NCBI RefSeq assembly: GCF_019649055.1
Contig: NW_026570335.1
Location: 310,001 to 374,000 of the forward strand
Length of the DNA stretch: 64,000 nucleotides
Direction of reading: 5' to 3'
DNA from: Paramacrobiotus metropolitanus
Lineage: Eukaryota > Tardigrada > Eutardigrada > Parachela > Macrobiotidae
Shown here: positions 1-64,000 of the stretch, one piece after another
Numbering within the stretch: position 1 is the stretch's first letter
Layout: every line of letters begins with the position of its first letter
Made by a program: the position numbers and the translations under genes
The notes under the pieces: model-generated
What the model saw: only the letters and a program-made list of their open reading frames with translations
Databases searched by the model: none
Told to the model about the DNA's origin: nothing

Positions 1-663
1 GTTTCGTAATAACCCTTAAGACTCCACGTGGTATTTACGTAGGAATTCATAACCGCACTGATGATAGATGAATCCAGGTATCTTTTATGTGCAAATAATT
101 TTATACTGCCATAAAGTGAACGTGAGAAACCATGGACGTCTTACCTGTCTGAGAATAACGGGATCTTCATAAAGACTTTATGGCTTCCTGATGGCTGAGC
201 CAACACATAAAGCGTGGCTTTGTGTTGCCGGATATGTACAGAGTGTAGATACTTTGACACCTAAACAATCAACCGAGGAGGATGTGTTTGCGCCTCTCCG
301 TTTGGACCCGATATTTTCACGTGTACTAATTTTAATTGCCGCCCTTTCCGATTACCCGACAAAACATATCGCAAACAGTTAGCATCAAGTCTTTGCGGCA
401 TATTATTCCTTACTTGTTTACTATTCACCCACTAAAACGTATTTAATGAGGCGCCAACGTTAACGCTGGCTCCTGTGTATACTGTAAAAGTGCGTCGCTT
501 GTAAAATAGTCCAATAAAAATCTGAAGTGTGTAGCGAGTGAAGATACAGCATTACCTGAATATAAGCATCCAATACCTTTGATGCCCATAGCGAACAAAT
601 CCCATACTAAAGTATTAAAAAACTGGAGCTTTTTCTTCGTGTAAGTCGTCTGTAGAGTGTAGC
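1..663. other. Upstream intergenic sequence, no supported gene
   Basis: No convincing coding segment or RNA gene was found. One 63-codon open frame on the plus strand (191-382) has no recognisable domain and no clear splice signals around it. The stretch probably includes the promoter side of the secreted-protein gene that starts at 664, but no core promoter element could be placed with confidence. Confidence 0.4.
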
Positions 664-2757
664 ATGCAGCTGTTCTGTTTGATCGTTATCCCTGTTGCTG
701 TGTGCATTGTGGGCAGTAGCTGGATATTGCCGTGTCATGGATGCACATCATGCTTAGAAATTCCGCCAATGTGCCGGGACTTGCGGATCTCAGCATCAGC
801 CAGATGTGTGGATATACCATGCAACTATTCCTTAACGCACGTTGAGGAGATCGATCTAACGGTAAGTGCTCAACTACCTTCCAATACTCCGCTGAATTGT
901 GGGCTGTTTACTGGCTTGAAAAACAACATAATGCCCGTCTGTGCTGCACTGCATCCAGTTAGGAAATTAGGACAATAATAATTGTACTGAATGGTAATAA
1001 TTATTATAAGCGATTATAAGAAGCTGAACCACCTTATAAGATGGTTTCGCTGCTTATGATCGCTCTCATGTGCGAACAAAGACGCTTCATGGTACCAAGC
1101 TAAAGTAAAAGGTAGCATGCTAGCTATAAGCTACAGTCTGTTTGCATTTGCCAACTACAGTAAAGTATTGTATACACAATTCACAGAACAACACAAATTT
1201 CCGTTTTTATGCTAATTTTTACGGTTGCTGATTTGCGTTATTACGGTATCCGTTATAATTTCGGTACTTTAGTTGTGGAATGGCTGTGACAACGGTACTT
1301 CCAGAAACTACATCCATGTTGATCTACTGTACAGCAGCAATGGAGACACGCGACAGCTGATTGCCGTGAACCCCGTTACGGGACAGATTTCTAGAAGTTT
1401 CGATGCAGCAATGGAGCCGGTGACCCAAGTTTATCAGTTTACATACTTTAATCTTGGCCTTAGCCTCTCCTTGTCCAGTTCCGTCAATGTTACGGTAAGC
1501 GTAAGTCCATAATCTGCCGCATTTTGGGATAGAAGCCAGCTTTATGTTCCACAGTAAGCTCCACGTTTATTATAACGTTAGCGGTGCCGCTTAAGCACTT
1601 CAACTGCAACTGCACGGACAGAGCTTAACAGGAGCTTCTTGCTGTGCAACTGTAGCTGGGAGCCTGGGAAAACGATGTAAAGTCAATTAGGTCCTCATAC
1701 AACCTTGGCTGCGCTGAACAGAATCTGGAAAATACCGGATTCCAAACTGGCTTAGTTCGATGTTGAGCCTTTCCGAGTGCAAAAGCGAAAAACCCAAAAC
1801 TGAAATCACAGTAGAAACAGTGTAGCCAGTTGCCTGCGAATCTGCAGCCACGCCCAAGAACAGGCAGTCAGAGCATGCCGTAAATACCTACTTAATTAAC
1901 GTTCGCTGATATATACTGTTATTCTCGTGGCAGTTCAATTTTGCCAGTTGCGCCATAAGACTGACCGGACCACCCAATGGCACAACATTCTGCCCTGCAT
2001 TACCTCCGGACCCGACGACTATGACGTATTTCGACTACCCTCAGTTAACCCTAACGGTAAGAAGTTCAAGGTGCACTGTTATCAATTGGAACATACGTGT
2101 TGCCACCTATATGAAATATGAAGCCCGGTGTACTTTGAGCGTACAGAGTACAGAAAAGTTTTTTTAGTGCAATAAATGCAGTATTTATCGAGCTATCAAA
2201 CCAGCAGTTGAGAAAATCTCTGGCAGGATTTTTGCCGCTTGGCTTGTCGACCAGTTCAGTTTAGAATAGCGCACACTGCTTAATTCACGCAACCTATGCT
2301 CAGTGTTATTTAAGTAAATTGGAGTTTTCAACCTGAAACATTCGTTTATTTCCCGCTATTTGTTTCCCACCACCACATTCTGTTTTAGGCAAGTAATGTA
2401 CCGGACGGGATCGATTTGGTATGGGATTTACCGGTAGACTATAGCGGTCTCGGCGCTTCGTTAGCTGATCTAACCAGCCAAGCCGGATCCCCCGCGATCT
2501 ATTCGCCGGCCGTCCTCGATTATGGCGCCAATCCGGGTGCAATTTTAATCAGTAATTACAACTCTTTGTTCAACTTTCCACCATCAAGTAAAACCGGGAT
2601 CTATGGGGCTTCAAATTATCCCGGCGTCATAAACTATTCGGGCTGTCAGACGCTACTTTTCTCCGTTGCGCCATCTCAGACGGTAAATACACCCTACCTG
2701 GCCGGGTCTACAGTGATTGAGGTAAAGGTTACCACGAAAATGGCAGGTAAAAGTTGA
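664..2757 (+). CDS. Four-exon secreted protein of unknown family
   Basis: Proposed exons are 664-861, 1273-1494, 1934-2056 and 2389-2757, giving 303 residues if the last exon ends at TGA 2755-2757. All three introns (411, 439 and 332 bp) are GT-AG and phase 0, and each upstream exon ends ACG|GTAAG. The start at 664 gives a classical signal peptide: MQLFCLIVIPVAVCIVGSS, then a Cys-rich stretch (CTSC, CRD, CVD, CNY). N-glycosylation sequons occur in exon 1 (NYS), exon 2 (NGT, NVT) and exon 3 (NGT), which fits a secreted or extracellular protein. Exon 3 is read from the acceptor at 1933; a nearby acceptor at 1947 opens another frame but fits the phase pattern less well. A further ACG|GTAAA donor at 2682/2683 is also in phase 0, so exon 4 may end there and the gene may continue. 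I do not recognise the family. Confidence 0.55.
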
Positions 2758-3259
2758 AATCGTTGTTAAAGAAACTTGCTTTTGCAGGTCTGTTTCGATC
2801 CAGCTGGAACAACTTGCATGTTCTTTTAAAAACGGCACCCCTAGAATGCTTGAAAAGCACTAGGGAATGTTTCATTAAAATGAGGGGCTCTTGAAATATA
2901 CGTTGTTGCGTGCTATCTGTCAACAAAAACTATAATATTGCATCCGTTACCATTAAACTGTCGGTCAACTAGTTTAAGGTTTTGTCTAACAGTTCTCTGG
3001 GGCAAATTAATGGATGTTTGGCATACAAGGTATGTGACAGGAAGATGTGCTAATATGTCGCTTATTCTGCTGTCTCACTGTTTTTAAAATTGTTTAAGGT
3101 GGTTTACTATGCTTTATCGCCTTGCGCTGTATTAGAAACTGACATCATATCCCCACTAAAGAACCTACACTTGTGACTTATAATATTTTGTCGCTTCCTC
3201 CGTCATTTCGGTTGCTGTCTGCGCTGTTTATTTAACCTTTTTAGAGCGTATTTCGAGTG
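2758..3259. other. Intergenic, no supported gene
   Basis: AT-rich sequence with only short open frames. It follows the stop of the secreted-protein gene and would contain its 3' UTR if that gene ends at 2757. No RNA gene or strong repeat was recognised before the tRNA-like repeat begins near 3260. Confidence 0.35.
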
Positions 3260-3488
3260 CTACGGATACGGGTTCGAATATGGTTACAGACTCGGAAAAG
3301 GACTCTAAGCAGGGCGCAATCCGAGGGAAACCAAGAAACGGCTGAAAAAGGCACCGATGGGGGAATCGAACCCCGGCTACGTCGTTAGATCCGCGTAGGC
3401 AGAAGTAGCCGCAGTACCACTGCACCACGGAGCAACACACTGAAATCTTTTGAAAGACTTCATCGCTTTACGTGAGCCGCTTCTCTCT
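3260..3488 (-). repeat. tRNA-derived SINE-like repeat, copy A
   Basis: Read on the minus strand, the segment has a perfect pol III A box (TGGTGCAGTGG, complement of 3417-3427) and a perfect B box (GGTTCGATTCC, complement of 3362-3372), 44 nt apart. A GGCTAC/GTAGCC stem lies between them. The acceptor stem does not pair properly and the variable loop is missing, so it is not a normal tRNA gene. About 60 bp upstream of the A box and about 90 bp downstream of the B box are shared with copy B (16165-16340, plus strand). The downstream part is also shared with copy C (3650-3740). Shared flanks on both sides of a tRNA-like core point to a SINE family. Confidence 0.6.
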
Positions 3489-3649
3489 TCACACCCACTT
3501 TGCAGCTTTCGCTACGTCCTCGTAGCGTGACGAAGCGATCCTCCAAGGGCAGCTCGGCTCACCGCATCCTCCATTCGTGTTATCGTTTTATTCGTTTTTG
3601 CTGTGTTCCTCTCCGTTTGAGGTTAGCACACCAGGCTCATACCATAGGT

Positions 3650-3740
3650 CTGTGGTCGAACCGTGATGTGCTGCCATCTAAGAAGGGCGCATATCCGAGG
3701 AAAACCGAGGAACGGCTGAAAAGGCACCGATGAAGTGCTT
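3650..3740 (-). repeat. tRNA-derived SINE-like repeat, partial copy C
   Basis: This is the post-B-box part of the same family as 3260-3488, in the same orientation. The two share the GGCTGAAAAGGCACCGATG core, the CCGAGGAAAACC region and the GGGCGCA motif (all written on the plus strand). The A and B box part is absent, so this is a truncated copy or a local duplication of copy A. Confidence 0.5.
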
Positions 3741-6518
3741 GATAAATTTTTTTATCAAGCACCTCATGTTTCTAATGTTAAGTCTATAAGAGTAAGAAGC
3801 AGCCATTAACAATTTATTAGAAAAATGTGGTTACTACGCGTTAATCAAATAAGGATTGTGTATAGTCGAGTGTTTACTGAAATTTGTTTACTGAGTGTAA
3901 AACTTCCTTACTGCTTAAACGTATTTGTTTGTTATGAAAAAAACTGGATATTTATTGCAAGGCATCAATAATTTTTTGGTGATTTTAAATGAAAAGAGGC
4001 ACACAATATCGCCACTGCAGCCATCACACTACGTTGCACTTCATAAACGAATCTCAATCATCAACTTACAATTACAGCATGGAAACTGTGTCAACAGAAT
4101 GATTGCTGCATTGTGCGGTTACGGGGAAAAACGGAAGTCTGTAGTCTTCTCGATTCACATTAACGTAAACTGATGCGCTTTTCTTTTTTTACAATACAAT
4201 TTAACGATGAAAGCAAACTTAAACGATAATCTAACAAACTACATTAACTAATTCTAACGGCTAGTTAATTGTGCAGCATTTTCTAGTAAAACGGTAATAA
4301 AAAATCAGTACGATGGCACATGCACTTCCGAAATGACACTTGATGGCATATGTATACATCACATGACCAAACTCGTAATCTGTATACGAGTACAGGTGGG
4401 CTTACAGATATAGCCATATTATGTAGAAACGAACAAGACTGTGTAGACTATGTAGAATAATCCAAGATAACCAATTTGCGGCATCGCGTGCGATCGCCGT
4501 GCACGCGTCACTGTGCGAGAAAGGTCACTGGAGGCGTGGTACAATATTGCACCGCTTTAAGCAACTAAAACGGGTAGAAAAAAAACGGTAAATTGGTAGA
4601 AATTACCTCGGCTCCTGCATTTTACTGCACAAGTAAAAAACATCATTAAGTTTTCACAATCAAGGAAACTTAATTAAAATACTATTACTCTTTTTCTAAA
4701 TTTTGCCGTTCTTATGCTGTCTACCACTACTCTATATAATTATTACCGACATAGCAGAAAAAAAGGCGAAAACCCCGCAACGTTCAAATGCAGTATCAGT
4801 ATGCAGTTCAAATGCAGTACATCTTAACTAATACCTACCTTAGTACTTTAATAATTGTAATGCTACGAGTAGGCGTTGTTTACTTCCCATGGTCACAACA
4901 AACAGGCGAATTCAACCTATTTTTTTCTTGCGTTAGGATTGCTGTTATCAACCCAGTTCTGTGTCGGTTGAGGGGCTATAATTATAAAGTAAACGTCGAA
5001 TATTTGCCTATTTAACCGATACTTGGCAAATGATGTTTCTCAAGTGACCGACTGGATATCTTTGTAATTAATTACGGTTCAAAAAAGTTTAATTGTGGCC
5101 GCTTGTTTTGTGCACTCGATGCCCAGAGGCCACAAGATTGGGATTTCCGAGCAGCTCAACTGGCACATTTTGCTTATAAGTTACTCTGACTAAGAAAATT
5201 TTGCTTTGGCAAATCTAAAAGGCTTTCACGGCTTGCTCGTGCAAACGTATGCACACCTTGCATCAGTTGTGGCACCCTGATGGGTATGCGCGGTGGAAAT
5301 CCCGGCATACTCGTATCGTTATTTAAGCCTGCTGTTAACATTATTTGGGGTTGTATCTGTACGGAACGTTTTACCAATTAGTCCACAGTATATAAAAAAA
5401 TCTATCACCCGGTATTTGCAGGAATTTCTCTGAACACGACACTGCGACCGTTGTTGCAATGTTTACTACGAGCATGCAGCGATCTTCATTCGAACATAGA
5501 GATTTACAGTACATTTGGGCCGTTGTTCTACGATCTTTTGTATTTTATGCTGTTGTTAGTGTGCCTATCTGTACATTATAATGTAGTTGCATACCTGCGA
5601 AAATGCAACTACTGTACATCATGCGGAAATGGAGTGGGTGAAATTTGGGAGGATTAACAAGCAGAAAGGTTTTCCTTCGCCCGGAAGGTCCTTCGCCATT
5701 TTCAGCAGGCCTAGGGCACTTTCACTACGACCCGGTAAATCACTGGCGAACGGCCCAACGTGCACAGACCTTTTTAACCGATTGAACAAGAATGTATTCG
5801 GTGCATCGCGATGCACTAATTCTGGATCCCATGGAGCAGCGTCACCTTAGAGATCTGTTGAGGAACGGCAGACTGCCGGTGTTGCCGCGTAACGCATCCA
5901 ATATTTCGAAGATATTGCGCTTTCCAGATGGCGCCTAGTTGCAGACTTGCAGTAATGTCATTTCCGGTGCGCAGGTTCAGTTAGAGGGAGCAGCGCAGTA
6001 CATTTCATAATTCGGGGAAACGGGATCGATCCTTTACTGCTGGAGACATTATTGACTGGTCGTGATCTCGATTTTATATTGATCAGAATGTCAAGAGGCA
6101 AAGGTTTCAAATTTTAACTCATTTGGACGCGGCTGATTAATCAGCCGAATTAATCAATTCGGCTGCGTTGGGTTTCTATTTCTGTTTTGACTGAGGGAAA
6201 AAATTTGAAATTAGGAACGATAGTATTGAACGATGGCTTCGTGCTATGTTTGAGAATTTAAATTCCATGCATTAATCATCATAGACTGGACACTAAATCT
6301 GTAGAAGCCTTTGCACTACGATGCTGTACAGATAAACGCAATGTAACTCTCCTTTATACCTGAACTGTGCAAAGATTATTAATAAAAATGAATAGTTCAA
6401 CGCAATGCCAATGAATATCGTAATTGGATCAAACCTGTAAAAAGAATTCCGTTTGTGAGACGTGCAGTTGCATCTAGGCTTGCGATAGTTTCGAAAAGAG
6501 GATATTAGGCCGTTTTCT
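3741..6518. other. Intergenic, no supported gene
   Basis: About 2.8 kb of mixed sequence with short open frames only (the longest is about 87 codons, 5587-5850). None shows a domain or a convincing splice context. A TATA-like AGTATATAAAAAAA lies near 5387 but no supported ORF follows. A TGCGCTTTCCAGATGGCGCCT stretch near 5918-5938 resembles the tail of the SINE-like repeats. One copy of the dispersed ACTACGAT motif lies at 6306-6326. Confidence 0.35.
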
Positions 6519-6960
6519 TAAGGGAAGTGGCCCGGTACATGGTACCAAAATCGTGTACATGCAGGAAATATTTCACTTTCGCGCACTTCCAAAACCCTTT
6601 TTTCTTTCGTTTTATGACATTCTGTAGTCAGATGATTTGTACACACAAGCGTGAAAACCGTTTGTGCGCGCAACATCCGGTTCGAGTGTTATGACTCTTA
6701 GAAAATTCCAAAAAGTTTAAATGCATTCAGGCGTACCAAAAGTCTCATTACGAACCAATCTCTTTCGAATTTCGCACGTAAATGCACATGGCCATGAAGA
6801 TCGTTTTTACACCGATCCACTGTTCTAGCATGTTTTTCAAATTTTAAAATGAATTTCAAAAATTTTAAAATTCATTTTAAAATTTGAAAAAAATCATGGA
6901 ACTCTGGATCAGTGTAAAAAGCCAAATGGGGCACTGGAATGTGCGAATTATTTATTTTGA
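6519..6960 (+). repeat. Foldback-type repeat, copy 1
   Basis: The left part, starting GTGGCCCGGTACATG and continuing through the GTGCGCGCAACATCCGGTTCG region, is closely shared in the same orientation with 62093-63130. The centre is an imperfect hairpin (about 6804-6920) with arms of roughly 53 bp. Each arm contains TTTTTACAC at the outside and CAAATTTTAAAATGAATTT at the inside. No coding capacity is visible. The structure suits a non-autonomous DNA element, although no clean terminal target-site duplication was located. Confidence 0.55.
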
Positions 6961-7396
6961 ATATTTCTTGTCCGGTTGAAATCTTAGACCGTGGGAAAAA
7001 GAGCTCCGTGTATTTTGTACCGGTGCACATTGTACTGTTCATTGTACATAAGGGGAGTATACGAATATAGCGTGAATCCGACTATTCGCTTTGGCTTGAC
7101 ACCAAAGGACGCTAGAAACCTGAGAACTCCAAAACAGGCAAGCCAGCTAAGGAAGTCACCGCAAAAATTGCTAAAGAGTTTTACAAACTGAACAAAGATG
7201 CTTAACATTGGTTTATAGTTGCAAAGTGCATGTAAGCACGAAACATAATTACAGATCAATTAGTGTTCCTTTCCTTCTCAAAAGTCCAAAGCCGGTTATT
7301 TCAGTTTGTTAAAATCTGGATTTTTAAACAGCGGGAAGCGTAAGTAGCGGTGAGAATTTTATGATGTCACACATTGCAAGTGGCTACCTGTACAGG
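6961..7396. other. Intergenic, no supported gene
   Basis: Two short overlapping open frames on opposite strands (6984-7259) lack homology or splice support. This stretch lies downstream of the collar-domain gene, which ends at 7698 on the minus strand. Nothing else was recognised. Confidence 0.3.
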
Positions 7397-7431
7397 CTGT
7401 ACTGTGCTGTACAGCGTACAGCACAGTACAG
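7397..7431. repeat. Perfect 16-bp inverted repeat with 3-nt loop
   Basis: Arms 7397-7412 (CTGTACTGTGCTGTAC) and 7416-7431 are exact reverse complements around AGC. GTACAG/CTGTAC words continue on both sides (about 7388-7465). It lies roughly 270 bp beyond the 3' end of the collar-domain gene, so it might form a hairpin in a long 3' UTR, but it could equally be a simple-repeat product. Confidence 0.6.
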
Positions 7432-7697
7432 GGTACAACGTACAACTTGCGATGTGCTGTACATGTAAAACATCAATACGATACGAGTAATGAGTGTGTA
7501 CCTAAGCCTAATCTTGAAAAGCGATGCGTAAGTCTACTGGTAACACTATCGTCCATGGCGTTGATGCTGGCGATTTACTCGGCAGTTATACGATGTAATG
7601 AGGATGCCACAGAAACTATTCGATAGGGTCACGGGGATGTCACGAAAAGTGTTCGAACGCGAAACGTTGAGTGGATCTAACTACAGATCACGATAAG

Positions 7698-9280
7698 TCA
7701 GCAGGCGCGTATAAGATAAACTACAGCCTGATAAGGAGGCATGTTGTTGTGAGCCTGGTTACCACCGGCTGGGTTCGTAATATCCGGTTGCACTCTGACG
7801 TAGAAGGTTAACCCGACGCCGTTGAAAGTGGTGAACCGGTTATTTTGATTTGGATCATCATTCCATCCTACCGTGTGTAAGAATTGCCCGTGTTGATGAG
7901 CGGGCATCTCATTCACAGTCAAGTAATGTTCCTTTTCTCCGCCCCTACTTCCAACAGGCAACGACCCATCCGATCCAACAAGGAACTGGCCTTCCAGGTT
8001 CGGTGTCTTTCCATTGGATAATATGCTGGCTAGCTGCGGATATGTAGTGACGTTGAACGGCTGTCCATTGCAGCGCAACCAGCACGCCGTTTGCATATCC
8101 GCGCTCGCCGGTTGGATGGAGCCAACTGGAGGAATCATCGCATCGCGCATTCGATTGATTTGATACTGCAGAGAACTGACCAGTGACGCAGAGTTAGTCG
8201 TGGCCGCCAGGCTGTAATCCGTATGCAGCTTGCTGGCCCGGATGGTTAGCGTTCGGAAGTTTTCTTGTTCGCGCAGTCGGTGGAGATCCAAGCAGTACAT
8301 TGTCACGTCAACAGGGTGACGTTGCTCCGGCAAGTAGGTTGCCTGCCACATTGCCGCAGTAAATTGCGTGGCGGACGTGATGACGGTGATATTCTTGCGG
8401 AAAGCCGGCAGCAACCGTGTCAAATGCTCTTGAAATTGTTCGTGATCGACGAATTCATCAGGCTCTAGAGTAGCATCGAGGCAGTTATTTAACACTTGCT
8501 GCAGCAAAGCAGAGTAATCTTTCTTGCGGAGGAAGACAAATTCGGCAAACTGCTCGGTGACCGTACGGAACATCGGCGCTTCTTGCAAGTGAATGTTATT
8601 GACAACAATGGTTAGTTTTCGTAGATAACTCGGCGGGCGATACGCAAAATGCAAACGCACCGTGAACGTGGTGTCAGTTCCGTTCTGTAGTACAGATTGT
8701 GCTTCGCTGCAGCCAGCACTCGTTGCGCAGCGGATGCGAAAGACCAGTGTTTCCGGAAGACTGGTAATCGGTTCCCATGGTGTGCGAGCATATTGACTCC
8801 CAAAGGAATATTCCAGGTGCATCCACTTGAATGGCAGTGGAAGAATTCGGATCTTCTCTGTTCCTGTCTCCTTCCTAATATAGGCTTTTATTTGTTCGGC
8901 ATAATCTTCATTCCACATTTTAACGGTTAGCTCAAGGTAGAATGAGTCGATGATTTGATCGTACATCACTTTCGTTGATCTGGACAGTAAAGTGGCCATG
9001 GGTGCGAAGAAGAAGGTGGGATCAGCGGACGTTTTTTCCGCCTGAAAAACTTCATTTTGGCGGCCATCGTATGGCACGGTGAATGCCGGAGACGAAAGGT
9101 CGACGACCGCTACGATTACGGAAAGCGTAACATTACACTTAGCACACTGCAGTGATTGTTAGTACATTATTCGAGAAATGGGAAATCAGTCAGGCAGCTT
9201 ACAGTTATAATCGTACCTGTCGTGAAAAGCGGCACTGTAAGGACCACCACCACTAGCGTTGTCAAAGAGAGCGACGCCAT
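7698..9280 (-). CDS. Secreted protein with C-terminal phage tail-collar domain
   Basis: The proposed two-exon gene uses ATG at 9280-9278, exon 1 9280-9217, a 107-bp GT-AG phase-1 intron (9216-9110) and exon 2 9109-7698, ending TGA. The product is 491 residues. Exon 1 encodes MASLSLTTLVVVVLTVPLFTT, a textbook signal peptide, and it joins exon 2 in frame, which is why this start was chosen over the internal GTG at 9077. Residues 23 to about 345 are unrecognised and mostly soluble. Residues 347-491 match the phage tail-collar family: a GSIQP-like entry, WLRCNGQ, TYPQLASIL, TPNLEGQFLVG, then LTVNEMPAHQHGQ and a final HNNMPPYQAVVYLIRAC. That C-terminal pattern is typical of tail-fibre/microcyst collar domains. 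The function is unknown. The intron and signal peptide show a host-adapted gene, not contamination. Its origin by transfer from phage or bacteria is inference. Confidence 0.75.
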
Positions 9281-10300
9281 TTACAATACGCTCCGTAACC
9301 AAAACCGTCAGTAACGGCCAAATGTCGTGACTGATACGAGTTACAGACCGGTAAGGTCTTCCTGTAGACCCTCCTGTAGTAATTCCTTTCTGTTTATGTA
9401 TTTCCAAACCGACTGCTACGGAAATTAGCAAGCGTTTTGTCTTCAGTCTGAGGAGCTGACAGAGGCCTGGGCGATATCCGACTGACAGCGACTGCATTAG
9501 ACAGCCTGGCACGTGTCGACGTGGTATTAATTTAGTCTGCATTCGCAATGCCATTAATTTTAACGTTTATCAATGTGCGATAAGTAAAGCAGTCAATAAT
9601 TAAATTTTTATGCGAAACGTGATAACGGTGCGTTGAAATACAATGATATTTTCTTTGATAAACGTTGACCGCAATCGATGTCGGTGATATCGGGTTTTGT
9701 TTGTAGTCAATATTTAGTCACTCCGACTCAATAATATGGCTTCCAAGTTGGGAGTGTGATCATTCAAACATTGAGTTCAATGATCGAATTTAGCATAACA
9801 GACAAACGCATGGCTTTAACTGGCGCTGATTAGCCGGAGTGTTTCGATGGCTTTTGTAAATGACACAGTAAGCAGAGAAAAATAGTACTTAGTTTTATTG
9901 TCCATGCAACACGGCGCTCACCACCTCCAGGCTTCAGACATCACGTGAAAAAAAATACACACCAGTCTCCAGATAAACGAAACAACAAGTAGGGCATGGA
10001 ACAAAGAAACTCTGTACATAAGAACAACTGAGTTGTATGAAGCGAAAAAGTTCTACAAAAGTCCAGAAAGTAACAACATTTTTAACAGTATCAACAGTCA
10101 TCTATACGGCAATTGTAAGTTCTTTGCTGGATGCCAGTTCACTCGATTTTTACTTCATGGATCAGCGCTTCTGTAAAGGTATCCAGAATCGTGTGTGCTG
10201 TTGGTTTTCGGTTGCTTTAGACGGACGACAGACGCACGAATCGCGCAACTATGCTTCGCAAAAAGCTTCGACCCTCATGGTCTACAAAGATCTCTTGAGC
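9281..10300. other. Intergenic upstream of the collar-domain gene
   Basis: A 122-codon minus-strand frame (9186-9554) overlaps exon 1 of the collar gene in another frame and is treated as a shadow. The rest is AT-rich without supported genes. The promoter of the collar-domain gene should lie here, but no defined element is clear. Confidence 0.35.
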
Positions 10301-10304
10301 TTTC

Positions 10305-10452
10305 CAGGTTTCTCAGTTTTCATTTTTCCCTTTTTGTTAATTTTCCATGCTCTCTAAGATTTCATAGGTTTTCTTAGGTTTTTTACTTTTTTTCTTGTTT
10401 TCCCAGGTGATTTCAAGTCTTCTCAGGTTTTTTTAGTTTTATTAGTTTTCTT
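10305..10452 (+). repeat. Pyrimidine-rich degenerate tandem tract
   Basis: A T-rich strand with repeated variants of TTTCTCAGGTTTTC and TTTTCTTAGGTTTTT gives a loosely periodic low-complexity tract. It resembles repeated splice-acceptor-like sequence, but no coding exon follows. It is probably a decayed simple repeat. Confidence 0.5.
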
Positions 10453-10789
10453 GACAGCTGTTGATTGTTTTAGACAGCTTAATGTGGCTTACTGAACGAA
10501 TTATTGCTTTATGACGAAGCGCCTCGGCGTCGATGTGCCACGCGGCGAAACTCTGCGACCAAATGTCCTGCGTCCAGTTGTGTTCGGTGAACTTTCACGG
10601 TGCTAGTTTCCGAATCTGGAAGAGTGGAAGTGATGCACTGCGAGAGCCCAATGGCAAGCGGTGCTATTGACAACGCGTTCTCGTAGCATCTAGCTTTACG
10701 ATGGTTCCGAAAGTTCTCGTATTAGTGTAGATATGTTCAGTCAGTACAGACCCTGATATTAGGGCCCTTGTTAGTCACTCATTTGTACT

Positions 10790-11060
10790 AAACGTGTGGG
10801 TGCACTTTACTGTCAGAGTAAAAAAAAAAACTTTCGGATGGGAGCCAACGCAAAAAAAATCGGGTTAATAATACTGCATCTTAATTCACCGGAATATTTT
10901 TCGATTGCAGTTATAGCGGTATTCAGTCATAACTACATTGGCTACGCCACTACACCACATTTGCACCATGTTGTGCAAGATGATGAAAAAGTTCCCTACT
11001 GAAAATTGCGCCACATGAAATGGGTAATATTTAGGTTTAAAAAGTTTTGGTTATTCTGAC
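10790..11060 (+). repeat. Interspersed repeat R1, copy 1
   Basis: Homologous over most of its length to 12236-12490 in the same orientation. Shared blocks include ACTGTCAGAG, AACGCAAAAAAA followed by GGGTTAATA, CACTACAC, a CAAGATGATGAAA block and GCCACATGAAATGGG. No coding capacity is supported. The class of element is unknown. Confidence 0.6.
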
Positions 11061-11095
11061 TAAGTAAAGGCAACTTTGAAGTAGCGATGAAGTGA

Positions 11096-11160
11096 AATAA
11101 ATTCAAATATTCAAATATTCAAATATCGAAGTGAAATAAATTCAAATTCAATACAAATGG
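11096..11160 (+). repeat. ATTCAAAT short tandem repeat
   Basis: GTGAAATAAATTCAAAT occurs twice, with ATTCAAAT units repeated between the two occurrences. This is a simple AT-rich microsatellite-like tract next to R1 copy 1. Confidence 0.5.
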
Positions 11161-12020
11161 GGAAAACACATTTGCAGGGAGAGGCGGGTGGACAAATATA
11201 ATATACTGCACTGCAAATTGCGCGAGCAGAAATAGCAGAAATGAACCGTCAATTTGCGCGAGATACACATCCAATGCCGAGGAATGTCTGTCGAATGCGC
11301 GTGCTTGCGTTCATGCGGTGCAGCAGGGGGCGTTACCCAAACAGGGTACAGTACTCACACACGACATTAATAACAAATAAATGTTATTTATTGAATATTT
11401 TCACTTCACGGAAAAACGCCTTACACACAGACGTACACGTATTTTTCTGTGTTTGTGCGGCGCAAAATTCTTTTATTGAGCAAACGTAAAGGAAGCAAAA
11501 AAATTGTTAAAGATGATATGGCCTGTAGTTACATTCGCATTTCCACAGAAATGATGTCGTGGCTAATAAACGTACGCGACGTTCATTGAGCTTGTAGGAT
11601 TGTAGGACAAACAGCGCAAAGGTTATGAAAAAAACTGCCGCGACATTTCAGTAGGCTATTGCATTCAATATGCAAATGCCGAACAGCAGAACAACCACGT
11701 TGGTACAATCGCGGTGACCCTGCTTTTTAATCACAATTATTGCACACATAACATAAGAAAACATACAAAATCAAACCGTTGTCGGACGAAAGGAAGGAGC
11801 ATTTATGCAAGGTAACTTAGAATCGACGCTAACATGCAAACATCCTACACCAGGTATAAAGAAATTCGTGGTACACTGGCAGTTGCTCGACTCGGCCTTC
11901 TGGTCTTTATGCTATGAAGTTTGGCAAGAACCGTGTGCCAACTTATTCAATAATATTTTTGACAAAGTTATGTAGGCATTCTGCAGCATTAAAGCAGCTA
12001 CAGAATTCTGAAATATCATA
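11161..12020. other. Intergenic, no supported gene
   Basis: Short open frames only, for example an 82-codon frame at 11241-11489 with no recognisable domain. No strong repeat or RNA gene was seen. Confidence 0.3.
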
Positions 12021-12036
12021 TTAATCTTTTTTGCAT

Positions 12037-12165
12037 AGTGTGCTTTTTTCACGGATGGACCAGAGTAGCCCGCCGAGTAGGCAACTGCCACCGGACTCCG
12101 GAGATGCTAAGGATGACTGGAGCATCTTCGTGGGAATCGTGATGCCCTTCCTCGAGCAGAGTGAT
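12037..12165 (+). other. Possible internal or first coding exon
   Basis: A good acceptor (TTAATCTTTTTTGCATAG) ends at about 12037. The open stretch that follows contains ATG at 12055 and encodes MDQSSPPSRQLPPDSGDAKD and further polar residues, ending at a GAT|GTAAAA donor (12165/12166). Composition and GC content are more coding-like than the flanks. No partner exon could be joined with confidence, and repeat R1 copy 2 begins shortly after. It may be a remnant. Confidence 0.25.
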
Positions 12166-12235
12166 GTAAAAATCTCGGTAATTAGCGTTTATGATTGGTC
12201 GAGGTACTTTACCGGGTAATTACTATGACTTATGT

Positions 12236-12490
12236 CTGTTAAAAACTTTTATGGCTGCACATTACTGTCAGAGAAAAAAAACTTCCAAATGGGAGCTAAC
12301 GCAAAAAAATTGGGTTAATACTGCATTTGAGTTCACCGTATTAGTTTTTAGATTTGCGGTTGTAGGACGGGAGTCACAGAGTGTGCTGCGCCACTACACT
12401 ACATTTGCATCTTGCCAAGATGATGAAAGCGTTCCCACTTTTTTCAAACTGAGCCACATGAAATGGGAAAGTAATAAGTTTTATTTTGCA
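12236..12490 (+). repeat. Interspersed repeat R1, copy 2
   Basis: Second copy of the family at 10790-11060 in the same orientation, with similar length and the same order of shared blocks. It carries a small deletion relative to copy 1 in the GGGTTAATA region. Confidence 0.6.
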
Positions 12491-15400
12491 AGGCGCGGAT
12501 GCTCGCCCGTTTACGAGCGTCGGGAATGCACGCGTATTTGTCAACAGATTCTAATGAAAATTCTGGAGATTCTGCAGATTTAAAAAATCAGTATCTGTAC
12601 TTGAATTTTTAACTCCTCCGCCTTCGCACGAGCAGTAAATGCCAAGCGCTGCAAAATGATAGGTGTACCGCAAACTGCTTCGTAAAAATTGTTCTGATTG
12701 TGAGTAAACAATAAACGGATATCAACACGGTTGAACAGGTACCTAGGTATATGCTCCAAAATGTTGATGGCAAGGTTGCGTTGTTGCTTATACCGGTAAC
12801 TACTACGTTCACTTTCACCAGAACAAAATGCGCAGTTGTTTGAAATAAAATGCCCCTCCCAAAATATACCGTTCGAAAAATAATGCCACCCCTCGAAATT
12901 GCGCCCCCTCCCCGAAATAAAAACGGGAATGAGTACAGAGCGCATCGCTTGCCAGTGGGCAAATGATCAGCTGCATTTGAACATGATTGATGTAGAAAAA
13001 AAACTGATAAGTGGCGCGCATAAAGACACTTAAGCTTTCGGTAACGGTTTCCTGAAATTTTTCTGCGATGCACTTATTCATAATACCAAACGAAATCTAG
13101 AAAAATTTATCGTGTAAAATCGTAGAAAAATGTATCGTGTAAAAATTTATCGTTCCGAGCCCCATGATTCAGATTCTCGAGGCATTTCTTCCCATGGAAA
13201 CTATTTTAAATTTTCTGAAAATAAACTGCTTTGGCACGGAATTTAATTTATCGGCTCTGTACCATGTTAATACATTGCACCTGGCAACTGTATTCTACTA
13301 ACCACTTCGTCCATCGAAAGGTCAGTTGTCAAAATACCACATGTGCGGCAACGTTTGGCCGCAGAACGAATTCCGGTTACAGAGCATCGCGCCTACGCGA
13401 TTCACCGGTCTACACAGAAGCACTGCAGCTCCTGTTTTTTTTTCGATACGGAAGTGCGCTGCATGTGAAAACTGATGTCACTGCTGGCTGCGGAACATGA
13501 AGATATTACCGTATATTAGCGATCCTCAGCTTTGAGTTCTGCCTGCTGCGTTCTTAAAGTACCGATGGTAAGCTACCGCAGTCGACTGCTGCTTTTTCAA
13601 GACAAATTTTCTCCTGAACGTTTTTGTGTGGGATCTACCTGCAACGCCAAAGAGAAAACTCTGTGGTCGGCAATGGTTACTACAAGGAAAAGGGGACAGT
13701 ACACTTTCGTTACGCATCAGGACAAGGAAGCATATTAAATGCCGGATGGCTGATAAGATTTTCGGTATGGGAGAGATGAACTTGTTACGGGCCTTTGTAT
13801 GACCACTGTGACCAGAAATCTAAGAAGCAAAATCAAACGCACAGAAATTAAAACTAAAAATTTACGATGTGGGTTGAGAAGGAGTAAAGCAACTATAAAA
13901 ATGTTAAGCTTCGGCAACCGAAGAAACACCTTAGAGGCACTAAACAATCTCAGCAAAATAAAAATGTAAGAAGCCCGATTGTGTGCAATGTTGTAACGGT
14001 GTATCGAGTAGGTCCAAGAAAATTGCGGTCGAATGAAGCTACCAAACACCGACCACTTTGGAAGTACTGATGAAAAATTTTACCCAGAATGACAGTTATT
14101 TGCAAAACAATTGCGTTTAAAGTAATTAGGGAAATTACAGATACCGAAACGGTAGAGATAAAAACTTTTTCAGCGCCATTTGCATTGCGGTGATGGGGAT
14201 ACTGCCGGTGTGCGAGTATAGTGCACTAGTGTGAATCGTAGTGTACTGGCTGCTCTCTAGGTTACCTCGGAGCGACTGAGTCAGGCCGGTTATTCTGGAA
14301 AAAACAGCGAAAAGTGAAAAATTTAGCATTTATTTTTTTGTCCGTATTTTAACTTAATTTGGCGTTTATTTTTTCCTCGTTCAACCCTGAACACGTAAAC
14401 ATGTGCAGTCTACAGATATCACCAACGCAGATGGATCAGATTAAGCATTTACGACGAGATATGTGGTAAACGCGCCAAACGCTATGGAGCTGGTATACTC
14501 ACATACCTACATATAAATTTGATTATTTTTCCTGCAGCATGTGTTTTTATACCTTCGGTGCTTATGATTTTAATTCGTTAATTTACTTTTGCCTGCGGTG
14601 TGTTATTTGTACGCATGTTCATCGCGAAACCGTTTGCGAAACGACTGTTTCGAGTGTATTACAGAGTAGATGTGACAAAAAATATTCTTGTCCTAAAGTT
14701 AGTGCGCCATGGTAAATTAATCAGTACTGTAGTTTAATTTCATATACAGCACAGTATGTATCCGCGTACCGGCGTACAGATACAGAGTACATGCTATCTA
14801 CCTGCCGCGCTGGGCCTAAGGCTGTCAGAAGAAGTTTTTGGTTTGAGACGCAAATGTCCACGAAAGATTACGTTGTGGATCGCCGGAAACGGCGAAAGCC
14901 AACGCCACCGTCCGTGCCAGAATTCCTTGAACTGAGATGTCTGCACGGCGTTATTCTTCATTGAGATTGCGATAGCTTCCTTAATGCAAAGCATAGTAAA
15001 ACGGCTCTACAGGCTCTCAAATCCCCTTGGGAAAAACTGATCACGCCGGTCAATCCCTTGAAAAAACTGGCTGACGACATAAGAAATTGTGCCAGCCAGA
15101 TATTTTCACAAGTTTTCATAATTATCTCAATTAATTATGTAAAGCTGGGATGCAGCCTGCGTTAGATGCTTCATAGAGTAAAAACAAACTGATTTCGTTT
15201 TATGACTGCTGACTCTGAGGAAGTTATGTTAAGACAACCCGGCTTAACAGTTACGCAGATGTAGGACTCTGTACAGGTACCGACGCAGAGTTAGAGACTG
15301 GATGGAGTCGGAATTTGTCCAGGAACGGATCATGTTAAAAAAATTTCTACGACAGCATTTCTGTCCGCGCTTTATACCCAGTTACGCAACTGCAACGCTC

Positions 15401-16164
15401 TAGGCTGGCACAGTGGACTGATACCGTGGATGTTTTTTGTAAATGATCCTTTTTTGCTCAATGCAGAAGTGATGATTCTGTATTTACAATTTCAGATGTG
15501 CTTTCCGGCGAAGGCGACATTTATGCCTGGCTGTGAATGAGAGACTACGGCGAACGCGAAAAAGCCGCAATGACTGCAACACCACCACAACTTCCGCCGG
15601 AAAACGCGGTGATTTATTTTTATTAACCGAGACACTCCGGTTTGACGGGCGAGGAACTATGGGTTGAAGCACCCACCGGTATCGCCGCTCGCCAACGTCG
15701 TTCCGGAGGATCAGCCGCTGTGGATTACCAACTGGAGGTTTCTTACTGTCTGCGCATTATGGTTCAGCTTCACTGAGTGACTAATAATGACCCTAATGAC
15801 AGAGGCTGTATACAGGGGCTTATTCTGAACACGGCCGGCGGTTCGGGGGCTATCATATTATGCATCAGTCTGTGCATATGTTAGTGACATAGAGTACCCG
15901 AACCGCCATAAAACAAGTAAAGTTCCGCAGGCGCAGGCCATGTAGTCTACACGTAGAAATCTACATAAAAAAGGACTCGATTACTTACCCGTTGTGGTTT
16001 TCTGTTTTTCTGGTTTACTGGTTTTCTACTCAGCCGTCGGAGAAAGGTCAGATGCTTCAGCATACCGAGTATATCACTGTATTCTCGTTCGCGCACTCTG
16101 TGTGTTGATATATCATATACCATCTGATTCTCCCTGACCAGCTCTCAGAAAACCAGCGTACAAG
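12491..16164. other. Intergenic, no supported gene
   Basis: Several open frames of 60-154 codons occur on both strands (for example 12609-13073 and 13735-14049). They overlap one another, have no recognisable domains and are not bounded by convincing splice sites. One ACTACGAT-type dispersed motif lies at 14233-14252 on the minus strand. Nothing firm can be annotated. Confidence 0.3.
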
Positions 16165-16340
16165 GTGAGGAAAGAGCGGCTGATATGAAGCGACCAAGTC
16201 TTTTCAAAGATTTTCTACAATTTGCGCCGTATTGCAGTGGACCTTACTTACTACGTAGCCGGGGCTCGATTCCCTGATCGTTGCATTTTCCGAGAGCTCT
16301 CCATTTTCCGGATGGCGCTTGGGCCAGTTATATTAGCTTT
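16165..16340 (+). repeat. tRNA-derived SINE-like repeat, copy B
   Basis: Homologous to the complement of 3260-3488. It has the same leader (GAGCGGCTGATATGAAGCGA, then AAGTCTTTTCAAAGATTTT), a decayed A box (TATTGCAGTGG), CTACGTAGCCGGGGCTCGATTCC with one change in the B box, and a tail with TTTTCCGGATGGCGCTTGG. It is degenerate and probably transcriptionally dead. Confidence 0.55.
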
Positions 16341-18879
16341 ACGGTAAATTCAGACCGGTTCCGGGACTATGTATATATGAAATAAACAGATCTGCTTGCA
16401 TTTGTAATGCCCAGAAGATCTAAAATGACATTATGAAAATTTGCAAGGTATTTTGAAGTACAGCATATTCACGCCAATGTCACACACAGTTACAGTCAAC
16501 TATGACTGGTTGTTCAGAAATAATCTGATATCAAATGCAGAATTAACGTACTTCAGTAGTGCACTCATTAGTTAGAAACCTCTCCAACTGGACAATGCAC
16601 GTCGTGTAACTGCTAACGGCTTATTACACTGTGGGCAACCAAATGGAGCCTCAGCATACCTTAGCTGTGGTTATGCTGTGTACGGTCTTTTTGCAGGAGA
16701 CTGAAGTTAATTCGTACATTAACTATTCAGCCAAAAAACGTACAAGTGCCGAAATTTGGAAATGCAGACTGGACGTTTGCAATTAAAAAACTGCGAGAAA
16801 CATTTGGATCATACTCTTATGCCCTAATACGAATGTGTGTCCATAGTAAAATCAATCAGTTTTTTTTATAGAAAAAGTACTATGCATTAATTAATAAATT
16901 CATAAGTGGTTATTCGCCCGACTTTCCCATTTCACGATATTTTCAAAAGCCGTTGTTTTACGACTCACGCACGTATCAACCAAATTTAGCGAGCTTGAAG
17001 TTTGAAGTATACGTTTCTGGACGAGAAGGACGGATTATACTGATATACAAAAGCATTATCCCAGTTGTTTTCGGGATATCGGTCAAATTTGGATGGTGAC
17101 TTTGCAGAAACGGGAAAAATTATTAGTGAAACGCTGTAACATTCTCTTTTCAAAATGGCTGGGAGCCTCGACGCATCTCCCTATCGCACAAACGGAAAGT
17201 CCGGATTATTTACCGGTTTATTCCGGTTTCCATATTCATTGATATAGCGTATATATGTACCGCATCGTACTGCAAAGACTCCTCCGGACCAAAGTGTGAA
17301 ATCAGTTAGCGTCATGGAATTTAAAATCAAAAACATGATAATACACAACGCATATTTGCCCCATTTTTTCGTTGCACTGTTACAGTCAAGAAAACAGAGG
17401 AAGCCCAACGCGGTTGTATTATTCAGTTAATCAGCAGCGTCCAATTTGCGAACGCCCCAAACCCTCGTCTCGTAACATTTTGAGTAATAACAAATCGAGA
17501 CCAAGAGCAGTCGATACTGTTTCCAACAGCAGGGAACAGATCCCATTTCCACGAACGGCAACTGTACACTGCTCGCATAGTGAATCTCGATACCGGAAAT
17601 TCACACTACTGAAACTACGCACTAACAGGAAATATGGCGATCTGAGATTCTGCTGAAGGTTAATCGGACCGCCCAGACCGGATGCGGCCCGCACGATAAC
17701 GGAATTCGGCCTGATGATACGACAGGAAACCGGCGAAAAACGAGCCACGGGATATCTTCGCTAGCGGATCAGCATCGAAATCCAACGAGGAAATGCGGCA
17801 TTGATCTTGGAGACATCACCGATAGGAGCAAATTTAGACAAATGTTCTGTGATTAGGCAGCCTCTGTCCGCGATTGATGCTCAACGTGATCGTTTCTGAA
17901 GTTATTATGATCCAACAGATCCAGAATGGGTGGCCGTGAAAAAAATTTATTGAAAAAAGAAAGAAGAAATGATAAGTTTAATGGGTTGTGCAACTGAAAT
18001 CTGGGTTGAAAAAATGCTGCTTTATATCAGTTTTTTCTACTCGTATTTGACGTGTTCCGATTTCACTTGATCTCTGACTCTGCATTCGTATCTACGCTAT
18101 ATATTAAAGTAATTGTTAAATCAGGGCGTTTTAAATATTACATGACAAAAATCATAATTATTACTTAAAGGTGTCGAAAATGATTCACGCTGTAATTGAT
18201 AAAATCCAGCAAAAAGAATCGCAGAGGTGCATTATTTTAAAATATTATAGCTAAGTACAGAAGGCGTCACGAAGCGGGTTCAAGTACCACTGCCCTACAA
18301 AATCTCTGTATCACAGAATAGTACTCGGGCATTTTACACGGATCCGCGATTCCTTTAATGAAATTGTCGAAATAATCAAATTTCCGGTGAGTGTGATACC
18401 ACCAGACCTGGATAGTGAACGCTAGCATTTTGCACTGGCCTTGTGCAGTTGTGCTTAGTGCTTACCGACGTGTTATCAAATCTCGTTACTTCAAACCGCA
18501 GTTAAATTCCCAGCTATCATATTTCCGTGAAATTACTCAGTACGTCATTATAATTATGTAAAACCGTTTTACTATAAAATACTGCTGGGAATTTTTGGGA
18601 AAAGAGAGCCGGATCCCTCTTGAAATTCACAAAATGGAGGACAAGAAAATGTAAAACCACTATTAATGAAGCAGACGAACGAAATGTAAAAAAAGATAAA
18701 ATTCCAATAAAAACGGTTTTTAGTATCCGAAAACGAGCCAGTACTGCGTAAAAAAAAGCCGTACAAGAACTTTTATTGAGGCTCTTTATTATTTGTTGTT
18801 ATTCGCGCGTTTTCCTTTGTCCGTCCAGTGGGCGGTTTTCCCTGTGAAATAGTTGCTATAGGATGCCGAAGTCCTCACA
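16341..18879. other. Intergenic, no supported gene
   Basis: AT-rich sequence. Overlapping opposite-strand frames at 17372-17656 and 17431-17748 have no domain and probably arise by chance. No RNA gene or clear repeat was found. Confidence 0.3.
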
Positions 18880-19335
18880 TTCTATATTCCAAAAAAGTGT
18901 TTTATTCAGTGGCTTAACGAAGCAATTTTCAGTCAATTAACGAAGCAAAAAGAAAATGAAAAAAGCAATAGAAGTATAAGGAATGGCAAAATTAGATTTA
19001 TTTAGATGGGGCAAACAAATGTACCTAACAGAATCAAACAAAAAGAAGAAAAATGCGTGAAACGTATAAGTGTTTGCGCATGACGCAGATCGATGACCAG
19101 ATACGCGACAGCCGACCGGGCCGAACCGGCATCTGCAGGAAAGTCAATGTGGCACGCCGATCGCCGCTGACGTGGAACCACTACTTCCGCTTCGTGCCAG
19201 CGTCTGAATCAGGCATGCATCCAGGCAGTTAAAAATAACAGAAATGAATTCTTACGGATAACCACCAACTTGTCGCTCAATGGTCACGCAGCGGTCGCAG
19301 CCGATAGCGTTGGTGTCTATGTGATGTGTACTTGG
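18880..19335 (+). repeat. Interspersed repeat R2, copy 1
   Basis: Matches the reverse complement of about 60195-60650. Shared blocks, in order, are a TTAACGAAGC / TCAATTAACGAAGC region, AATAGAAGTATAAGGAAT, AGGTACATT-type sequence (seen here as complement), GATCGATGACCAGAT, GCCGACCGGGCCGAAC, CGCCGATCGCCGCTGACGTG, GGATAACCACCAAC and GTTGGTGTCTATGTG. No ORF is evident. It could be a long SINE or a LINE UTR fragment. Confidence 0.65.
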
Positions 19336-19379
19336 TAGTTCAATCGCGAATAGGTAAGAAAAATTAAAATTCGTACGTA

Positions 19380-19509
19380 TCTGTCCACCACACGTCCACT
19401 GTCCATGTCCTTATTCATCCAGTGTCCGTCCTCCATTTTGTCCTCGTCCCCGTCCATCCAGCGTCCGTCCTGTCCAGCCGTCCGTCCGTCCACGTCCGTC
19501 CATGTCCGC
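19380..19509 (+). repeat. GTCC-rich low-complexity tract
   Basis: Degenerate reiteration of CCGTCC and CATGTCC words, about 130 bp, strongly pyrimidine-rich on the plus strand. It directly follows repeat R2 copy 1. Confidence 0.7.
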
Positions 19510-21750
19510 GAATTAGGAATACCCTGCTGACCAACCGTATGAGACTTCGATAAACATGAATATCAATTCCCTAAATCTTCATGCCATGTGTATTTAGTTT
19601 CACTGATCATTGTGCTGCGCTTCAGTTTTAAGATCGTGACACTATCATGCTCGAAAATTATATACCGTACTCAAAACATTTATGTTATAGTTTTTGTTGT
19701 ATGTGGTACATACAATAAAACGCTCAGGTCCGCGTTACGGAAGAGGTAAAACATTTAATTTACGTGAGCTTTTGCAAATAAAACTTTTACAAATAAAACT
19801 TTCACAAATAAATTTCAAACTATGATAAAAGAAATTTATTCAAGAATGCAGCCGCAGTTGTCCCTTGTGTACATAATGTCGCGTTAGCCACCGTTGCGCT
19901 GCCCTTATGTGGCGTCGTGTGAAGAACGCTTTACCAACGGTACATGAAGTTCGCTGAATTAATCCTGTTTGTCGAGCGTGCCCGGTTTGCAGTGAAACTG
20001 CTTCAGATCTTCAGATGCGCCTCAACATTAGTTTGACATTATCGCGGCTTACACTGTAACCGCATCCACGGGCGGCCACGGCTGACGAGTAAAGTTTGGT
20101 ACCCTCAGATGGAATACCGTTAGGAGTGCATACTTCTGTGCATTGTCTGAAGCTGTTTGCAGTTATTGATTGTCTTGTCGCGTTGATAACTAAATACAAG
20201 GAAGGCTCTCGATAATCCACTTGCCGAAAGCGCCACTTGCTGATCTCCTGAGCAGATGACTATCTTCCGACATTTTGGATACATCATGACACTTTTTTCT
20301 GGGGCAGCAGATTGCCGCTATTACCGAATGCACGGTTGCTTTTCGACAAAGACCTGACCTCGAACAATTTTGGCATATTATCGATTGCGGCCGCTATGGC
20401 AGAGTGCGCGGTTCTGGGACGGATTCGCCTCTTCCCCGTATACTTTGCTTTTTGCTGGGATGCCTGACAATCCACTGCTAATCCCGAGTTAAGCACCTGC
20501 TGGTGGTCTCCATTTTAAATATGCTACGGGCGAAAATGACTCGAATTGATCCGGAACAGGCCACTCGGCACTCGCAGAACGAACGCTGCTCCGTTAAGTT
20601 TGCCATGCCGGTTTTCTTTTTCATCTTTGGCTGTTGCCACATTATACGCTAAATAATTGGAAAAATATTGTAACGGCTTTATTTTGTTGTGAGTCACCCT
20701 CCAGGCGAAATAAACTCAAGTTTGGAGAATTCTACTTTGGGGAAGCCATTGCACTACGATACTGCTGCATTGCCCTAGAAGGGCAAAATGTCGAAACCAA
20801 ATTACTGTTCCTCGTAAAGTTGGCACCTGGATTTCTGTTTGTTTTATTTCCACGGTGTGTGCGGCAATAGTGACTGTTTTTCTGATTTCCCGATATTGGA
20901 GACAGCATTCCGCGATGAAAAGGAACTGATTTTATGTGCTTTGCTTATTAAACTACAACCGCACTATTTTCATAGATGTCTAGCTTGCAGTATTTAAAGT
21001 AACATGATTTGCAGTCACTCGCAGTTTGTCGGAAATGCTATCCGAGTGAAGATTTAACGCTGTAAATAGAGTCATGATTTGCTGGTGCCGTTAAACGGTC
21101 ATACAGATGACACAGGTTATGCGCGCCGAATACTACTGAGTTAGCAGCCGGTGTAACAATTGGTACCGGTTGCGGAAGAAAGATAACGCCCAGTGGACGG
21201 TCAAGGCTGTCAGATGCTCGTATAAATATTTGGGATAGCGCTCGTGGATTCCATTTGAAAATCTGTCGAGACCCCTAAGTTATCAGCACGACACTATCGG
21301 TCGCGCCTGAATCAAGCTCCTTCCCGGTTTATATACTGTACTCCCCGCTGCAACCGTGATTTTAGACCATTACGTCAGGACGCCCGGTTTAAATCACATT
21401 TTAGCAGGCCATGGAAACTGCAATGTCCACAATACGTATGCGAATCTTAGAACAAGGGTTTCGAATCACCAGGCCCAAGATTAAGGAAACCGAATTTAAA
21501 ATTCGAGCATAAGTAAAACCGAATTTAAGGTGATGAAATAACAGCTTATGGTCCCTTTGCTAAAAAAATTTTTACCGACCGCAGAAAGTATTAGCGTTTT
21601 AAAGCATAAGCCTTCCGTATTCGAAAATCAGAAGTGGCTCAATCTGTACCAAGTTCAGTTTAAACCGTCACTGTCTCGTTGCGGACCAAAATCCGCAACG
21701 ACCGCAACAGCAATATAATATGTACGCAAATAGCACGTCAAACCTTGCTG
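19510..21750. other. Intergenic, no supported gene
   Basis: Minus-strand frames of 69-70 codons (20011-20220, 20284-20496) and a plus-strand frame (20634-20870) lack domains. One dispersed ACTACGATA motif is at 20743-20765. AAATAAAACTTT occurs in a short tandem cluster near 19775-19815. Confidence 0.3.
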
Positions 21751-22057
21751 CCGCAACACGGCTTATAAGCCGCAACATGCAGCAACGGGCCGCAACCAGT
21801 GCCAGCGTCAGCGCTGAAACAGGCTGCCGCAACGCCGCAACAGCCGCAACACGGCTTATAAGCCGCAACATGCAGCAACGGGCCGCAACCAGTGCCAGCG
21901 TCAGCGCTGAAACAGGCTGCCGCAACGCCGCAACAGCCGCAACACGGCTTATAAGCCGCAACATGCAGCAACGGGCCGCAACCAGTGCCAGCGTCAGCGC
22001 TGAAACAGGCTGCCGCAACGCCGCAACAGCCGCAACACGGCTTATAAGCCGCAACAT
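21751..22057. repeat. 93-bp tandem repeat, about 3.3 copies
   Basis: The unit recurs exactly every 93 bp (CGGCTTATAAGCCG at 21759, 21852, 21945 and 22038) with almost no divergence. The GC-rich unit contains that 14-bp perfect palindrome and many GCCGCAAC words. Because 93 is a multiple of 3 and the unit lacks stops in several frames, long open frames appear on both strands with 31-residue periodicity. I see no start, splice or domain evidence for translation. Confidence 0.9.
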
Positions 22058-23755
22058 ACATACAGTTAGATACAGTAGTTTTCATTGGCGCTTTTCTCTG
22101 TTTCTCCAATGCTCACTGGTCTATTTACTGTGGGCTGTGAAATCGTCGGTGGCGCCGCCTACGATAGGCCAAACTGTCTCCGGTGGGCGGAGCTACAGCT
22201 CTATGCACACTGCAGCCGTTGAAACTTAGCCAGGTTTAAATGCAAATCATTCCGTTCATTCTGAAGTTTAACCTACTTTATAAGTTTATAACTTGGACTT
22301 GTATAATAAAGGTTTACTGAAGAATTTCTGGCAAAATCCTGGTTCTCACTGACAGTGATTTTGTCGAAAAGAGGGAAAATCAAAGCAGAAGCAAGACGGT
22401 GTGCAAAGCTGCAGCCCTGGCTGCTCTAAAGGCAACGCATGTCACACAGGTAGCGCTCCACTAGCCATCGGCTCACCATAATTTTTTGACCGCTTCCACT
22501 TTGTTTTTTAGTGCTGTATAGTACACAAACAATGCAGAATAACATTGTTTATGGTATAAGCTATCCATATTCGGTAGAAATGGCAAGCCGATCATTTTGA
22601 GAAAACGCTGTTATTTCATCACTTTAAATATGTGAGGTACGTTGTTACTGAAAATTTGCCTGCTTTATTGCTTTTTATCGGTACTAATTACGATCAGAAA
22701 ATCCAGTTATGACGATCAGAATAATACTCGATCGAACCTGCTAGATAAGCTCTTCTTAGCGTACAATCAAGACGAGCCGATACGCGCTTAATAATTAGAC
22801 GGCTTCGTTGGGTGTAACGGTGAGATAAAAGCATTCTCCAGCAAGAAACCAAGAATGTAGCTGATTTTTATCATCCGATGGGCATGCAAGATGAACGATT
22901 CTGCAATAAAAATTTAATTACTTAAGCGTACAATCCTTTTCAAAGTTTTTAGGAAACATCGCTTTTTACACAACATAAACCGACCGATTTCGTTTCTTGA
23001 GTTTTTGAGTTGAGGTGTGTAGGCATGAAATGTAGTGTTGTGGCTATCAGGATGGAGGTTAAGGCAGTCGGTACTTACATATGCCGGTGTACAGCACTTG
23101 GTAAAATTTAACGGATGATTATTTTATCATTATCTGGTAGAATTTTCTATTATCCTTTGCAAAGCTTGAACTTGGGAATTTATAAGTTGATTCTTCCAGC
23201 AGGCTAAGCGTTTTTCCTGTACTGTCCATTATTTTTAAAAAACGTGTGCACAACAACTGCAGATGCTAGTGCAGAGCCGCCTTGGCAAAGCATGCAAGTA
23301 CTAACCATACTGTTACCAGCTCGTAGTTGTTGTGGTGGATAAAAGATGCAAAGCTACTGAACAACAAAGTCATACTGCAACCTGCAGTTCAGTTAAATCA
23401 TTCAGCCCTACGACCCATCTTTCGTTCGGAATACAGTAGGGTGCCGCTGCGCGCGTAGCGTATAAGGCGCGGGAATTACAGTGAAGCAAACGGAAATTAT
23501 TCTATAGTAATTACGATCAAGGATTTACCGTCTGAATGTTCCGCGGCAGAGTGTCTTAACGACGAAACATCGCGCGTCGAGTCCGCATGCGGCGAAATGT
23601 AGCACTTCCAGTTGTCCGGATGCGAAATAAACATAAACAATGAATTGTATTTCATTTAAATCTAGAAAATTACTGCATTCGAAAACTTACGGTAGCGTGT
23701 TGTGACGGGCCAGTGGTGAGTGGTGTACAGTACTTTACGGCAACGGCGCGTCACT
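22058..23755. other. Intergenic, no supported gene
   Basis: AT-rich spacer between the 93-bp repeat and the 1,339-bp duplication. No domain, RNA gene or further repeat was recognised. Confidence 0.3.
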
Positions 23756-26420
23756 AACCAGGGAATATAGGGGCCCTCCCCCTTCAAAAAAATCTCATTT
23801 TTTGCACAAAGGTAGTAAACAAATGTAGGACATTTAAAAAAATATTTTCAGCTGCTGTAATCAAGGTAGGCGTGGTCAAACGTAATTAAAATTGTTAAGT
23901 TGGTAAGTACTGCACACATGATAATCAATCGATTTTTTGTCAGTTTAATTTTTTGATTTCATAAGTGACGCATGGCTTAAGGCTGCGAGTTCACCTGCTG
24001 TGGTCAAGAAAACCACACATCAAGCATTGAAAACCACACATCAAGCATTTCACTCTGGTACCGTACTCCTGTCCTGTACTTCACTCCTGTACTTTGCTGC
24101 AGCGCAGCATGAGTATTCTATCTTTTATACGCGAATATCTGCATGAAAAGGTTCTTTACTAGAATGGGCATAAATATATATTTCTTTATCATCAGTTTTT
24201 CTCTTGAATTTTGTTTGAGCAACTATAAATTATCACGACCTTAAAGTGTCTATCATGTACAAAAAACTAAACGGTGGTGTCACTCATGAAAACGAAGAAG
24301 TAACGTGAAAAAAAGCTAATGCTCTGTATATTAGCATATATATGTGAAGATATGGCGGATTTAACGACTTTAAATTGCGTTTGACCACGCCTACCTTGAT
24401 TACAGCAGCTGAAAATATTTTTTTAAATGTCCTACATATGTTTACTACCTTTGTGCAAAAAATGAGATTTTTCTGAAGGGGGAGGACCCCTATGTTCCCT
24501 GGTAAGACGTGGTTAATGTACTGTAGTGACGGTCACAAGTTAGACCACAGAGTAAGTTTACCGGAGAAATGGACCATGTATATACCAACGCTGCACGGGC
24601 AAAATTCACGATATTTTACCAGCAAATTAAAACCGGAGTTCCTTCAGCGACATTCATGTTTTAAAACTTTATTTGACTAACTAATAATATCTAAAATCAA
24701 AGATTAACTATTAACTAACAGAAGGCTGGAAAAGAATGCATACCGAGGTAACAGAGCTCTGATATACTGTGTCATGCTGGTTTGTTGTGGTTTTTGGGGT
24801 GCCCCCTCCGGGGGAGGGGGCGCTTTTTGTTCAGCGCTGGGATTGACGGTGCATGTTTTCACAAGGTGGGCGCAGAAAGTGCTGATGATTTTTAGAGCTC
24901 TGATGATAAGGGAAATGTGGGTAAACAAGTGGTTAAATTTACATGGACATTTTGTGCTGAAATGCGAAAAGTAAAATGGGAATCAAGTCGTGAATTTTGC
25001 CCGTGCAGCGTAAGTGTATCCACTGCACATTTTTCCGGTAAACTTACTCTGTGGTCTAACTTGTGACCGTCACTACAGTACATTAACCACGTCTTACCAG
25101 GGAACATAGGGGTCCTCCCCCTTCAGAAAAATCTCATTTTTTGCACAAAGGTAGTAAACATATGTAGGACATTTAAAAAAATATTTTCAGCTGCTGTAAT
25201 CAAGGTAGGCGTGGTCAAACGTAATTTAAAATTGTTAAGTTGGTAAGTACTGCACATATGATAACAAACCGATTTTTTGTCAGTTTAATTTTTTGATTTC
25301 ATAAGTGACGCATGGCTTAAGGCTGCGAGTTCACCTGCTGTGGTCAAGAAAACCACACATCAAGCATTGAAAACCACACATCAAGCATTTCACTCTGGTA
25401 CCGTACTCCTGTCCTGTACTTCACTCCTGTACTTTGCTGCAGCGCAGCATGAGTATTCTATCTTTTATACGCGAATATCTGCATGAAAAGGTTCTTTACT
25501 AGAATGGGCATAAATATATATTTCTTTATCATCAGTTTTTCTCTTGAATTTTGTTTGAGCAACTATAAATTATCACGACCTTAAAGTGTCTATCATGTAC
25601 AAAAAACTAAACGGTGGTGTCACTCATGAAAACGAAGAAGTAACGTGAAAAAAGCTAATGCTCTGTATATTAGCATATATATGTGAAGATATGGCGGATT
25701 TAACGACTTTAAATTGCGTTTGACCACGCCTACCTTGATTACAGCAGCTGAAAATATTTTTTTAAATGTCCTACATATGTTTACTACCTTTGTGCAAAAA
25801 ATGAGATTTTTCTGAAGGGGGAGGACCCCTATGTTCCCTGGTAAGACGTGGTTAATGTACTGTAGTGACGGTCACAAGTTAGACCACAGAGTAAGTTTAC
25901 CGGAGAAATGGACCATGTATATACCAACGCTGCACGGGCAAAATTCACGATATTTTACCAGCAAATTAAAACCGGAGTTCCTTCAGCGACATTCATGTTT
26001 TAAAACTTTATTTGACTAACTAATAATATCTAAAATCAAAGATTAACTATTAACTAACAGAAGGCTGGAAAAGAATGCATACCGAGGTAACAGAGCTCTG
26101 ATATACTGTGTCATGCTGGTTTGTTGTGGTTTTTGGGGTGCCCCCTCCGGGGGAGGGGGCGCTTTTTGTTCAGCGCTGGGATTGACGGTGCATGTTTTCA
26201 CAAGGTGGGCGCAGAAAGTGCTGATGATTTTTAGAGCTCTGATGATAAGGGAAATGTGGGTAAACAAGTGGTTAAATTTACATGGACATTTTGTGCTGAA
26301 ATGCGAAAAGTAAAATGGGAATCAAGTCGTGAATTTTGCCCGTGCAGCGTAAGTGTATCCACTGCACATTTTTCCGGTAAACTTACTCTGTGGTCTAACT
26401 TGTGACCGTCACTACAGTAG
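23756..26420. repeat. Tandem duplication of a 1,339-bp unit of alternating inverted arms
   Basis: Segment 23756-25081 recurs at about 25095-26420, offset 1,339 bp (1,340 within one stretch), with only scattered differences. Inside, one arm sequence alternates in orientation: inverted at 23756-23886, direct at 24376-24612, inverted at 24994-25222, direct at 25715-25951 and inverted at 26333-26420. Two different spacers separate the arms. The arm carries a GGGGTCCTCCCCCTTC core bordered by TA on each side and the block CAGCTGCTGTAATCAAGGTAGGCGTGGTC. The layout suits a foldback or MITE-type element amplified by unequal exchange. Short open frames repeat with the unit but have no coding support. 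Confidence 0.85.
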
Positions 26421-28537
26421 TGCAGTGGCTACCGGTGGCGATCCGCTTTTGCTATGACCAACAGAGTAGTAGTGCTTCAGCAATAGCGTTACCAAGTCGT
26501 TTCGGTTTAGAATGTATTTTTCTCGTTCCATTAGTAACGAATAGTATATAGAGTATAGGAAAACAGAAATAACTGCACAAATAACATCCAACTTTCGAAG
26601 TATTTGTTTATCGGTCGTGACGATGTTTCTGCCGTTATTCTGCGTTACGTTATGGCTTGCTAGATGGTCAGACTGAGCTAACAATGTTGGTTATCTTTTC
26701 CAGCTTTTTGACTTTCGTGTATTTCTGCGTAGCGCAGTACAGTGAACTGTCTTTGCAGAAGATTAAAGAAACTCGGGTATAACACTTGCGCTTGATGCTT
26801 CTTGACAATTAGAAGTGGAAGAAAAACATTTTGATACTTCTAGTCTGTTTTCTGGCGGAGTAAACATTTGGATTTAAGCTGCGTCGCAGCCTGCGCCCTT
26901 TTCGCCAACAACTTGGCCAGATCTCTGTCCACGGGGCATTTCCGCTGCGGGACATTTCTTCCGTTCATTGCGTCGCAGAGACAATTAATTCGCACCGTTT
27001 CTTCCCGTGACGTTTAGTCGCGTAAGGTTCGGGAGGTGGATAACTATGGGGTGGTGGGTGGCAGCAAACACTCATATGAGCATTTGGCATATAAATTTGT
27101 AAAACGAATTGTCCTTGGGCAAAACAACCAGGAGGCCAAATATCCTGCCGCTAACTACAGGACAACGAGCAGTCCCACGACCGAATGTCACGGGTCAGTT
27201 TGTCGCACGGTCGGGTCTATTAGCGTCGGGTAGGCGACAGTGAGTGCTACTCGGAGATAACCTTTGCCTTTCCGTGATAAAGGAGAACGGCGATATAGAA
27301 AGTCTTTGCGGCCGCGGCGCAGACACTGATCGTAAACTGTGCAACGGCAGACACAATCCTTTGCGCAAATTCTAAGGCTTCTGTCAATCTTCCCGGTGGC
27401 AGAATTGAATGGTGTGATGACGTTCATGGCTCCGAAGAGCCTCGCACCATTTCCGATGCAAATGTTGCCATTCCCGGGTAAAGCCGGTAAGCAAAAGTGG
27501 TGGCGATTGCTATAGCAAGGAAACCGTCGCACTGAACGAGTTTTTGTCACCGTTGCCTGGCCACATCCACGCCGTCATGTCTCTCATCTCATTTCATTAG
27601 ATGACCATTAGGCGTTCTGTTTCCACCGTCCAACAGCAAGCCCTAAAACATAAAAAAGTTTAATGTACATAAACGTTTTCTTAACGTTACCATAACAATA
27701 AGAAAGTTACCGCAATAGTTTTAAACACCTACAAACAGAACTGTAAATTGTTTAGGTATCATATGCATTTAGGAAGTAAAACCGAAAGCTGAGCACGTTA
27801 TACTGATTAAAGTAAGTGCACAATTCGCGAAACATTGTTGGACAAAATGTGCTCACGTAGATTCCATCTCGCAGAGTTTTGCCGCCGCTTTTGGTGTGCG
27901 CGTTAGGTTACCATTAATTGGGCGGTGACGTTGGTCTTTGGGAAGAGCCGTAAAAATCCACCGCAACTTAATTTCACTCAACTATGTACTCGTAATTCGG
28001 GTTAAGAAAGTAACAAAACTGCTGCACCTAATTTACACACCACATCGAAAACTGGAAAGCGTAACTGCTCCAATCTGGTACTGGTGTGTGAATCTGCGAT
28101 GGGCACGGCCATTACCTTTTAATCAGACAATGTGTCGCGTTTTTTCGAAATTGAAAAGCTATTGCTGCAAAGGTATTTAAAATTGTTAATGTAACTGCGT
28201 AAAATGTGAACAAAAGGAGACAAAAAACCACTAATAAGGAAATGGGGCAGATTTGAAACTTAAACACAAGCCAACTTTGAGGGTGATTTAATTTGACATG
28301 GAAGGTCTTACTGCCCTTTAAAAAAACTCTGCCGCGTGTTATTTGTTTACTTTGCGATTACGTTTGGCGTTTGCATCAAGCGACCGGGTTGCACCGCACG
28401 TTACCCAAACGCTGAGCAGCTCCGTGGTCCTTGGCTTAAAGCGGATGCTGGCTGGTTGCTTTACCGGGTACGAAATGGCAGTGGAGTTCCGCCCCCACGG
28501 AGCCGGTGGCCTTTGCGTTGGGTTACTGCGCTGTAGG
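26421..28537. other. Intergenic, weak coding-like segment only
   Basis: A 120-codon minus-strand frame (27188-27550) has a Cys-containing stretch but no recognised domain and no clear exon borders. Other frames are short. The rest is AT-rich spacer with no recognised RNA gene. Confidence 0.25.
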
Positions 28538-29807
28538 GGGTCGGCCAAGTTTACCTTTGCCTTTTCTTTGCCTTTGCCTTTCCACTTTGCCTTTTTCCAC
28601 ATTGCCTTTACCTCTGCCTTTGCCGCCGCGAACACCTTACCGTCCTAATTAGCCGTCCCAAAAAGCCGTCTAAAATAACCTTTACCGTTGGCTTTGACCG
28701 TTGCAAGTCAAACACTTTATCGTTTCTGGACTTTATTAGCATTGACACAGCTTACTAAATAGTTTAGTTATAGACTTGAATACTGTAAAACAAAAATTTG
28801 TGGTAGTTTTAGCATAAAAAATTATTCAATATAAATCAGCCATCCCAACCACTAATTTGCACTTCTGTATTTACAGAGTACATGGGCATTACTTCAGGTA
28901 AATCGGCAATCAAAATTCATAGTACAATTAAAATAATTACATCATAAGTCATTTATAACCCGGCCAAATGCCCAATGGTTTTACATCTTTATACGGAAGA
29001 AGGCCCCTTAAAAGCGACCACAATAATAGTTTGTTAAAAGCTGATCACAAGCGGCATTATTACAGAATGCAAGCTAGGACTAGGATACATTCAGGGTAGC
29101 TCTGACAACAGAATTTCTGAACCAGTTAATTCTACTTAATTTAATTAATTTCTAGTAACTATATTTAATTCTAGTTAATTTCTCACTGTTTGAGGGGGAA
29201 ACTAGAGTCCTCTGCGTAGTAACGAAAGCTGAATGACCGCAATATGGACAGCACTTAGCGCAGAGAATTGTTCAGTTACTCAGCCGAGCCGGCAACGGTG
29301 TTTCGTGATTTTTTGTGAAGGTAAATTATTTTGGCAGTCGTCACATCTCAACACATCATACAGGTCACAGTTCTGTATGACTACAAAGTTGCGAACAGTT
29401 ATTTCTGTCGAACCAGGACTCGGCGCCAGCGAGTATCCGTCTTGTTAATTCTATTATCATGCTATGAGAAATTGATAACACATACTCGTACAGTCGTACA
29501 ATATAAAATGGTTGCCGTGTTTTCGTTTGGTGCCTCATGTAATACTGAAACAATAATTTCATAAACGTTCACGGTGAAGATACAACAGCGCTAAAAATTC
29601 CGAAAATGGTAAAGTGTTTGGCGGCTTTCTGTTATGCAGCGGTTAACGGCAACGGTAAAGGTTATTTTGAACGGCATTTTTGTAAGGCTAAGTAGGACGG
29701 TAAGGTGTTCGCGGCGGCAAAGGCAAAGGTAAAGGTAATGTTGAGAAAGCCAAAGTGAAAAGGCAAAGGCAAAGAAAAGGCAAAGGTAAACTTGGCCGAC
29801 CCGCTGC
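28538..29807. mobile_element. Foldback element with AAAGGC-rich arms
   Basis: The left arm, about 28538-28705, is the reverse complement of the right arm, about 29638-29807. The outer ends share GGGTCGGCCAAGTTTACCTTTGCC (right arm read in complement). The arms are largely built of CCTTTGC / GCAAAGG reiterations and continue inward through CCGTCCTA, AATAACCTTTACCGTTG and similar blocks. The interior of about 0.93 kb is AT-rich and has no transposase-like frame. This resembles foldback-type non-autonomous DNA transposons. No target-site duplication was identified. Confidence 0.6.
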
Positions 29808-30845
29808 AGGAATCCAGTTGATGGATCGGAATTATTGTGAGACTGCTTTATTTGCTCATAGGCTGCAACAGAGATGGAACGCAGCAGCTTGCGCAGCACA
29901 TCAGAGATATGCAAAGCATAAGCATTGATGTAAGCAGCAGGAAGAAGTACAGGTACGTAAACTGTAGCACAATTAGGCATCTTATATGCCGGTATGTAAA
30001 AAAATTTATAAAGATGCGGATGTGCGCACTGTCTTCCGATTATCGATACTCACCTCAGGAGCAATGTTTCGAGCCCCGTTTAGCAGCTGCAATTGCTTTG
30101 TACTATGTAAGTACTTTATTCGTGAAGGCGCATCGACGCTGGCCGCTGGGTGAGACGGTAAATTGTGCAAGGTTGTAGTACGGTGGCAGCGATATTGCCA
30201 TTTTCCGTTTTCCGCTTGTTAAAAGTTAAGCACAGATAAATCAGCCAATGCACCGGTTTGAACATGTTGTACTTTTTCGGCAATTTTATTGCCTTGAATT
30301 TAAAACGAAAGTTTTTTACCTGGATATAGTCTGGGATTCAAGTTGCTGAGGCTGGCATTGAGTAATACAATTTGTTTGCATAATCAAAAAAAGGAATAAC
30401 CAACCCGCCAGTCGGTTCGAAAGCCGTAGAAACAAGCAAATCAAAGCAAGGAATATATCTCCAATACCAGCTTGCTCCGGAATGGTGCCCATTGCGCATA
30501 TATCTGAATGGACAGCCGCGGAGTAGTTAATAGTCGCATAAAATATACAGTAAATAAATTTCTCATATTTGCGATCCATGCATAGCGCCCTACATTTCAT
30601 GGTTCTGCCCGAGCGTCGGGAAAAAACTGCCAGATGGACAAGCAAACAATGCTAGTGTGGCAATACTTTGCAATTCTGCTTTATGTGAAACTTCCAGCAG
30701 TTTTTTAATTGCAATATTATTACTGCAACACCATGCAGCGGCGACAACAGTAAAAGTTCTGCATTATCACTGTTATTTTTATTATTACATCAAGAGCAGA
30801 CAACCCGATCGACTGAACTTCAACGTCTGGTCGGTGCAAAATTAA
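29808..30845. other. Intergenic, no supported gene
   Basis: Frames of about 110 codons on opposite strands (29837-30178 and 30316-30645) show no domain. No RNA gene or repeat was recognised. Confidence 0.3.
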
Positions 30846-31650
30846 ACAACACGAGCTTACGACAGATCAACCATTCGGAGAGCAAATTTGAAAAAACCCA
30901 CGCCATCAACGCTGATTATCTGCATATTAACTTTTTGTATGCGCTCGAAAATGTCCTTTAAACGCATGGCCAATGTGCCTTCTCCGATCTTCTTCTTCGC
31001 TGACACTTCAATTCTCTTTGGCTTCCGGAGATTATACCGCGATGTCATATCCGTGAAGTCAATCATGTCGACCATGTACTGCGGCGGGCGGTACGCTTCG
31101 TGGTTGTAGATCTTGTACAACCATACTGCTTCGGGCTGCTTCCAACGGTCGTACAGTACACCGGCAGGATTCGCAGTTTCTGGTACAGCTCGGGTGTTAC
31201 CCGCTCCTTGTAATCAGAAATCGCCCGCAGTGCTTTCCGCTGTGCTTTAGCCAGTTTGCCGCGCAAAGCCAAAGATGCCGGTGAACACGTATCCGACCCG
31301 TAGTCGAAGTGTGACTGCACACAAGCATGGTAAAGGCTCCTTCGCTAGGGCAGATCCAGGCCGTCTTTCCCGCAATTATTCATTGCGATACCGTAGTTAA
31401 CTTTTCGCAGCACATGATCCACATGAGTTCCCCACTTCAGGTTGGGGTCTATGTAAACCCCCAGATACCTCGCGCATTTCACTTCCTCCATCTGGTGGCC
31501 ATTGATCGTCACCACGGGAGAAAGTTGGCTATTCTTCGATTCGGGACAGATGTACATAAGTTTGCAATTCTTTTCGTTTATGCAGAGGGTGTTATCTGCA
31601 AGCCAAGTTGTCACATACTGCGATCATACTGCGATACGCTGCTGTCACAA
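30846..31650 (-). pseudogene. LINE 3' fragment, end of reverse-transcriptase ORF
   Basis: Three successive minus-strand frames (31614-31345, 31320-31063, 31120-30857) read together as the C-terminal part of a non-LTR reverse transcriptase of jockey/CR1 style. There is a WLADNTLCINEKNCKLM block, then KCARYLGVYIDPNLKW (the KYLGV-ID-LKW signature), then SHFDYGS, a basic AQRKALRAI segment and a basic C-terminal tail. The frames are joined by frameshifts, so the copy is dead. It is truncated at its 5' side near 31650. A related fragment lies on the plus strand at 32100-32450. Confidence 0.65.
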
Positions 31651-31759
31651 GGTATATAAGAAGGATGTGGCACAAGTCCATCATGGTACGAACCAACCTG
31701 ATGGAACGTACTCAATAGTCGTACACAATGTTTTGTAAGATGCAGATGCGCATGGCTAA

Positions 31760-31960
31760 TAGGTTAAAGTTGCTAAAATGCCGGGTATCGTAGTGCAATG
31801 ACCAACTCCACCGACTGGTATATGTTGTAGTAATCCGTTATAAAATTAACGAGTTCGTCCCTTGCATTAATCTGGGCATGTCTTGGCTTGTCCGAAATTC
31901 AAATACTTTTTTGATTTGCATTTGTCTTTATTTTGAATTTCGGATATTGCTTTCTTGAGC
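31760..31960 (-). repeat. Interspersed repeat R3, copy 1
   Basis: Shares GCTAAT, TATCGTAGTG, GAGTTCG-CCTTGCATTAATCT and a trailing CAATTGAAATA/GAAATTCAAATA-type block with 33245-33430 in the same orientation. It includes one dispersed ACTACGATA motif (31784-31803). The element class is unknown; strand is arbitrary. Confidence 0.45.
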
Positions 31961-32099
31961 TGTATACGGATTGTGGTTAGATTCGGTAGAGACTGGTTGA
32001 CAAATAAAGGTGGAATTTTCAAAGAATAGCAGAATTATTGGTATTACCTTTACACGTGAGTGTAACGTAACGCTATTGGAGCAATTGCGAACTGCCCGA

Positions 32100-32450
32100 C
32101 AACACCAGTAAATCTACTGATGCCTGATGGATCGTTTTGGAAGTCACCCACTATTAACGCGCTGGCGGGGCATCAGGAGGCTGGCTGTCTGGTTGTATGT
32201 ACAAGATCGAACATCCGGCGCCGCTCAGTGTACCAGCGTATCTTACCGATATGATCGATCTTGGAGAGAACAGAAACCGTACAGTTTGCGCAACGCCGAT
32301 CAACTGCCCAATGTGCCCATCAAGACCAGTGCGGCGACGAAATGTGGGGACACAAGGTTATCCTGGAGACTGGGCAAGCTGCTGGATAAAGATAGCAAAT
32401 GCGGCAGTGATATTGTTGATTCCTGGCTGTTTTGAAACCGCTTTAATTTA
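32100..32450 (+). pseudogene. LINE 3' fragment, C-terminal tail of RT ORF
   Basis: Overlapping plus-strand frames contain MYKIEHPAPLSVPAYLTDMI, parallel to MYKIYNHEAYRPPQYMVDMI in the fragment at 30846-31650. After a frame change follows a YSLRNADQ / LSWRLGKLLDK segment parallel to YNLRKPKR / LAMRLKDIFER. It is therefore another, diverged and frameshifted copy of the same LINE family in opposite orientation. Confidence 0.6.
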
Positions 32451-33244
32451 CTAGAATCAATCACCGTAAAGACAAACATATAACGCGTTTTTGCGAACGA
32501 CACTCGTCACTTAATTTTCGAACTGTTCGATTTTTTTGATGGGCGGTTTTCTTGTTAGCCGTTTTACTTGTTGGGGAAAAATACAGTAAACTGAAATTGC
32601 AGTCATCTGTCAGTACCCATGTAGCCGCCCGCTGTAAGCGTTGCTAATGCGATCGAATGAACGGAACCGGAAGCTGTATTCTTAATACGATCGGAATGCG
32701 AAAAAAAGCGAAATATTCTTTATTCAGTTTTGCCATATCAAGTAGTTCATCCACTTAGAAAAAAGCTTACCGTATGAAATTTCGTTGCGCAAGGTCCTCA
32801 GGATTAAAGGCGTCTTCTTATCCGGCCTACCGGAAAGTGCACAATGATGTCTAAAAGTTTAAATCTCCTGCACCTAGTTTAAAATTGCTGTTAATAATTT
32901 TTTCAGTGTTCGTGGATAGAAATTACGGCACGATCAATAAAATTTTTTATGGCTGCCTTTATTAAAGCTAATTTCTTGGTGTTTTTCCGCCTTTTCAAAT
33001 CACGTAAGTTCTACAATACTGGCAAAATAAGCAGCGATAACTGATTAGCATTTCGAAGTTATTGAGGCACTCTTATAGGCACTAGATTACCAGTTTGTTG
33101 TAGGCACTCCTTTTTGCACTGTTTATTATAGGCCGAAAAATATGGAGAAGGTCTAGCGCGATTGCGTCATGCAAATAAGCCGCTGGGTTAAGTAAGCACA
33201 CTGCACAGCCGGGTATTGCTATAATGTACAATGAAGGCAACTCA
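32451..33244. other. Intergenic, no supported gene
   Basis: AT-rich spacer after the LINE fragment. No ORF of note, RNA gene or recognised repeat. Confidence 0.3.
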
Positions 33245-33430
33245 TCGTTAGCAGGCTAATGGCGGATATCGTAGTGTACTGGCCAATATCTTCACGGGAA
33301 CTATGGGGATCACTGAGTCATCACTCGTAAAAGAAGAATTAAAAGAGTTCGCCCTTTGCATTAATCTAGGGAAGTTTCAGTTTTCTTCCTCAATTGAAAT
33401 ATTTTTTATCATGTACCGTTTGTTACGTTG
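33245..33430 (-). repeat. Interspersed repeat R3, copy 2
   Basis: Second copy of the family at 31760-31960, in the same orientation and more diverged, with a dispersed ACTACGATA motif at 33265-33284. Assignment rests on short ordered blocks, so the boundaries are approximate. Confidence 0.4.
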
Positions 33431-33739
33431 AACTTTGGATGCATCATCGCTATTTTTAATGGCCTATGTATTGTGTAGATACGGTGTGTAAATCGTACCG
33501 GTACAGATTGAACGGCGAATAATCTGTTGAAATTTGTAGACGCAATAAAATCGCTGTTACATGCACCGAAAACCAAGAAACAAATAAAACATCTGTTGAA
33601 TAACTGTAATGTGAAAATTTACACTTGCGTGGACGAAGCGTCGTTGTGGCCACATATGGCGACAACTATCCTCTATATCACTTTCGGCATTTGCGTTCAG
33701 TCCACTAGATTTGAATGATTTTTAGGCAAACTATTATCC

Positions 33740-34273
33740 CCACAAATGCATCCGCTGTGTCCTTCAAATTACAGCCGGCGTACCAGTCAGTCACAAGAAG
33801 CGTTCGAGCGGGATCGGCGGAAGACCGAAAGCGACGCATTTATTCGAAACTAACTGGTCGTTATTTTGCCACCTGCGAACCGTGGTCTGCAAAACTGCGA
33901 ACACCAGCGAATGTGATTGTCCGTTCTTCAGTGAAACTGGCTCGCGTAATGAAGGTCAAACAGTTGAAGCGCGAACTGCCGAAATTTTGTGGCAACGTAA
34001 GAACAAGTGTTAAAATCCAACGATTAAAGGCGGCTTTAAAAACTGTGGGTCTTCTAAAGAGTCACAAGAAGTATTTTACCTGGGCTGGTTGTTGTCTATT
34101 TGTGTGTATTTTAGCGTAACTCACGGCTTGTACGAGTTATCAGTAAGTACAAAGTTATCAATAAGTTATCATTCACGTCTAATGACGCCTGCCAAGAAAC
34201 AGGCCGCCAGACAATGTTCAAATCCGGTATATTACTTTTTTTGCTTGATTCGGCTGATGGGGTTTGCCGAGGG
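33740..34273 (+). pseudogene. LINE 3' fragment split by the LTR retrotransposon (upstream half)
   Basis: Closely matches the reverse complement of 63470-63970 and, more distantly, the LINE C-terminus at 62235-62775. Shared features are a GCGGGATCGG Ala/Glu/Lys-rich segment, a CCACCTGCGAACCGT block and the tail GGCGGCTTTAA followed by GTGGGTCTTCTAAAGAG. Frames are broken by stops, although an open 134-codon frame (33715-34119) survives by chance. It ends abruptly at 34273 at the 5' LTR. The continuation is at 56671-57055. Confidence 0.7.
34270..34273. repeat. Target-site duplication, left copy (AGGG)
   Basis: AGGG immediately precedes the TGTCAG start of the 5' LTR and is repeated at 56671-56674. 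The unoccupied paralogue at 63472-63475 (minus strand) reads AGGA at this position, flanked by the same sequences, confirming a 4-bp duplication. Confidence 0.85.
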
Positions 34274-34656
34274 TGTCAGAGACCGCTCACTCGAGGCGGT
34301 AGACACCTCTTGTGGCTTTGCTCTGTCGCCCGCCCGCACATGGCTACTCCATTCGTGCCGCGCTATTACGCTGCTCACTCAGCGTATACTTTGTCTACGC
34401 TGACCAATCACCGCATTTCTGCACTCTTGGGGGCGTAGCCCAGCGCTTACGAGCGATCCCATGCTTTACGGCATCAGCTGTTGCATACCTGCAGCACGCT
34501 GCATCATTATCACTTTACCGACTTGCGCGCTCGCAGCTACTTTTCCACAGCGTATGCCGCATTGGCTTTTCTGTGTTTGTTTGTGGTTGCTTTATTGTTT
34601 CACAATAAAGGCATATTTGCCCCAATTTTCGCTCTGCTTCCGTGTCATATTTGACA
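34274..34656 (+). repeat. 5' LTR
   Basis: 383 bp, starting TGTCA and ending TGACA (5-bp inverted ends). Nearly identical to 56287-56670: seven substitutions and one T-run indel were counted by eye. It contains AATAAA at 34604-34609, a likely polyadenylation signal, 47 bp from the LTR end. The promoter should be in U3, but no clear TATA box is identified. Confidence 0.95.
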
Positions 34657-34672
34657 TGGTAGCAGCAATGTT
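34657..34672 (+). promoter_or_regulatory. Primer-binding site
   Basis: Starts directly after the LTR with TGGTAGCAG. TGG is the complement of the universal tRNA CCA end, and the nine bases match the complement of the 3' end of eukaryotic initiator methionine tRNA (CTGCTACCA). The match stops after nine bases, so the tRNA assignment is tentative. Confidence 0.65.
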
Positions 34673-35673
34673 CGGTATTCTTTCCTGGAACCTCTGATCC
34701 CAGTGAAGGCACCATATCGGTCGAACTACGCTGATTGCCTATAAGTAGGCCAGCCATCCCGCGACCTCATCTCCTGCATCATACGGATCTCACTGGAGAT
34801 CCGCAGCGCGACGGATTAATTATACGGGTCAGGCCTATAAGTAGGCCTCCCGCCGCTTTGGCTCCCCGCTCAAAAACTGAGTTGGGTACGATCCTGTTGA
34901 CCAAATAAGCACCCTACCGGGTTGCGTTGATACGGGTCAGGTCTATAAGTAGACCTCCCGCAGCTTTGGCTCCCGGCGAAAAAACTGCGTTCGGTACGGT
35001 CCTGTAACACCAACGCCCTATCGGGTGCGCTGCGGCCCTCACGGTAGAAGAGGGTGAAGTGGACGACGGAGCAGCACTGTCTGGAGCGAAAATCGACCGG
35101 TAAGACCTGCTGTGGCGTCGTAGGTTTTCGTAGAACTTTCGAAAAATTCGAGGTTTCCGCGTAGAACCGTACTTCAAAAATTCATAACTCTTTAACCTTT
35201 CATCCGATCAGCTCAAAAATAGCTTTTTCGGAAAGATCGTAAAAAGTTGCTCTAGAAACGAGTACTTTTACTTTCTTAAATTTACTTCCTGAATTTTACC
35301 GAATTTTCGGCGAAAAACAACCGCCATTTTGTCCAGCCAGAATTTTCGCGAAAAAGTCGCGTGACGTCAGCGTGGTGATTTTCCATAAAATTTCGACCAG
35401 TCAGAACACGTGGGAAACTTCCCCGTGTTATAACAGTCGTAGTGACTCATATTATTTTTTAAATTTTGCTCACGGCACGCTACTCGTGACGTAGAGCTTT
35501 TTGCAAGACCATTTTGTAACTGACGTCACACTGGTCAGTAACGTAACATAGGGCCATAGGAAGCTAACGCTAAACCTGAGCTTTAGCGTACCTGACCAGC
35601 ACCAACCCGCGACAGCCAAACTCAACGTTCCGGTCCGGACCAAGACCAAAGAAATCTTCTAAGTCCCACTACC
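34657..35673 (+). other. 5' leader of the retrotransposon
   Basis: About 1 kb without a supported ORF. It holds two tandem 108-bp repeats (34823-34930 and 34931-35038), each with a CCTATAAGTAGG-type hairpin, a CTTTGGCTCCC block and a CCCTACCGGG or CCCTATCGGG hairpin. A third hairpin copy lies near 34739. Such structured leaders often carry packaging or translation-control signals in retroelements; that role is inference. CATAGGG occurs near 35545, shortly before ORF1. Confidence 0.6.
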
Positions 35674-38016
35674 ATGGGCCAAACCGAAAGCGCCTTGGCC
35701 AAGGTGATGCCTTACACCAGCCATGAGCAACTCCAATGGAGATTGCTCAGTCCAATGGACAGGCGCCAAACTAACGAATATCAGAAGCAGCTGGGGAAGA
35801 GCTATGCCACGCGTGAACCATCGGGACCATACGGTTTCCGTAACGCAAAACAGAGCAGTTCTGACCCAGACGAGCCAAACTCGGCCGGCTCTACGAGTTC
35901 GGTCGAGGCCAGGGCCAGGCGGGACAAACAAATCCTGCCGGCTGACCTGGTGACCAGTGACGAAAGTTTGGACGCCACCCGGGACGACACATTCCAGGAA
36001 GCGTCCGACGGATTGTCCGAGGCCAACCAGCCTCTGGACAGCCAACCTGGTGCCGATAGGACGGCCCAGGCCAACAGTGTCCCTCGGGACTTGGCACAAC
36101 AACCGGCCATACCTGGCTCGGGCCAAGTCCAACCTGAGGCGCCAACGGCGGCCACAGGTGAGGACAAGACACGCACTGATGGACCAGGGCCACACAACTT
36201 GGCCCGGTCCAACCTTGACGTCCAGGATCTGATAACAAGTCCAACCCTACCGGGCTCGGACCAGATTCAACCTGAGGCACCAACGGTGACCAAAGGTGGA
36301 CGCAAGGCCAAGGGCCAAGCCAAAAAGGCTGGTCCAAAGGCACATGACCAGGGCCAGCAGCCCGCGAGTCAGTCGCCACTAATGTTTGAGGACGATGGCT
36401 CAACTTACACAACGCCATCGCCGACCAATGACATCATTGGCGCGTCTGGCCCGTCCAAACCGAACTTGGAGCCAATTGTGGACCTGGCCCAACTTAACAG
36501 GGCCACAGCCAGGATGGACTTAAACCAGCCCTCCTGGGACACAAGCCGCGCCAACGTCAGCCCGCCAAAGCTAATCCAGGCAACCCGGCCCGAGGAGATC
36601 GACGAAGTCGACCAACTGCGGACCACAGTACGGGACCTGACCAAACAGCTGGCGGACATTGCTGAGGCCGCCCTGGCATCCGAACGTTGGATGCAGGACG
36701 AAATCTCCAAGCACAAGGACCCTGCGTCCGAATCGGACGTAGAGGCTAAACGTGTCTCGGCCATACTGGCCCAGACCCAACTTGAGCTAACCCAGCTCAA
36801 GTTGTCACCATGTCCCAATGCTGAGCGAGACCAGCTCAACAGGACAATCCACAGCCTAGAAATGGCCGTGGCGGGACTTGAAGCATTGCTCACCTCTACG
36901 AGGACTGAGCTGGCCAAAGCCAAGGATGACTTGGCTGCGGCCCGGACCACCATTGACGACACTGACTCTGAGGCAGACCGCCTTCAGAGGGAGAACGAGC
37001 GTCTTACCGAAGACTTGGCCAGCCTGCAGGACGAAATCAACCGCCTGCGGAACGGCTACAATCTTCTTTATGAGAGCCACCAGAATCTCATGAAGACGAT
37101 CCAACAAGGAGGCCTGTTGAGCCAAACGGTTCAGCAGAAGGAGGCACAAAACGTGCAACTCCAGCAACAGATCGTTGCCTTCCAAAGCCAGCTCAATACC
37201 GAAGCGACCATTCGGGCACAACTTGAGCAAAACAGCACCATTGGACATCAAAACTTTGTCCAATTGGAGCAGGCCTTCAACCAAGCCAAACAAGTGATCC
37301 AGGGCCAACATGACCGGATCATCACATTGGAGGCCAATAACGCCGGCCTGGTCAAAGATTACCAGGCGGCCACCCAACGTATCACCGAACTCAACGAGGA
37401 CCTGGAAAGGCTAAGCACGGAAAACGCCTGCCTAGATGCGGAGAAATCACATCTCGCAGACATAAACTCCGAGTTGTCCGCAGAACCACCATCCTACCAT
37501 ACCTTTCCAGACTCGGACACACAACGTCGACAAGAAAAAGTCGACGAGGCTCTGCGGCAGGGCCAACGCTTTTACCGCGAGCCAGTGTATCATCAGCAGA
37601 ATTACCATGTTAACATGGCTGTGGAAGGACCATCGGTTGGAGATCCCCCAAAGGGGCCAACCATACCAGCGACTCCCAGCCCAGTGGACCGCGGAACATC
37701 AACGGCGACAGTAACACTGCCGCCACCACCAGTCCCGGTCACCACAACAGCCACTATTGGTCCAACGACAATAGTGACGCCCGCAACGCAGACTCATCTG
37801 TCTACGTCAAGCGGGCTAGGCTTTGACCCAAGCCAGGCGACACCGAGCCGCACTTACCTCGGGTCAGGGCCATCACACTCGTCCTTGTATCCGCCAATAC
37901 TCCCGAACATGGACTTCAACTTTAGTCCGCACCATACGCATGGATGGCGTCCAACGGGGCCACCCAGATCATACCTGGCCAACCAATGTGGGCTCAACAT
38001 CAGCAGGTGCCGCTGA
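35674..38016 (+). CDS. ORF1: myristoyl-motif, coiled-coil N-terminal Gag-like protein
   Basis: 780 codons uninterrupted. It begins MGQTES, which fits the N-myristoylation consensus (Gly2, Ser at position 6) and resembles the start of some retroviral matrix proteins. Residues 40-300 are polar, Pro/Gln/Ala-rich and include two related QPEAPT segments. Residues about 310-600 form a long predicted coiled coil (heptads such as DQLRTTVRDLTKQLADIAE). Residues 610-780 are Pro/Thr-rich. The next frame (capsid) overlaps its end at a -1 offset and is open from 37926. The protein might therefore be the matrix/scaffold part of a Gag polyprotein joined by a -1 frameshift, or a separate protein cut by an indel near 37.92 kb. 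It likely acts in particle assembly or membrane targeting (inference). Confidence 0.7.
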   Translation: MGQTESALAKVMPYTSHEQLQWRLLSPMDRRQTNEYQKQLGKSYATREPSGPYGFRNAKQSSSDPDEPNSAGSTSSVEARARRDKQILPADLVTSDESLDATRDDTFQEASDGLSEANQPLDSQPGADRTAQANSVPRDLAQQPAIPGSGQVQPEAPTAATGEDKTRTDGPGPHNLARSNLDVQDLITSPTLPGSDQIQPEAPTVTKGGRKAKGQAKKAGPKAHDQGQQPASQSPLMFEDDGSTYTTPSPTNDIIGASGPSKPNLEPIVDLAQLNRATARMDLNQPSWDTSRANVSPPKLIQATRPEEIDEVDQLRTTVRDLTKQLADIAEAALASERWMQDEISKHKDPASESDVEAKRVSAILAQTQLELTQLKLSPCPNAERDQLNRTIHSLEMAVAGLEALLTSTRTELAKAKDDLAAARTTIDDTDSEADRLQRENERLTEDLASLQDEINRLRNGYNLLYESHQNLMKTIQQGGLLSQTVQQKEAQNVQLQQQIVAFQSQLNTEATIRAQLEQNSTIGHQNFVQLEQAFNQAKQVIQGQHDRIITLEANNAGLVKDYQAATQRITELNEDLERLSTENACLDAEKSHLADINSELSAEPPSYHTFPDSDTQRRQEKVDEALRQGQRFYREPVYHQQNYHVNMAVEGPSVGDPPKGPTIPATPSPVDRGTSTATVTLPPPPVPVTTTATIGPTTIVTPATQTHLSTSSGLGFDPSQATPSRTYLGSGPSHSSLYPPILPNMDFNFSPHHTHGWRPTGPPRSYLANQCGLNISRCR

Positions 38017-39569
38017 TACCGTTACAGCAGCCAACACCTGTCCCGTCACCACCGGTCAGTCCAGCTCTCACAACCAGAGAGCAAATTAAGAAAATTGCCC
38101 AAGAGATGGGAAAAGCCAACGCAAGAGCTCAAGTCCGCACCGCATTGCCAGAATTTGATGGCAATAAAACCATGGTGAAAGGATGGCTTGCTCAGGTCCG
38201 ACGGATCTGCAAGCAGTCGTCTGATCTGAACCAACCAGATCCGGACTTTATGAGCCGCATTTACGTGGCCCTATCGGACCCTGTAAAAGAATGGTACACT
38301 GGCCAAGCCAATCGTGAAGACGAGGACGGCTGGACAGTGGAAGAGTGGCTCCAAAAATTTGCCACTCGATACGGCGATGACAACCAATAGGCTACTGCCA
38401 TGGGGGAAATCACACACCGGTATTACCAGCACGGATCTGAAACCCCAGAGCAGTATTACGACGCCATGTTGACTCTCCAGACGCGCGCCGGCTTGGACGA
38501 CACTATGACACTTCACTTCTTGAGAGAGAATGTGAAAGAGCCAGAACTGCGCCGCGCTCTGGACATTCGGATACCAAAGTCACCGGCAGAATTCCGGGAC
38601 TACGTCCGGCAATATACCATGGGAAAGCCGGAGTACGAAGGGAAGGCGGGCCGCGGGTACCCAATCATCCGATCGGCCATACAAACGCCACCGGCCCAAG
38701 TCGTACCACAACAACCGGCACTCTATCCCCAGTAGGCTACGCAAGCCCAAATTGAGGCAACGTACGCCGCCATCGCGGCCTTAAACTTAGCCTCTCCACA
38801 ACGTGGGCCTACACCGCCCAACGGCGGTAGTGGCGGCTATGGCCAAGCCCGAAACCAGGGCAACTGTGGCTACAGCAAATGCAACAGCAGCGGAGGACCA
38901 AAGGGCAAGTTCTCCAAGGGCCAAAACGCCAGCTTCAGTGGAAGCCAAGGCGGCAACAGCCCCGGAGGGCAAAACCGAAGCCCAGGAGGCCAGAGTGGCC
39001 AACGCCAGACTCTGAGCCCCGAAGAGGCCCGCAGACAAGAGGACATGTACATCGACCGAGTCGAGCGCATGTTCGAACGATGGGCCAAAGATAGTATCAT
39101 CACTTGCAGCCACTGCCTGTCTGGAAACCACGCAACTGACGGCTGTGGCTATGCAAGCAGACCATACGGCGAAAATCCAAACCGAAAGTGGTATTTGGAT
39201 TGGCGGAAACGTTATCAAAAAGGCTACCCTACCGGGTCAGCCAACCCTAACCGCTTCGGCTTAGTGCCACCCAAACAACCCAGACCACAACGTGGTAATG
39301 GGGGGAACGGCAGCCGAAGACAGTCCACCGGCTCAGGAAATGGGTCTGGTGGCGGCAACCGGCAAAATGGTCCAAAACAGGGATACCAGACACCAGCCAA
39401 CGAAAGGCCAGTGTTACCACCCATACCGGACCAGCTGGTGAAGCCAAATGGCAACGGCGGCGGCGGCCCTAGCCGGGCCAGCCCACCGCGGGAAACGCTT
39501 AAGGTCGGGGAGTATCGGCAACTCACCCGACCTACGACCGGAACCGAAACCGCCGGGCATATCCACTAA
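37926..39569 (+). pseudogene. gag: Gag: capsid and CCHC zinc-knuckle nucleocapsid
   Basis: One frame (0) with two in-frame TAG codons, at 38388-38390 and 38733-38735. The first ATG is at 37944. The capsid part has a Retrotrans_gag-like pattern: LPEFDGN, WLAQVRRI, DFMSRIYVALSDPVKEWY, then after the first TAG a helical EQYYDAMLTLQTRAGL segment and LRRALDIRI. A Gly/Asn/Ser/Gln-rich linker follows the second TAG. A perfect CX2CX4HX4C zinc knuckle (39105-39146) marks the RNA-binding nucleocapsid part, followed by a basic, Gly-rich tail. Both TAGs sit in the context CAR-TAG-GCT-AC. They may be nonsense mutations or readthrough sites. The protein packages element RNA. Confidence 0.85.
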
Positions 39570-40032
39570 CCCATACCTTGATAAACTAACCCATATGGAT
39601 CCCAAACTAACCTATACGGCCCAACAGCCTACTGGCGGATCCAGGCTTTGCGCCAAACCAGCGCCTAAGCCACCTGGCTCTAGAAGTGATGCCAGGCCGA
39701 CAGTCGTCCAGCTGGCGACCAAGTCGATTTTCGGAGCCTCAACTAACCCCAAGGCCAACCGATCACCAAAACTCGGAGCCTCAATCAACCCTAAGGCCAA
39801 CCGAACACGTGGCAAAGCGAGACGTCGCACCACGAACATGACATATCCACAATCGACGTCAGACACATCCTCCGACAGTGCACTGGACGGATGGTCCGTA
39901 CAAGATACGGACAGCGAGGTCGGATCCTTAAAAGATTGGACAACCGAACCTCTTGAGCGTCAAGTCCCCGTACATGCTGGCCCCAGATCGGTGGACAACC
40001 CCTCGGCACCACACCAACGGTGCGAACTATAA
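39570..40032 (+). pseudogene. Gag-protease linker region (frame +1)
   Basis: The open frame 39448-40032 continues coding-like sequence after Gag in the +1 frame. It holds a Pro/Lys-rich stretch with two copies of a GAS(T/I)NPKANR motif, a basic GKARRR segment and an acidic Ser-rich end (TSDTSSDSALDGW). No domain is recognised. The frame change at either end may be indel decay. It sits where Gag-Pro spacer peptides lie in Ty3/Gypsy elements. Confidence 0.5.
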
Positions 40033-41381
40033 ACAGCTCACGGACCTTCCTTAACACCAAAAGCATGTTTTCGACCCTACGGGTAGCGGAAACATCACCA
40101 CAGGAAGAGTCTGTCCAACAGGAGCCTCCATCAGCTCAGTACGCTCCTGACGATCCAGGACCAGTGTCGCTAATCCCCATTGTACCGGTGATGCGGGAAG
40201 TGACAGTTGGCCTTGACGAAAATCGCAAACCGGAGACTGTCAGGGCATGGACACACAAAGTCCAAATTGGACCAGTCCACACGCTCGCTATGCTGGACAC
40301 TGTAGCGGAGACATCCCTCATCAGCCAGCAATTCTGCACCGCCAATGGCATCAAAACAGAGCCATTAGGACGGAACACCAAAATCCTTGGTGTTGGCGGA
40401 CAAACCGCCTTTGTGTTCTCCCACTGCTGCACCGTACCGGTGACACTGCAGGGATACAAGAGCCACCACACGTTTTTCGTCCAACCGACGTTAACGGACG
40501 TGCACGTATTACTTGGCTGTGACTATCTCCACTCCAAGTTTACGTTTATCCTCAAGCCAAACGAAGAAATCGTTTGGGACGCGGTAAAGTCTATCCCGAT
40601 ACCAGAGGCACCGGGACCCGACAACGAGGTGCGGATAAATCGGCTTCGCGAACTGACTGTCCAAACTTCTACCTGCCGGGAATGCCTGGACACTATCGAA
40701 AGCCTCATATGGGAGCTGCGCGTCCATAACGCAATCGAGCGGTACATGACTCAATTCCGTGCAGGCATACTCAAGCCAAACCACGGGATAGCAAAGGCTA
40801 TCCCGATACCAGAGGCACCGGGCCAACGGCCGGTGCCTGATAGAGAAATTAAGGAGAAACTGGTCTAGCGATACAAAACTTGGTTTACGGGAGTAAGAAA
40901 TTTCCTGGAATACCGAGCTGACCGACTCCTTGCCCTAGAGGAGGGCTGGCTTGAAGATAAAGGCGAACCACTAACGTGGCCGCAAATTGCCGCACAATAC
41001 GGACCATTCGCCCAAGAACTGGACGATTTGGTCCAAGAAGGAGCATTATGGGAGGACGAACGTCTAGCCCTAGTGTGGGAATACAGGGAGTACCACATGG
41101 AAATGCCGAAGGCACTCCAAAAGATGTGCACGGATCTCTTCGACGATATCATAATGCTTCGAAAACAAGTGGCCCAACACCCTGGCTTAATCGTCAGCAT
41201 ATGGCCAAAATATGACCTGAGCCTGACTAACGTCAGGACCATACCGGAACCATTGCCGGAAGCTGCACCGCATATAGCGACAAAAGTGCGCTTCAATGAT
41301 GGCCCATACCCAGAACAGGGAGGCCATCGAAGGGACTCAGCCAGAACGAGCAGGACCCTTCATCAGAGGAAGTCCAATTGA
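40020..41381 (+). pseudogene. Retropepsin-like aspartic protease with altered active site
   Basis: Frame 0, interrupted by TAG at 40866-40868. The catalytic region (near 40290-40310) reads LAMLDTVAETSLISQQF: the motif is DTV where retropepsins have DTG or DSG, so the active-site glycine is replaced (GTA, 40302-40304). The flap-like and C-terminal strands are recognisable, and VHVLLGCDYLHSKFT corresponds to the usual ILG-D-L signature. Two related IPIPEAPG motifs follow the protease. Past the TAG the frame continues with an unrecognised, helical, Trp-rich segment (LTWPQIAAQYG, ALWEDERLALVWEYREY). Normally it would process Gag-Pol. The Gly change and the stop suggest inactivity. Confidence 0.8.
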
Positions 41382-42253
41382 CTTGCCCTCTATGTGGAGA
41401 CGGCGTTGAAGCGGTAATACGGGCCATACAAACCCGTTCGACTCAACGTTGGGCAAAAGGCCGACCAGCCTCGCCACTCCCTAACGGTTGCCGTCCAACC
41501 ACTTTGGCGGAACCGGACGAACCTGAGAAACAGGAAATCGCAACCGGGACGCCAGAGATCCAAGAAATGGATCTCATGACTAAACCGGCACCTACGGTGA
41601 CCGGCAGGCCGCCAGCCTCTAACGAGGACAAAGGCGAGCCGAAACAAGTGCAGGACGACAAATCCGAGTCTACCAACTCGGACGTCTAAAGCACAAGTGA
41701 CTCACCGGACATGGACTCCGATAATCAATCATCGGAGGAGTCAAGCGACGACGAAGATGACGCAGAAATCCTTCAATTCCGGGCCGAAGCACCCACCATC
41801 CGTCAAACCAGACTGCACCGGCAGATGGAAGGCCTTAAAGAGGAAAATGAAGTCGTGTTCGCGCATAAGCGGTATACCATACCAGCCTACTCAACCTGTT
41901 GGGTCAAGGTCCGCACATACAGAACCATGGACCCGAACCGCCCGATCTACTTTAACACGTTGCGACGACCACACCGCCAGCTCTTACCGATCGAGGCGAA
42001 GGTACATACCCGTCACGACGAGTACGCATGGATCCAGCTCCAAAATAAGTCCATGCGTGACCAGATCCTCCGCAAAGGTGCAAGAATCGGCTACATGTAT
42101 TACAGCGATTTACATGGTGCGGACATCAGGGAGGACGGAGTAGACTGGGACATACCGGCCGCCAGTGCCTTACCATGGCCAAAAGAGGCGGGACATAATC
42201 CCACAAGACAGCGAGTCATAACTGACTACATAATTGACTACGGGCAAGTGTAA
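41378..42253 (+). pseudogene. Acidic spacer region between protease and RT
   Basis: Frame 2, with one in-frame TAA at 41687-41689. It starts with a CPLCGDG zinc-ribbon-like pair of cysteines, then a polar linker, then an acidic Ser/Asp/Glu tract (NQSSEESSDDEDD) and a more structured basic region with YTIPAYSTCWVKVRTYR and DPNRPIYFNTL. The latter resembles the segment found before RT in Ty3/Gypsy polyproteins, where a beta-rich domain follows the protease. The next block is read in frame 1 from about 42253, so a frame change lies at its end. Confidence 0.5.
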
Positions 42254-44370
42254 AAACGGAACTCCTACCGGAGTCCATTACACCAGTCCAAGTCACCATC
42301 GACTTCGAAGTGGACCCAAGGCAGAGGCTAATGTACCTCGGAAGCCAGGAAACTAAACGAACTCTGGCCATGCTCGACGGACCAGTCCAGCACGACGGCA
42401 AATGCTTCACTATACTGGTCTCTAATTACTCCAAAGAGCCCCAGATCCTCCGGAAAGGAGTGGATATGAGCTGAGTAGAGCCATATGAAGCAATTACAGA
42501 CAAGGACGAAGAATTCGCCCAGATCAATTCCCTCCAGACCGGAGAGGAAGATCCTGAAGTGGAGCGCGAAAGCCGTGCTCACATTGCTAACGCACACTTC
42601 GGCGATCACCTGACCGAGGAGCAGACCGCTTTACTCCGTCAGGACTTATGGGAACTCAGGGCCATATTCCCGACGTCCAAAAAGCTTAACGGTGACGCCA
42701 AAGGAGTGACCCACGTCATAGAAGTTGGCGACGCTGCACCAATTAAAATGAACCCAACCCGAACGAGTTGGAAGGGACGAGAGTTCATAAATAAGCACGT
42801 CCGAGAAATGTTGGACCAAGGCGTAATCGAACCGTCCATGGCAGCGTGGAGTTTTCCAGTGGTCCTCGCTTCAAAGAAAAACGGCGACGGGTCCATGGGC
42901 ACCAGGTTCTGCATAAATTACATAAAGCTGAACTCGGTGACCAAGAAGAACAACAACCCATTGCCCAATCCAGACGAACTACTGGATCAATGTGCAGGCA
43001 ACGCCTACTACGGCAAGGTAGACTGTCAGTCCGGATTCTGGCAAATCCCTATGGACCCAGCGTCCATGGACTACACTACCTTCGTGACTCCAGAAGAAAT
43101 GTTCCGGTTCAAACGAATGCCGTTTGGCGTCTGCAATGGGCCAGCCACATTCCAAATGACTATGGACAAGATCATGGCGCCATCACGCAAACAAGGCGGC
43201 GTCTTCGCATACATCGACCACGTGATATTCTTCGGCAAGACATTCGAGGAATTCAAGAAAGCGTTCACAAATACGCTCCTCTGCCTCAGAGATGCCGGAT
43301 TCACGATAAAACCGTCGAAATGCGAATTTGGAATGGAAAAACTCCAATTCCTCGGACACATCCTCAGCAAGGACGGTGTCCATACTGATCCCGAGAAGGT
43401 AGCGGCCATCGCCGAGAAACTACCGCCCAAGACCGAGCGTCAACTTCGCTCGTTCTTTGGACTCGCTAACTACTACCGGAAGTTCATTCTGGGCTACGCC
43501 CAGAAGACTTCCAAGATGTATGAACTCCTGCGGAAGGAAAGTTCAGTGAAGAATGACTGGACCGACGCCCACACCGCTGAGTTCAACGAAATCAAAAAGG
43601 CCCTAACGGAAGCCCCAATATTGGCCAAATTCGATGCGACTAAGCAGACCACCATCGAATGTGATGCAAGTGGCGCTGGCATCGGAGCCATACTCAGCCA
43701 GGACTCGAGGCCAATCGCCTACGCAAGCCGTGTCCTACATGGAGCTGAGAAAAACTACGGCGTGACCGAATGGGAATGTTTAGCCGTAGTGTGAGCCGTC
43801 CAAAAGTTCAAACACTATATTGACCACGGACCTTTCACCGTAAGGACGGACCACAGAGCCCTAACTAATTGGCTTAGATGCGAGTCTAACCGGCCCGGCA
43901 TCAATCCTCGTCTTACTCGATGGGCCCTTGCCTTACAGGGAAGGGACATTACCATCGAGTACAAGCCAGGCACATTCTGTGAAAACGCTGACGCATTGTC
44001 CAGATGGCCACTCGAACGGGACGATGACAAAGGCCCACACGAAGAGTTGGACCAAGTTCCCAATTTCGAGGATTATAAAGACGAGATTCCAGCACGCATC
44101 ATAAAGGTGCGCAGGCTGCAAGTCACGGATGAGGACCCCGCAAACGAATGGGACAAGCCTCTCCTTCCTGATTGCAATGCAATCACAGATTGGGACCAGT
44201 TTAGCACGGCGGACATAAGGGTGATTAACGTACCGGCGCCCGCACCGGGAGAGCCAGAGCCTGAAGTCCCACCGTGCCCAGAAAAAGTCACGGACCGCAC
44301 CGCGCAAGAACTGCGACGGATGCAACACCGTGATCCAACTCTGGCCAAGAAAATCCACGATTTGGAACAT
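42253..44370 (+). pseudogene. pol: Reverse transcriptase and RNase H with altered YxDD box
   Basis: Frame 1, with in-frame TGA at 42472 and 43792. RT motifs in order: RFCINYIKLNSVT, YYGKVDCQSGFWQIPM (first catalytic Asp), FRFKRMPFGVCNGPATFQ, then FAYIDHVIFF where the expected YxDD is YIDH (His codon 43219-43221), then LGHILSKDGV and LRSFFGLANYYRKFI, typical of Ty3/Gypsy. RNase H follows: ECDASGAGIGAIL (Asp), TEWECLAVV (Glu), the TGA where family members have Trp, RTDHRAL (Asp) and NADALSR. Replacement of the second RT aspartate should abolish polymerase activity. The TGA sites fit TGG-to-TGA mutation. This block is continuous in frame with integrase downstream. Confidence 0.92.
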
Positions 44371-46251
44371 TAAAGCGAAATGGACAAGAGGTCCAGATTA
44401 CCCGAACATTACCAGATGGACAGAGGTGTGCTCTACCGACTCACCGAAATCAACGCGAAACTCGAATGGAGGTTCGTTGTCCCTCTGTTCATGCGGAAAA
44501 ACATTATCCAGTCCCTCCATGATGGCAAAACAGGGAACCACTTTGGATACCGCAAGACCATTGAAGCAGCCAAACTCCGGTACTACTGGGACCGCATGAG
44601 CTGCGACATACACGACTACATCGACCGATGCCAGACGTGTATTTTCGGCAAAGTACCGCGGCGAGCTACCTACGGTAAGCTGCAGCCGACCTAAGCTGTC
44701 GCACCTTGGTACCGCGTCTTCGCCGACTTCAAAGGACCTCTACCGGTGACTCAAACAAAGAAATACCGGAACATCGCTGTGGTGGTCGACCAAATGACGA
44801 AGTTCACCATAGCCCGGCCGACCAAGACAAACTCGGCCAAGGAATTTGAGAAGTTCTTTGTCAAAGAAGTCGTACTAAAGTACGGCATGCCACATACAAT
44901 GCACTCCGATCGGGGCACGCATTTCACGGCAAAATCCTTCGCCAAAGTGGCGAAAATCTTCGGCATCGAGCAGACCTTCGGATCCGCGTATCATCCAGAA
45001 AGCCAAGGCCAAGTCGAACGCCAGATGCAGACCATCTGGGACGGAATTCGGAACTTTGGCGGCGCCGGCGACGAACATCGTTGGCACAGGGCCCTACCAT
45101 ACGTGATTTCCGGCATGAACCGTGCCGTTCACGCAACCACTGGATTCTCGCCATACCACGTGTTGTTTGGACGAGAAATGACGATACCGCAAGACGTCCT
45201 CGCTGGGACCAACGTCCCAGAGACTTTCACGACTAACGAACGTTATGTCCAGAGGATGCAGCAGCGCCTGAACCGGGCGCATGAAATTGCGAAAACGCGG
45301 ATCGAAGAAGGGTTCCTACGGGATGCGGCCATCTATAACAAGAAGAAGTCGCAGGCCGAGTTCAAGAAGCGGGACTTGGTCACCCTGAAGAATATGGTGG
45401 ACGACCCGACCAATCCAAACAAATTCGAAGGCGTCTACATTATCATCGGCATACCCAAGCCGAATACTTACTGGATCCGAGAGCGGGACACCGGTGTGGA
45501 ACACACCGTATGTGTTGACCGCCTAAAGCCATACCTTAATCCGGACGGCCCAACTCGCAGAATAACACGCTCAACTAAGAAGAAGGGCGGCGATGTCGAA
45601 CTGGAAGGTACAGAGTCAGGAAGGTGTGCCAATAAGACAGAGCCGGACAAGAGCAAAGATGCCGCTTCTCCGGCAGCTCCTCCCCAGACCAAATTGGAGG
45701 AGCTGCTGAAGAAGCAGAAGCCCGGAAAGGGCCCGTCCAAGAAATTCGTGGCGGAGCAACAAAAGACTTTGCGGATCCCCGGCTATGGCCCACCTGACCC
45801 AAAGATATCAGACCCAGAGCCACCAGTAAAGCGTGGCCCAGGCCGACCTCGAAAGGCCAAACCGGATTTCGAGACACCGGCGCTTCAAAAACTTCAAAAC
45901 CAGCCGTTAGCCGTCATTGACCCGACTTTGGCCCCGGCGGAACCGGAAAAAGGGACATCCGCTACGGACAAGCCAGCGGCGACCGAAGAGCCAAAAGTGG
46001 CCCCGGCGCCCAAGGAAAAGCCCAAAAGACCAAAGACGCCCAAGAAGCCGAAGGCAACCCTTACGGCCTAGCAAGTCCTGGAAGAAGACGTAGTTGCTGA
46101 AGATGAGGCGGATAAAGACTTGCTCACCCGCATAACTACAGGACGGGAGAAATCAGAGAAAATCTTAAAGGGCAAAAAGCAGAAGTCCAGTACAGTCCCA
46201 CCGGACGTACTGGACAAGGCGGTTGATAAGGCTGGACAGAATGACGCATAA
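44371..46251 (+). pseudogene. Integrase with C-terminal AT-hook
   Basis: Same frame as RT, broken by TAA at 44371 and 44692 and TAG at 46069. The zinc-binding HHCC region is at about 44515-44640 (LH-x6-H, then CQTC). The catalytic core has Asp 44725-44727 (FADFKGP), Asp 44908-44910 (HSDRGTHF) and Glu 45016-45018 (QGQVERQ), with exactly 35 residues between the last two, a full D,D35E triad. A GPY/F-like C-terminal module follows (KFEGVYIIIGIPKPNTYWI, VDRLKPYL). The tail of about 200 residues is Lys/Pro-rich and carries KRGPGRPRKAK (45829-45861), a canonical AT-hook. After the TAG the frame stays open to TAA 46249-46251. Integrase inserts the cDNA. The AT-hook could steer it to AT-rich DNA (inference). 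Confidence 0.92.
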
Positions 46252-46505
46252 TTAACTTTAAACTTAGAATTAGTCTAACTAACTCAGCTCACGGTGACCT
46301 AAGCTCAATTAACTGAGCTGCTACCGAAATTAAATAACCTAAACTTAACTAACCTGAACCTTAATGACCAGTAGCTTAGAAGTAGCCTAACTTGGTCCAA
46401 TATCTGACAAGGTAGCTTAGAAGTTGCTAGCCGTACATTGAACTAACCAAGTAGGTAGGAGTCTAACACCGCGTGATTCGTCTCGTGACAGCGCCTCATT
46501 CAACG
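46252..46505 (+). other. Non-coding spacer after pol
   Basis: A/C/T-rich sequence dominated by CTTAACTAAC and CTAACT words, with a GTAGCTTAGAAGT segment repeated (near 46370 and 46411). It separates the pol frame from the first accessory frame. It might hold a splice acceptor or internal initiation signal for the downstream ORFs, but none can be identified. Confidence 0.5.
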
Positions 46506-48833
46506 ATGGAAGGACGCCGACGTACTGATCGCTCTGATAACTCCGACCGCAGCAACCGCACACACCCATATTCACGACCGGAATCCCGGTCGGGCTGATC
46601 TTCCACTCGGTCGTCTAACCGGCCTCCGAGTGTACAGGTACCTAACATTAGGGCCAACTTAACCGCCGAGCAGCTGGCTACTATGTCAGTTGGCCCCAGT
46701 TCACGGGCCGACACACCGCTACCGCGGTCTCAGCCTCTGCCACCTCGAGCCATTCCGCCACAACTTTGGCCGCCAGGGACATTCTCTGACGATACTGGAC
46801 TCCTGGTGAACGCAGCAGTAGCAGGCAGCCAGCCAAGCTCCACGTCGGGCCAAACGGTCCGACGTTATCCTCGCGGCCCAATCGGCCCACCTCAGCCAAT
46901 TCGGTATGGTGGCCTACCGACCGCTTCGGCGAGTCAGCCAGTTTTCACAACTGCGGAAGTCGGGCCAACGGCCACGACTACGCCGGTCCATACTGGACCG
47001 CGGCCACAGTACACTCCGCCGCCATACTACAATCCACATTATGGATATCCACCGTATCCTGCGCCTGGACCTTCAAACCAGCCGCAGCTGGACCCAAACC
47101 AATGGCGATACCCACCACCGTGGATGTATCCGCCTGGACCTTATGGATATCCACCGCCTTACGGCGGATATGGAGCATACGGCCAACCGCCGTATAGCCC
47201 AGCTTCAGCGGCACAACCTGACCCTACGGGCCAGACGCCGTCTGATTCATCCATTGAGCCTCCACGAGCGGGACCGGAAGCGTACCGAACTCCAGCGCCG
47301 CCGGAAACCCAGCCAAGCACATCACAGCTCAACGAGCCAAGTGATTACCCATTACGGGTGTTCGTGGATGGACGGCTCACCATTTACAACCGGCCAGAAG
47401 AGGTTCCACCGGAATTGGCGGCCCAACTTGGCCTAACCGAACCGGCAGCAGCAACAGGACCACCACTGAATCCAGTGTGTGTAGTCAGGCGCGACCAGAC
47501 TGTCCCACCGACAGAACCTGTGTCATCGCCAGAGCCGGAAGACGATGACAATGAAGGGGACGTCCAATGGGACCCAACTACTCCACCATTGCGGATTGAA
47601 TCCCCCACTGAACCTCTGGCCGACGGCCGGACTCCACTCTACCAACTTCAGGACAACCTGAAGGAAGTAGAGAACGCCATCCAAGAATTGGAGGCCATGA
47701 TTCGAGAATTGGACAGGCGCAGCCCTCACTACCGTGAGACGGCCCAGCGCATCATTCTCGATCAGGATGAATTCCGGCGCCTCGCTCATGAACTTAGCGA
47801 GGAAATTGCGACCCGCCAGGCCCAAAATGAGATATTTCCTTTGCATGACCAAACTGGTCAGGCATTGCTGGCGGCATCTCGCAGGCTGAGGGACCAGCTG
47901 GAACAATATCGGAAAAAAAGACAGCTGAGGACCGAAGGATCCGCAGCACTAACACGTCCGCCACCAGCACCATCAGCACCGCCTCCCTCACTGAACCCAA
48001 CAGTCGTAGTTACCGCTACGACAGGGAAAACTTCCGCGCCACCAGTGGCCCAGCCTACGTCTACCGACGAGGCAATGTTGACAGCCACTGGTTTAGATTC
48101 GCAAGAACCGGCATCTTCTCCGTATGACCTGAGGGCCTACCCAGACATACCACCTCTAGAACGCGAACTCCACGCCGTGGAACGCCTCGAAGAGGAAATC
48201 CGTAAGGTTATCAGTGGCCTGAAGGGGGTGGACATCGCCACTTTACGGAGAAAAGTCGCGTTGGACTTAGAATTTCAACGCGTCCTGGAGTACATTACCA
48301 GGATTCGACGGGCCATGCTGCGGTTTATGGATAAGCCATTAAATACGGCTAACGACGCGCCAGCGCCGCGCGATTTCCGTAACCGGCAATACTAGCTTGG
48401 CCTGATCGACGAAGCACTCAGACGCGTGTTGCCCAAACCTCGACCGGGGCAGCCAACAGGCGTCGGACAAACCGGACTTCTCGTACCGACGCGATCCTCA
48501 ACACGCCAACCGGCGGAAGAATTGAGGATGCGAGTCTCGAGAATTATGCGGATCTCGGCTGAAAGATTTGCAGCCGGAACGGCACTAAGTCGACCAGCCA
48601 GCGCGTCGGACACAGAAACCGATAGCGATATTGAGTGGTTCGACATGCCCGATCCAATCCCAGTACCAGGACTTACAGCTCCGCCTGATCACCTGGTCGC
48701 GCCAGAACGACAGGTCCACCCGAGGCCAACCTCACTGGCGCCGCCACCAGCCATAGCGGAACGCCTGGAACTGATATGCGGGGCAACGTTACGCAAGGCA
48801 GACCGGCTTATGCGGACGATTTTCCGGTACTAA
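46506..48833 (+). pseudogene. Accessory ORF A: RS-rich start, PPPY motifs, coiled coil
   Basis: Frame 0 from ATG 46506, with in-frame TGA at 46596 and TAG at 48393, otherwise open for about 775 codons. The start is Arg/Ser/Asp-rich (MEGRRRTDRSDNSDRSNRT). Codons near 46980-47210 encode a Pro/Tyr/Gly-rich stretch with two PPPY motifs (TPPPYYN, YPPPYGG), the PPxY type bound by Nedd4-family WW domains in retroviral late domains. A helical, Glu-rich segment with heptad character follows (near 47630-47830), and a second one near 48140-48340. No enzyme domain and no transmembrane helix is visible. Position after integrase would fit env, but the content does not. Possible structural or budding role is inference only. 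Confidence 0.6.
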
Positions 48834-49488
48834 TCGAACCGGCCAATGCCAATCAACCGGCCCTCGGACTTTACGTCAGCAATGGGACGAAGAACAGGCC
48901 GCAGCGGACCAACGGTTGCGCGAGGCCGACACCGGGCCCATGCAAATGACGATCGTCCAAGCATTGAGGATTCGGCACCTCATCAGCGACGCCGGAGACG
49001 TTGAGCGCCGCATAACCAACCGGATGCAAGAACTCAGTCCATTTGACCCAGAAGCGGTCAGGCTGACAGAACAGCAGCAGAGTCTAGCCCAACGGGTGGC
49101 TCTGCTCAAGGACCTCACTCCTAACCACACGATGCCTACCGGTCCATCGTTAACGGTTATGGACCATACCACAAAATGGATCCGAGAATTCATTGAAGAT
49201 TACTGGAAAGTTCCACGTCCGTCAACGACGGCACGCTCCAGTGACTTTGATCCAGTAAACGAATGGCGACCATCACCAGTGTCTGCGCCAGCACCTTTGG
49301 CCTTGACATACGAACCGGCCGCCTCAACATCAGTTGGACAGCCAATTCCAGCTGAGTTAACCCAGGCCCTACCGGTGCCTGGTCCAACGCCAAGCCAACC
49401 TGAGGACACCTGCTACAGCGGACAGCAGCAAAGAAGTCCTACCGCAGGACGTCGAAATGGACGTGAGCCTGCCCGACAATACCCTTGA
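48834..49488 (+). pseudogene. Accessory ORF B: helical segment and Pro/Ser tail
   Basis: Frame 1, coding-like from just after 48833. The ORF from 48916 encodes a Gln/Glu/Arg-rich helical region (VERRITNRMQELSPFDPEAV, TEQQQSLAQRVALL) and then a Pro/Ser/Ala-rich stretch. It follows ORF A with a +1 frame change and overlaps the start of ORF C by about 30 bp. It could be part of the same polyprotein cut by an indel. Family not recognised. Confidence 0.45.
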
Positions 49489-51035
49489 GACCTGTTCGGA
49501 GAAGCCAGCCGAAGCAGAGCCGACACCAGTCCAACCGGCTGGTGAACCGACAAGCCCAATGGCTGTTGATGCGCCAACGGCGTCATCACAGCCTACACCG
49601 AAGCCAATTGAAGGCGACACATCAAGTGGCACCCTTGTTGTCCGGCCAACGCCCAGAAAATCGACAGGAGGACGGCCAGAACCAGCCACTCCTGCCACAA
49701 CAAGCGGCCCACAGTCGCCCAGATTTAAGAAGAAGAAGAGGACTCCTCCAGAAGCAGAAGAGCCTCCTTCACAACGGTCGCTCCCACCTTGGCGAGGACC
49801 AAGAGAAAACATGGAGCTGAACCGACCAACCAGGCCCACTCCACCAGCATGGAGCGGCCCAGCAAGGGACCCAGACACTCCCGGCCCTACCAGGCCCGGT
49901 CGGTCCATACGTAAACCCAAGGCGACAGAACCGCCGACTTTGATACTTCGTGGCCTACCGGTCAAGAAGAAGAAGTCGCCGCCGAAGAATTTTCCTGGCA
50001 AGGGACACGTGCTTTCACCACCGGAAGCAACGAAGATTCCGTCAGGAACAACTCAGCCTTTGCGGGACGAACCTCCAACGAGGCACCGTATCCGATTAAC
50101 TCAAACGGAGTCATGGGACGACCCGCACAACCGGGCTGTAAGCGAGATCATAGAAGTGGATCTTCGCTTAAACCTGACTGAGGAGGATATGCGCCAGCGA
50201 ATACGCGCCGGCGATCCAACACTAACGGACCGTGAGATTGACCGCATCAACTGAGGTTGTCAGTTGATGGTCCAAGAACGCACAATCCTCATCAGAAAGC
50301 TGATGGCTATGCGGAGCTAGAGCCAGGCACTTCGCCAACGCAAGTTGCCTAGCAAAATCATCGAACACGCCATCTACATCCGTGGCTCACACATTAACCC
50401 AAGGGCATGGACAGTTGAACCGCGCCCACGACCAGGCCAGCCAGTGGAAGACGAACTTCCACCAGAAGAGGCAGAAAGCGAGGACGAACAGCCTCAACTG
50501 CCCGCGGCCTTCTGGGGCGTCTCCTCCAGTGAGGAGTCGGAGATCGAGGAAGACTTGGACGAAAATGTCCAAAGGGCGTTATATGAGACCAGCCAGGTCC
50601 GGCCACCTACAACGAAGGAATCGCCACGCCAAAGCCGATTTCCGTCCAAACGAACTTCTCCTGGGCGCGCCACATCAACTCCGGCGCGAATGCTCAGCAT
50701 GCCGGCCATCGAACCGGCGCCTGCCAGGTTCACACCGAGCCGGCCAGGCAAGACCCCGACCAAAGAGAGGATGGACACCACACCTCCTCCAGAGCCAACT
50801 ATGACCATTACTGTTGAACGAATCGCAGCACCTACGGTGTCTGCAGGCTCAGTACTTGAACCAGTAACGGTCACAGTCAGAACTCCTGCACCAGTGGTCG
50901 CAGAATCGGCCAGAATGAAGGTGCAGATAACACCGGCTGTCTCGGACCAACAAGTGGAAGCCGACGCGGCCTTAATGTCAATGAGCGCTCTCACTCCTAT
51001 CGAGCAGAGACACCTACTGATCCACGCTGACCACA
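49457..51035 (+). pseudogene. Accessory ORF C: basic, nuclear-localisation-like, disordered
   Basis: Frame 2 from about 49457, with in-frame TGA at 50252 and TAG at 50318; the same frame stays open to 51223. It contains two Lys clusters typical of nuclear localisation signals (RFKKKKRTPP and LPVKKKKSPPK), a RLNLTEEDMRQRIRAGDPTL helical segment, an acidic patch (SSSEESEIEEDLDEN) and a Thr/Pro-rich tail. It looks mostly disordered with no recognised domain. Coding-like sequence moves to frame 0 near 51030, giving ORF D. Confidence 0.5.
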
Positions 51036-52058
51036 ATGAACGACGGCAGTATCCGTTTCTTGCTCGCAAAGAGACAGGAGGCCAAGGAGCAGAATCGTAT
51101 GGAAGAATACGACATGATTACGGAAATGCTCCGGTCCTTGGTCCTACGGATGATCGACGACTACCGGCGCCGTCGCAACCAAAACGCCTTCCCTCCACCG
51201 GGGGAAGACTTGCGAATGGCTGAAACCCTGGCGTCAAACGCCCCACCAACCGTGGTGCCGCCAATGGTACAACCACCAGCGGCTTCAGAGCCAATGGATA
51301 CTTCTCCGTCTGGACCAGTGGCCACAGCGCCACAGCCAGAACCAGTTCAACCGGAGGAGCCACCGAAGGCCACTTCGTCGACACAAGAATCGGCAGGCCA
51401 AAGCCAGTCCGGAACAGGGCCAACGGCCGCTGCTCCGATAACACTGACGAACATGCCTGCCAGCGTCGACGATATAACTTTTGGCCGTCCAGTAACCTTC
51501 CCTGCAACGGGGATAATGCAGAACTTCGCACTTGGCATGGGTGTGATTCACTCAGCTAACTCCCAACGGAGTAAGCAGCCAAGGAAAGCCAAGAACCCAG
51601 AGAGGGCCAAACCGGCCTCTCGTCCAACTTCTACTCAACCGAGGGCCAAACCGGCGACTCGTCCAAACTCCCCTCAACCGAGTGGGAGTCAGGCGACCAC
51701 ACCTCGGCCAGCATCAAATCCAGAGGCCGAAAGGAATCGCCAGAAGAAGCAAGCGGCCAAAGACAAGAAAAGTCAAGAGGCCAAAATCGCCCAGCTCGAG
51801 AAGCGGCTATCAGGCGATGAAGACGTCCAAGTCCTATCGGACAGTATGGACAAGTCAGAGGAGGCATCACCGTTTCGCTCATGGCGAGATGAGGAATACA
51901 AGCCAGTTCCCAAAGGTGAACCACCTTCGGAGGAGACAATGCTCCCCTCGCCTGGGGACGACGAAGCTGAGCTTCCGGACCTGGACCAGAGGCCACGCAC
52001 ATTGAGATCCCAACGGGTCCATACGTGCCTCAATGGGTGGCAGCGGCCAGGATTATGA
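51036..52058 (+). CDS. Accessory ORF D: Pro/Gln-rich with basic and acidic ends
   Basis: 340 uninterrupted codons in frame 0. The N-terminus is helical and charged (LLAKRQEAKEQNRMEEYDM, LRMIDDYRRRRNQNAF). The middle is Pro/Ala/Thr/Gln-rich with MPASVDDITFGRPVTFPATG. Basic repeats with PRAKPATRPNS-like units follow, then a Lys-rich helix (QKKQAAKDKKSQEAKIAQLE) and an acidic C-terminus. ORF E takes over in frame 2 near 52000. No known domain. It may be part of one longer polyprotein with ORFs C and E. Confidence 0.5.
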   Translation: MNDGSIRFLLAKRQEAKEQNRMEEYDMITEMLRSLVLRMIDDYRRRRNQNAFPPPGEDLRMAETLASNAPPTVVPPMVQPPAASEPMDTSPSGPVATAPQPEPVQPEEPPKATSSTQESAGQSQSGTGPTAAAPITLTNMPASVDDITFGRPVTFPATGIMQNFALGMGVIHSANSQRSKQPRKAKNPERAKPASRPTSTQPRAKPATRPNSPQPSGSQATTPRPASNPEAERNRQKKQAAKDKKSQEAKIAQLEKRLSGDEDVQVLSDSMDKSEEASPFRSWRDEEYKPVPKGEPPSEETMLPSPGDDEAELPDLDQRPRTLRSQRVHTCLNGWQRPGL

Positions 52059-54073
52059 GACTTGCAACAGGAAGAGACATGTACCAATGTCTCGTCCGAG
52101 TTCTCCAAGCCAGAATGGCACAAGGAGAGGAATTTAGAGGGCTACCGCCAGCGGACCGGGTACTAACGGCACCCTTCATGCGGCGTGTTGTAACTCTCAT
52201 CCTGGACATGGGACTTCTGCTCCGCACACACCGTGACTGGACCATGATGGAGCTTCACGTGCCTCATCGGCCAGCAGGACTTTCCCGTAGCCGGGATTAT
52301 CCTTTCCACCAGATATGCAGGACCATCGCTTACCTGCATAACCCGAGAGGCTCCAACTTAGTTGATATCGTCAGGACCCTCAACGCCCTCTATTATAAAG
52401 GGACGGAGGACCTGGAGAAACTCGAGCGTATCGTACTCGAGGAGTTGCTAGTGTTGGTCAAAGAAGGAACTTTGGAGACGACCAACGCCTACCGGGCAGA
52501 ACCTATCCGCTTCACCATCCCGGGATTTATCCCACAAAAGACCCAACGGTCTCTGTATGTATCACACGACGTGGGTACAAGAAGGGACCCGGACAGAAGG
52601 AAAGCGGTTGGACCGCCGAAAGACAAGTTGACAGGCAGAGCCAAGGAGGCATACTTGATCTCCCAAGTGGCCAAACTGCCAGGTCCAAAGAAATTGCCGG
52701 TAGAAAAACCTCCCCGACCATCAGTCACAAAAAGAGAAATAGCTGCACGGCGGGAAGCGGAGGAAGAAATGCGCGCGTCCGGAATTCGGCCCGTGCCCAG
52801 GGACACTGTGTCACTGCCTAATGCAGCAGGCCAGTCCAGACCTCCTTCGCCAGCCCTATCGGCCACATCCACAAAGAGCCGAAAGGCCACGGCCACAAAG
52901 AAAAGAGGGAAAAAAGATCCCTCACCGCAGCCAAGTGATTCGGACTCTGAGGACTCACAACCGGAGGACTCAGAGGATGAGGAGCAAGAAGAGCCGGACC
53001 AGGACCAAACCATGGAATTCCAAAAGTCCGACTCTGATGACGATGATGACCAGAGCCCTGGTAAATTGACCATGGATGTCCCACCGGACCATGACATGGA
53101 AATCCCACCTGGTGATGAAAATCAGCCACCTAACGGTGACCAGGACATGGAGGACCAGGGCGACACAGAAGGCGCGAGCCAGGACCAAAGTGCCGTAGAT
53201 GGCGCCGATCGGGAAAGTCAGGCCAGCGTAGAAAGTGCTGAGCTAAGTGGAAGGGGTGCACAGCCCGAACGGGCCAGAGTGCGAAACTCTACCTCACCAG
53301 AATCAGATGATGGTGAGTTACAGTGGACATTGCCCAATCCATGCCCGGCCAAACCGCGCATCGATTATGTGCCGCCACCGAGAACCACAGTGGCGAGGAA
53401 ATGGCCTGGCGGAGATCCATCAAAGAAGCCGAAGATCTCCAACACGGACGAGACGTGGGCATACATCAAGGCCGCCTTAAAGGCGTTGTCCCAAACGGGT
53501 ACAACCCTTGCTACAGGAGGCTTGGCCTTCCAACTTATCCAGAAATGGAATGGTCCACCAGTATCCAAGTCCTAGGTTATGAAATACATTAGAATGGCCT
53601 ATGAAGAAGGAGTCATCCTTCGGACCCATCTGCCCAACATGCAGATGTTCTAAACGTTTCCACCGGAAAGACGTGATGATGCGCCTCAAGGCTACTGGGA
53701 ATGGCGAAATGCCATCTTGGCGGTACTGACCACCACGCAACATCCCTTGGGCCTGACAAGAGGTGAAATGGCCAACCAACTCCTTGGACGATACAACGTA
53801 CAAATCTCGACATACGACCCTCAGCTGACCGACGGGAATGAATATCCCCCTAGTCGCCCCAACGGGTTGTACTACCTCAGCGAGGACGTACGATACGTCG
53901 TTAGAAAGATGCTGCGCGAAGGTTGGCTCAAGCAGACTGTTGATGAGCCAGAAGCCCAGCAGCGGTATGCGATGAAGAATAACCCACCAGATCGCTATGG
54001 CCCTCGTCCCACCGAACCCGCCACCTTGGCCTCTACCAAGTCCAAGAAGAAGCGGCGTACTTACCATCAGTGA
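52000..54073 (+). pseudogene. Accessory ORF E: two winged-helix-like segments flanking an acidic region
   Basis: Frame 2, with in-frame TAG at 53573 and TAA at 53651. A first compact helical segment (about 52290-52525) reads RTIAYLHNPRGSNLVDIV and ends VLVKEGTLETT. A second (about 53680-53945) reads AILAVLTTTQHPLGLTRGEM and ends KMLREGWLKQT. The two share the order helix, (H/N)P-x-G turn, helix, long helix, then an (E)G-x-L-x-x-T wing-like end, as in winged-helix DNA-binding folds. Between them are a Lys-rich part and a long Asp/Glu/Gln-rich acidic tract (near 52920-53260). The C-terminus is basic (SKKKRRTYH). A chromatin or nucleic-acid role is a reasonable guess, but no family is recognised. 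Confidence 0.5.
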
Positions 54074-54292
54074 CCTAGGCGTAGAACTCGCATAGGGTCT
54101 AGGGGGTGATCCCGATATAATTCACCGGGCAAGAAAAGCCTAGTTAACAAATAACATGTAAAATCATAGGGACGTAAAAACATAGGGCGTAATTATCATA
54201 GGGACCCGTCATAGAAAGCGGATTTAACCTTATTCTGCAAGTTTCATTTCTGTTACCACAGAGAATGGGACTTACAACACCGCAGCAGAAGT
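54074..54292 (+). other. Spacer with repeated CATAGGG motifs
   Basis: Non-coding gap between ORFs E and F. CATAGGG occurs near 54092, 54166, 54181 and 54199 with AT-rich spacers. The same word occurs near 35545 ahead of ORF1. A regulatory or splice-related role is possible but unproven. Confidence 0.4.
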
Positions 54293-54984
54293 ATGAGCCG
54301 CGATGCTCGGATTGCAGACGCAATAGCGGAGACCAGAACCGCCGGGACAATTCCTCAACGGGAATTGTTCCCTTGTGCATACCACCTGCGACCGGGCTTC
54401 CGCGACGAGAGTGACCGAGCCTACTGCTTCTACTTAGAAGTAGTGAGAAGCAACTTCGACGCATATTGCCACATGACCAGCCGCGACGGAAGCCACCTGA
54501 TTCCCCTACTGAGGGACCACGAGCAGATAGAGATCTACGATCTCTACATGCAACGTAGTTGCGCCCGACAACCTGGCTGGAGCAGTACCGGAACCCCGAT
54601 TCCTCCACTCAGCCAATCGGCTCGAGAACGGAAGGACGAACGGGACCGGGAACGTCGATCCCGCAACTCGGGATCTGACCAGTCCTCAGGGCGTGGCCCA
54701 ACGGCCGCCCCGAGCAATTACGCACACCAGTCGCATCAACAGCGGCCATCATCAGGCTCTCGATCCTACGGATACGAGCTGCCTATACCCATGGAATACA
54801 ACCATGGGTTCGAAAAACGATCCTGGAAAACATCAACAAAGCTATGGTTGACCAGGTGGCCAAGCAGCTGATGGAAGGTGGACTGTTAGATGCCTTGAAA
54901 GGCCAATACGCCTACCGGCGCCCACAACTTAATTTTTTGGAGTTTGGCCCGGCTAACCTGATGTTTTCGTCAGAAGCCACTTAA
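54293..54984 (+). pseudogene. Accessory ORF F: Tyr/Arg-rich C-terminal protein, frameshifted
   Basis: Frame 2 from ATG 54293 to about 54800. Coding-like sequence then continues at a -1 offset to TAA 54982-54984. The first part has aromatic and charged residues (DESDRAYCFYLEVVRSNFDAY, in a CAYHLRPGFR context) and a basic RERKDERDRERRSRNS segment. The final part contains a short helix (ILENINKAMVDQVAKQL) and a hydrophobic end (FLEFGPANLMF). No domain recognised. One indel near 54805 would explain the frame change. Confidence 0.45.
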
Positions 54985-56286
54985 TTTTGTTATGGCCACG
55001 GTCTCAGGGAAACCTACCCTGCCTATCTGACATGGTAGCTAACTCATGGCCCACGGCCAGCGAAACGGTCCAACTTTGGCCCGCCATCAACCTTGGACCG
55101 TCGAAAAAACGACGAAGTCCATTTGGCCCGCCATCAACCGCGGACAGTCGAAAATCGACTAAGTCTTTTGGCCCGTCCAATGACGTGGCCACTGAAAAAT
55201 TGACTAAGTTTTTTGGCCCGTCCAACGACGTGGCTCATCAAAAAACGACTAAGTCCACATCGGAGAGCCAAACCCGGTTATACAGGACCCACACCCCTCT
55301 AAAGGCTGGAAGCAAGGCCATGCCATTCCGGAACCCTGTATCCCGGTCCAGGGCATGTCAGAGACCGAGTTTGGACCGCCCCAACGGGTTTGGTCCATTA
55401 CACCACTTGGTCCTCGGACTTAGAAATTTTTCCATTATGGCCCTCCTGGACTTAGAAAATTTTTGGACCTAGGCGCATGACCAAACCGGCATGCAAGGAC
55501 AAAACCGGTCCAAGTTAGAGACCCATATGGGCCATCCAAACGGAATCGGTCCAAGCATACTATTTTGGTCACAGGAGCACCTCTCCTGTCCAGAGACACC
55601 ACTTTGGCCCACCATGGACCGCCCAACCGGGCTTGGTTCACCACAATCAGGAAGGGGACAACTTGTCCTTGCGCATGCAACCGTGCCTTCCTTCTACCGC
55701 ACCGCTGGATTTACTTCACTGGACCCCTGTGGACATCTCTGGGAACCGTCGCCCCGGATTCACAGGACCAGACCTATCCTATCGGATAAAGCGGACCGTT
55801 GACTAGGACCCCCGTGGACAAATGCGGCCCTGTGGTATATCTAGTCGGAATAAGCCTTTTGTTTTGTCTAGTTTTTTTAACCAAACCTGGTTTTTCTAGA
55901 CTTTATTAACCAAAGATGGTGTTTTTATTTAGCCATTAACCAAAGGAATTGGCTTTGGGATCTCTAACTATGATCTTATTTTAATTCTCACTGGAATTGT
56001 GATTTTTCTATTTCGATGTTTAACCAATGAGCCTTATAAACTTTATTTTTTTACCTGTTCGACCAACCAAGCCTTCAAACCACACTGGAACCCCCAGCAA
56101 CCAGAGTGCACTCCAGATTTCGGCCGTTCGGTGCACTGCACCGCGGGTCTGGAGGAAGCGACCCAACCGGGTTAGAGACAAAGGTGCATCCGGCCCTACC
56201 GGGTATCGGATCCTGGCACCCTACCGGGTTGGCCAGGGGCAGAGTCGGAAGGTGCTCGCAGGAGCTCCCACTCCCGCCCAGAGGCA
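54985..56286 (+). other. 3' untranslated region of the retrotransposon
   Basis: No coding sequence is supported. About 55076-55258 holds four diverged repeats of roughly 46 bp, each with TTTGGCCCG and GACTAAGT. 55850-56040 is AT-rich with four TTAACCAA repeats. A GCACCCTACCGGGTTG 16-mer at 56216-56231 is identical to 34909-34924 in the leader. No strong polypurine tract precedes the 3' LTR; the adjacent bases are CCCAGAGGCA. Confidence 0.65.
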
Positions 56287-56670
56287 TGTCAGAGACCGCT
56301 CACTCGAGGCGGTAGACACCTCTTGTGGCTTTGCTCTGTCGCCCGCCCGCACATGGCTACTCCATTCGTGCCGCGCTATTACGCTGCTCACTCAGCGTAT
56401 ACTTTGTCTACGCTGACCAATCAGCGCATTTCTGCACTCTTGGGGGCGTAGCCCAGCGCTCGCGAGCGATCCCATGCTTTACGGCATCAGCTGTTGCATA
56501 CCTGCAGCACGCTGCATCATTATCACTTTACCGACTTGCGCGCTCGCAGCTACTTTTCCACAGCATATGCCGCATTGGTTTTTTCTGTGTTTGTTTGTGG
56601 TTGCTTTATTGTTTCACAATAAAGGCATATTTGCCCCCATTTTCGCTCTGCTTCCGTGTCATATCTGACA
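56287..56670 (+). repeat. 3' LTR
   Basis: 384 bp, TGTCA to TGACA, with AATAAA at 56618-56623. Differs from the 5' LTR by seven substitutions and one extra T. Confidence 0.95.
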
Positions 56671-56674
56671 AGGG
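56671..56674. repeat. Target-site duplication, right copy (AGGG)
   Basis: AGGG directly follows the 3' LTR and matches 34270-34273. The sequence after it (ACAATACGGA) continues the interrupted LINE and matches the empty-site paralogue on the minus strand near 63462-63471. Confidence 0.85.
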
Positions 56675-57055
56675 ACAATACGGATTAGCGGTCGATGGGA
56701 ACGATATTTGGAAAGTCGACCGTGCCTGGATCGGAAAAATGGCAAATTTATGGTGGTATTGTGGGCGTCCTCCCTGGTCAGAATAATCAGAGTCTTGGAC
56801 TACTGGTGGTGTTAGGCTTTCCGCTTGTTGTTAATTTCCTGTAGTACTTGTCGGTTTTTGTTCTCACCACACTGCTGTATAGGGGGAAACCGAACTGCTT
56901 GACGTATACGCATGTACTAAGTGTCTCAAAAGCGCGTTGAAAATCAGCCATTGCCGAATGAATAACTAGGTATGTAAAAAGGCTAGCAATTCGAAAACCG
57001 AAAAAAGTATGAATTTCGAAAAAAATATCCGTGCGCGCAGCCAATGCCCGTGTTT
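56675..57055 (+). pseudogene. LINE 3' fragment split by the LTR retrotransposon (downstream half)
   Basis: Continuation of 33740-34273. Matches the reverse complement of about 63170-63470 through GGAAAAATGGCAAATTTATGG, GTGGTGTNAGGCTTTCCGC, GTGTCTCAAAAGCGC, GAAAATCAG and ATTCGAAAA blocks. A stretch of about 50 bp near 56860-56930 is missing in the paralogue. It appears to be 3' UTR of a LINE. Confidence 0.65.
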
Positions 57056-57237
57056 ACCCGTGCGAGGAGCTATAATAATATCATCAGCAGTGAGAAATCT
57101 TTTTGTTTTCCAAATCCTGAATTTGTAGAGCGCATATTCAAGACACAGAATGGCTAAACGCAAGGATTTAGTAAACAGAAACATTATGATTAAAAAAACA
57201 ACCGAAAGACATCGAATTACTCGCAGCCTGTGATTAA

Positions 57238-57870
57238 TTAAACATTAGGCATGCCTCGATTTTTGTTTGGGTAAAAAAGATATCCCATATCTTCGATAAA
57301 ATCGTATGTCCGACGCTTGCTTGATCCAGCCAGTTGTGCGACACTTCCCGCTTTCTTCGAGTTGGCATGCACATGGGAAACCGCCACAGTATCCCAGCAT
57401 GTCGCGTCCCACACAAGCGCTTTACCATCCCGCACAGGAATCAAGGTCATGCCGTCAGGCCGCTTATTGCTGCGTGCAGACAATCCGAGCGGTGCGCTTT
57501 GGCAAGGATACCCCGCAATCTCAGAGCTCATTTTAACTTCGTTGTTCAGTTCCTTCGTTGTTCGCTGGCAGTTGAGACATTCGGGACTTTCGGAACGCCT
57601 TTTGCCGAGCTCATCCGTTTCGTCGGCAGAAAGATCTGTGAAGTTACCGGGGAACCTCGATCTACCGCCTTTTTAAGACAACGATTTAGTTTAGCTGTAA
57701 TCCGTGGAAATGCTGCAGCTGTTTCTGGTACACTGCCTGCACGTCCGAAGGTCATGAGTGGCTCTAACGAGTTCGGATGCTTTTTTAATGTTTAAATTTG
57801 ATCAGTTTTTATTAGTGTAAATCAGCGCAGGCATATTGTTATGTATAATGGCTGTTGTTGAAAAAAAATT
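57238..57870 (+). pseudogene. LINE 3' fragment with inverted 5' part
   Basis: 57536-57795 on the plus strand encodes the extreme C-terminus of a LINE RT ORF (LAVETFGTFGTPFAELIRFV, then GEPRSTAFLRQRFSLAV and IRGNAAAVSGTL). The adjacent 57238-57531 encodes, on the minus strand, the segment that should come immediately before it (KRPDGMTLIPVRDGKALVWD, then a Ser/Lys/Arg stretch and YDFIEDMGYLFYP). The upstream part is therefore inverted relative to the downstream part at about 57535, the layout produced by twin-priming during LINE insertion. The 3' end may be the A-run near 57860. Homologous to 62235-62775. Confidence 0.65.
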
Positions 57871-59124
57871 TTTGTTTACTCTTATCGGCTCCTTGTAGTT
57901 TTCAGCAATAACGACTGCGACGGGTTCTTCGCCAATCGCTTCCTGTCTCAAGCATTTGATCGAACCAATAGAGTAGGGCAGCTACTTGTAACATTTACCT
58001 GCTAAAGACACCAGCGATCCCTGAAGACCAAATTTTGCGGCACACGTTTCCTGTCCGCGTAGTTTTAATTTCTTGGATTAATATTTTTCAAGTTATTCTC
58101 AAGCTAATGAAAATACCAACAAGTAAAAAACAAAACAAAAATAACCTATAAGTTAAAGTGGGGGAGCTGAAATATGTTCGATTTAACGGCAAAGCATTTG
58201 AACATAGCTTTGCCATTGCGCAGCCATCATTTCGCGCAGTTTTCCATTTGTTGCCACTGTACTACGATAGCTTGCGTTTTACAACATACCGGTCCAATTT
58301 CTACAGTGCTAAAAACGTTACAACGCGTTTTACGAACAGAGCGGATTACCACCAAGCACCTGCACCGCAAAGGAACCTTTACTGCATTATTTCCATGTTC
58401 TGACTTGATTTCCCCATTGGTATCTCCATCTTCATCTTTGCGTTTGGTAGCTCCGCTTCACCCGCGAACACCACTTCGATGTGACGCTTATATCTTGCTT
58501 CTATCTGACCGTTTTACGGTACATATTACGCAAACGTTCGTATATCTACCTCTTTTTCAGTGTGTTAGCCTGACTTTGTTAGGAGAAAGTTAATTTTGCG
58601 CGCAGTCTTCGGAACTGGCTAAAAATATCCTGCTGGCGCCCTTACCAGTTGATGGTTTATGTACTTATACAAGATACTTGCGCACAGTAATTTTTCCAAT
58701 CGTGAAAGCAAAACTACTCACTCGGGACAAACGCTTTTCCAAAAAGCTGCGTAAACTTTGTGCGTTTTTTTCGAATTACTTTAAAACCAACTCAGTTCCA
58801 AAAGGGTAAACTGCACATGAAAAGGTTTATACGAGGTCACGGTCATATGGACCACTAGTCAGTGTTCTGAGAAAAGGTCACCGGTGTATATTGTCAGCCA
58901 GCCGATTCAACGATCCGAAATTTTTTAGTTACAGAAAATAAGTCGTCGAGGAAAGTTGAAGATTCCTTTCAGTGGAAAGCGATTAAGCTGCATTAGTCGT
59001 TCACCGGAAGAAAAATGCGCAAAATATTAATCAGGTATCAGAGAAGATTCAGAATTAGGAGAGAGAAGTGCATACGGAGGTGAAACCGTTAAAAGTGGCG
59101 GAAGTTCCTTGTAAGCAACTACGT
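57871..59124. other. Intergenic, no supported gene
   Basis: A 139-codon frame (58174-58593, plus) has no recognised domain or splice context. One dispersed ACTACGATA motif is at 58252-58271. No RNA gene was seen. Confidence 0.3.
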
Positions 59125-59172
59125 AATCGATGAAATTGTGAAATCGATGAAATCGATGAAATCGATGAAAAT
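59125..59172 (+). repeat. ATCGATGAA 9-bp tandem repeat
   Basis: About four to five imperfect copies of AAATCGATG / ATCGATGAA in tandem. A microsatellite-type tract in otherwise AT-rich sequence. Confidence 0.7.
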
Positions 59173-60194
59173 GTTTTAAAAGAGGAAGCGAGTCGCCGAA
59201 AATATTATTTCACCAAGGCATCCATTTACCCATAAGCTTACAAGTTAAACGTACATTACTTAGGGTGCCGTTCTTCAGTCTTCAAACGTACTCGGTTCTT
59301 CTAAGATAGAAACGAGATACGAAGAAAGCCATGGACAAGCAGCGCTTATTGGCAGTAATAGTTGTTCCACAATACTTTTTCACTAATCGTTTGCAATCTG
59401 CATTGACAGTCCTGCATCGATGAGTACTGTACTTGGCAACGCTCTGTACCGTTGTTGACTCCATTCTGTTGTCTGAAGCAACAACACATAGCTACAGTAA
59501 CTGACACACCAAAAAATGCCTGTTTTGCTATTGTTGGCTTCCTAGTAAAATTTCCAGACTGGAAACGCACGAAGAAAAACGCACGACGGCGTAAAAATTT
59601 GTTTCTTATTAACTATAGTAACACAACCGTCCAAACTTGGATGAGTAGGGCTTGATAAACAGATTTTTGAAGCGCGGTGAATAGCCATCGTACTACGATA
59701 CGTCTGCGTGCAGTGAAACGGCTAAAATTCGATTTAGTAATTACTGTATCAGTTGGAAGCCTTCGGCGTAGCAGTTAAGGCGCTTTTAACACCAGGGAAC
59801 TACAAAACTTTTGGCATGGTTGAAATCTAGTCTTGCGCAGACCCTGACCTATTATCATGCTATCCCGGTTGTATGCCTTCGAAAATTGGAACTGTGCTCG
59901 TCTGAAGTTTGTACTCAGCGAGTGCTGTTTAATTCTCGTACTAAAAGCAAACTAACGCGACAAAAAATTACAGTATACAGGAAAATTAATCGAGAAAAAA
60001 AATAGAGTTACTCCACAACAAATGCCTAAAAAACGGACAAAAAATTAAATGAAAATAAAAACTCGGCTGATTATTGTTTATGCGGCATCGTTTTGGTGAA
60101 GTTAAGATTTAGAATATTCAGGCCACAACTGCTTAGTATCAACGCCGCCGCATTACGTTTTTTACCGAAAGCAAATACGGTACCTTTCAGTTCC
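59173..60194. other. Intergenic, no supported gene
   Basis: Short opposite-strand frames (59282-59655, 59811-60005) without domains. One dispersed ACTACGATA motif is at 59682-59703. Nothing else was recognised. Confidence 0.3.
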
Positions 60195-60650
60195 ATTGAC
60201 TTCCACATAGAAACCAACGCAAGCGGCTGCCACAGCTGCGCGACCAATGAGCGATAGGTTGGTGGTTATCCGTAACATTTTGTTTCTATTTCTTTAACTT
60301 TCTGGATGCATACCTAATACAGATTACAGACGATGGCACAGAGTGGTAACGAGAGTAATGGTTCCACGTCAGCGGCGATCGGCGTATTAGATTGACCTTC
60401 ATGCTGTGTCAGTTCGGCCCGGTCGGCTATTGCGCATCTGGTCATCGATCTGCCTCAAGTGCAACGAGCACTTAAGGGTTTGACGCACTTTTCTTATTTC
60501 CTTTGATTCTGTTAGGTACATTATTTTGTTCACCACATCTAATTAAATCCTGTTTTGTTATTCCCTATACTTCTATAGTTTTTTTATTTTAATTCTGCTT
60601 CGTTAATTGACTGAAAAATAAAAGTGTTGCACGAGCATAATACCGAAAAG
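60195..60650 (-). repeat. Interspersed repeat R2, copy 2
   Basis: Reverse-complement match of 18880-19335 over its length, including GGTTGGTGGTTATCCGTAA, CCACGTCAGCGGCGATCGGCG, GTTCGGCCCGGTCGGC and GATTCTGTTAGGTACATT blocks. No coding frame. Two copies in 64 kb, in opposite orientation. Confidence 0.65.
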
Positions 60651-61199
60651 GAATGGAAGAACTGATAAAATTTTGACCTCGATTGGTTTGGGTTTTGTCG
60701 CCTTTGTTATATCAGATTATGTTTCTCTCGTGGACAGAAATAAAAGCGATAAACTTAAATACTTAATAATTTTTTTCCATTCTTTTTCAGTTCTCTGTAT
60801 AAAGTTTTTCATTTTTTTAGTAAATATTTAATGAAACAAAATTTGAAATAAAAAAAAGCGATAGAAGTATGATAAACAACAAAACAAGATAAAAATAGAT
60901 TTGACAGATATTCGGGCACTCTTGTCTCGGCTTATTGTCGCCACGCAAATATTGATGAAACATTACAGAGTGGAAAACAATGAAATGAAAGTTGAAGCCC
61001 GGTTAAAATCTATCATCTTCTAGATTTCATCCTGTAGAATAAAATATTTACTAGGCAATAACCATCAAAATAACAACAAGTGGCTATTGCTGAGAATGAC
61101 AGGACAACGTGGACATGGCACTCAAACTGTGACAAAGGGGCACTTAAGAACTGACTCATGAACTTCGAGATGCGTGTGCCAATTAGAAGACATCGAGCT
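60651..61199. other. Intergenic, no supported gene
   Basis: AT-rich. A stretch near 60830-60900 (AGCGATAGAAGTATGATAAA) faintly resembles part of repeat R2. A 74-codon minus-strand frame (61013-61237) has no domain. Confidence 0.3.
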
Positions 61200-62010
61200 G
61201 TCACCTCGTCGCCATATGAATTATGGTCTGTCGGCATAATCCAACACGTCCAAAAGATGAACGTCCGGATCCCTAAAATATTCGTTCTCCAGTTTCAAAC
61301 ACATTTCCTCCACGACATCTGCAGGGTCAGGTCAAGTATTTCGAGGCCGGCTGGTTGCACTTGAAGAGATGTTATAAATGGATGGAGCGCGTTATTATTT
61401 ATGGGGCAGTTAGATCCGCAGCCGAAGTGCGTGTTTCTGAGGCGTGTTTCTGAGACGCCAAAGTTCCTTCCAGTAATCATCATGGATTTTGAAATCTTTA
61501 ACACCTCGGTCATAAAACTTTGACTTACAGAAAATCTGATAAGATACAGTAGCTGTTTGTTCAGAAATTGCTCCGAATACAGCTTTCTTAAGACTACATG
61601 CTCGAACCCCACAAGTTTACCATAAAGTGTCGATTTTCTAGTTCGCGGGTGGAAAACAACGCGATTAACACCTCGCCTTCTGTTTTAATTGAGCGGATTC
61701 CAACACCAGAACCACCCATAATGTTTCTTTTGATGGCTTTCATCAACAACGTAAGGTACTGTAGATGCATAACAAATCATCGTCCTCATTTCTATCCAGA
61801 AAAGCCAAGATCCGAAGTAATTCAATTGACGATTCGCTGTGCAGTGCGCAGTCGTACGAGTACTTGCAGAAAGGGCACGCGGTTTGAATTACTTTCCCTT
61901 TGCTCGGTACTCGTATTTCGTTCACACCAAATCCACTCACACAGCCAACACGGGCAGACGGGGCAGTAGTCGCAATAGCGCCTCTGGAATCTACAGTATA
62001 TCAAACAAAA
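61200..62010 (-). other. Coding-like segments, possible decayed multi-exon gene
   Basis: On the minus strand several short stretches look more coding-like than their surroundings: about 61770-61620 (MHLQYLTLLMKAIKRNIMGG and continuing), 61612-61295, and 61330-61225 (EEMCLKLENEYFRDPDVHLL). Splice-like signals occur (GTGAGT after a Leu/Pro-rich stretch near 61935, TTTTCTGTAAGT near 61530, CCCTGCAG near 61320). I could not join them into one frame-consistent model and do not recognise a family. They may be exons of an unrecognised gene or a decayed gene. Confidence 0.25.
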
Positions 62011-62092
62011 GAAGGCAGAACGTCGGAGGAAGTTTTAAACGTGTGACAGACGAGCTAGCGATACTAAATAATTCTAACGTCATTGTAGCCAT

Positions 62093-63130
62093 TAAGGGTA
62101 GTGGCCCGGTACATGATACCAAATTCGTGTACGTACATGCACGAAAACTGTCGCTTTCGCGCACTCCCAAACACATTTTGTTTCGGTTTATGACATTCTG
62201 TAGCCATAAGATTTGTAAACACTGACGTGAAAACTAAATATTAGCTTTATTTCAAACTTGTACAAGCAAATGCCATTTACACTTAAACTCAAATATCGAA
62301 TAGCTAGAACAAATAAAACAACTCTTCAAGCTCTTTTGAACAACCAACAGTTCCCAGGACAGAAGCGGCATTTCCACGCTGAATTTCAACACTAATACGC
62401 TGCCACAAAAAGTCTGTGCCACACTTCTCCTGTTTGATCTTTTATTCGTCGACCAACTTCATTTATGAACTGACGGGTACTGGCGCCGCAACTTCCCATA
62501 GTCTCCAAGGACACCGGTTGGAAAAAATAACGATCAGTCAGTTCCTCGTAATTGCGCCTCTTTCGTTCTTCCGCGTCTTCTGCTGCCGAACCCGCTGCTT
62601 CTGATGAGCCGGCGATGTACGATATAGCAAATGTGTCGCACACCGTCACATCCCAAATCAAAGGGAGACCGTTCTTCCAAGGGAAAAGAGACAAACCGTC
62701 TGGGCGCTTCCCATTCGACCTGCACAGTCCAGGAGGCTCCAAAATAGTCGGGACTTTTGCCGATCCCAGGCTGCGCTGACGTGAAAACCGTTTGTGCGCG
62801 CAACATCCGGTTCGGGAGTTATGGCTGTTAGAAAATTCCAAAAAGTTTAAATGCATTCAGGTGTACCAAAAGTCTCATTACGGACCGATCTCCATTAAAT
62901 TTTGCACGTAAATTCACATAACGATGAACATCTTTTTTACACGGACCCAGACTTCCATGATTTTTTTCAAATTTTAAAATGAATTTTAAAACTTTTGAAA
63001 TGTTTTAAAATTTGAAAAACATCGTATAACAGTGGATCGGTGTAAAAACGTTCTTCGTGGTAATGTGCATTCACGTGCAAAATTTGAGGGAGATCAGTCC
63101 ATCATGAGACGTGTTCGACACATTCTGAAT
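62093..63130 (+). repeat. Foldback-type repeat, copy 2, interrupted by a LINE
   Basis: The left part is homologous in the same orientation to 6519-6800 and is split by the insertion at 62235-62775. The centre is a hairpin (about 62932-63048). The sequence to the right (to about 63130) is the imperfect reverse complement of the left flank, sharing AAATTTTGCACGT, GATCTCC and GTCTCAT blocks. The element is therefore a long imperfect palindrome. No coding capacity. Confidence 0.6.
62235..62775 (-). pseudogene. 5'-truncated LINE insertion with 13-bp target duplication
   Basis: Inserted into foldback copy 2; CTGACGTGAAAAC occurs on both sides (62222-62234 and 62776-62788). The minus-strand frame encodes the C-terminus of a non-LTR RT ORF: KRPDGLSLFPWKNGLPLIWD, AGSAAEDAEERKRRNYEEL, then FFQPVSLETMG and INEVGRRIKDQTGE. 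This is a signature familiar from many invertebrate LINEs. Past the surviving stop, the sequence for the final SVEIQRGNAASVLGT segment is still recognisable in another frame. AATAAA lies near the 3' end (about 62250 in complement). Confidence 0.8.
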
Positions 63131-63169
63131 TTAGTAAATAAAAACCTTCGTCACTGCTTATGACAATGG

Positions 63170-64000
63170 TTGCGCGCGCGGACATTTTTTTCGAATTCTT
63201 ACTTTTTTAAATTTTCGCATTCGTAGCCTTTTTTCTTACTTAGGTAATCAACAATGACTGATTTTCGGCGCTTTTGAGACACCAATTACATGTTTATACT
63301 GCAACAGGAAATTACCAGCACGCGGAAAGCCTGACACCACCAGTGCTCCGACAGCTCTGGCATGACTGGACGCGCGCAATACCGCCATAAATTTGCCATT
63401 TTTCCGATCTAAGCGCGGTCGGCTTTCCAAAATAATAAATTATCGTCCTAAACGACCGCTGTCCGTATTGTTCCTCGACAAACATCATCAGCCGAATCAA
63501 GCAACAAAGTAGAAAACCAGATTTGAACCTTTCCTTGCGGTATTCTTCTTGGCAGTCATCGTGCACGTGCACGGTAACTTAGTGATAACTTTGTACAATC
63601 AGTGCCTTACGCTAAAATACACTCAAACAGGCAATGACCAACCCAGGTAAAATAACTCTTTTCACTCTTTAGAAGACCCACAGTTCTTAAAGCCGCCTTT
63701 CCACGTTGGATTTTTACACCTGCACTTACGTTGCCACTAGACTTCGGCAGTGCGCGCTTCTCCTATTTGACCTTTAGCACGTCAGCCAGCTTCACTGATG
63801 AACGGACGAAAACTGACTTAGGTTTTCGCAGTTTCGCAGACTACGGTTCGCAGGTGGCGAAAAAGAACGACCAGCGAGTTCCGAATCGTCTCCAGTTAGC
63901 GTTTCTTTCGTTCTTCTGCGGCCGATCCCGCTTGAGCGCTTTTTGGATCGCCTAATACGTCGGCTATACTTTGAAGGACATAGAGGATGCACTTACAGTA
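63170..64000 (-). pseudogene. LINE 3' fragment carrying the empty LTR-insertion site
   Basis: Reverse-complement paralogue of 33740-34273 plus 56671-57055, uninterrupted. The position equivalent to the AGGG target is AGGA at 63472-63475. It includes a decayed RT C-terminus (Ala/Glu/Lys-rich stretch near 63910-63960, stops in frame) and a long 3' UTR. It runs off the window end, so its 5' limit is unknown. Confidence 0.7.

Follow-up and report, generated by a model that had tools for sequence, protein, structure and literature searches.

The region 3′ of pol in a Ty3/Gypsy insertion of Paramacrobiotus metropolitanus is what remains of the 3′ part of a decayed copy belonging to a ~25-kb element family. 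The genes of this family run in the order Gag, Pol, ORF4 (~2,540 aa) and ORF5 (~655 aa from the ATG). As the family multiplied, purifying selection preserved both ORF4 and ORF5. They form a real, conserved post-pol module that none of the papers found describes. The best overall explanation, that these conserved genes are expressed by splicing and that ORF4 is a nuclear regulator resembling CERV of the Caenorhabditis elegans element Cer1, has in our view an even chance of being correct.

A decayed copy of a ~25-kb Ty3/Gypsy element

The window (the whole stretch of 64,000 nucleotides analyzed; positions below refer to it, and all genes, LTRs and signals are on the + strand) contains a Ty3/Gypsy insertion of 22.4 kb, flanked by a target-site duplication of 4 bp. 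The duplication AGGG was read from the sequence at 34270-34273 and again at 56671-56674. The 5′ LTR (TGTCAGA...TTTGACA) was read at 34274-34656, and the 3′ LTR lies at 56287-56670; the two differ by 7 substitutions and 1 indel. The TG...CA ends of the LTRs and the short target-site duplication are as in Ty3/Gypsy elements (Metaviridae). The sequence directly 3′ of the 5′ LTR (TGGTAGC..., 34657-34675) is the putative primer-binding site. The LTR-end/primer-site motif GACATGGTAGC was found at this site and also 5′ of ORF4 and 3′ of ORF5. In five other copies the LTR pair spans 24.6-25.1 kb; the internal region is ~24 kb, and the LTRs are only ~0.38 kb each. An Rfam search of 34200-56800 gave a match at threshold for 0 of 4,227 families.

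Pfam matches identified an aspartic protease (RVP, E 7.2e-5; 40257-40532), a reverse transcriptase (RVT_1, E 1.1e-25; 42892-43365), an RNase H that spans a stop (RT_RNaseH_2/RT_RNaseH; 43558-43938), and an integrase zinc-binding domain and core (H2C2, E 6.1e-18; rve, E 7.7e-14; 44482-44997). This is the Ty3/Gypsy order, and the best match of the reverse transcriptase among solved structures was Ty3 reverse transcriptase/RNase H (E 2.5e-53), followed by Ty3-G Gag-Pol. The Gag region (35674-39566) is broken in the window copy and had no Pfam match; at several other places, its first part lies within open frames of ~1,415-1,430 codons. Its segments are what we take to be an N-terminal extension, a capsid-like part and a CCHC knuckle, CSHCLSGNHATDGC. 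The Gag frame starts with MGQTES, which presumably resembles an N-myristoylation signal, and also contains PPSY.

ORF4 and ORF5 are conserved genes under purifying selection

The initial annotation described six coding blocks at 46506-54984. Long sense-strand frames are indeed present (46599-48392, 48396-48830, 48775-49485, 49361-50251, 50321-51220, 51021-52055, 51971-53572, 53654-54070 and 54215-54868), but they are not separate genes. Alignment with other copies showed that they are pieces of a single giant gene, ORF4 (46506-54073), and of an ORF5 remnant; they look separate because the frameshifts and stops of decay split both. ORF4 of another copy aligned collinearly along 46506-54070 in five pieces at 80-90% identity. 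Five of the 20 fetched copies had an uninterrupted ORF4 frame of 2,540-2,559 codons, counted from stop to stop, and in one intact copy this frame had 0 stops, against 55-101 in the other five frames. The annotated start at 46506 is exactly the ATG shared by 16 other copies. ORF4 lies 3′ of a stop-rich spacer, and ORF5 is a separate frame.

ORF5 is also broken in the window, where alignment with the ORF5 of another copy placed its first ~220 of 654 residues at 54265-54927; the rest of the gene was not found within the window. Eleven of 20 copies had ORF5 open over 666-680 codons. A C-x2-C/C-x2-H pair is conserved in ORF5, and conservation is strong in its C-terminal part.

An ORF4 search gave 87 match rows at 51-100% identity. 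When 38 of these rows were compared with 40 scored LTR places, an LTR was at the expected place in 20, and 8, the window's among them, were inside a same-strand LTR pair. The integrase 3′ end was upstream of ORF4 in 16 of 20 loci, and a contig end cuts 2 of the remaining 4. dN/dS of ORF4 was 0.19-0.24 in all 10 pairs (dS 0.086-0.518), versus 0.69-1.02 (mean 0.83) when one ORF4 pair was simulated under neutrality in 200 runs. For ORF5, 66 pairs from 12 sequences were compared, and those with dS>0.1 had a median dN/dS of 0.16 (range 0.12-0.21). The extra coding module proposed to follow pol is thus borne out. A lack of other copies with these ORFs, neutral codon evolution, and captured host sequence unique to the window copy had each been named as evidence against it; all three fail because many diverged copies carry the module and purifying selection acted on it.

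Splice-like signals and searches for relatives

Conserved acceptor-like blocks precede both ATGs. The block before ORF4 (CTAAC ... CAG, 46461-46491) was conserved among 17 sequences: 2 of 30 columns varied at -45..-15, versus 62 of 100 at -160..-60. Its preceding pyrimidine run is poor. The block before ORF5 (TTTCATTTCTGTTACCACAG, 54242-54261) was conserved among 21 sequences, with 1 of 30 columns varying at -30..0 versus 14 of 30 at -60..-30. A splice-donor-like site, CCG/GTAAGAC (cut after CCG; 35097-35106), contains the sole GTRAG in the ~1-kb leader of the window copy. In a search limited to sites that differ from the window copy's own by at most 3 mismatches, the donor-like CCGGTAAGA was kept in 39/39 places, and of the remaining 15 positions of the 24-mer, 9 varied. 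With a stricter pattern, no more than 16 of the 41 leader match rows kept all 13 flank bases. Of two control slots, one was variable at 14 of 45 places and one was constant in its 10 leader places. The acceptor-like blocks and the leader donor-like site together suggest env-style spliced mRNAs. From these sequence signals, ORF4 and ORF5 are probably made from spliced subgenomic mRNAs, with the donor at 35100 joined to acceptors at 46491 and 54261.

Pfam and PDB searches revealed no convincing relative of ORF4 or ORF5. A very large protein search, which depends on annotation and is limited by a length window and a word filter, to the point that one scan could not retrieve the known copies, returned only four proteins, all from P. 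metropolitanus. Viral contigs scanned with the reverse transcriptase and ORF5 gave no confirmed relative. ORF4 as a duplicate of the N-terminal part of Gag or of ORF5 was rejected, the best BLASTP E values being 0.062, for a stretch resembling a coiled coil, and 0.31. A match to VP1/VP0 in a sequence search of solved structures (ORF4 residues 707-801, E 0.0043) may be due to chance.

Several protein features listed in the initial annotation were recovered. Both ORF4 PPPY motifs (residues ~171 and ~216; placed by residue number at 47016-47162) were present in 17 of 20 copies, and pN/pS per 100-codon stretch was 0.13 around the first and 0.32 around the second. The NLS-like clusters (KKKR, KKRK, RRRR, KKKRR) and the acidic tract (DDDDD) were read in copies other than the window's. 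The predicted absence of transmembrane or env-like features also held: maximum 19-residue mean hydropathy was 1.31 for ORF4 and 1.39 for ORF5, with no value >1.6 (one sequence each, not the window copy's), and there was no Pfam envelope match. For the proposed coiled coils, there were no more than weak matches to Pfam families of coiled-coil type.

For the winged-helix-like segments of that annotation, matches to RPA_C, linker histone and MarR, all of them winged-helix domains, were seen, but they are weak. The segment at 51986-52528 matched linker histone (E 0.057 and 0.24) and a MarR chain (E 0.25) without significance. The C-terminal segment (53432-54031) matched RPA_C (E 8.5e-4) under the cut-off in one of two copies tried, and no single stretch passes alone. 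The two segments did not match each other. A low-confidence model of the C-terminal 202 residues (pLDDT 43) had the order H-H-H-E-E, and Foldseek found no match to it at E<=0.001; some low-ranked matches look like winged-helix regulators and were not counted as evidence. Fold prediction for ORF5 was poor (pLDDT 29). ORF4 is possibly a long, proline-rich protein with a few folded winged-helix-like parts.

Possible roles and comparison with known elements

We tentatively propose that ORF4 is a soluble, non-envelope, nucleic-acid-binding regulator of the very long genomic RNA (or DNA) in the nucleus. Splicing from the leader donor to the acceptors just 5′ of each ATG would give the ORF4 and ORF5 mRNAs; within the nucleus, ORF4 would then act on the very long element RNA, or on the corresponding DNA, and might, by analogy with CERV in Cer1, export or protect unspliced RNA, with ORF5 as a possible partner protein. 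For the PPPY motifs, a role in particle release or ubiquitin-ligase binding fits equally well as a nuclear one. A capsid-associated system, as raised in the initial annotation, is one possibility. It is also possible, though doubtful, that ORF4 and ORF5 are matrix- or tegument-like particle components that pack or release a particle with a 25-kb genome, the PPPY motifs recruiting WW-domain ubiquitin ligases for release. The retention of both motifs, the low pN/pS around the first, the MGQTES start and PPSY of Gag, and the genome size are consistent with such components; however, ORF4 resembles neither the N-terminal part of Gag nor ORF5, and its charged clusters, both basic and acidic, and the hints of winged helices suit a nuclear role. 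The same basic clusters and winged-helix-type matches would fit a protein that binds host chromatin or DNA and so directs how the element is transcribed or integrated. We regard this as unlikely, as the matches are below curated cut-offs or not significant and the model is of low confidence.

The post-pol position and the apparent splice acceptors directly 5′ of the ATGs would suit a diverged envelope (fusion) protein encoded by ORF5 or ORF4 of an errantivirus-like retrovirus. We reject this as extremely improbable because neither protein has a hydrophobic segment in the one sequence of each tested by hydropathy, and neither had a Pfam envelope match. Capture of tardigrade host coding sequence, as opposed to a long-term element gene, would agree with the finding that the searches made, including the annotation-dependent protein database, revealed no relative outside P. 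metropolitanus. It is nevertheless very unlikely given the many diverged copies, the integrase and LTRs adjoining the checked cases, and the selection between copies. A host paralogue may be present among the ORF4 match places, the LTR check covering 38 of the 87 rows.

The view that canonical Ty3/Gypsy elements stop at integrase or have a single env-like ORF beyond it proved too narrow. Published non-env post-pol ORFs of LTR elements, Gypsy included, comprise CERV of Cer1, bdelloid ORF3s and plant aORFs. CERV, our best functional analogue of ORF4 by inference, is encoded after pol, non-env-like, spliced and nuclear, has a KRKK NLS, and is required for export of Cer1 gRNA (PMC10309623). As described there, CERV shares with ORF4 a large non-env ORF between pol and the 3′ LTR, a basic NLS-like cluster, and no obvious homologues outside its own group; CERV is spliced, and ORF4 apparently so from conserved splice-like signals. 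CERV has a length of 517 aa, and five-exon splicing gives its N-terminal half peptides in common with Gag, whereas ORF4 is ~2,530 aa, has its own ATG and is followed by a second gene, ORF5.

The planarian giant Gypsy-like element Burro likewise has an internal region of ~25 kb, large extra coding capacity and an invertebrate host; its extra domains (recognizable BIR, ankyrin and env-like) lie mostly in one 4,873-aa polyprotein (PMC6431247), in contrast to the separate, unrecognized post-pol genes and LTRs of only ~0.38 kb here. Bdelloid rotifer ORF3s are non-env genes at the same position, described as GDSL esterases or DEDDy exonucleases (PMC5408684); ORF4 and ORF5 had no Pfam match to either at full length, and such an enzyme was rejected. 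Plant aORFs (Retand, Grande, Bagy2) are conserved between pol and the 3′ LTR, and some of them may have a DNA-binding domain or be spliced (PMC11963269, PMC7264820). Those described in these sources are antisense or env-like, whereas the P. metropolitanus genes are sense, and the pol-3′ LTR region is 2.9-6.6 kb in Retand versus ~10 kb here.

Tardigrade mobile elements are little studied; a paper on tardigrade repeats deals with Hypsibius exemplaris and Ramazzottius varieornatus, and Paramacrobiotus is not mentioned in it. The two selected proteins, for which our searches gave no convincing relative, take up about two fifths of the element's internal length. This ~24-kb internal region is near the 25 kb quoted for Burro (PMC6431247), and the many natural copies provide material to ask how LTR elements pass the usual length limit. 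The family also allows us to ask whether CERV-like regulators arose repeatedly in Gypsy elements. A speculative and improbable extension is that giant ORF4 organizes and exports the ~25-kb RNA while the internal GACATGGTAGC sites serve as extra start or transfer points of reverse transcription, easing the length limit. If true, this would amount to a novel way for very long LTR elements to replicate.

The element and its surroundings in the window

The Ty3/Gypsy LTR element lies at 34274-56670 on the forward strand, bounded by a pair of LTRs (383-384 bases, ends of the TGTCAGA...TCTGACA type) with AGGG flanking each side. The two LTRs differ by 7 substitutions and one indel. Pfam searches gave the domain order protease, RT, RNase H, integrase, which is the Ty3/Gypsy order, and Ty3 was the top solved-structure match of the RT (E 2.5e-53). 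Because other places in the genome hold the frame at 35596-38013 inside open frames of ~1,415-1,430 codons (several of 61 match rows), it is most simply read as the N-terminal portion of a long Gag, not a separate gene. QILRKG is encoded twice in pol between protease and RT (42061-42078 and 42441-42458), which looks like a duplicated pre-RT segment. The sense strand of the element is poor in T (17.9%, with 27.6% A) and rich in GC (about 54%); the left flank, for comparison, has ~42% GC and balanced A/T.

Elsewhere in the window, an uninterrupted 486-codon frame at 7698-9158 (reverse strand) matched Phage Tail Collar (E 3.2e-7), here in an animal genome, and more weakly Gp10_C, where the score stayed below the cut-off (E 2.7e-4). 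A 208-codon frame at 21603-22229 holds a 93-base unit in about three repeats. At 23754-26419 lies a cluster of repeats, some inverted and others direct with a spacing of about 1,340 bases.

Two post-pol genes and their conservation

The initial annotation had described six coding-like blocks after integrase, starting at 46506. This start coincides exactly with the conserved ATG of a giant gene, ORF4, and coding sequence is present; the blocks are not separate, all but the last belonging to ORF4 and the last being the beginning of a second gene, ORF5. The uninterrupted ORF4 of another copy aligned with 46506-54070 in five collinear pieces of 80-90% identity, which in the window are mutually offset by small indels and interrupted by stops; of ORF5, only about 220 residues were found. 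The window copy is therefore decayed and shortened. Nine same-strand LTR pairs were present among 40 scored LTR places: the LTR-to-LTR span was 24.6-25.1 kb in five other copies versus 22.4 kb in the window, and three others spanned 17.6, 26.1 and 28.8 kb. In 500-base windows, the copy was 86-95% identical to one subfamily versus 75-84% to the other from about 51.7 to 53.2 kb, and 75-81% versus 89-93% beyond 53.2 kb; before 51.7 kb the difference was small or mixed. This switch near 53.2 kb, within 51700-54100, indicates that the window copy is a mosaic of two subfamilies, which would have arisen via template switching or gene conversion.

A search of the 169.8-Mb assembly with 51971-53572 gave at least 87 match rows (51-100% identity) among the best-scored candidates, several of which may come from one copy; ORF5 gave at least 71. 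Post-pol pieces were taken from 20 copies picked among the best matches, a biased sample in which contig ends cut two. Intact copies were found: ORF4 was uninterrupted in 5 of the 20 (2,540-2,559 codons, stop to stop), and ORF5 was open for 666-680 codons in 11. The common ORF4 ATG sits 13 codons into the intact frames, with a second ATG seven codons upstream in two.

Selection was indicated by dN/dS well below 1, the outcome that the initial annotation had named as its sign. For ORF4, all 10 pairs of the five intact frames gave 0.19-0.24 (dS 0.086-0.518); when one pair was simulated under neutrality, keeping the observed transition bias, the ratio averaged 0.83 over 200 runs (0.69-1.02). Across 100-codon windows, pooled from four pairs with shared sequences, ORF4 pN/pS was 0.10-0.46, lowest at codons 1-200, 401-700 and 1201-1500. 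The ORF5 median dN/dS was 0.16 where dS exceeded 0.1 (66 pairs, 12 sequences); by window (45 pairs) it ranged from 0.12 to 0.37, with the minimum at alignment columns 376-600, and reached 1.23 in the final handful of codons. The pol 3′ end had a median of 0.30 (up to 36 pairs), a rough yardstick only because frameshifted ends raise it. Measured against this yardstick, codon substitution patterns indicate that ORF4 and ORF5 are constrained at least as tightly as the pol 3′-end fragment.

Splice-like signals

The pol-ORF4 spacer is rich in stops and indels. Only 2 of 30 columns were variable at -45 to -15 from the ORF4 ATG versus 62 of 100 at -160 to -60 (17 sequences), and 1 of 30 at -30 to 0 from the ORF5 ATG versus 14 of 30 at -60 to -30 (21 sequences); farther upstream of ORF5 many sequences end and gaps inflate the variable count. 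The block before ORF4 contains CTAAC then CAG, and that before ORF5 a pyrimidine-rich run then CACAG; we take both to resemble 3′ splice sites on the general consensus. The 1-kb leader occurred at no fewer than 40 places among the scored matches, and in the window has one GTRAG site only, CCG|GTAAGAC. With exact flanks, which were intact in just 16 of 41 leader rows, the central four bases were GGTA in 26 of 26 places. In a 24-base search (≤3 mismatches), CCGGTAAGA was invariant in 39 of 39 places and 9 of the 15 remaining positions varied. One leader control slot was variable in 14 of 45 places; the other was constant in its 10 leader places. These alignments indicate conserved splice-like donor and acceptor signals, splicing itself being apparent only.

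A TATCTGACATGGTAGC-like motif (LTR end plus the first bases beyond) was observed at 34648-34662, 46401-46415 and 55024-55038, and in pieces from elsewhere in the genome (L009-L048). With ≤2-3 mismatches allowed, 13 of the 16 loci that have the ORF4 ATG carry it 104-106 bases upstream of that codon, often with another copy about 235-265 bases upstream, and 16 of 20 pieces have it ~0.75-0.8 kb downstream of ORF5. These recurrences are possible internal primer-site copies.

Protein features and possible function

As first described, ORF4 carries PPPY motifs (two) and an acidic tract, together with basic clusters; it is 13.5% proline, and no hydrophobic segment was found in it. Full ORF4 and ORF5 frames gave no convincing match in Pfam or PDB. 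Cut ORF4 segments weakly matched RPA_C (E 8.5e-4; 20.5 bits, under the cut-off of 22.6; seen in just one of the two copies examined), linker histone (E 0.24 and 0.057 in two copies) and MarR (E 0.25, profile against PDB), all families with winged-helix domains. The model of the C-terminal 202 residues showed helix-helix-helix-strand-strand order, but with a pLDDT of 43 and no significant structural match. In a large protein search, several thousand candidates were scored per query: one ORF4 segment found four P. metropolitanus proteins, and ORF5 and whole ORF4 gave no hit among those scored. ORF5 (L033:52-2076, a piece from another locus, and relatives) has a conserved C-x2-C then C-x2-H near the N-terminus, a possible zinc site.

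Because of the post-pol position, apparent splicing, lack of membrane features and hints of nucleic-acid binding, we infer that the ORF4/ORF5 module may be a regulator or RNA handler. The main alternative is a particle protein acting through the PPPY motifs. The regulatory or RNA-handling role would have its nearest described parallel, within the portions of the literature consulted, in CERV of the C. elegans element Cer1, a post-pol protein from a spliced mRNA that is required for nuclear export of unspliced genomic RNA (PMC10309623); the tardigrade module is likewise post-pol and apparently spliced. An RNA of 25 kb that carries splice sites internally would depend on export help of the CERV kind.

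The listed titles and abstract openings of literature on tardigrade LTR retrotransposons, gypsy and Metaviridae and on the P. metropolitanus genome contained no description of this element; PMC11071193, in the excerpt available, treats two other tardigrades. Excerpts of earlier reports already describe non-env post-pol ORFs in LTR elements (PMC5408684, PMC7264820, PMC11963269, PMC10309623) and giant Gypsy elements (PMC6431247). Within the literature covered, the ORF4/ORF5 module thus adds an undescribed form to the post-pol ORFs already known from such elements.
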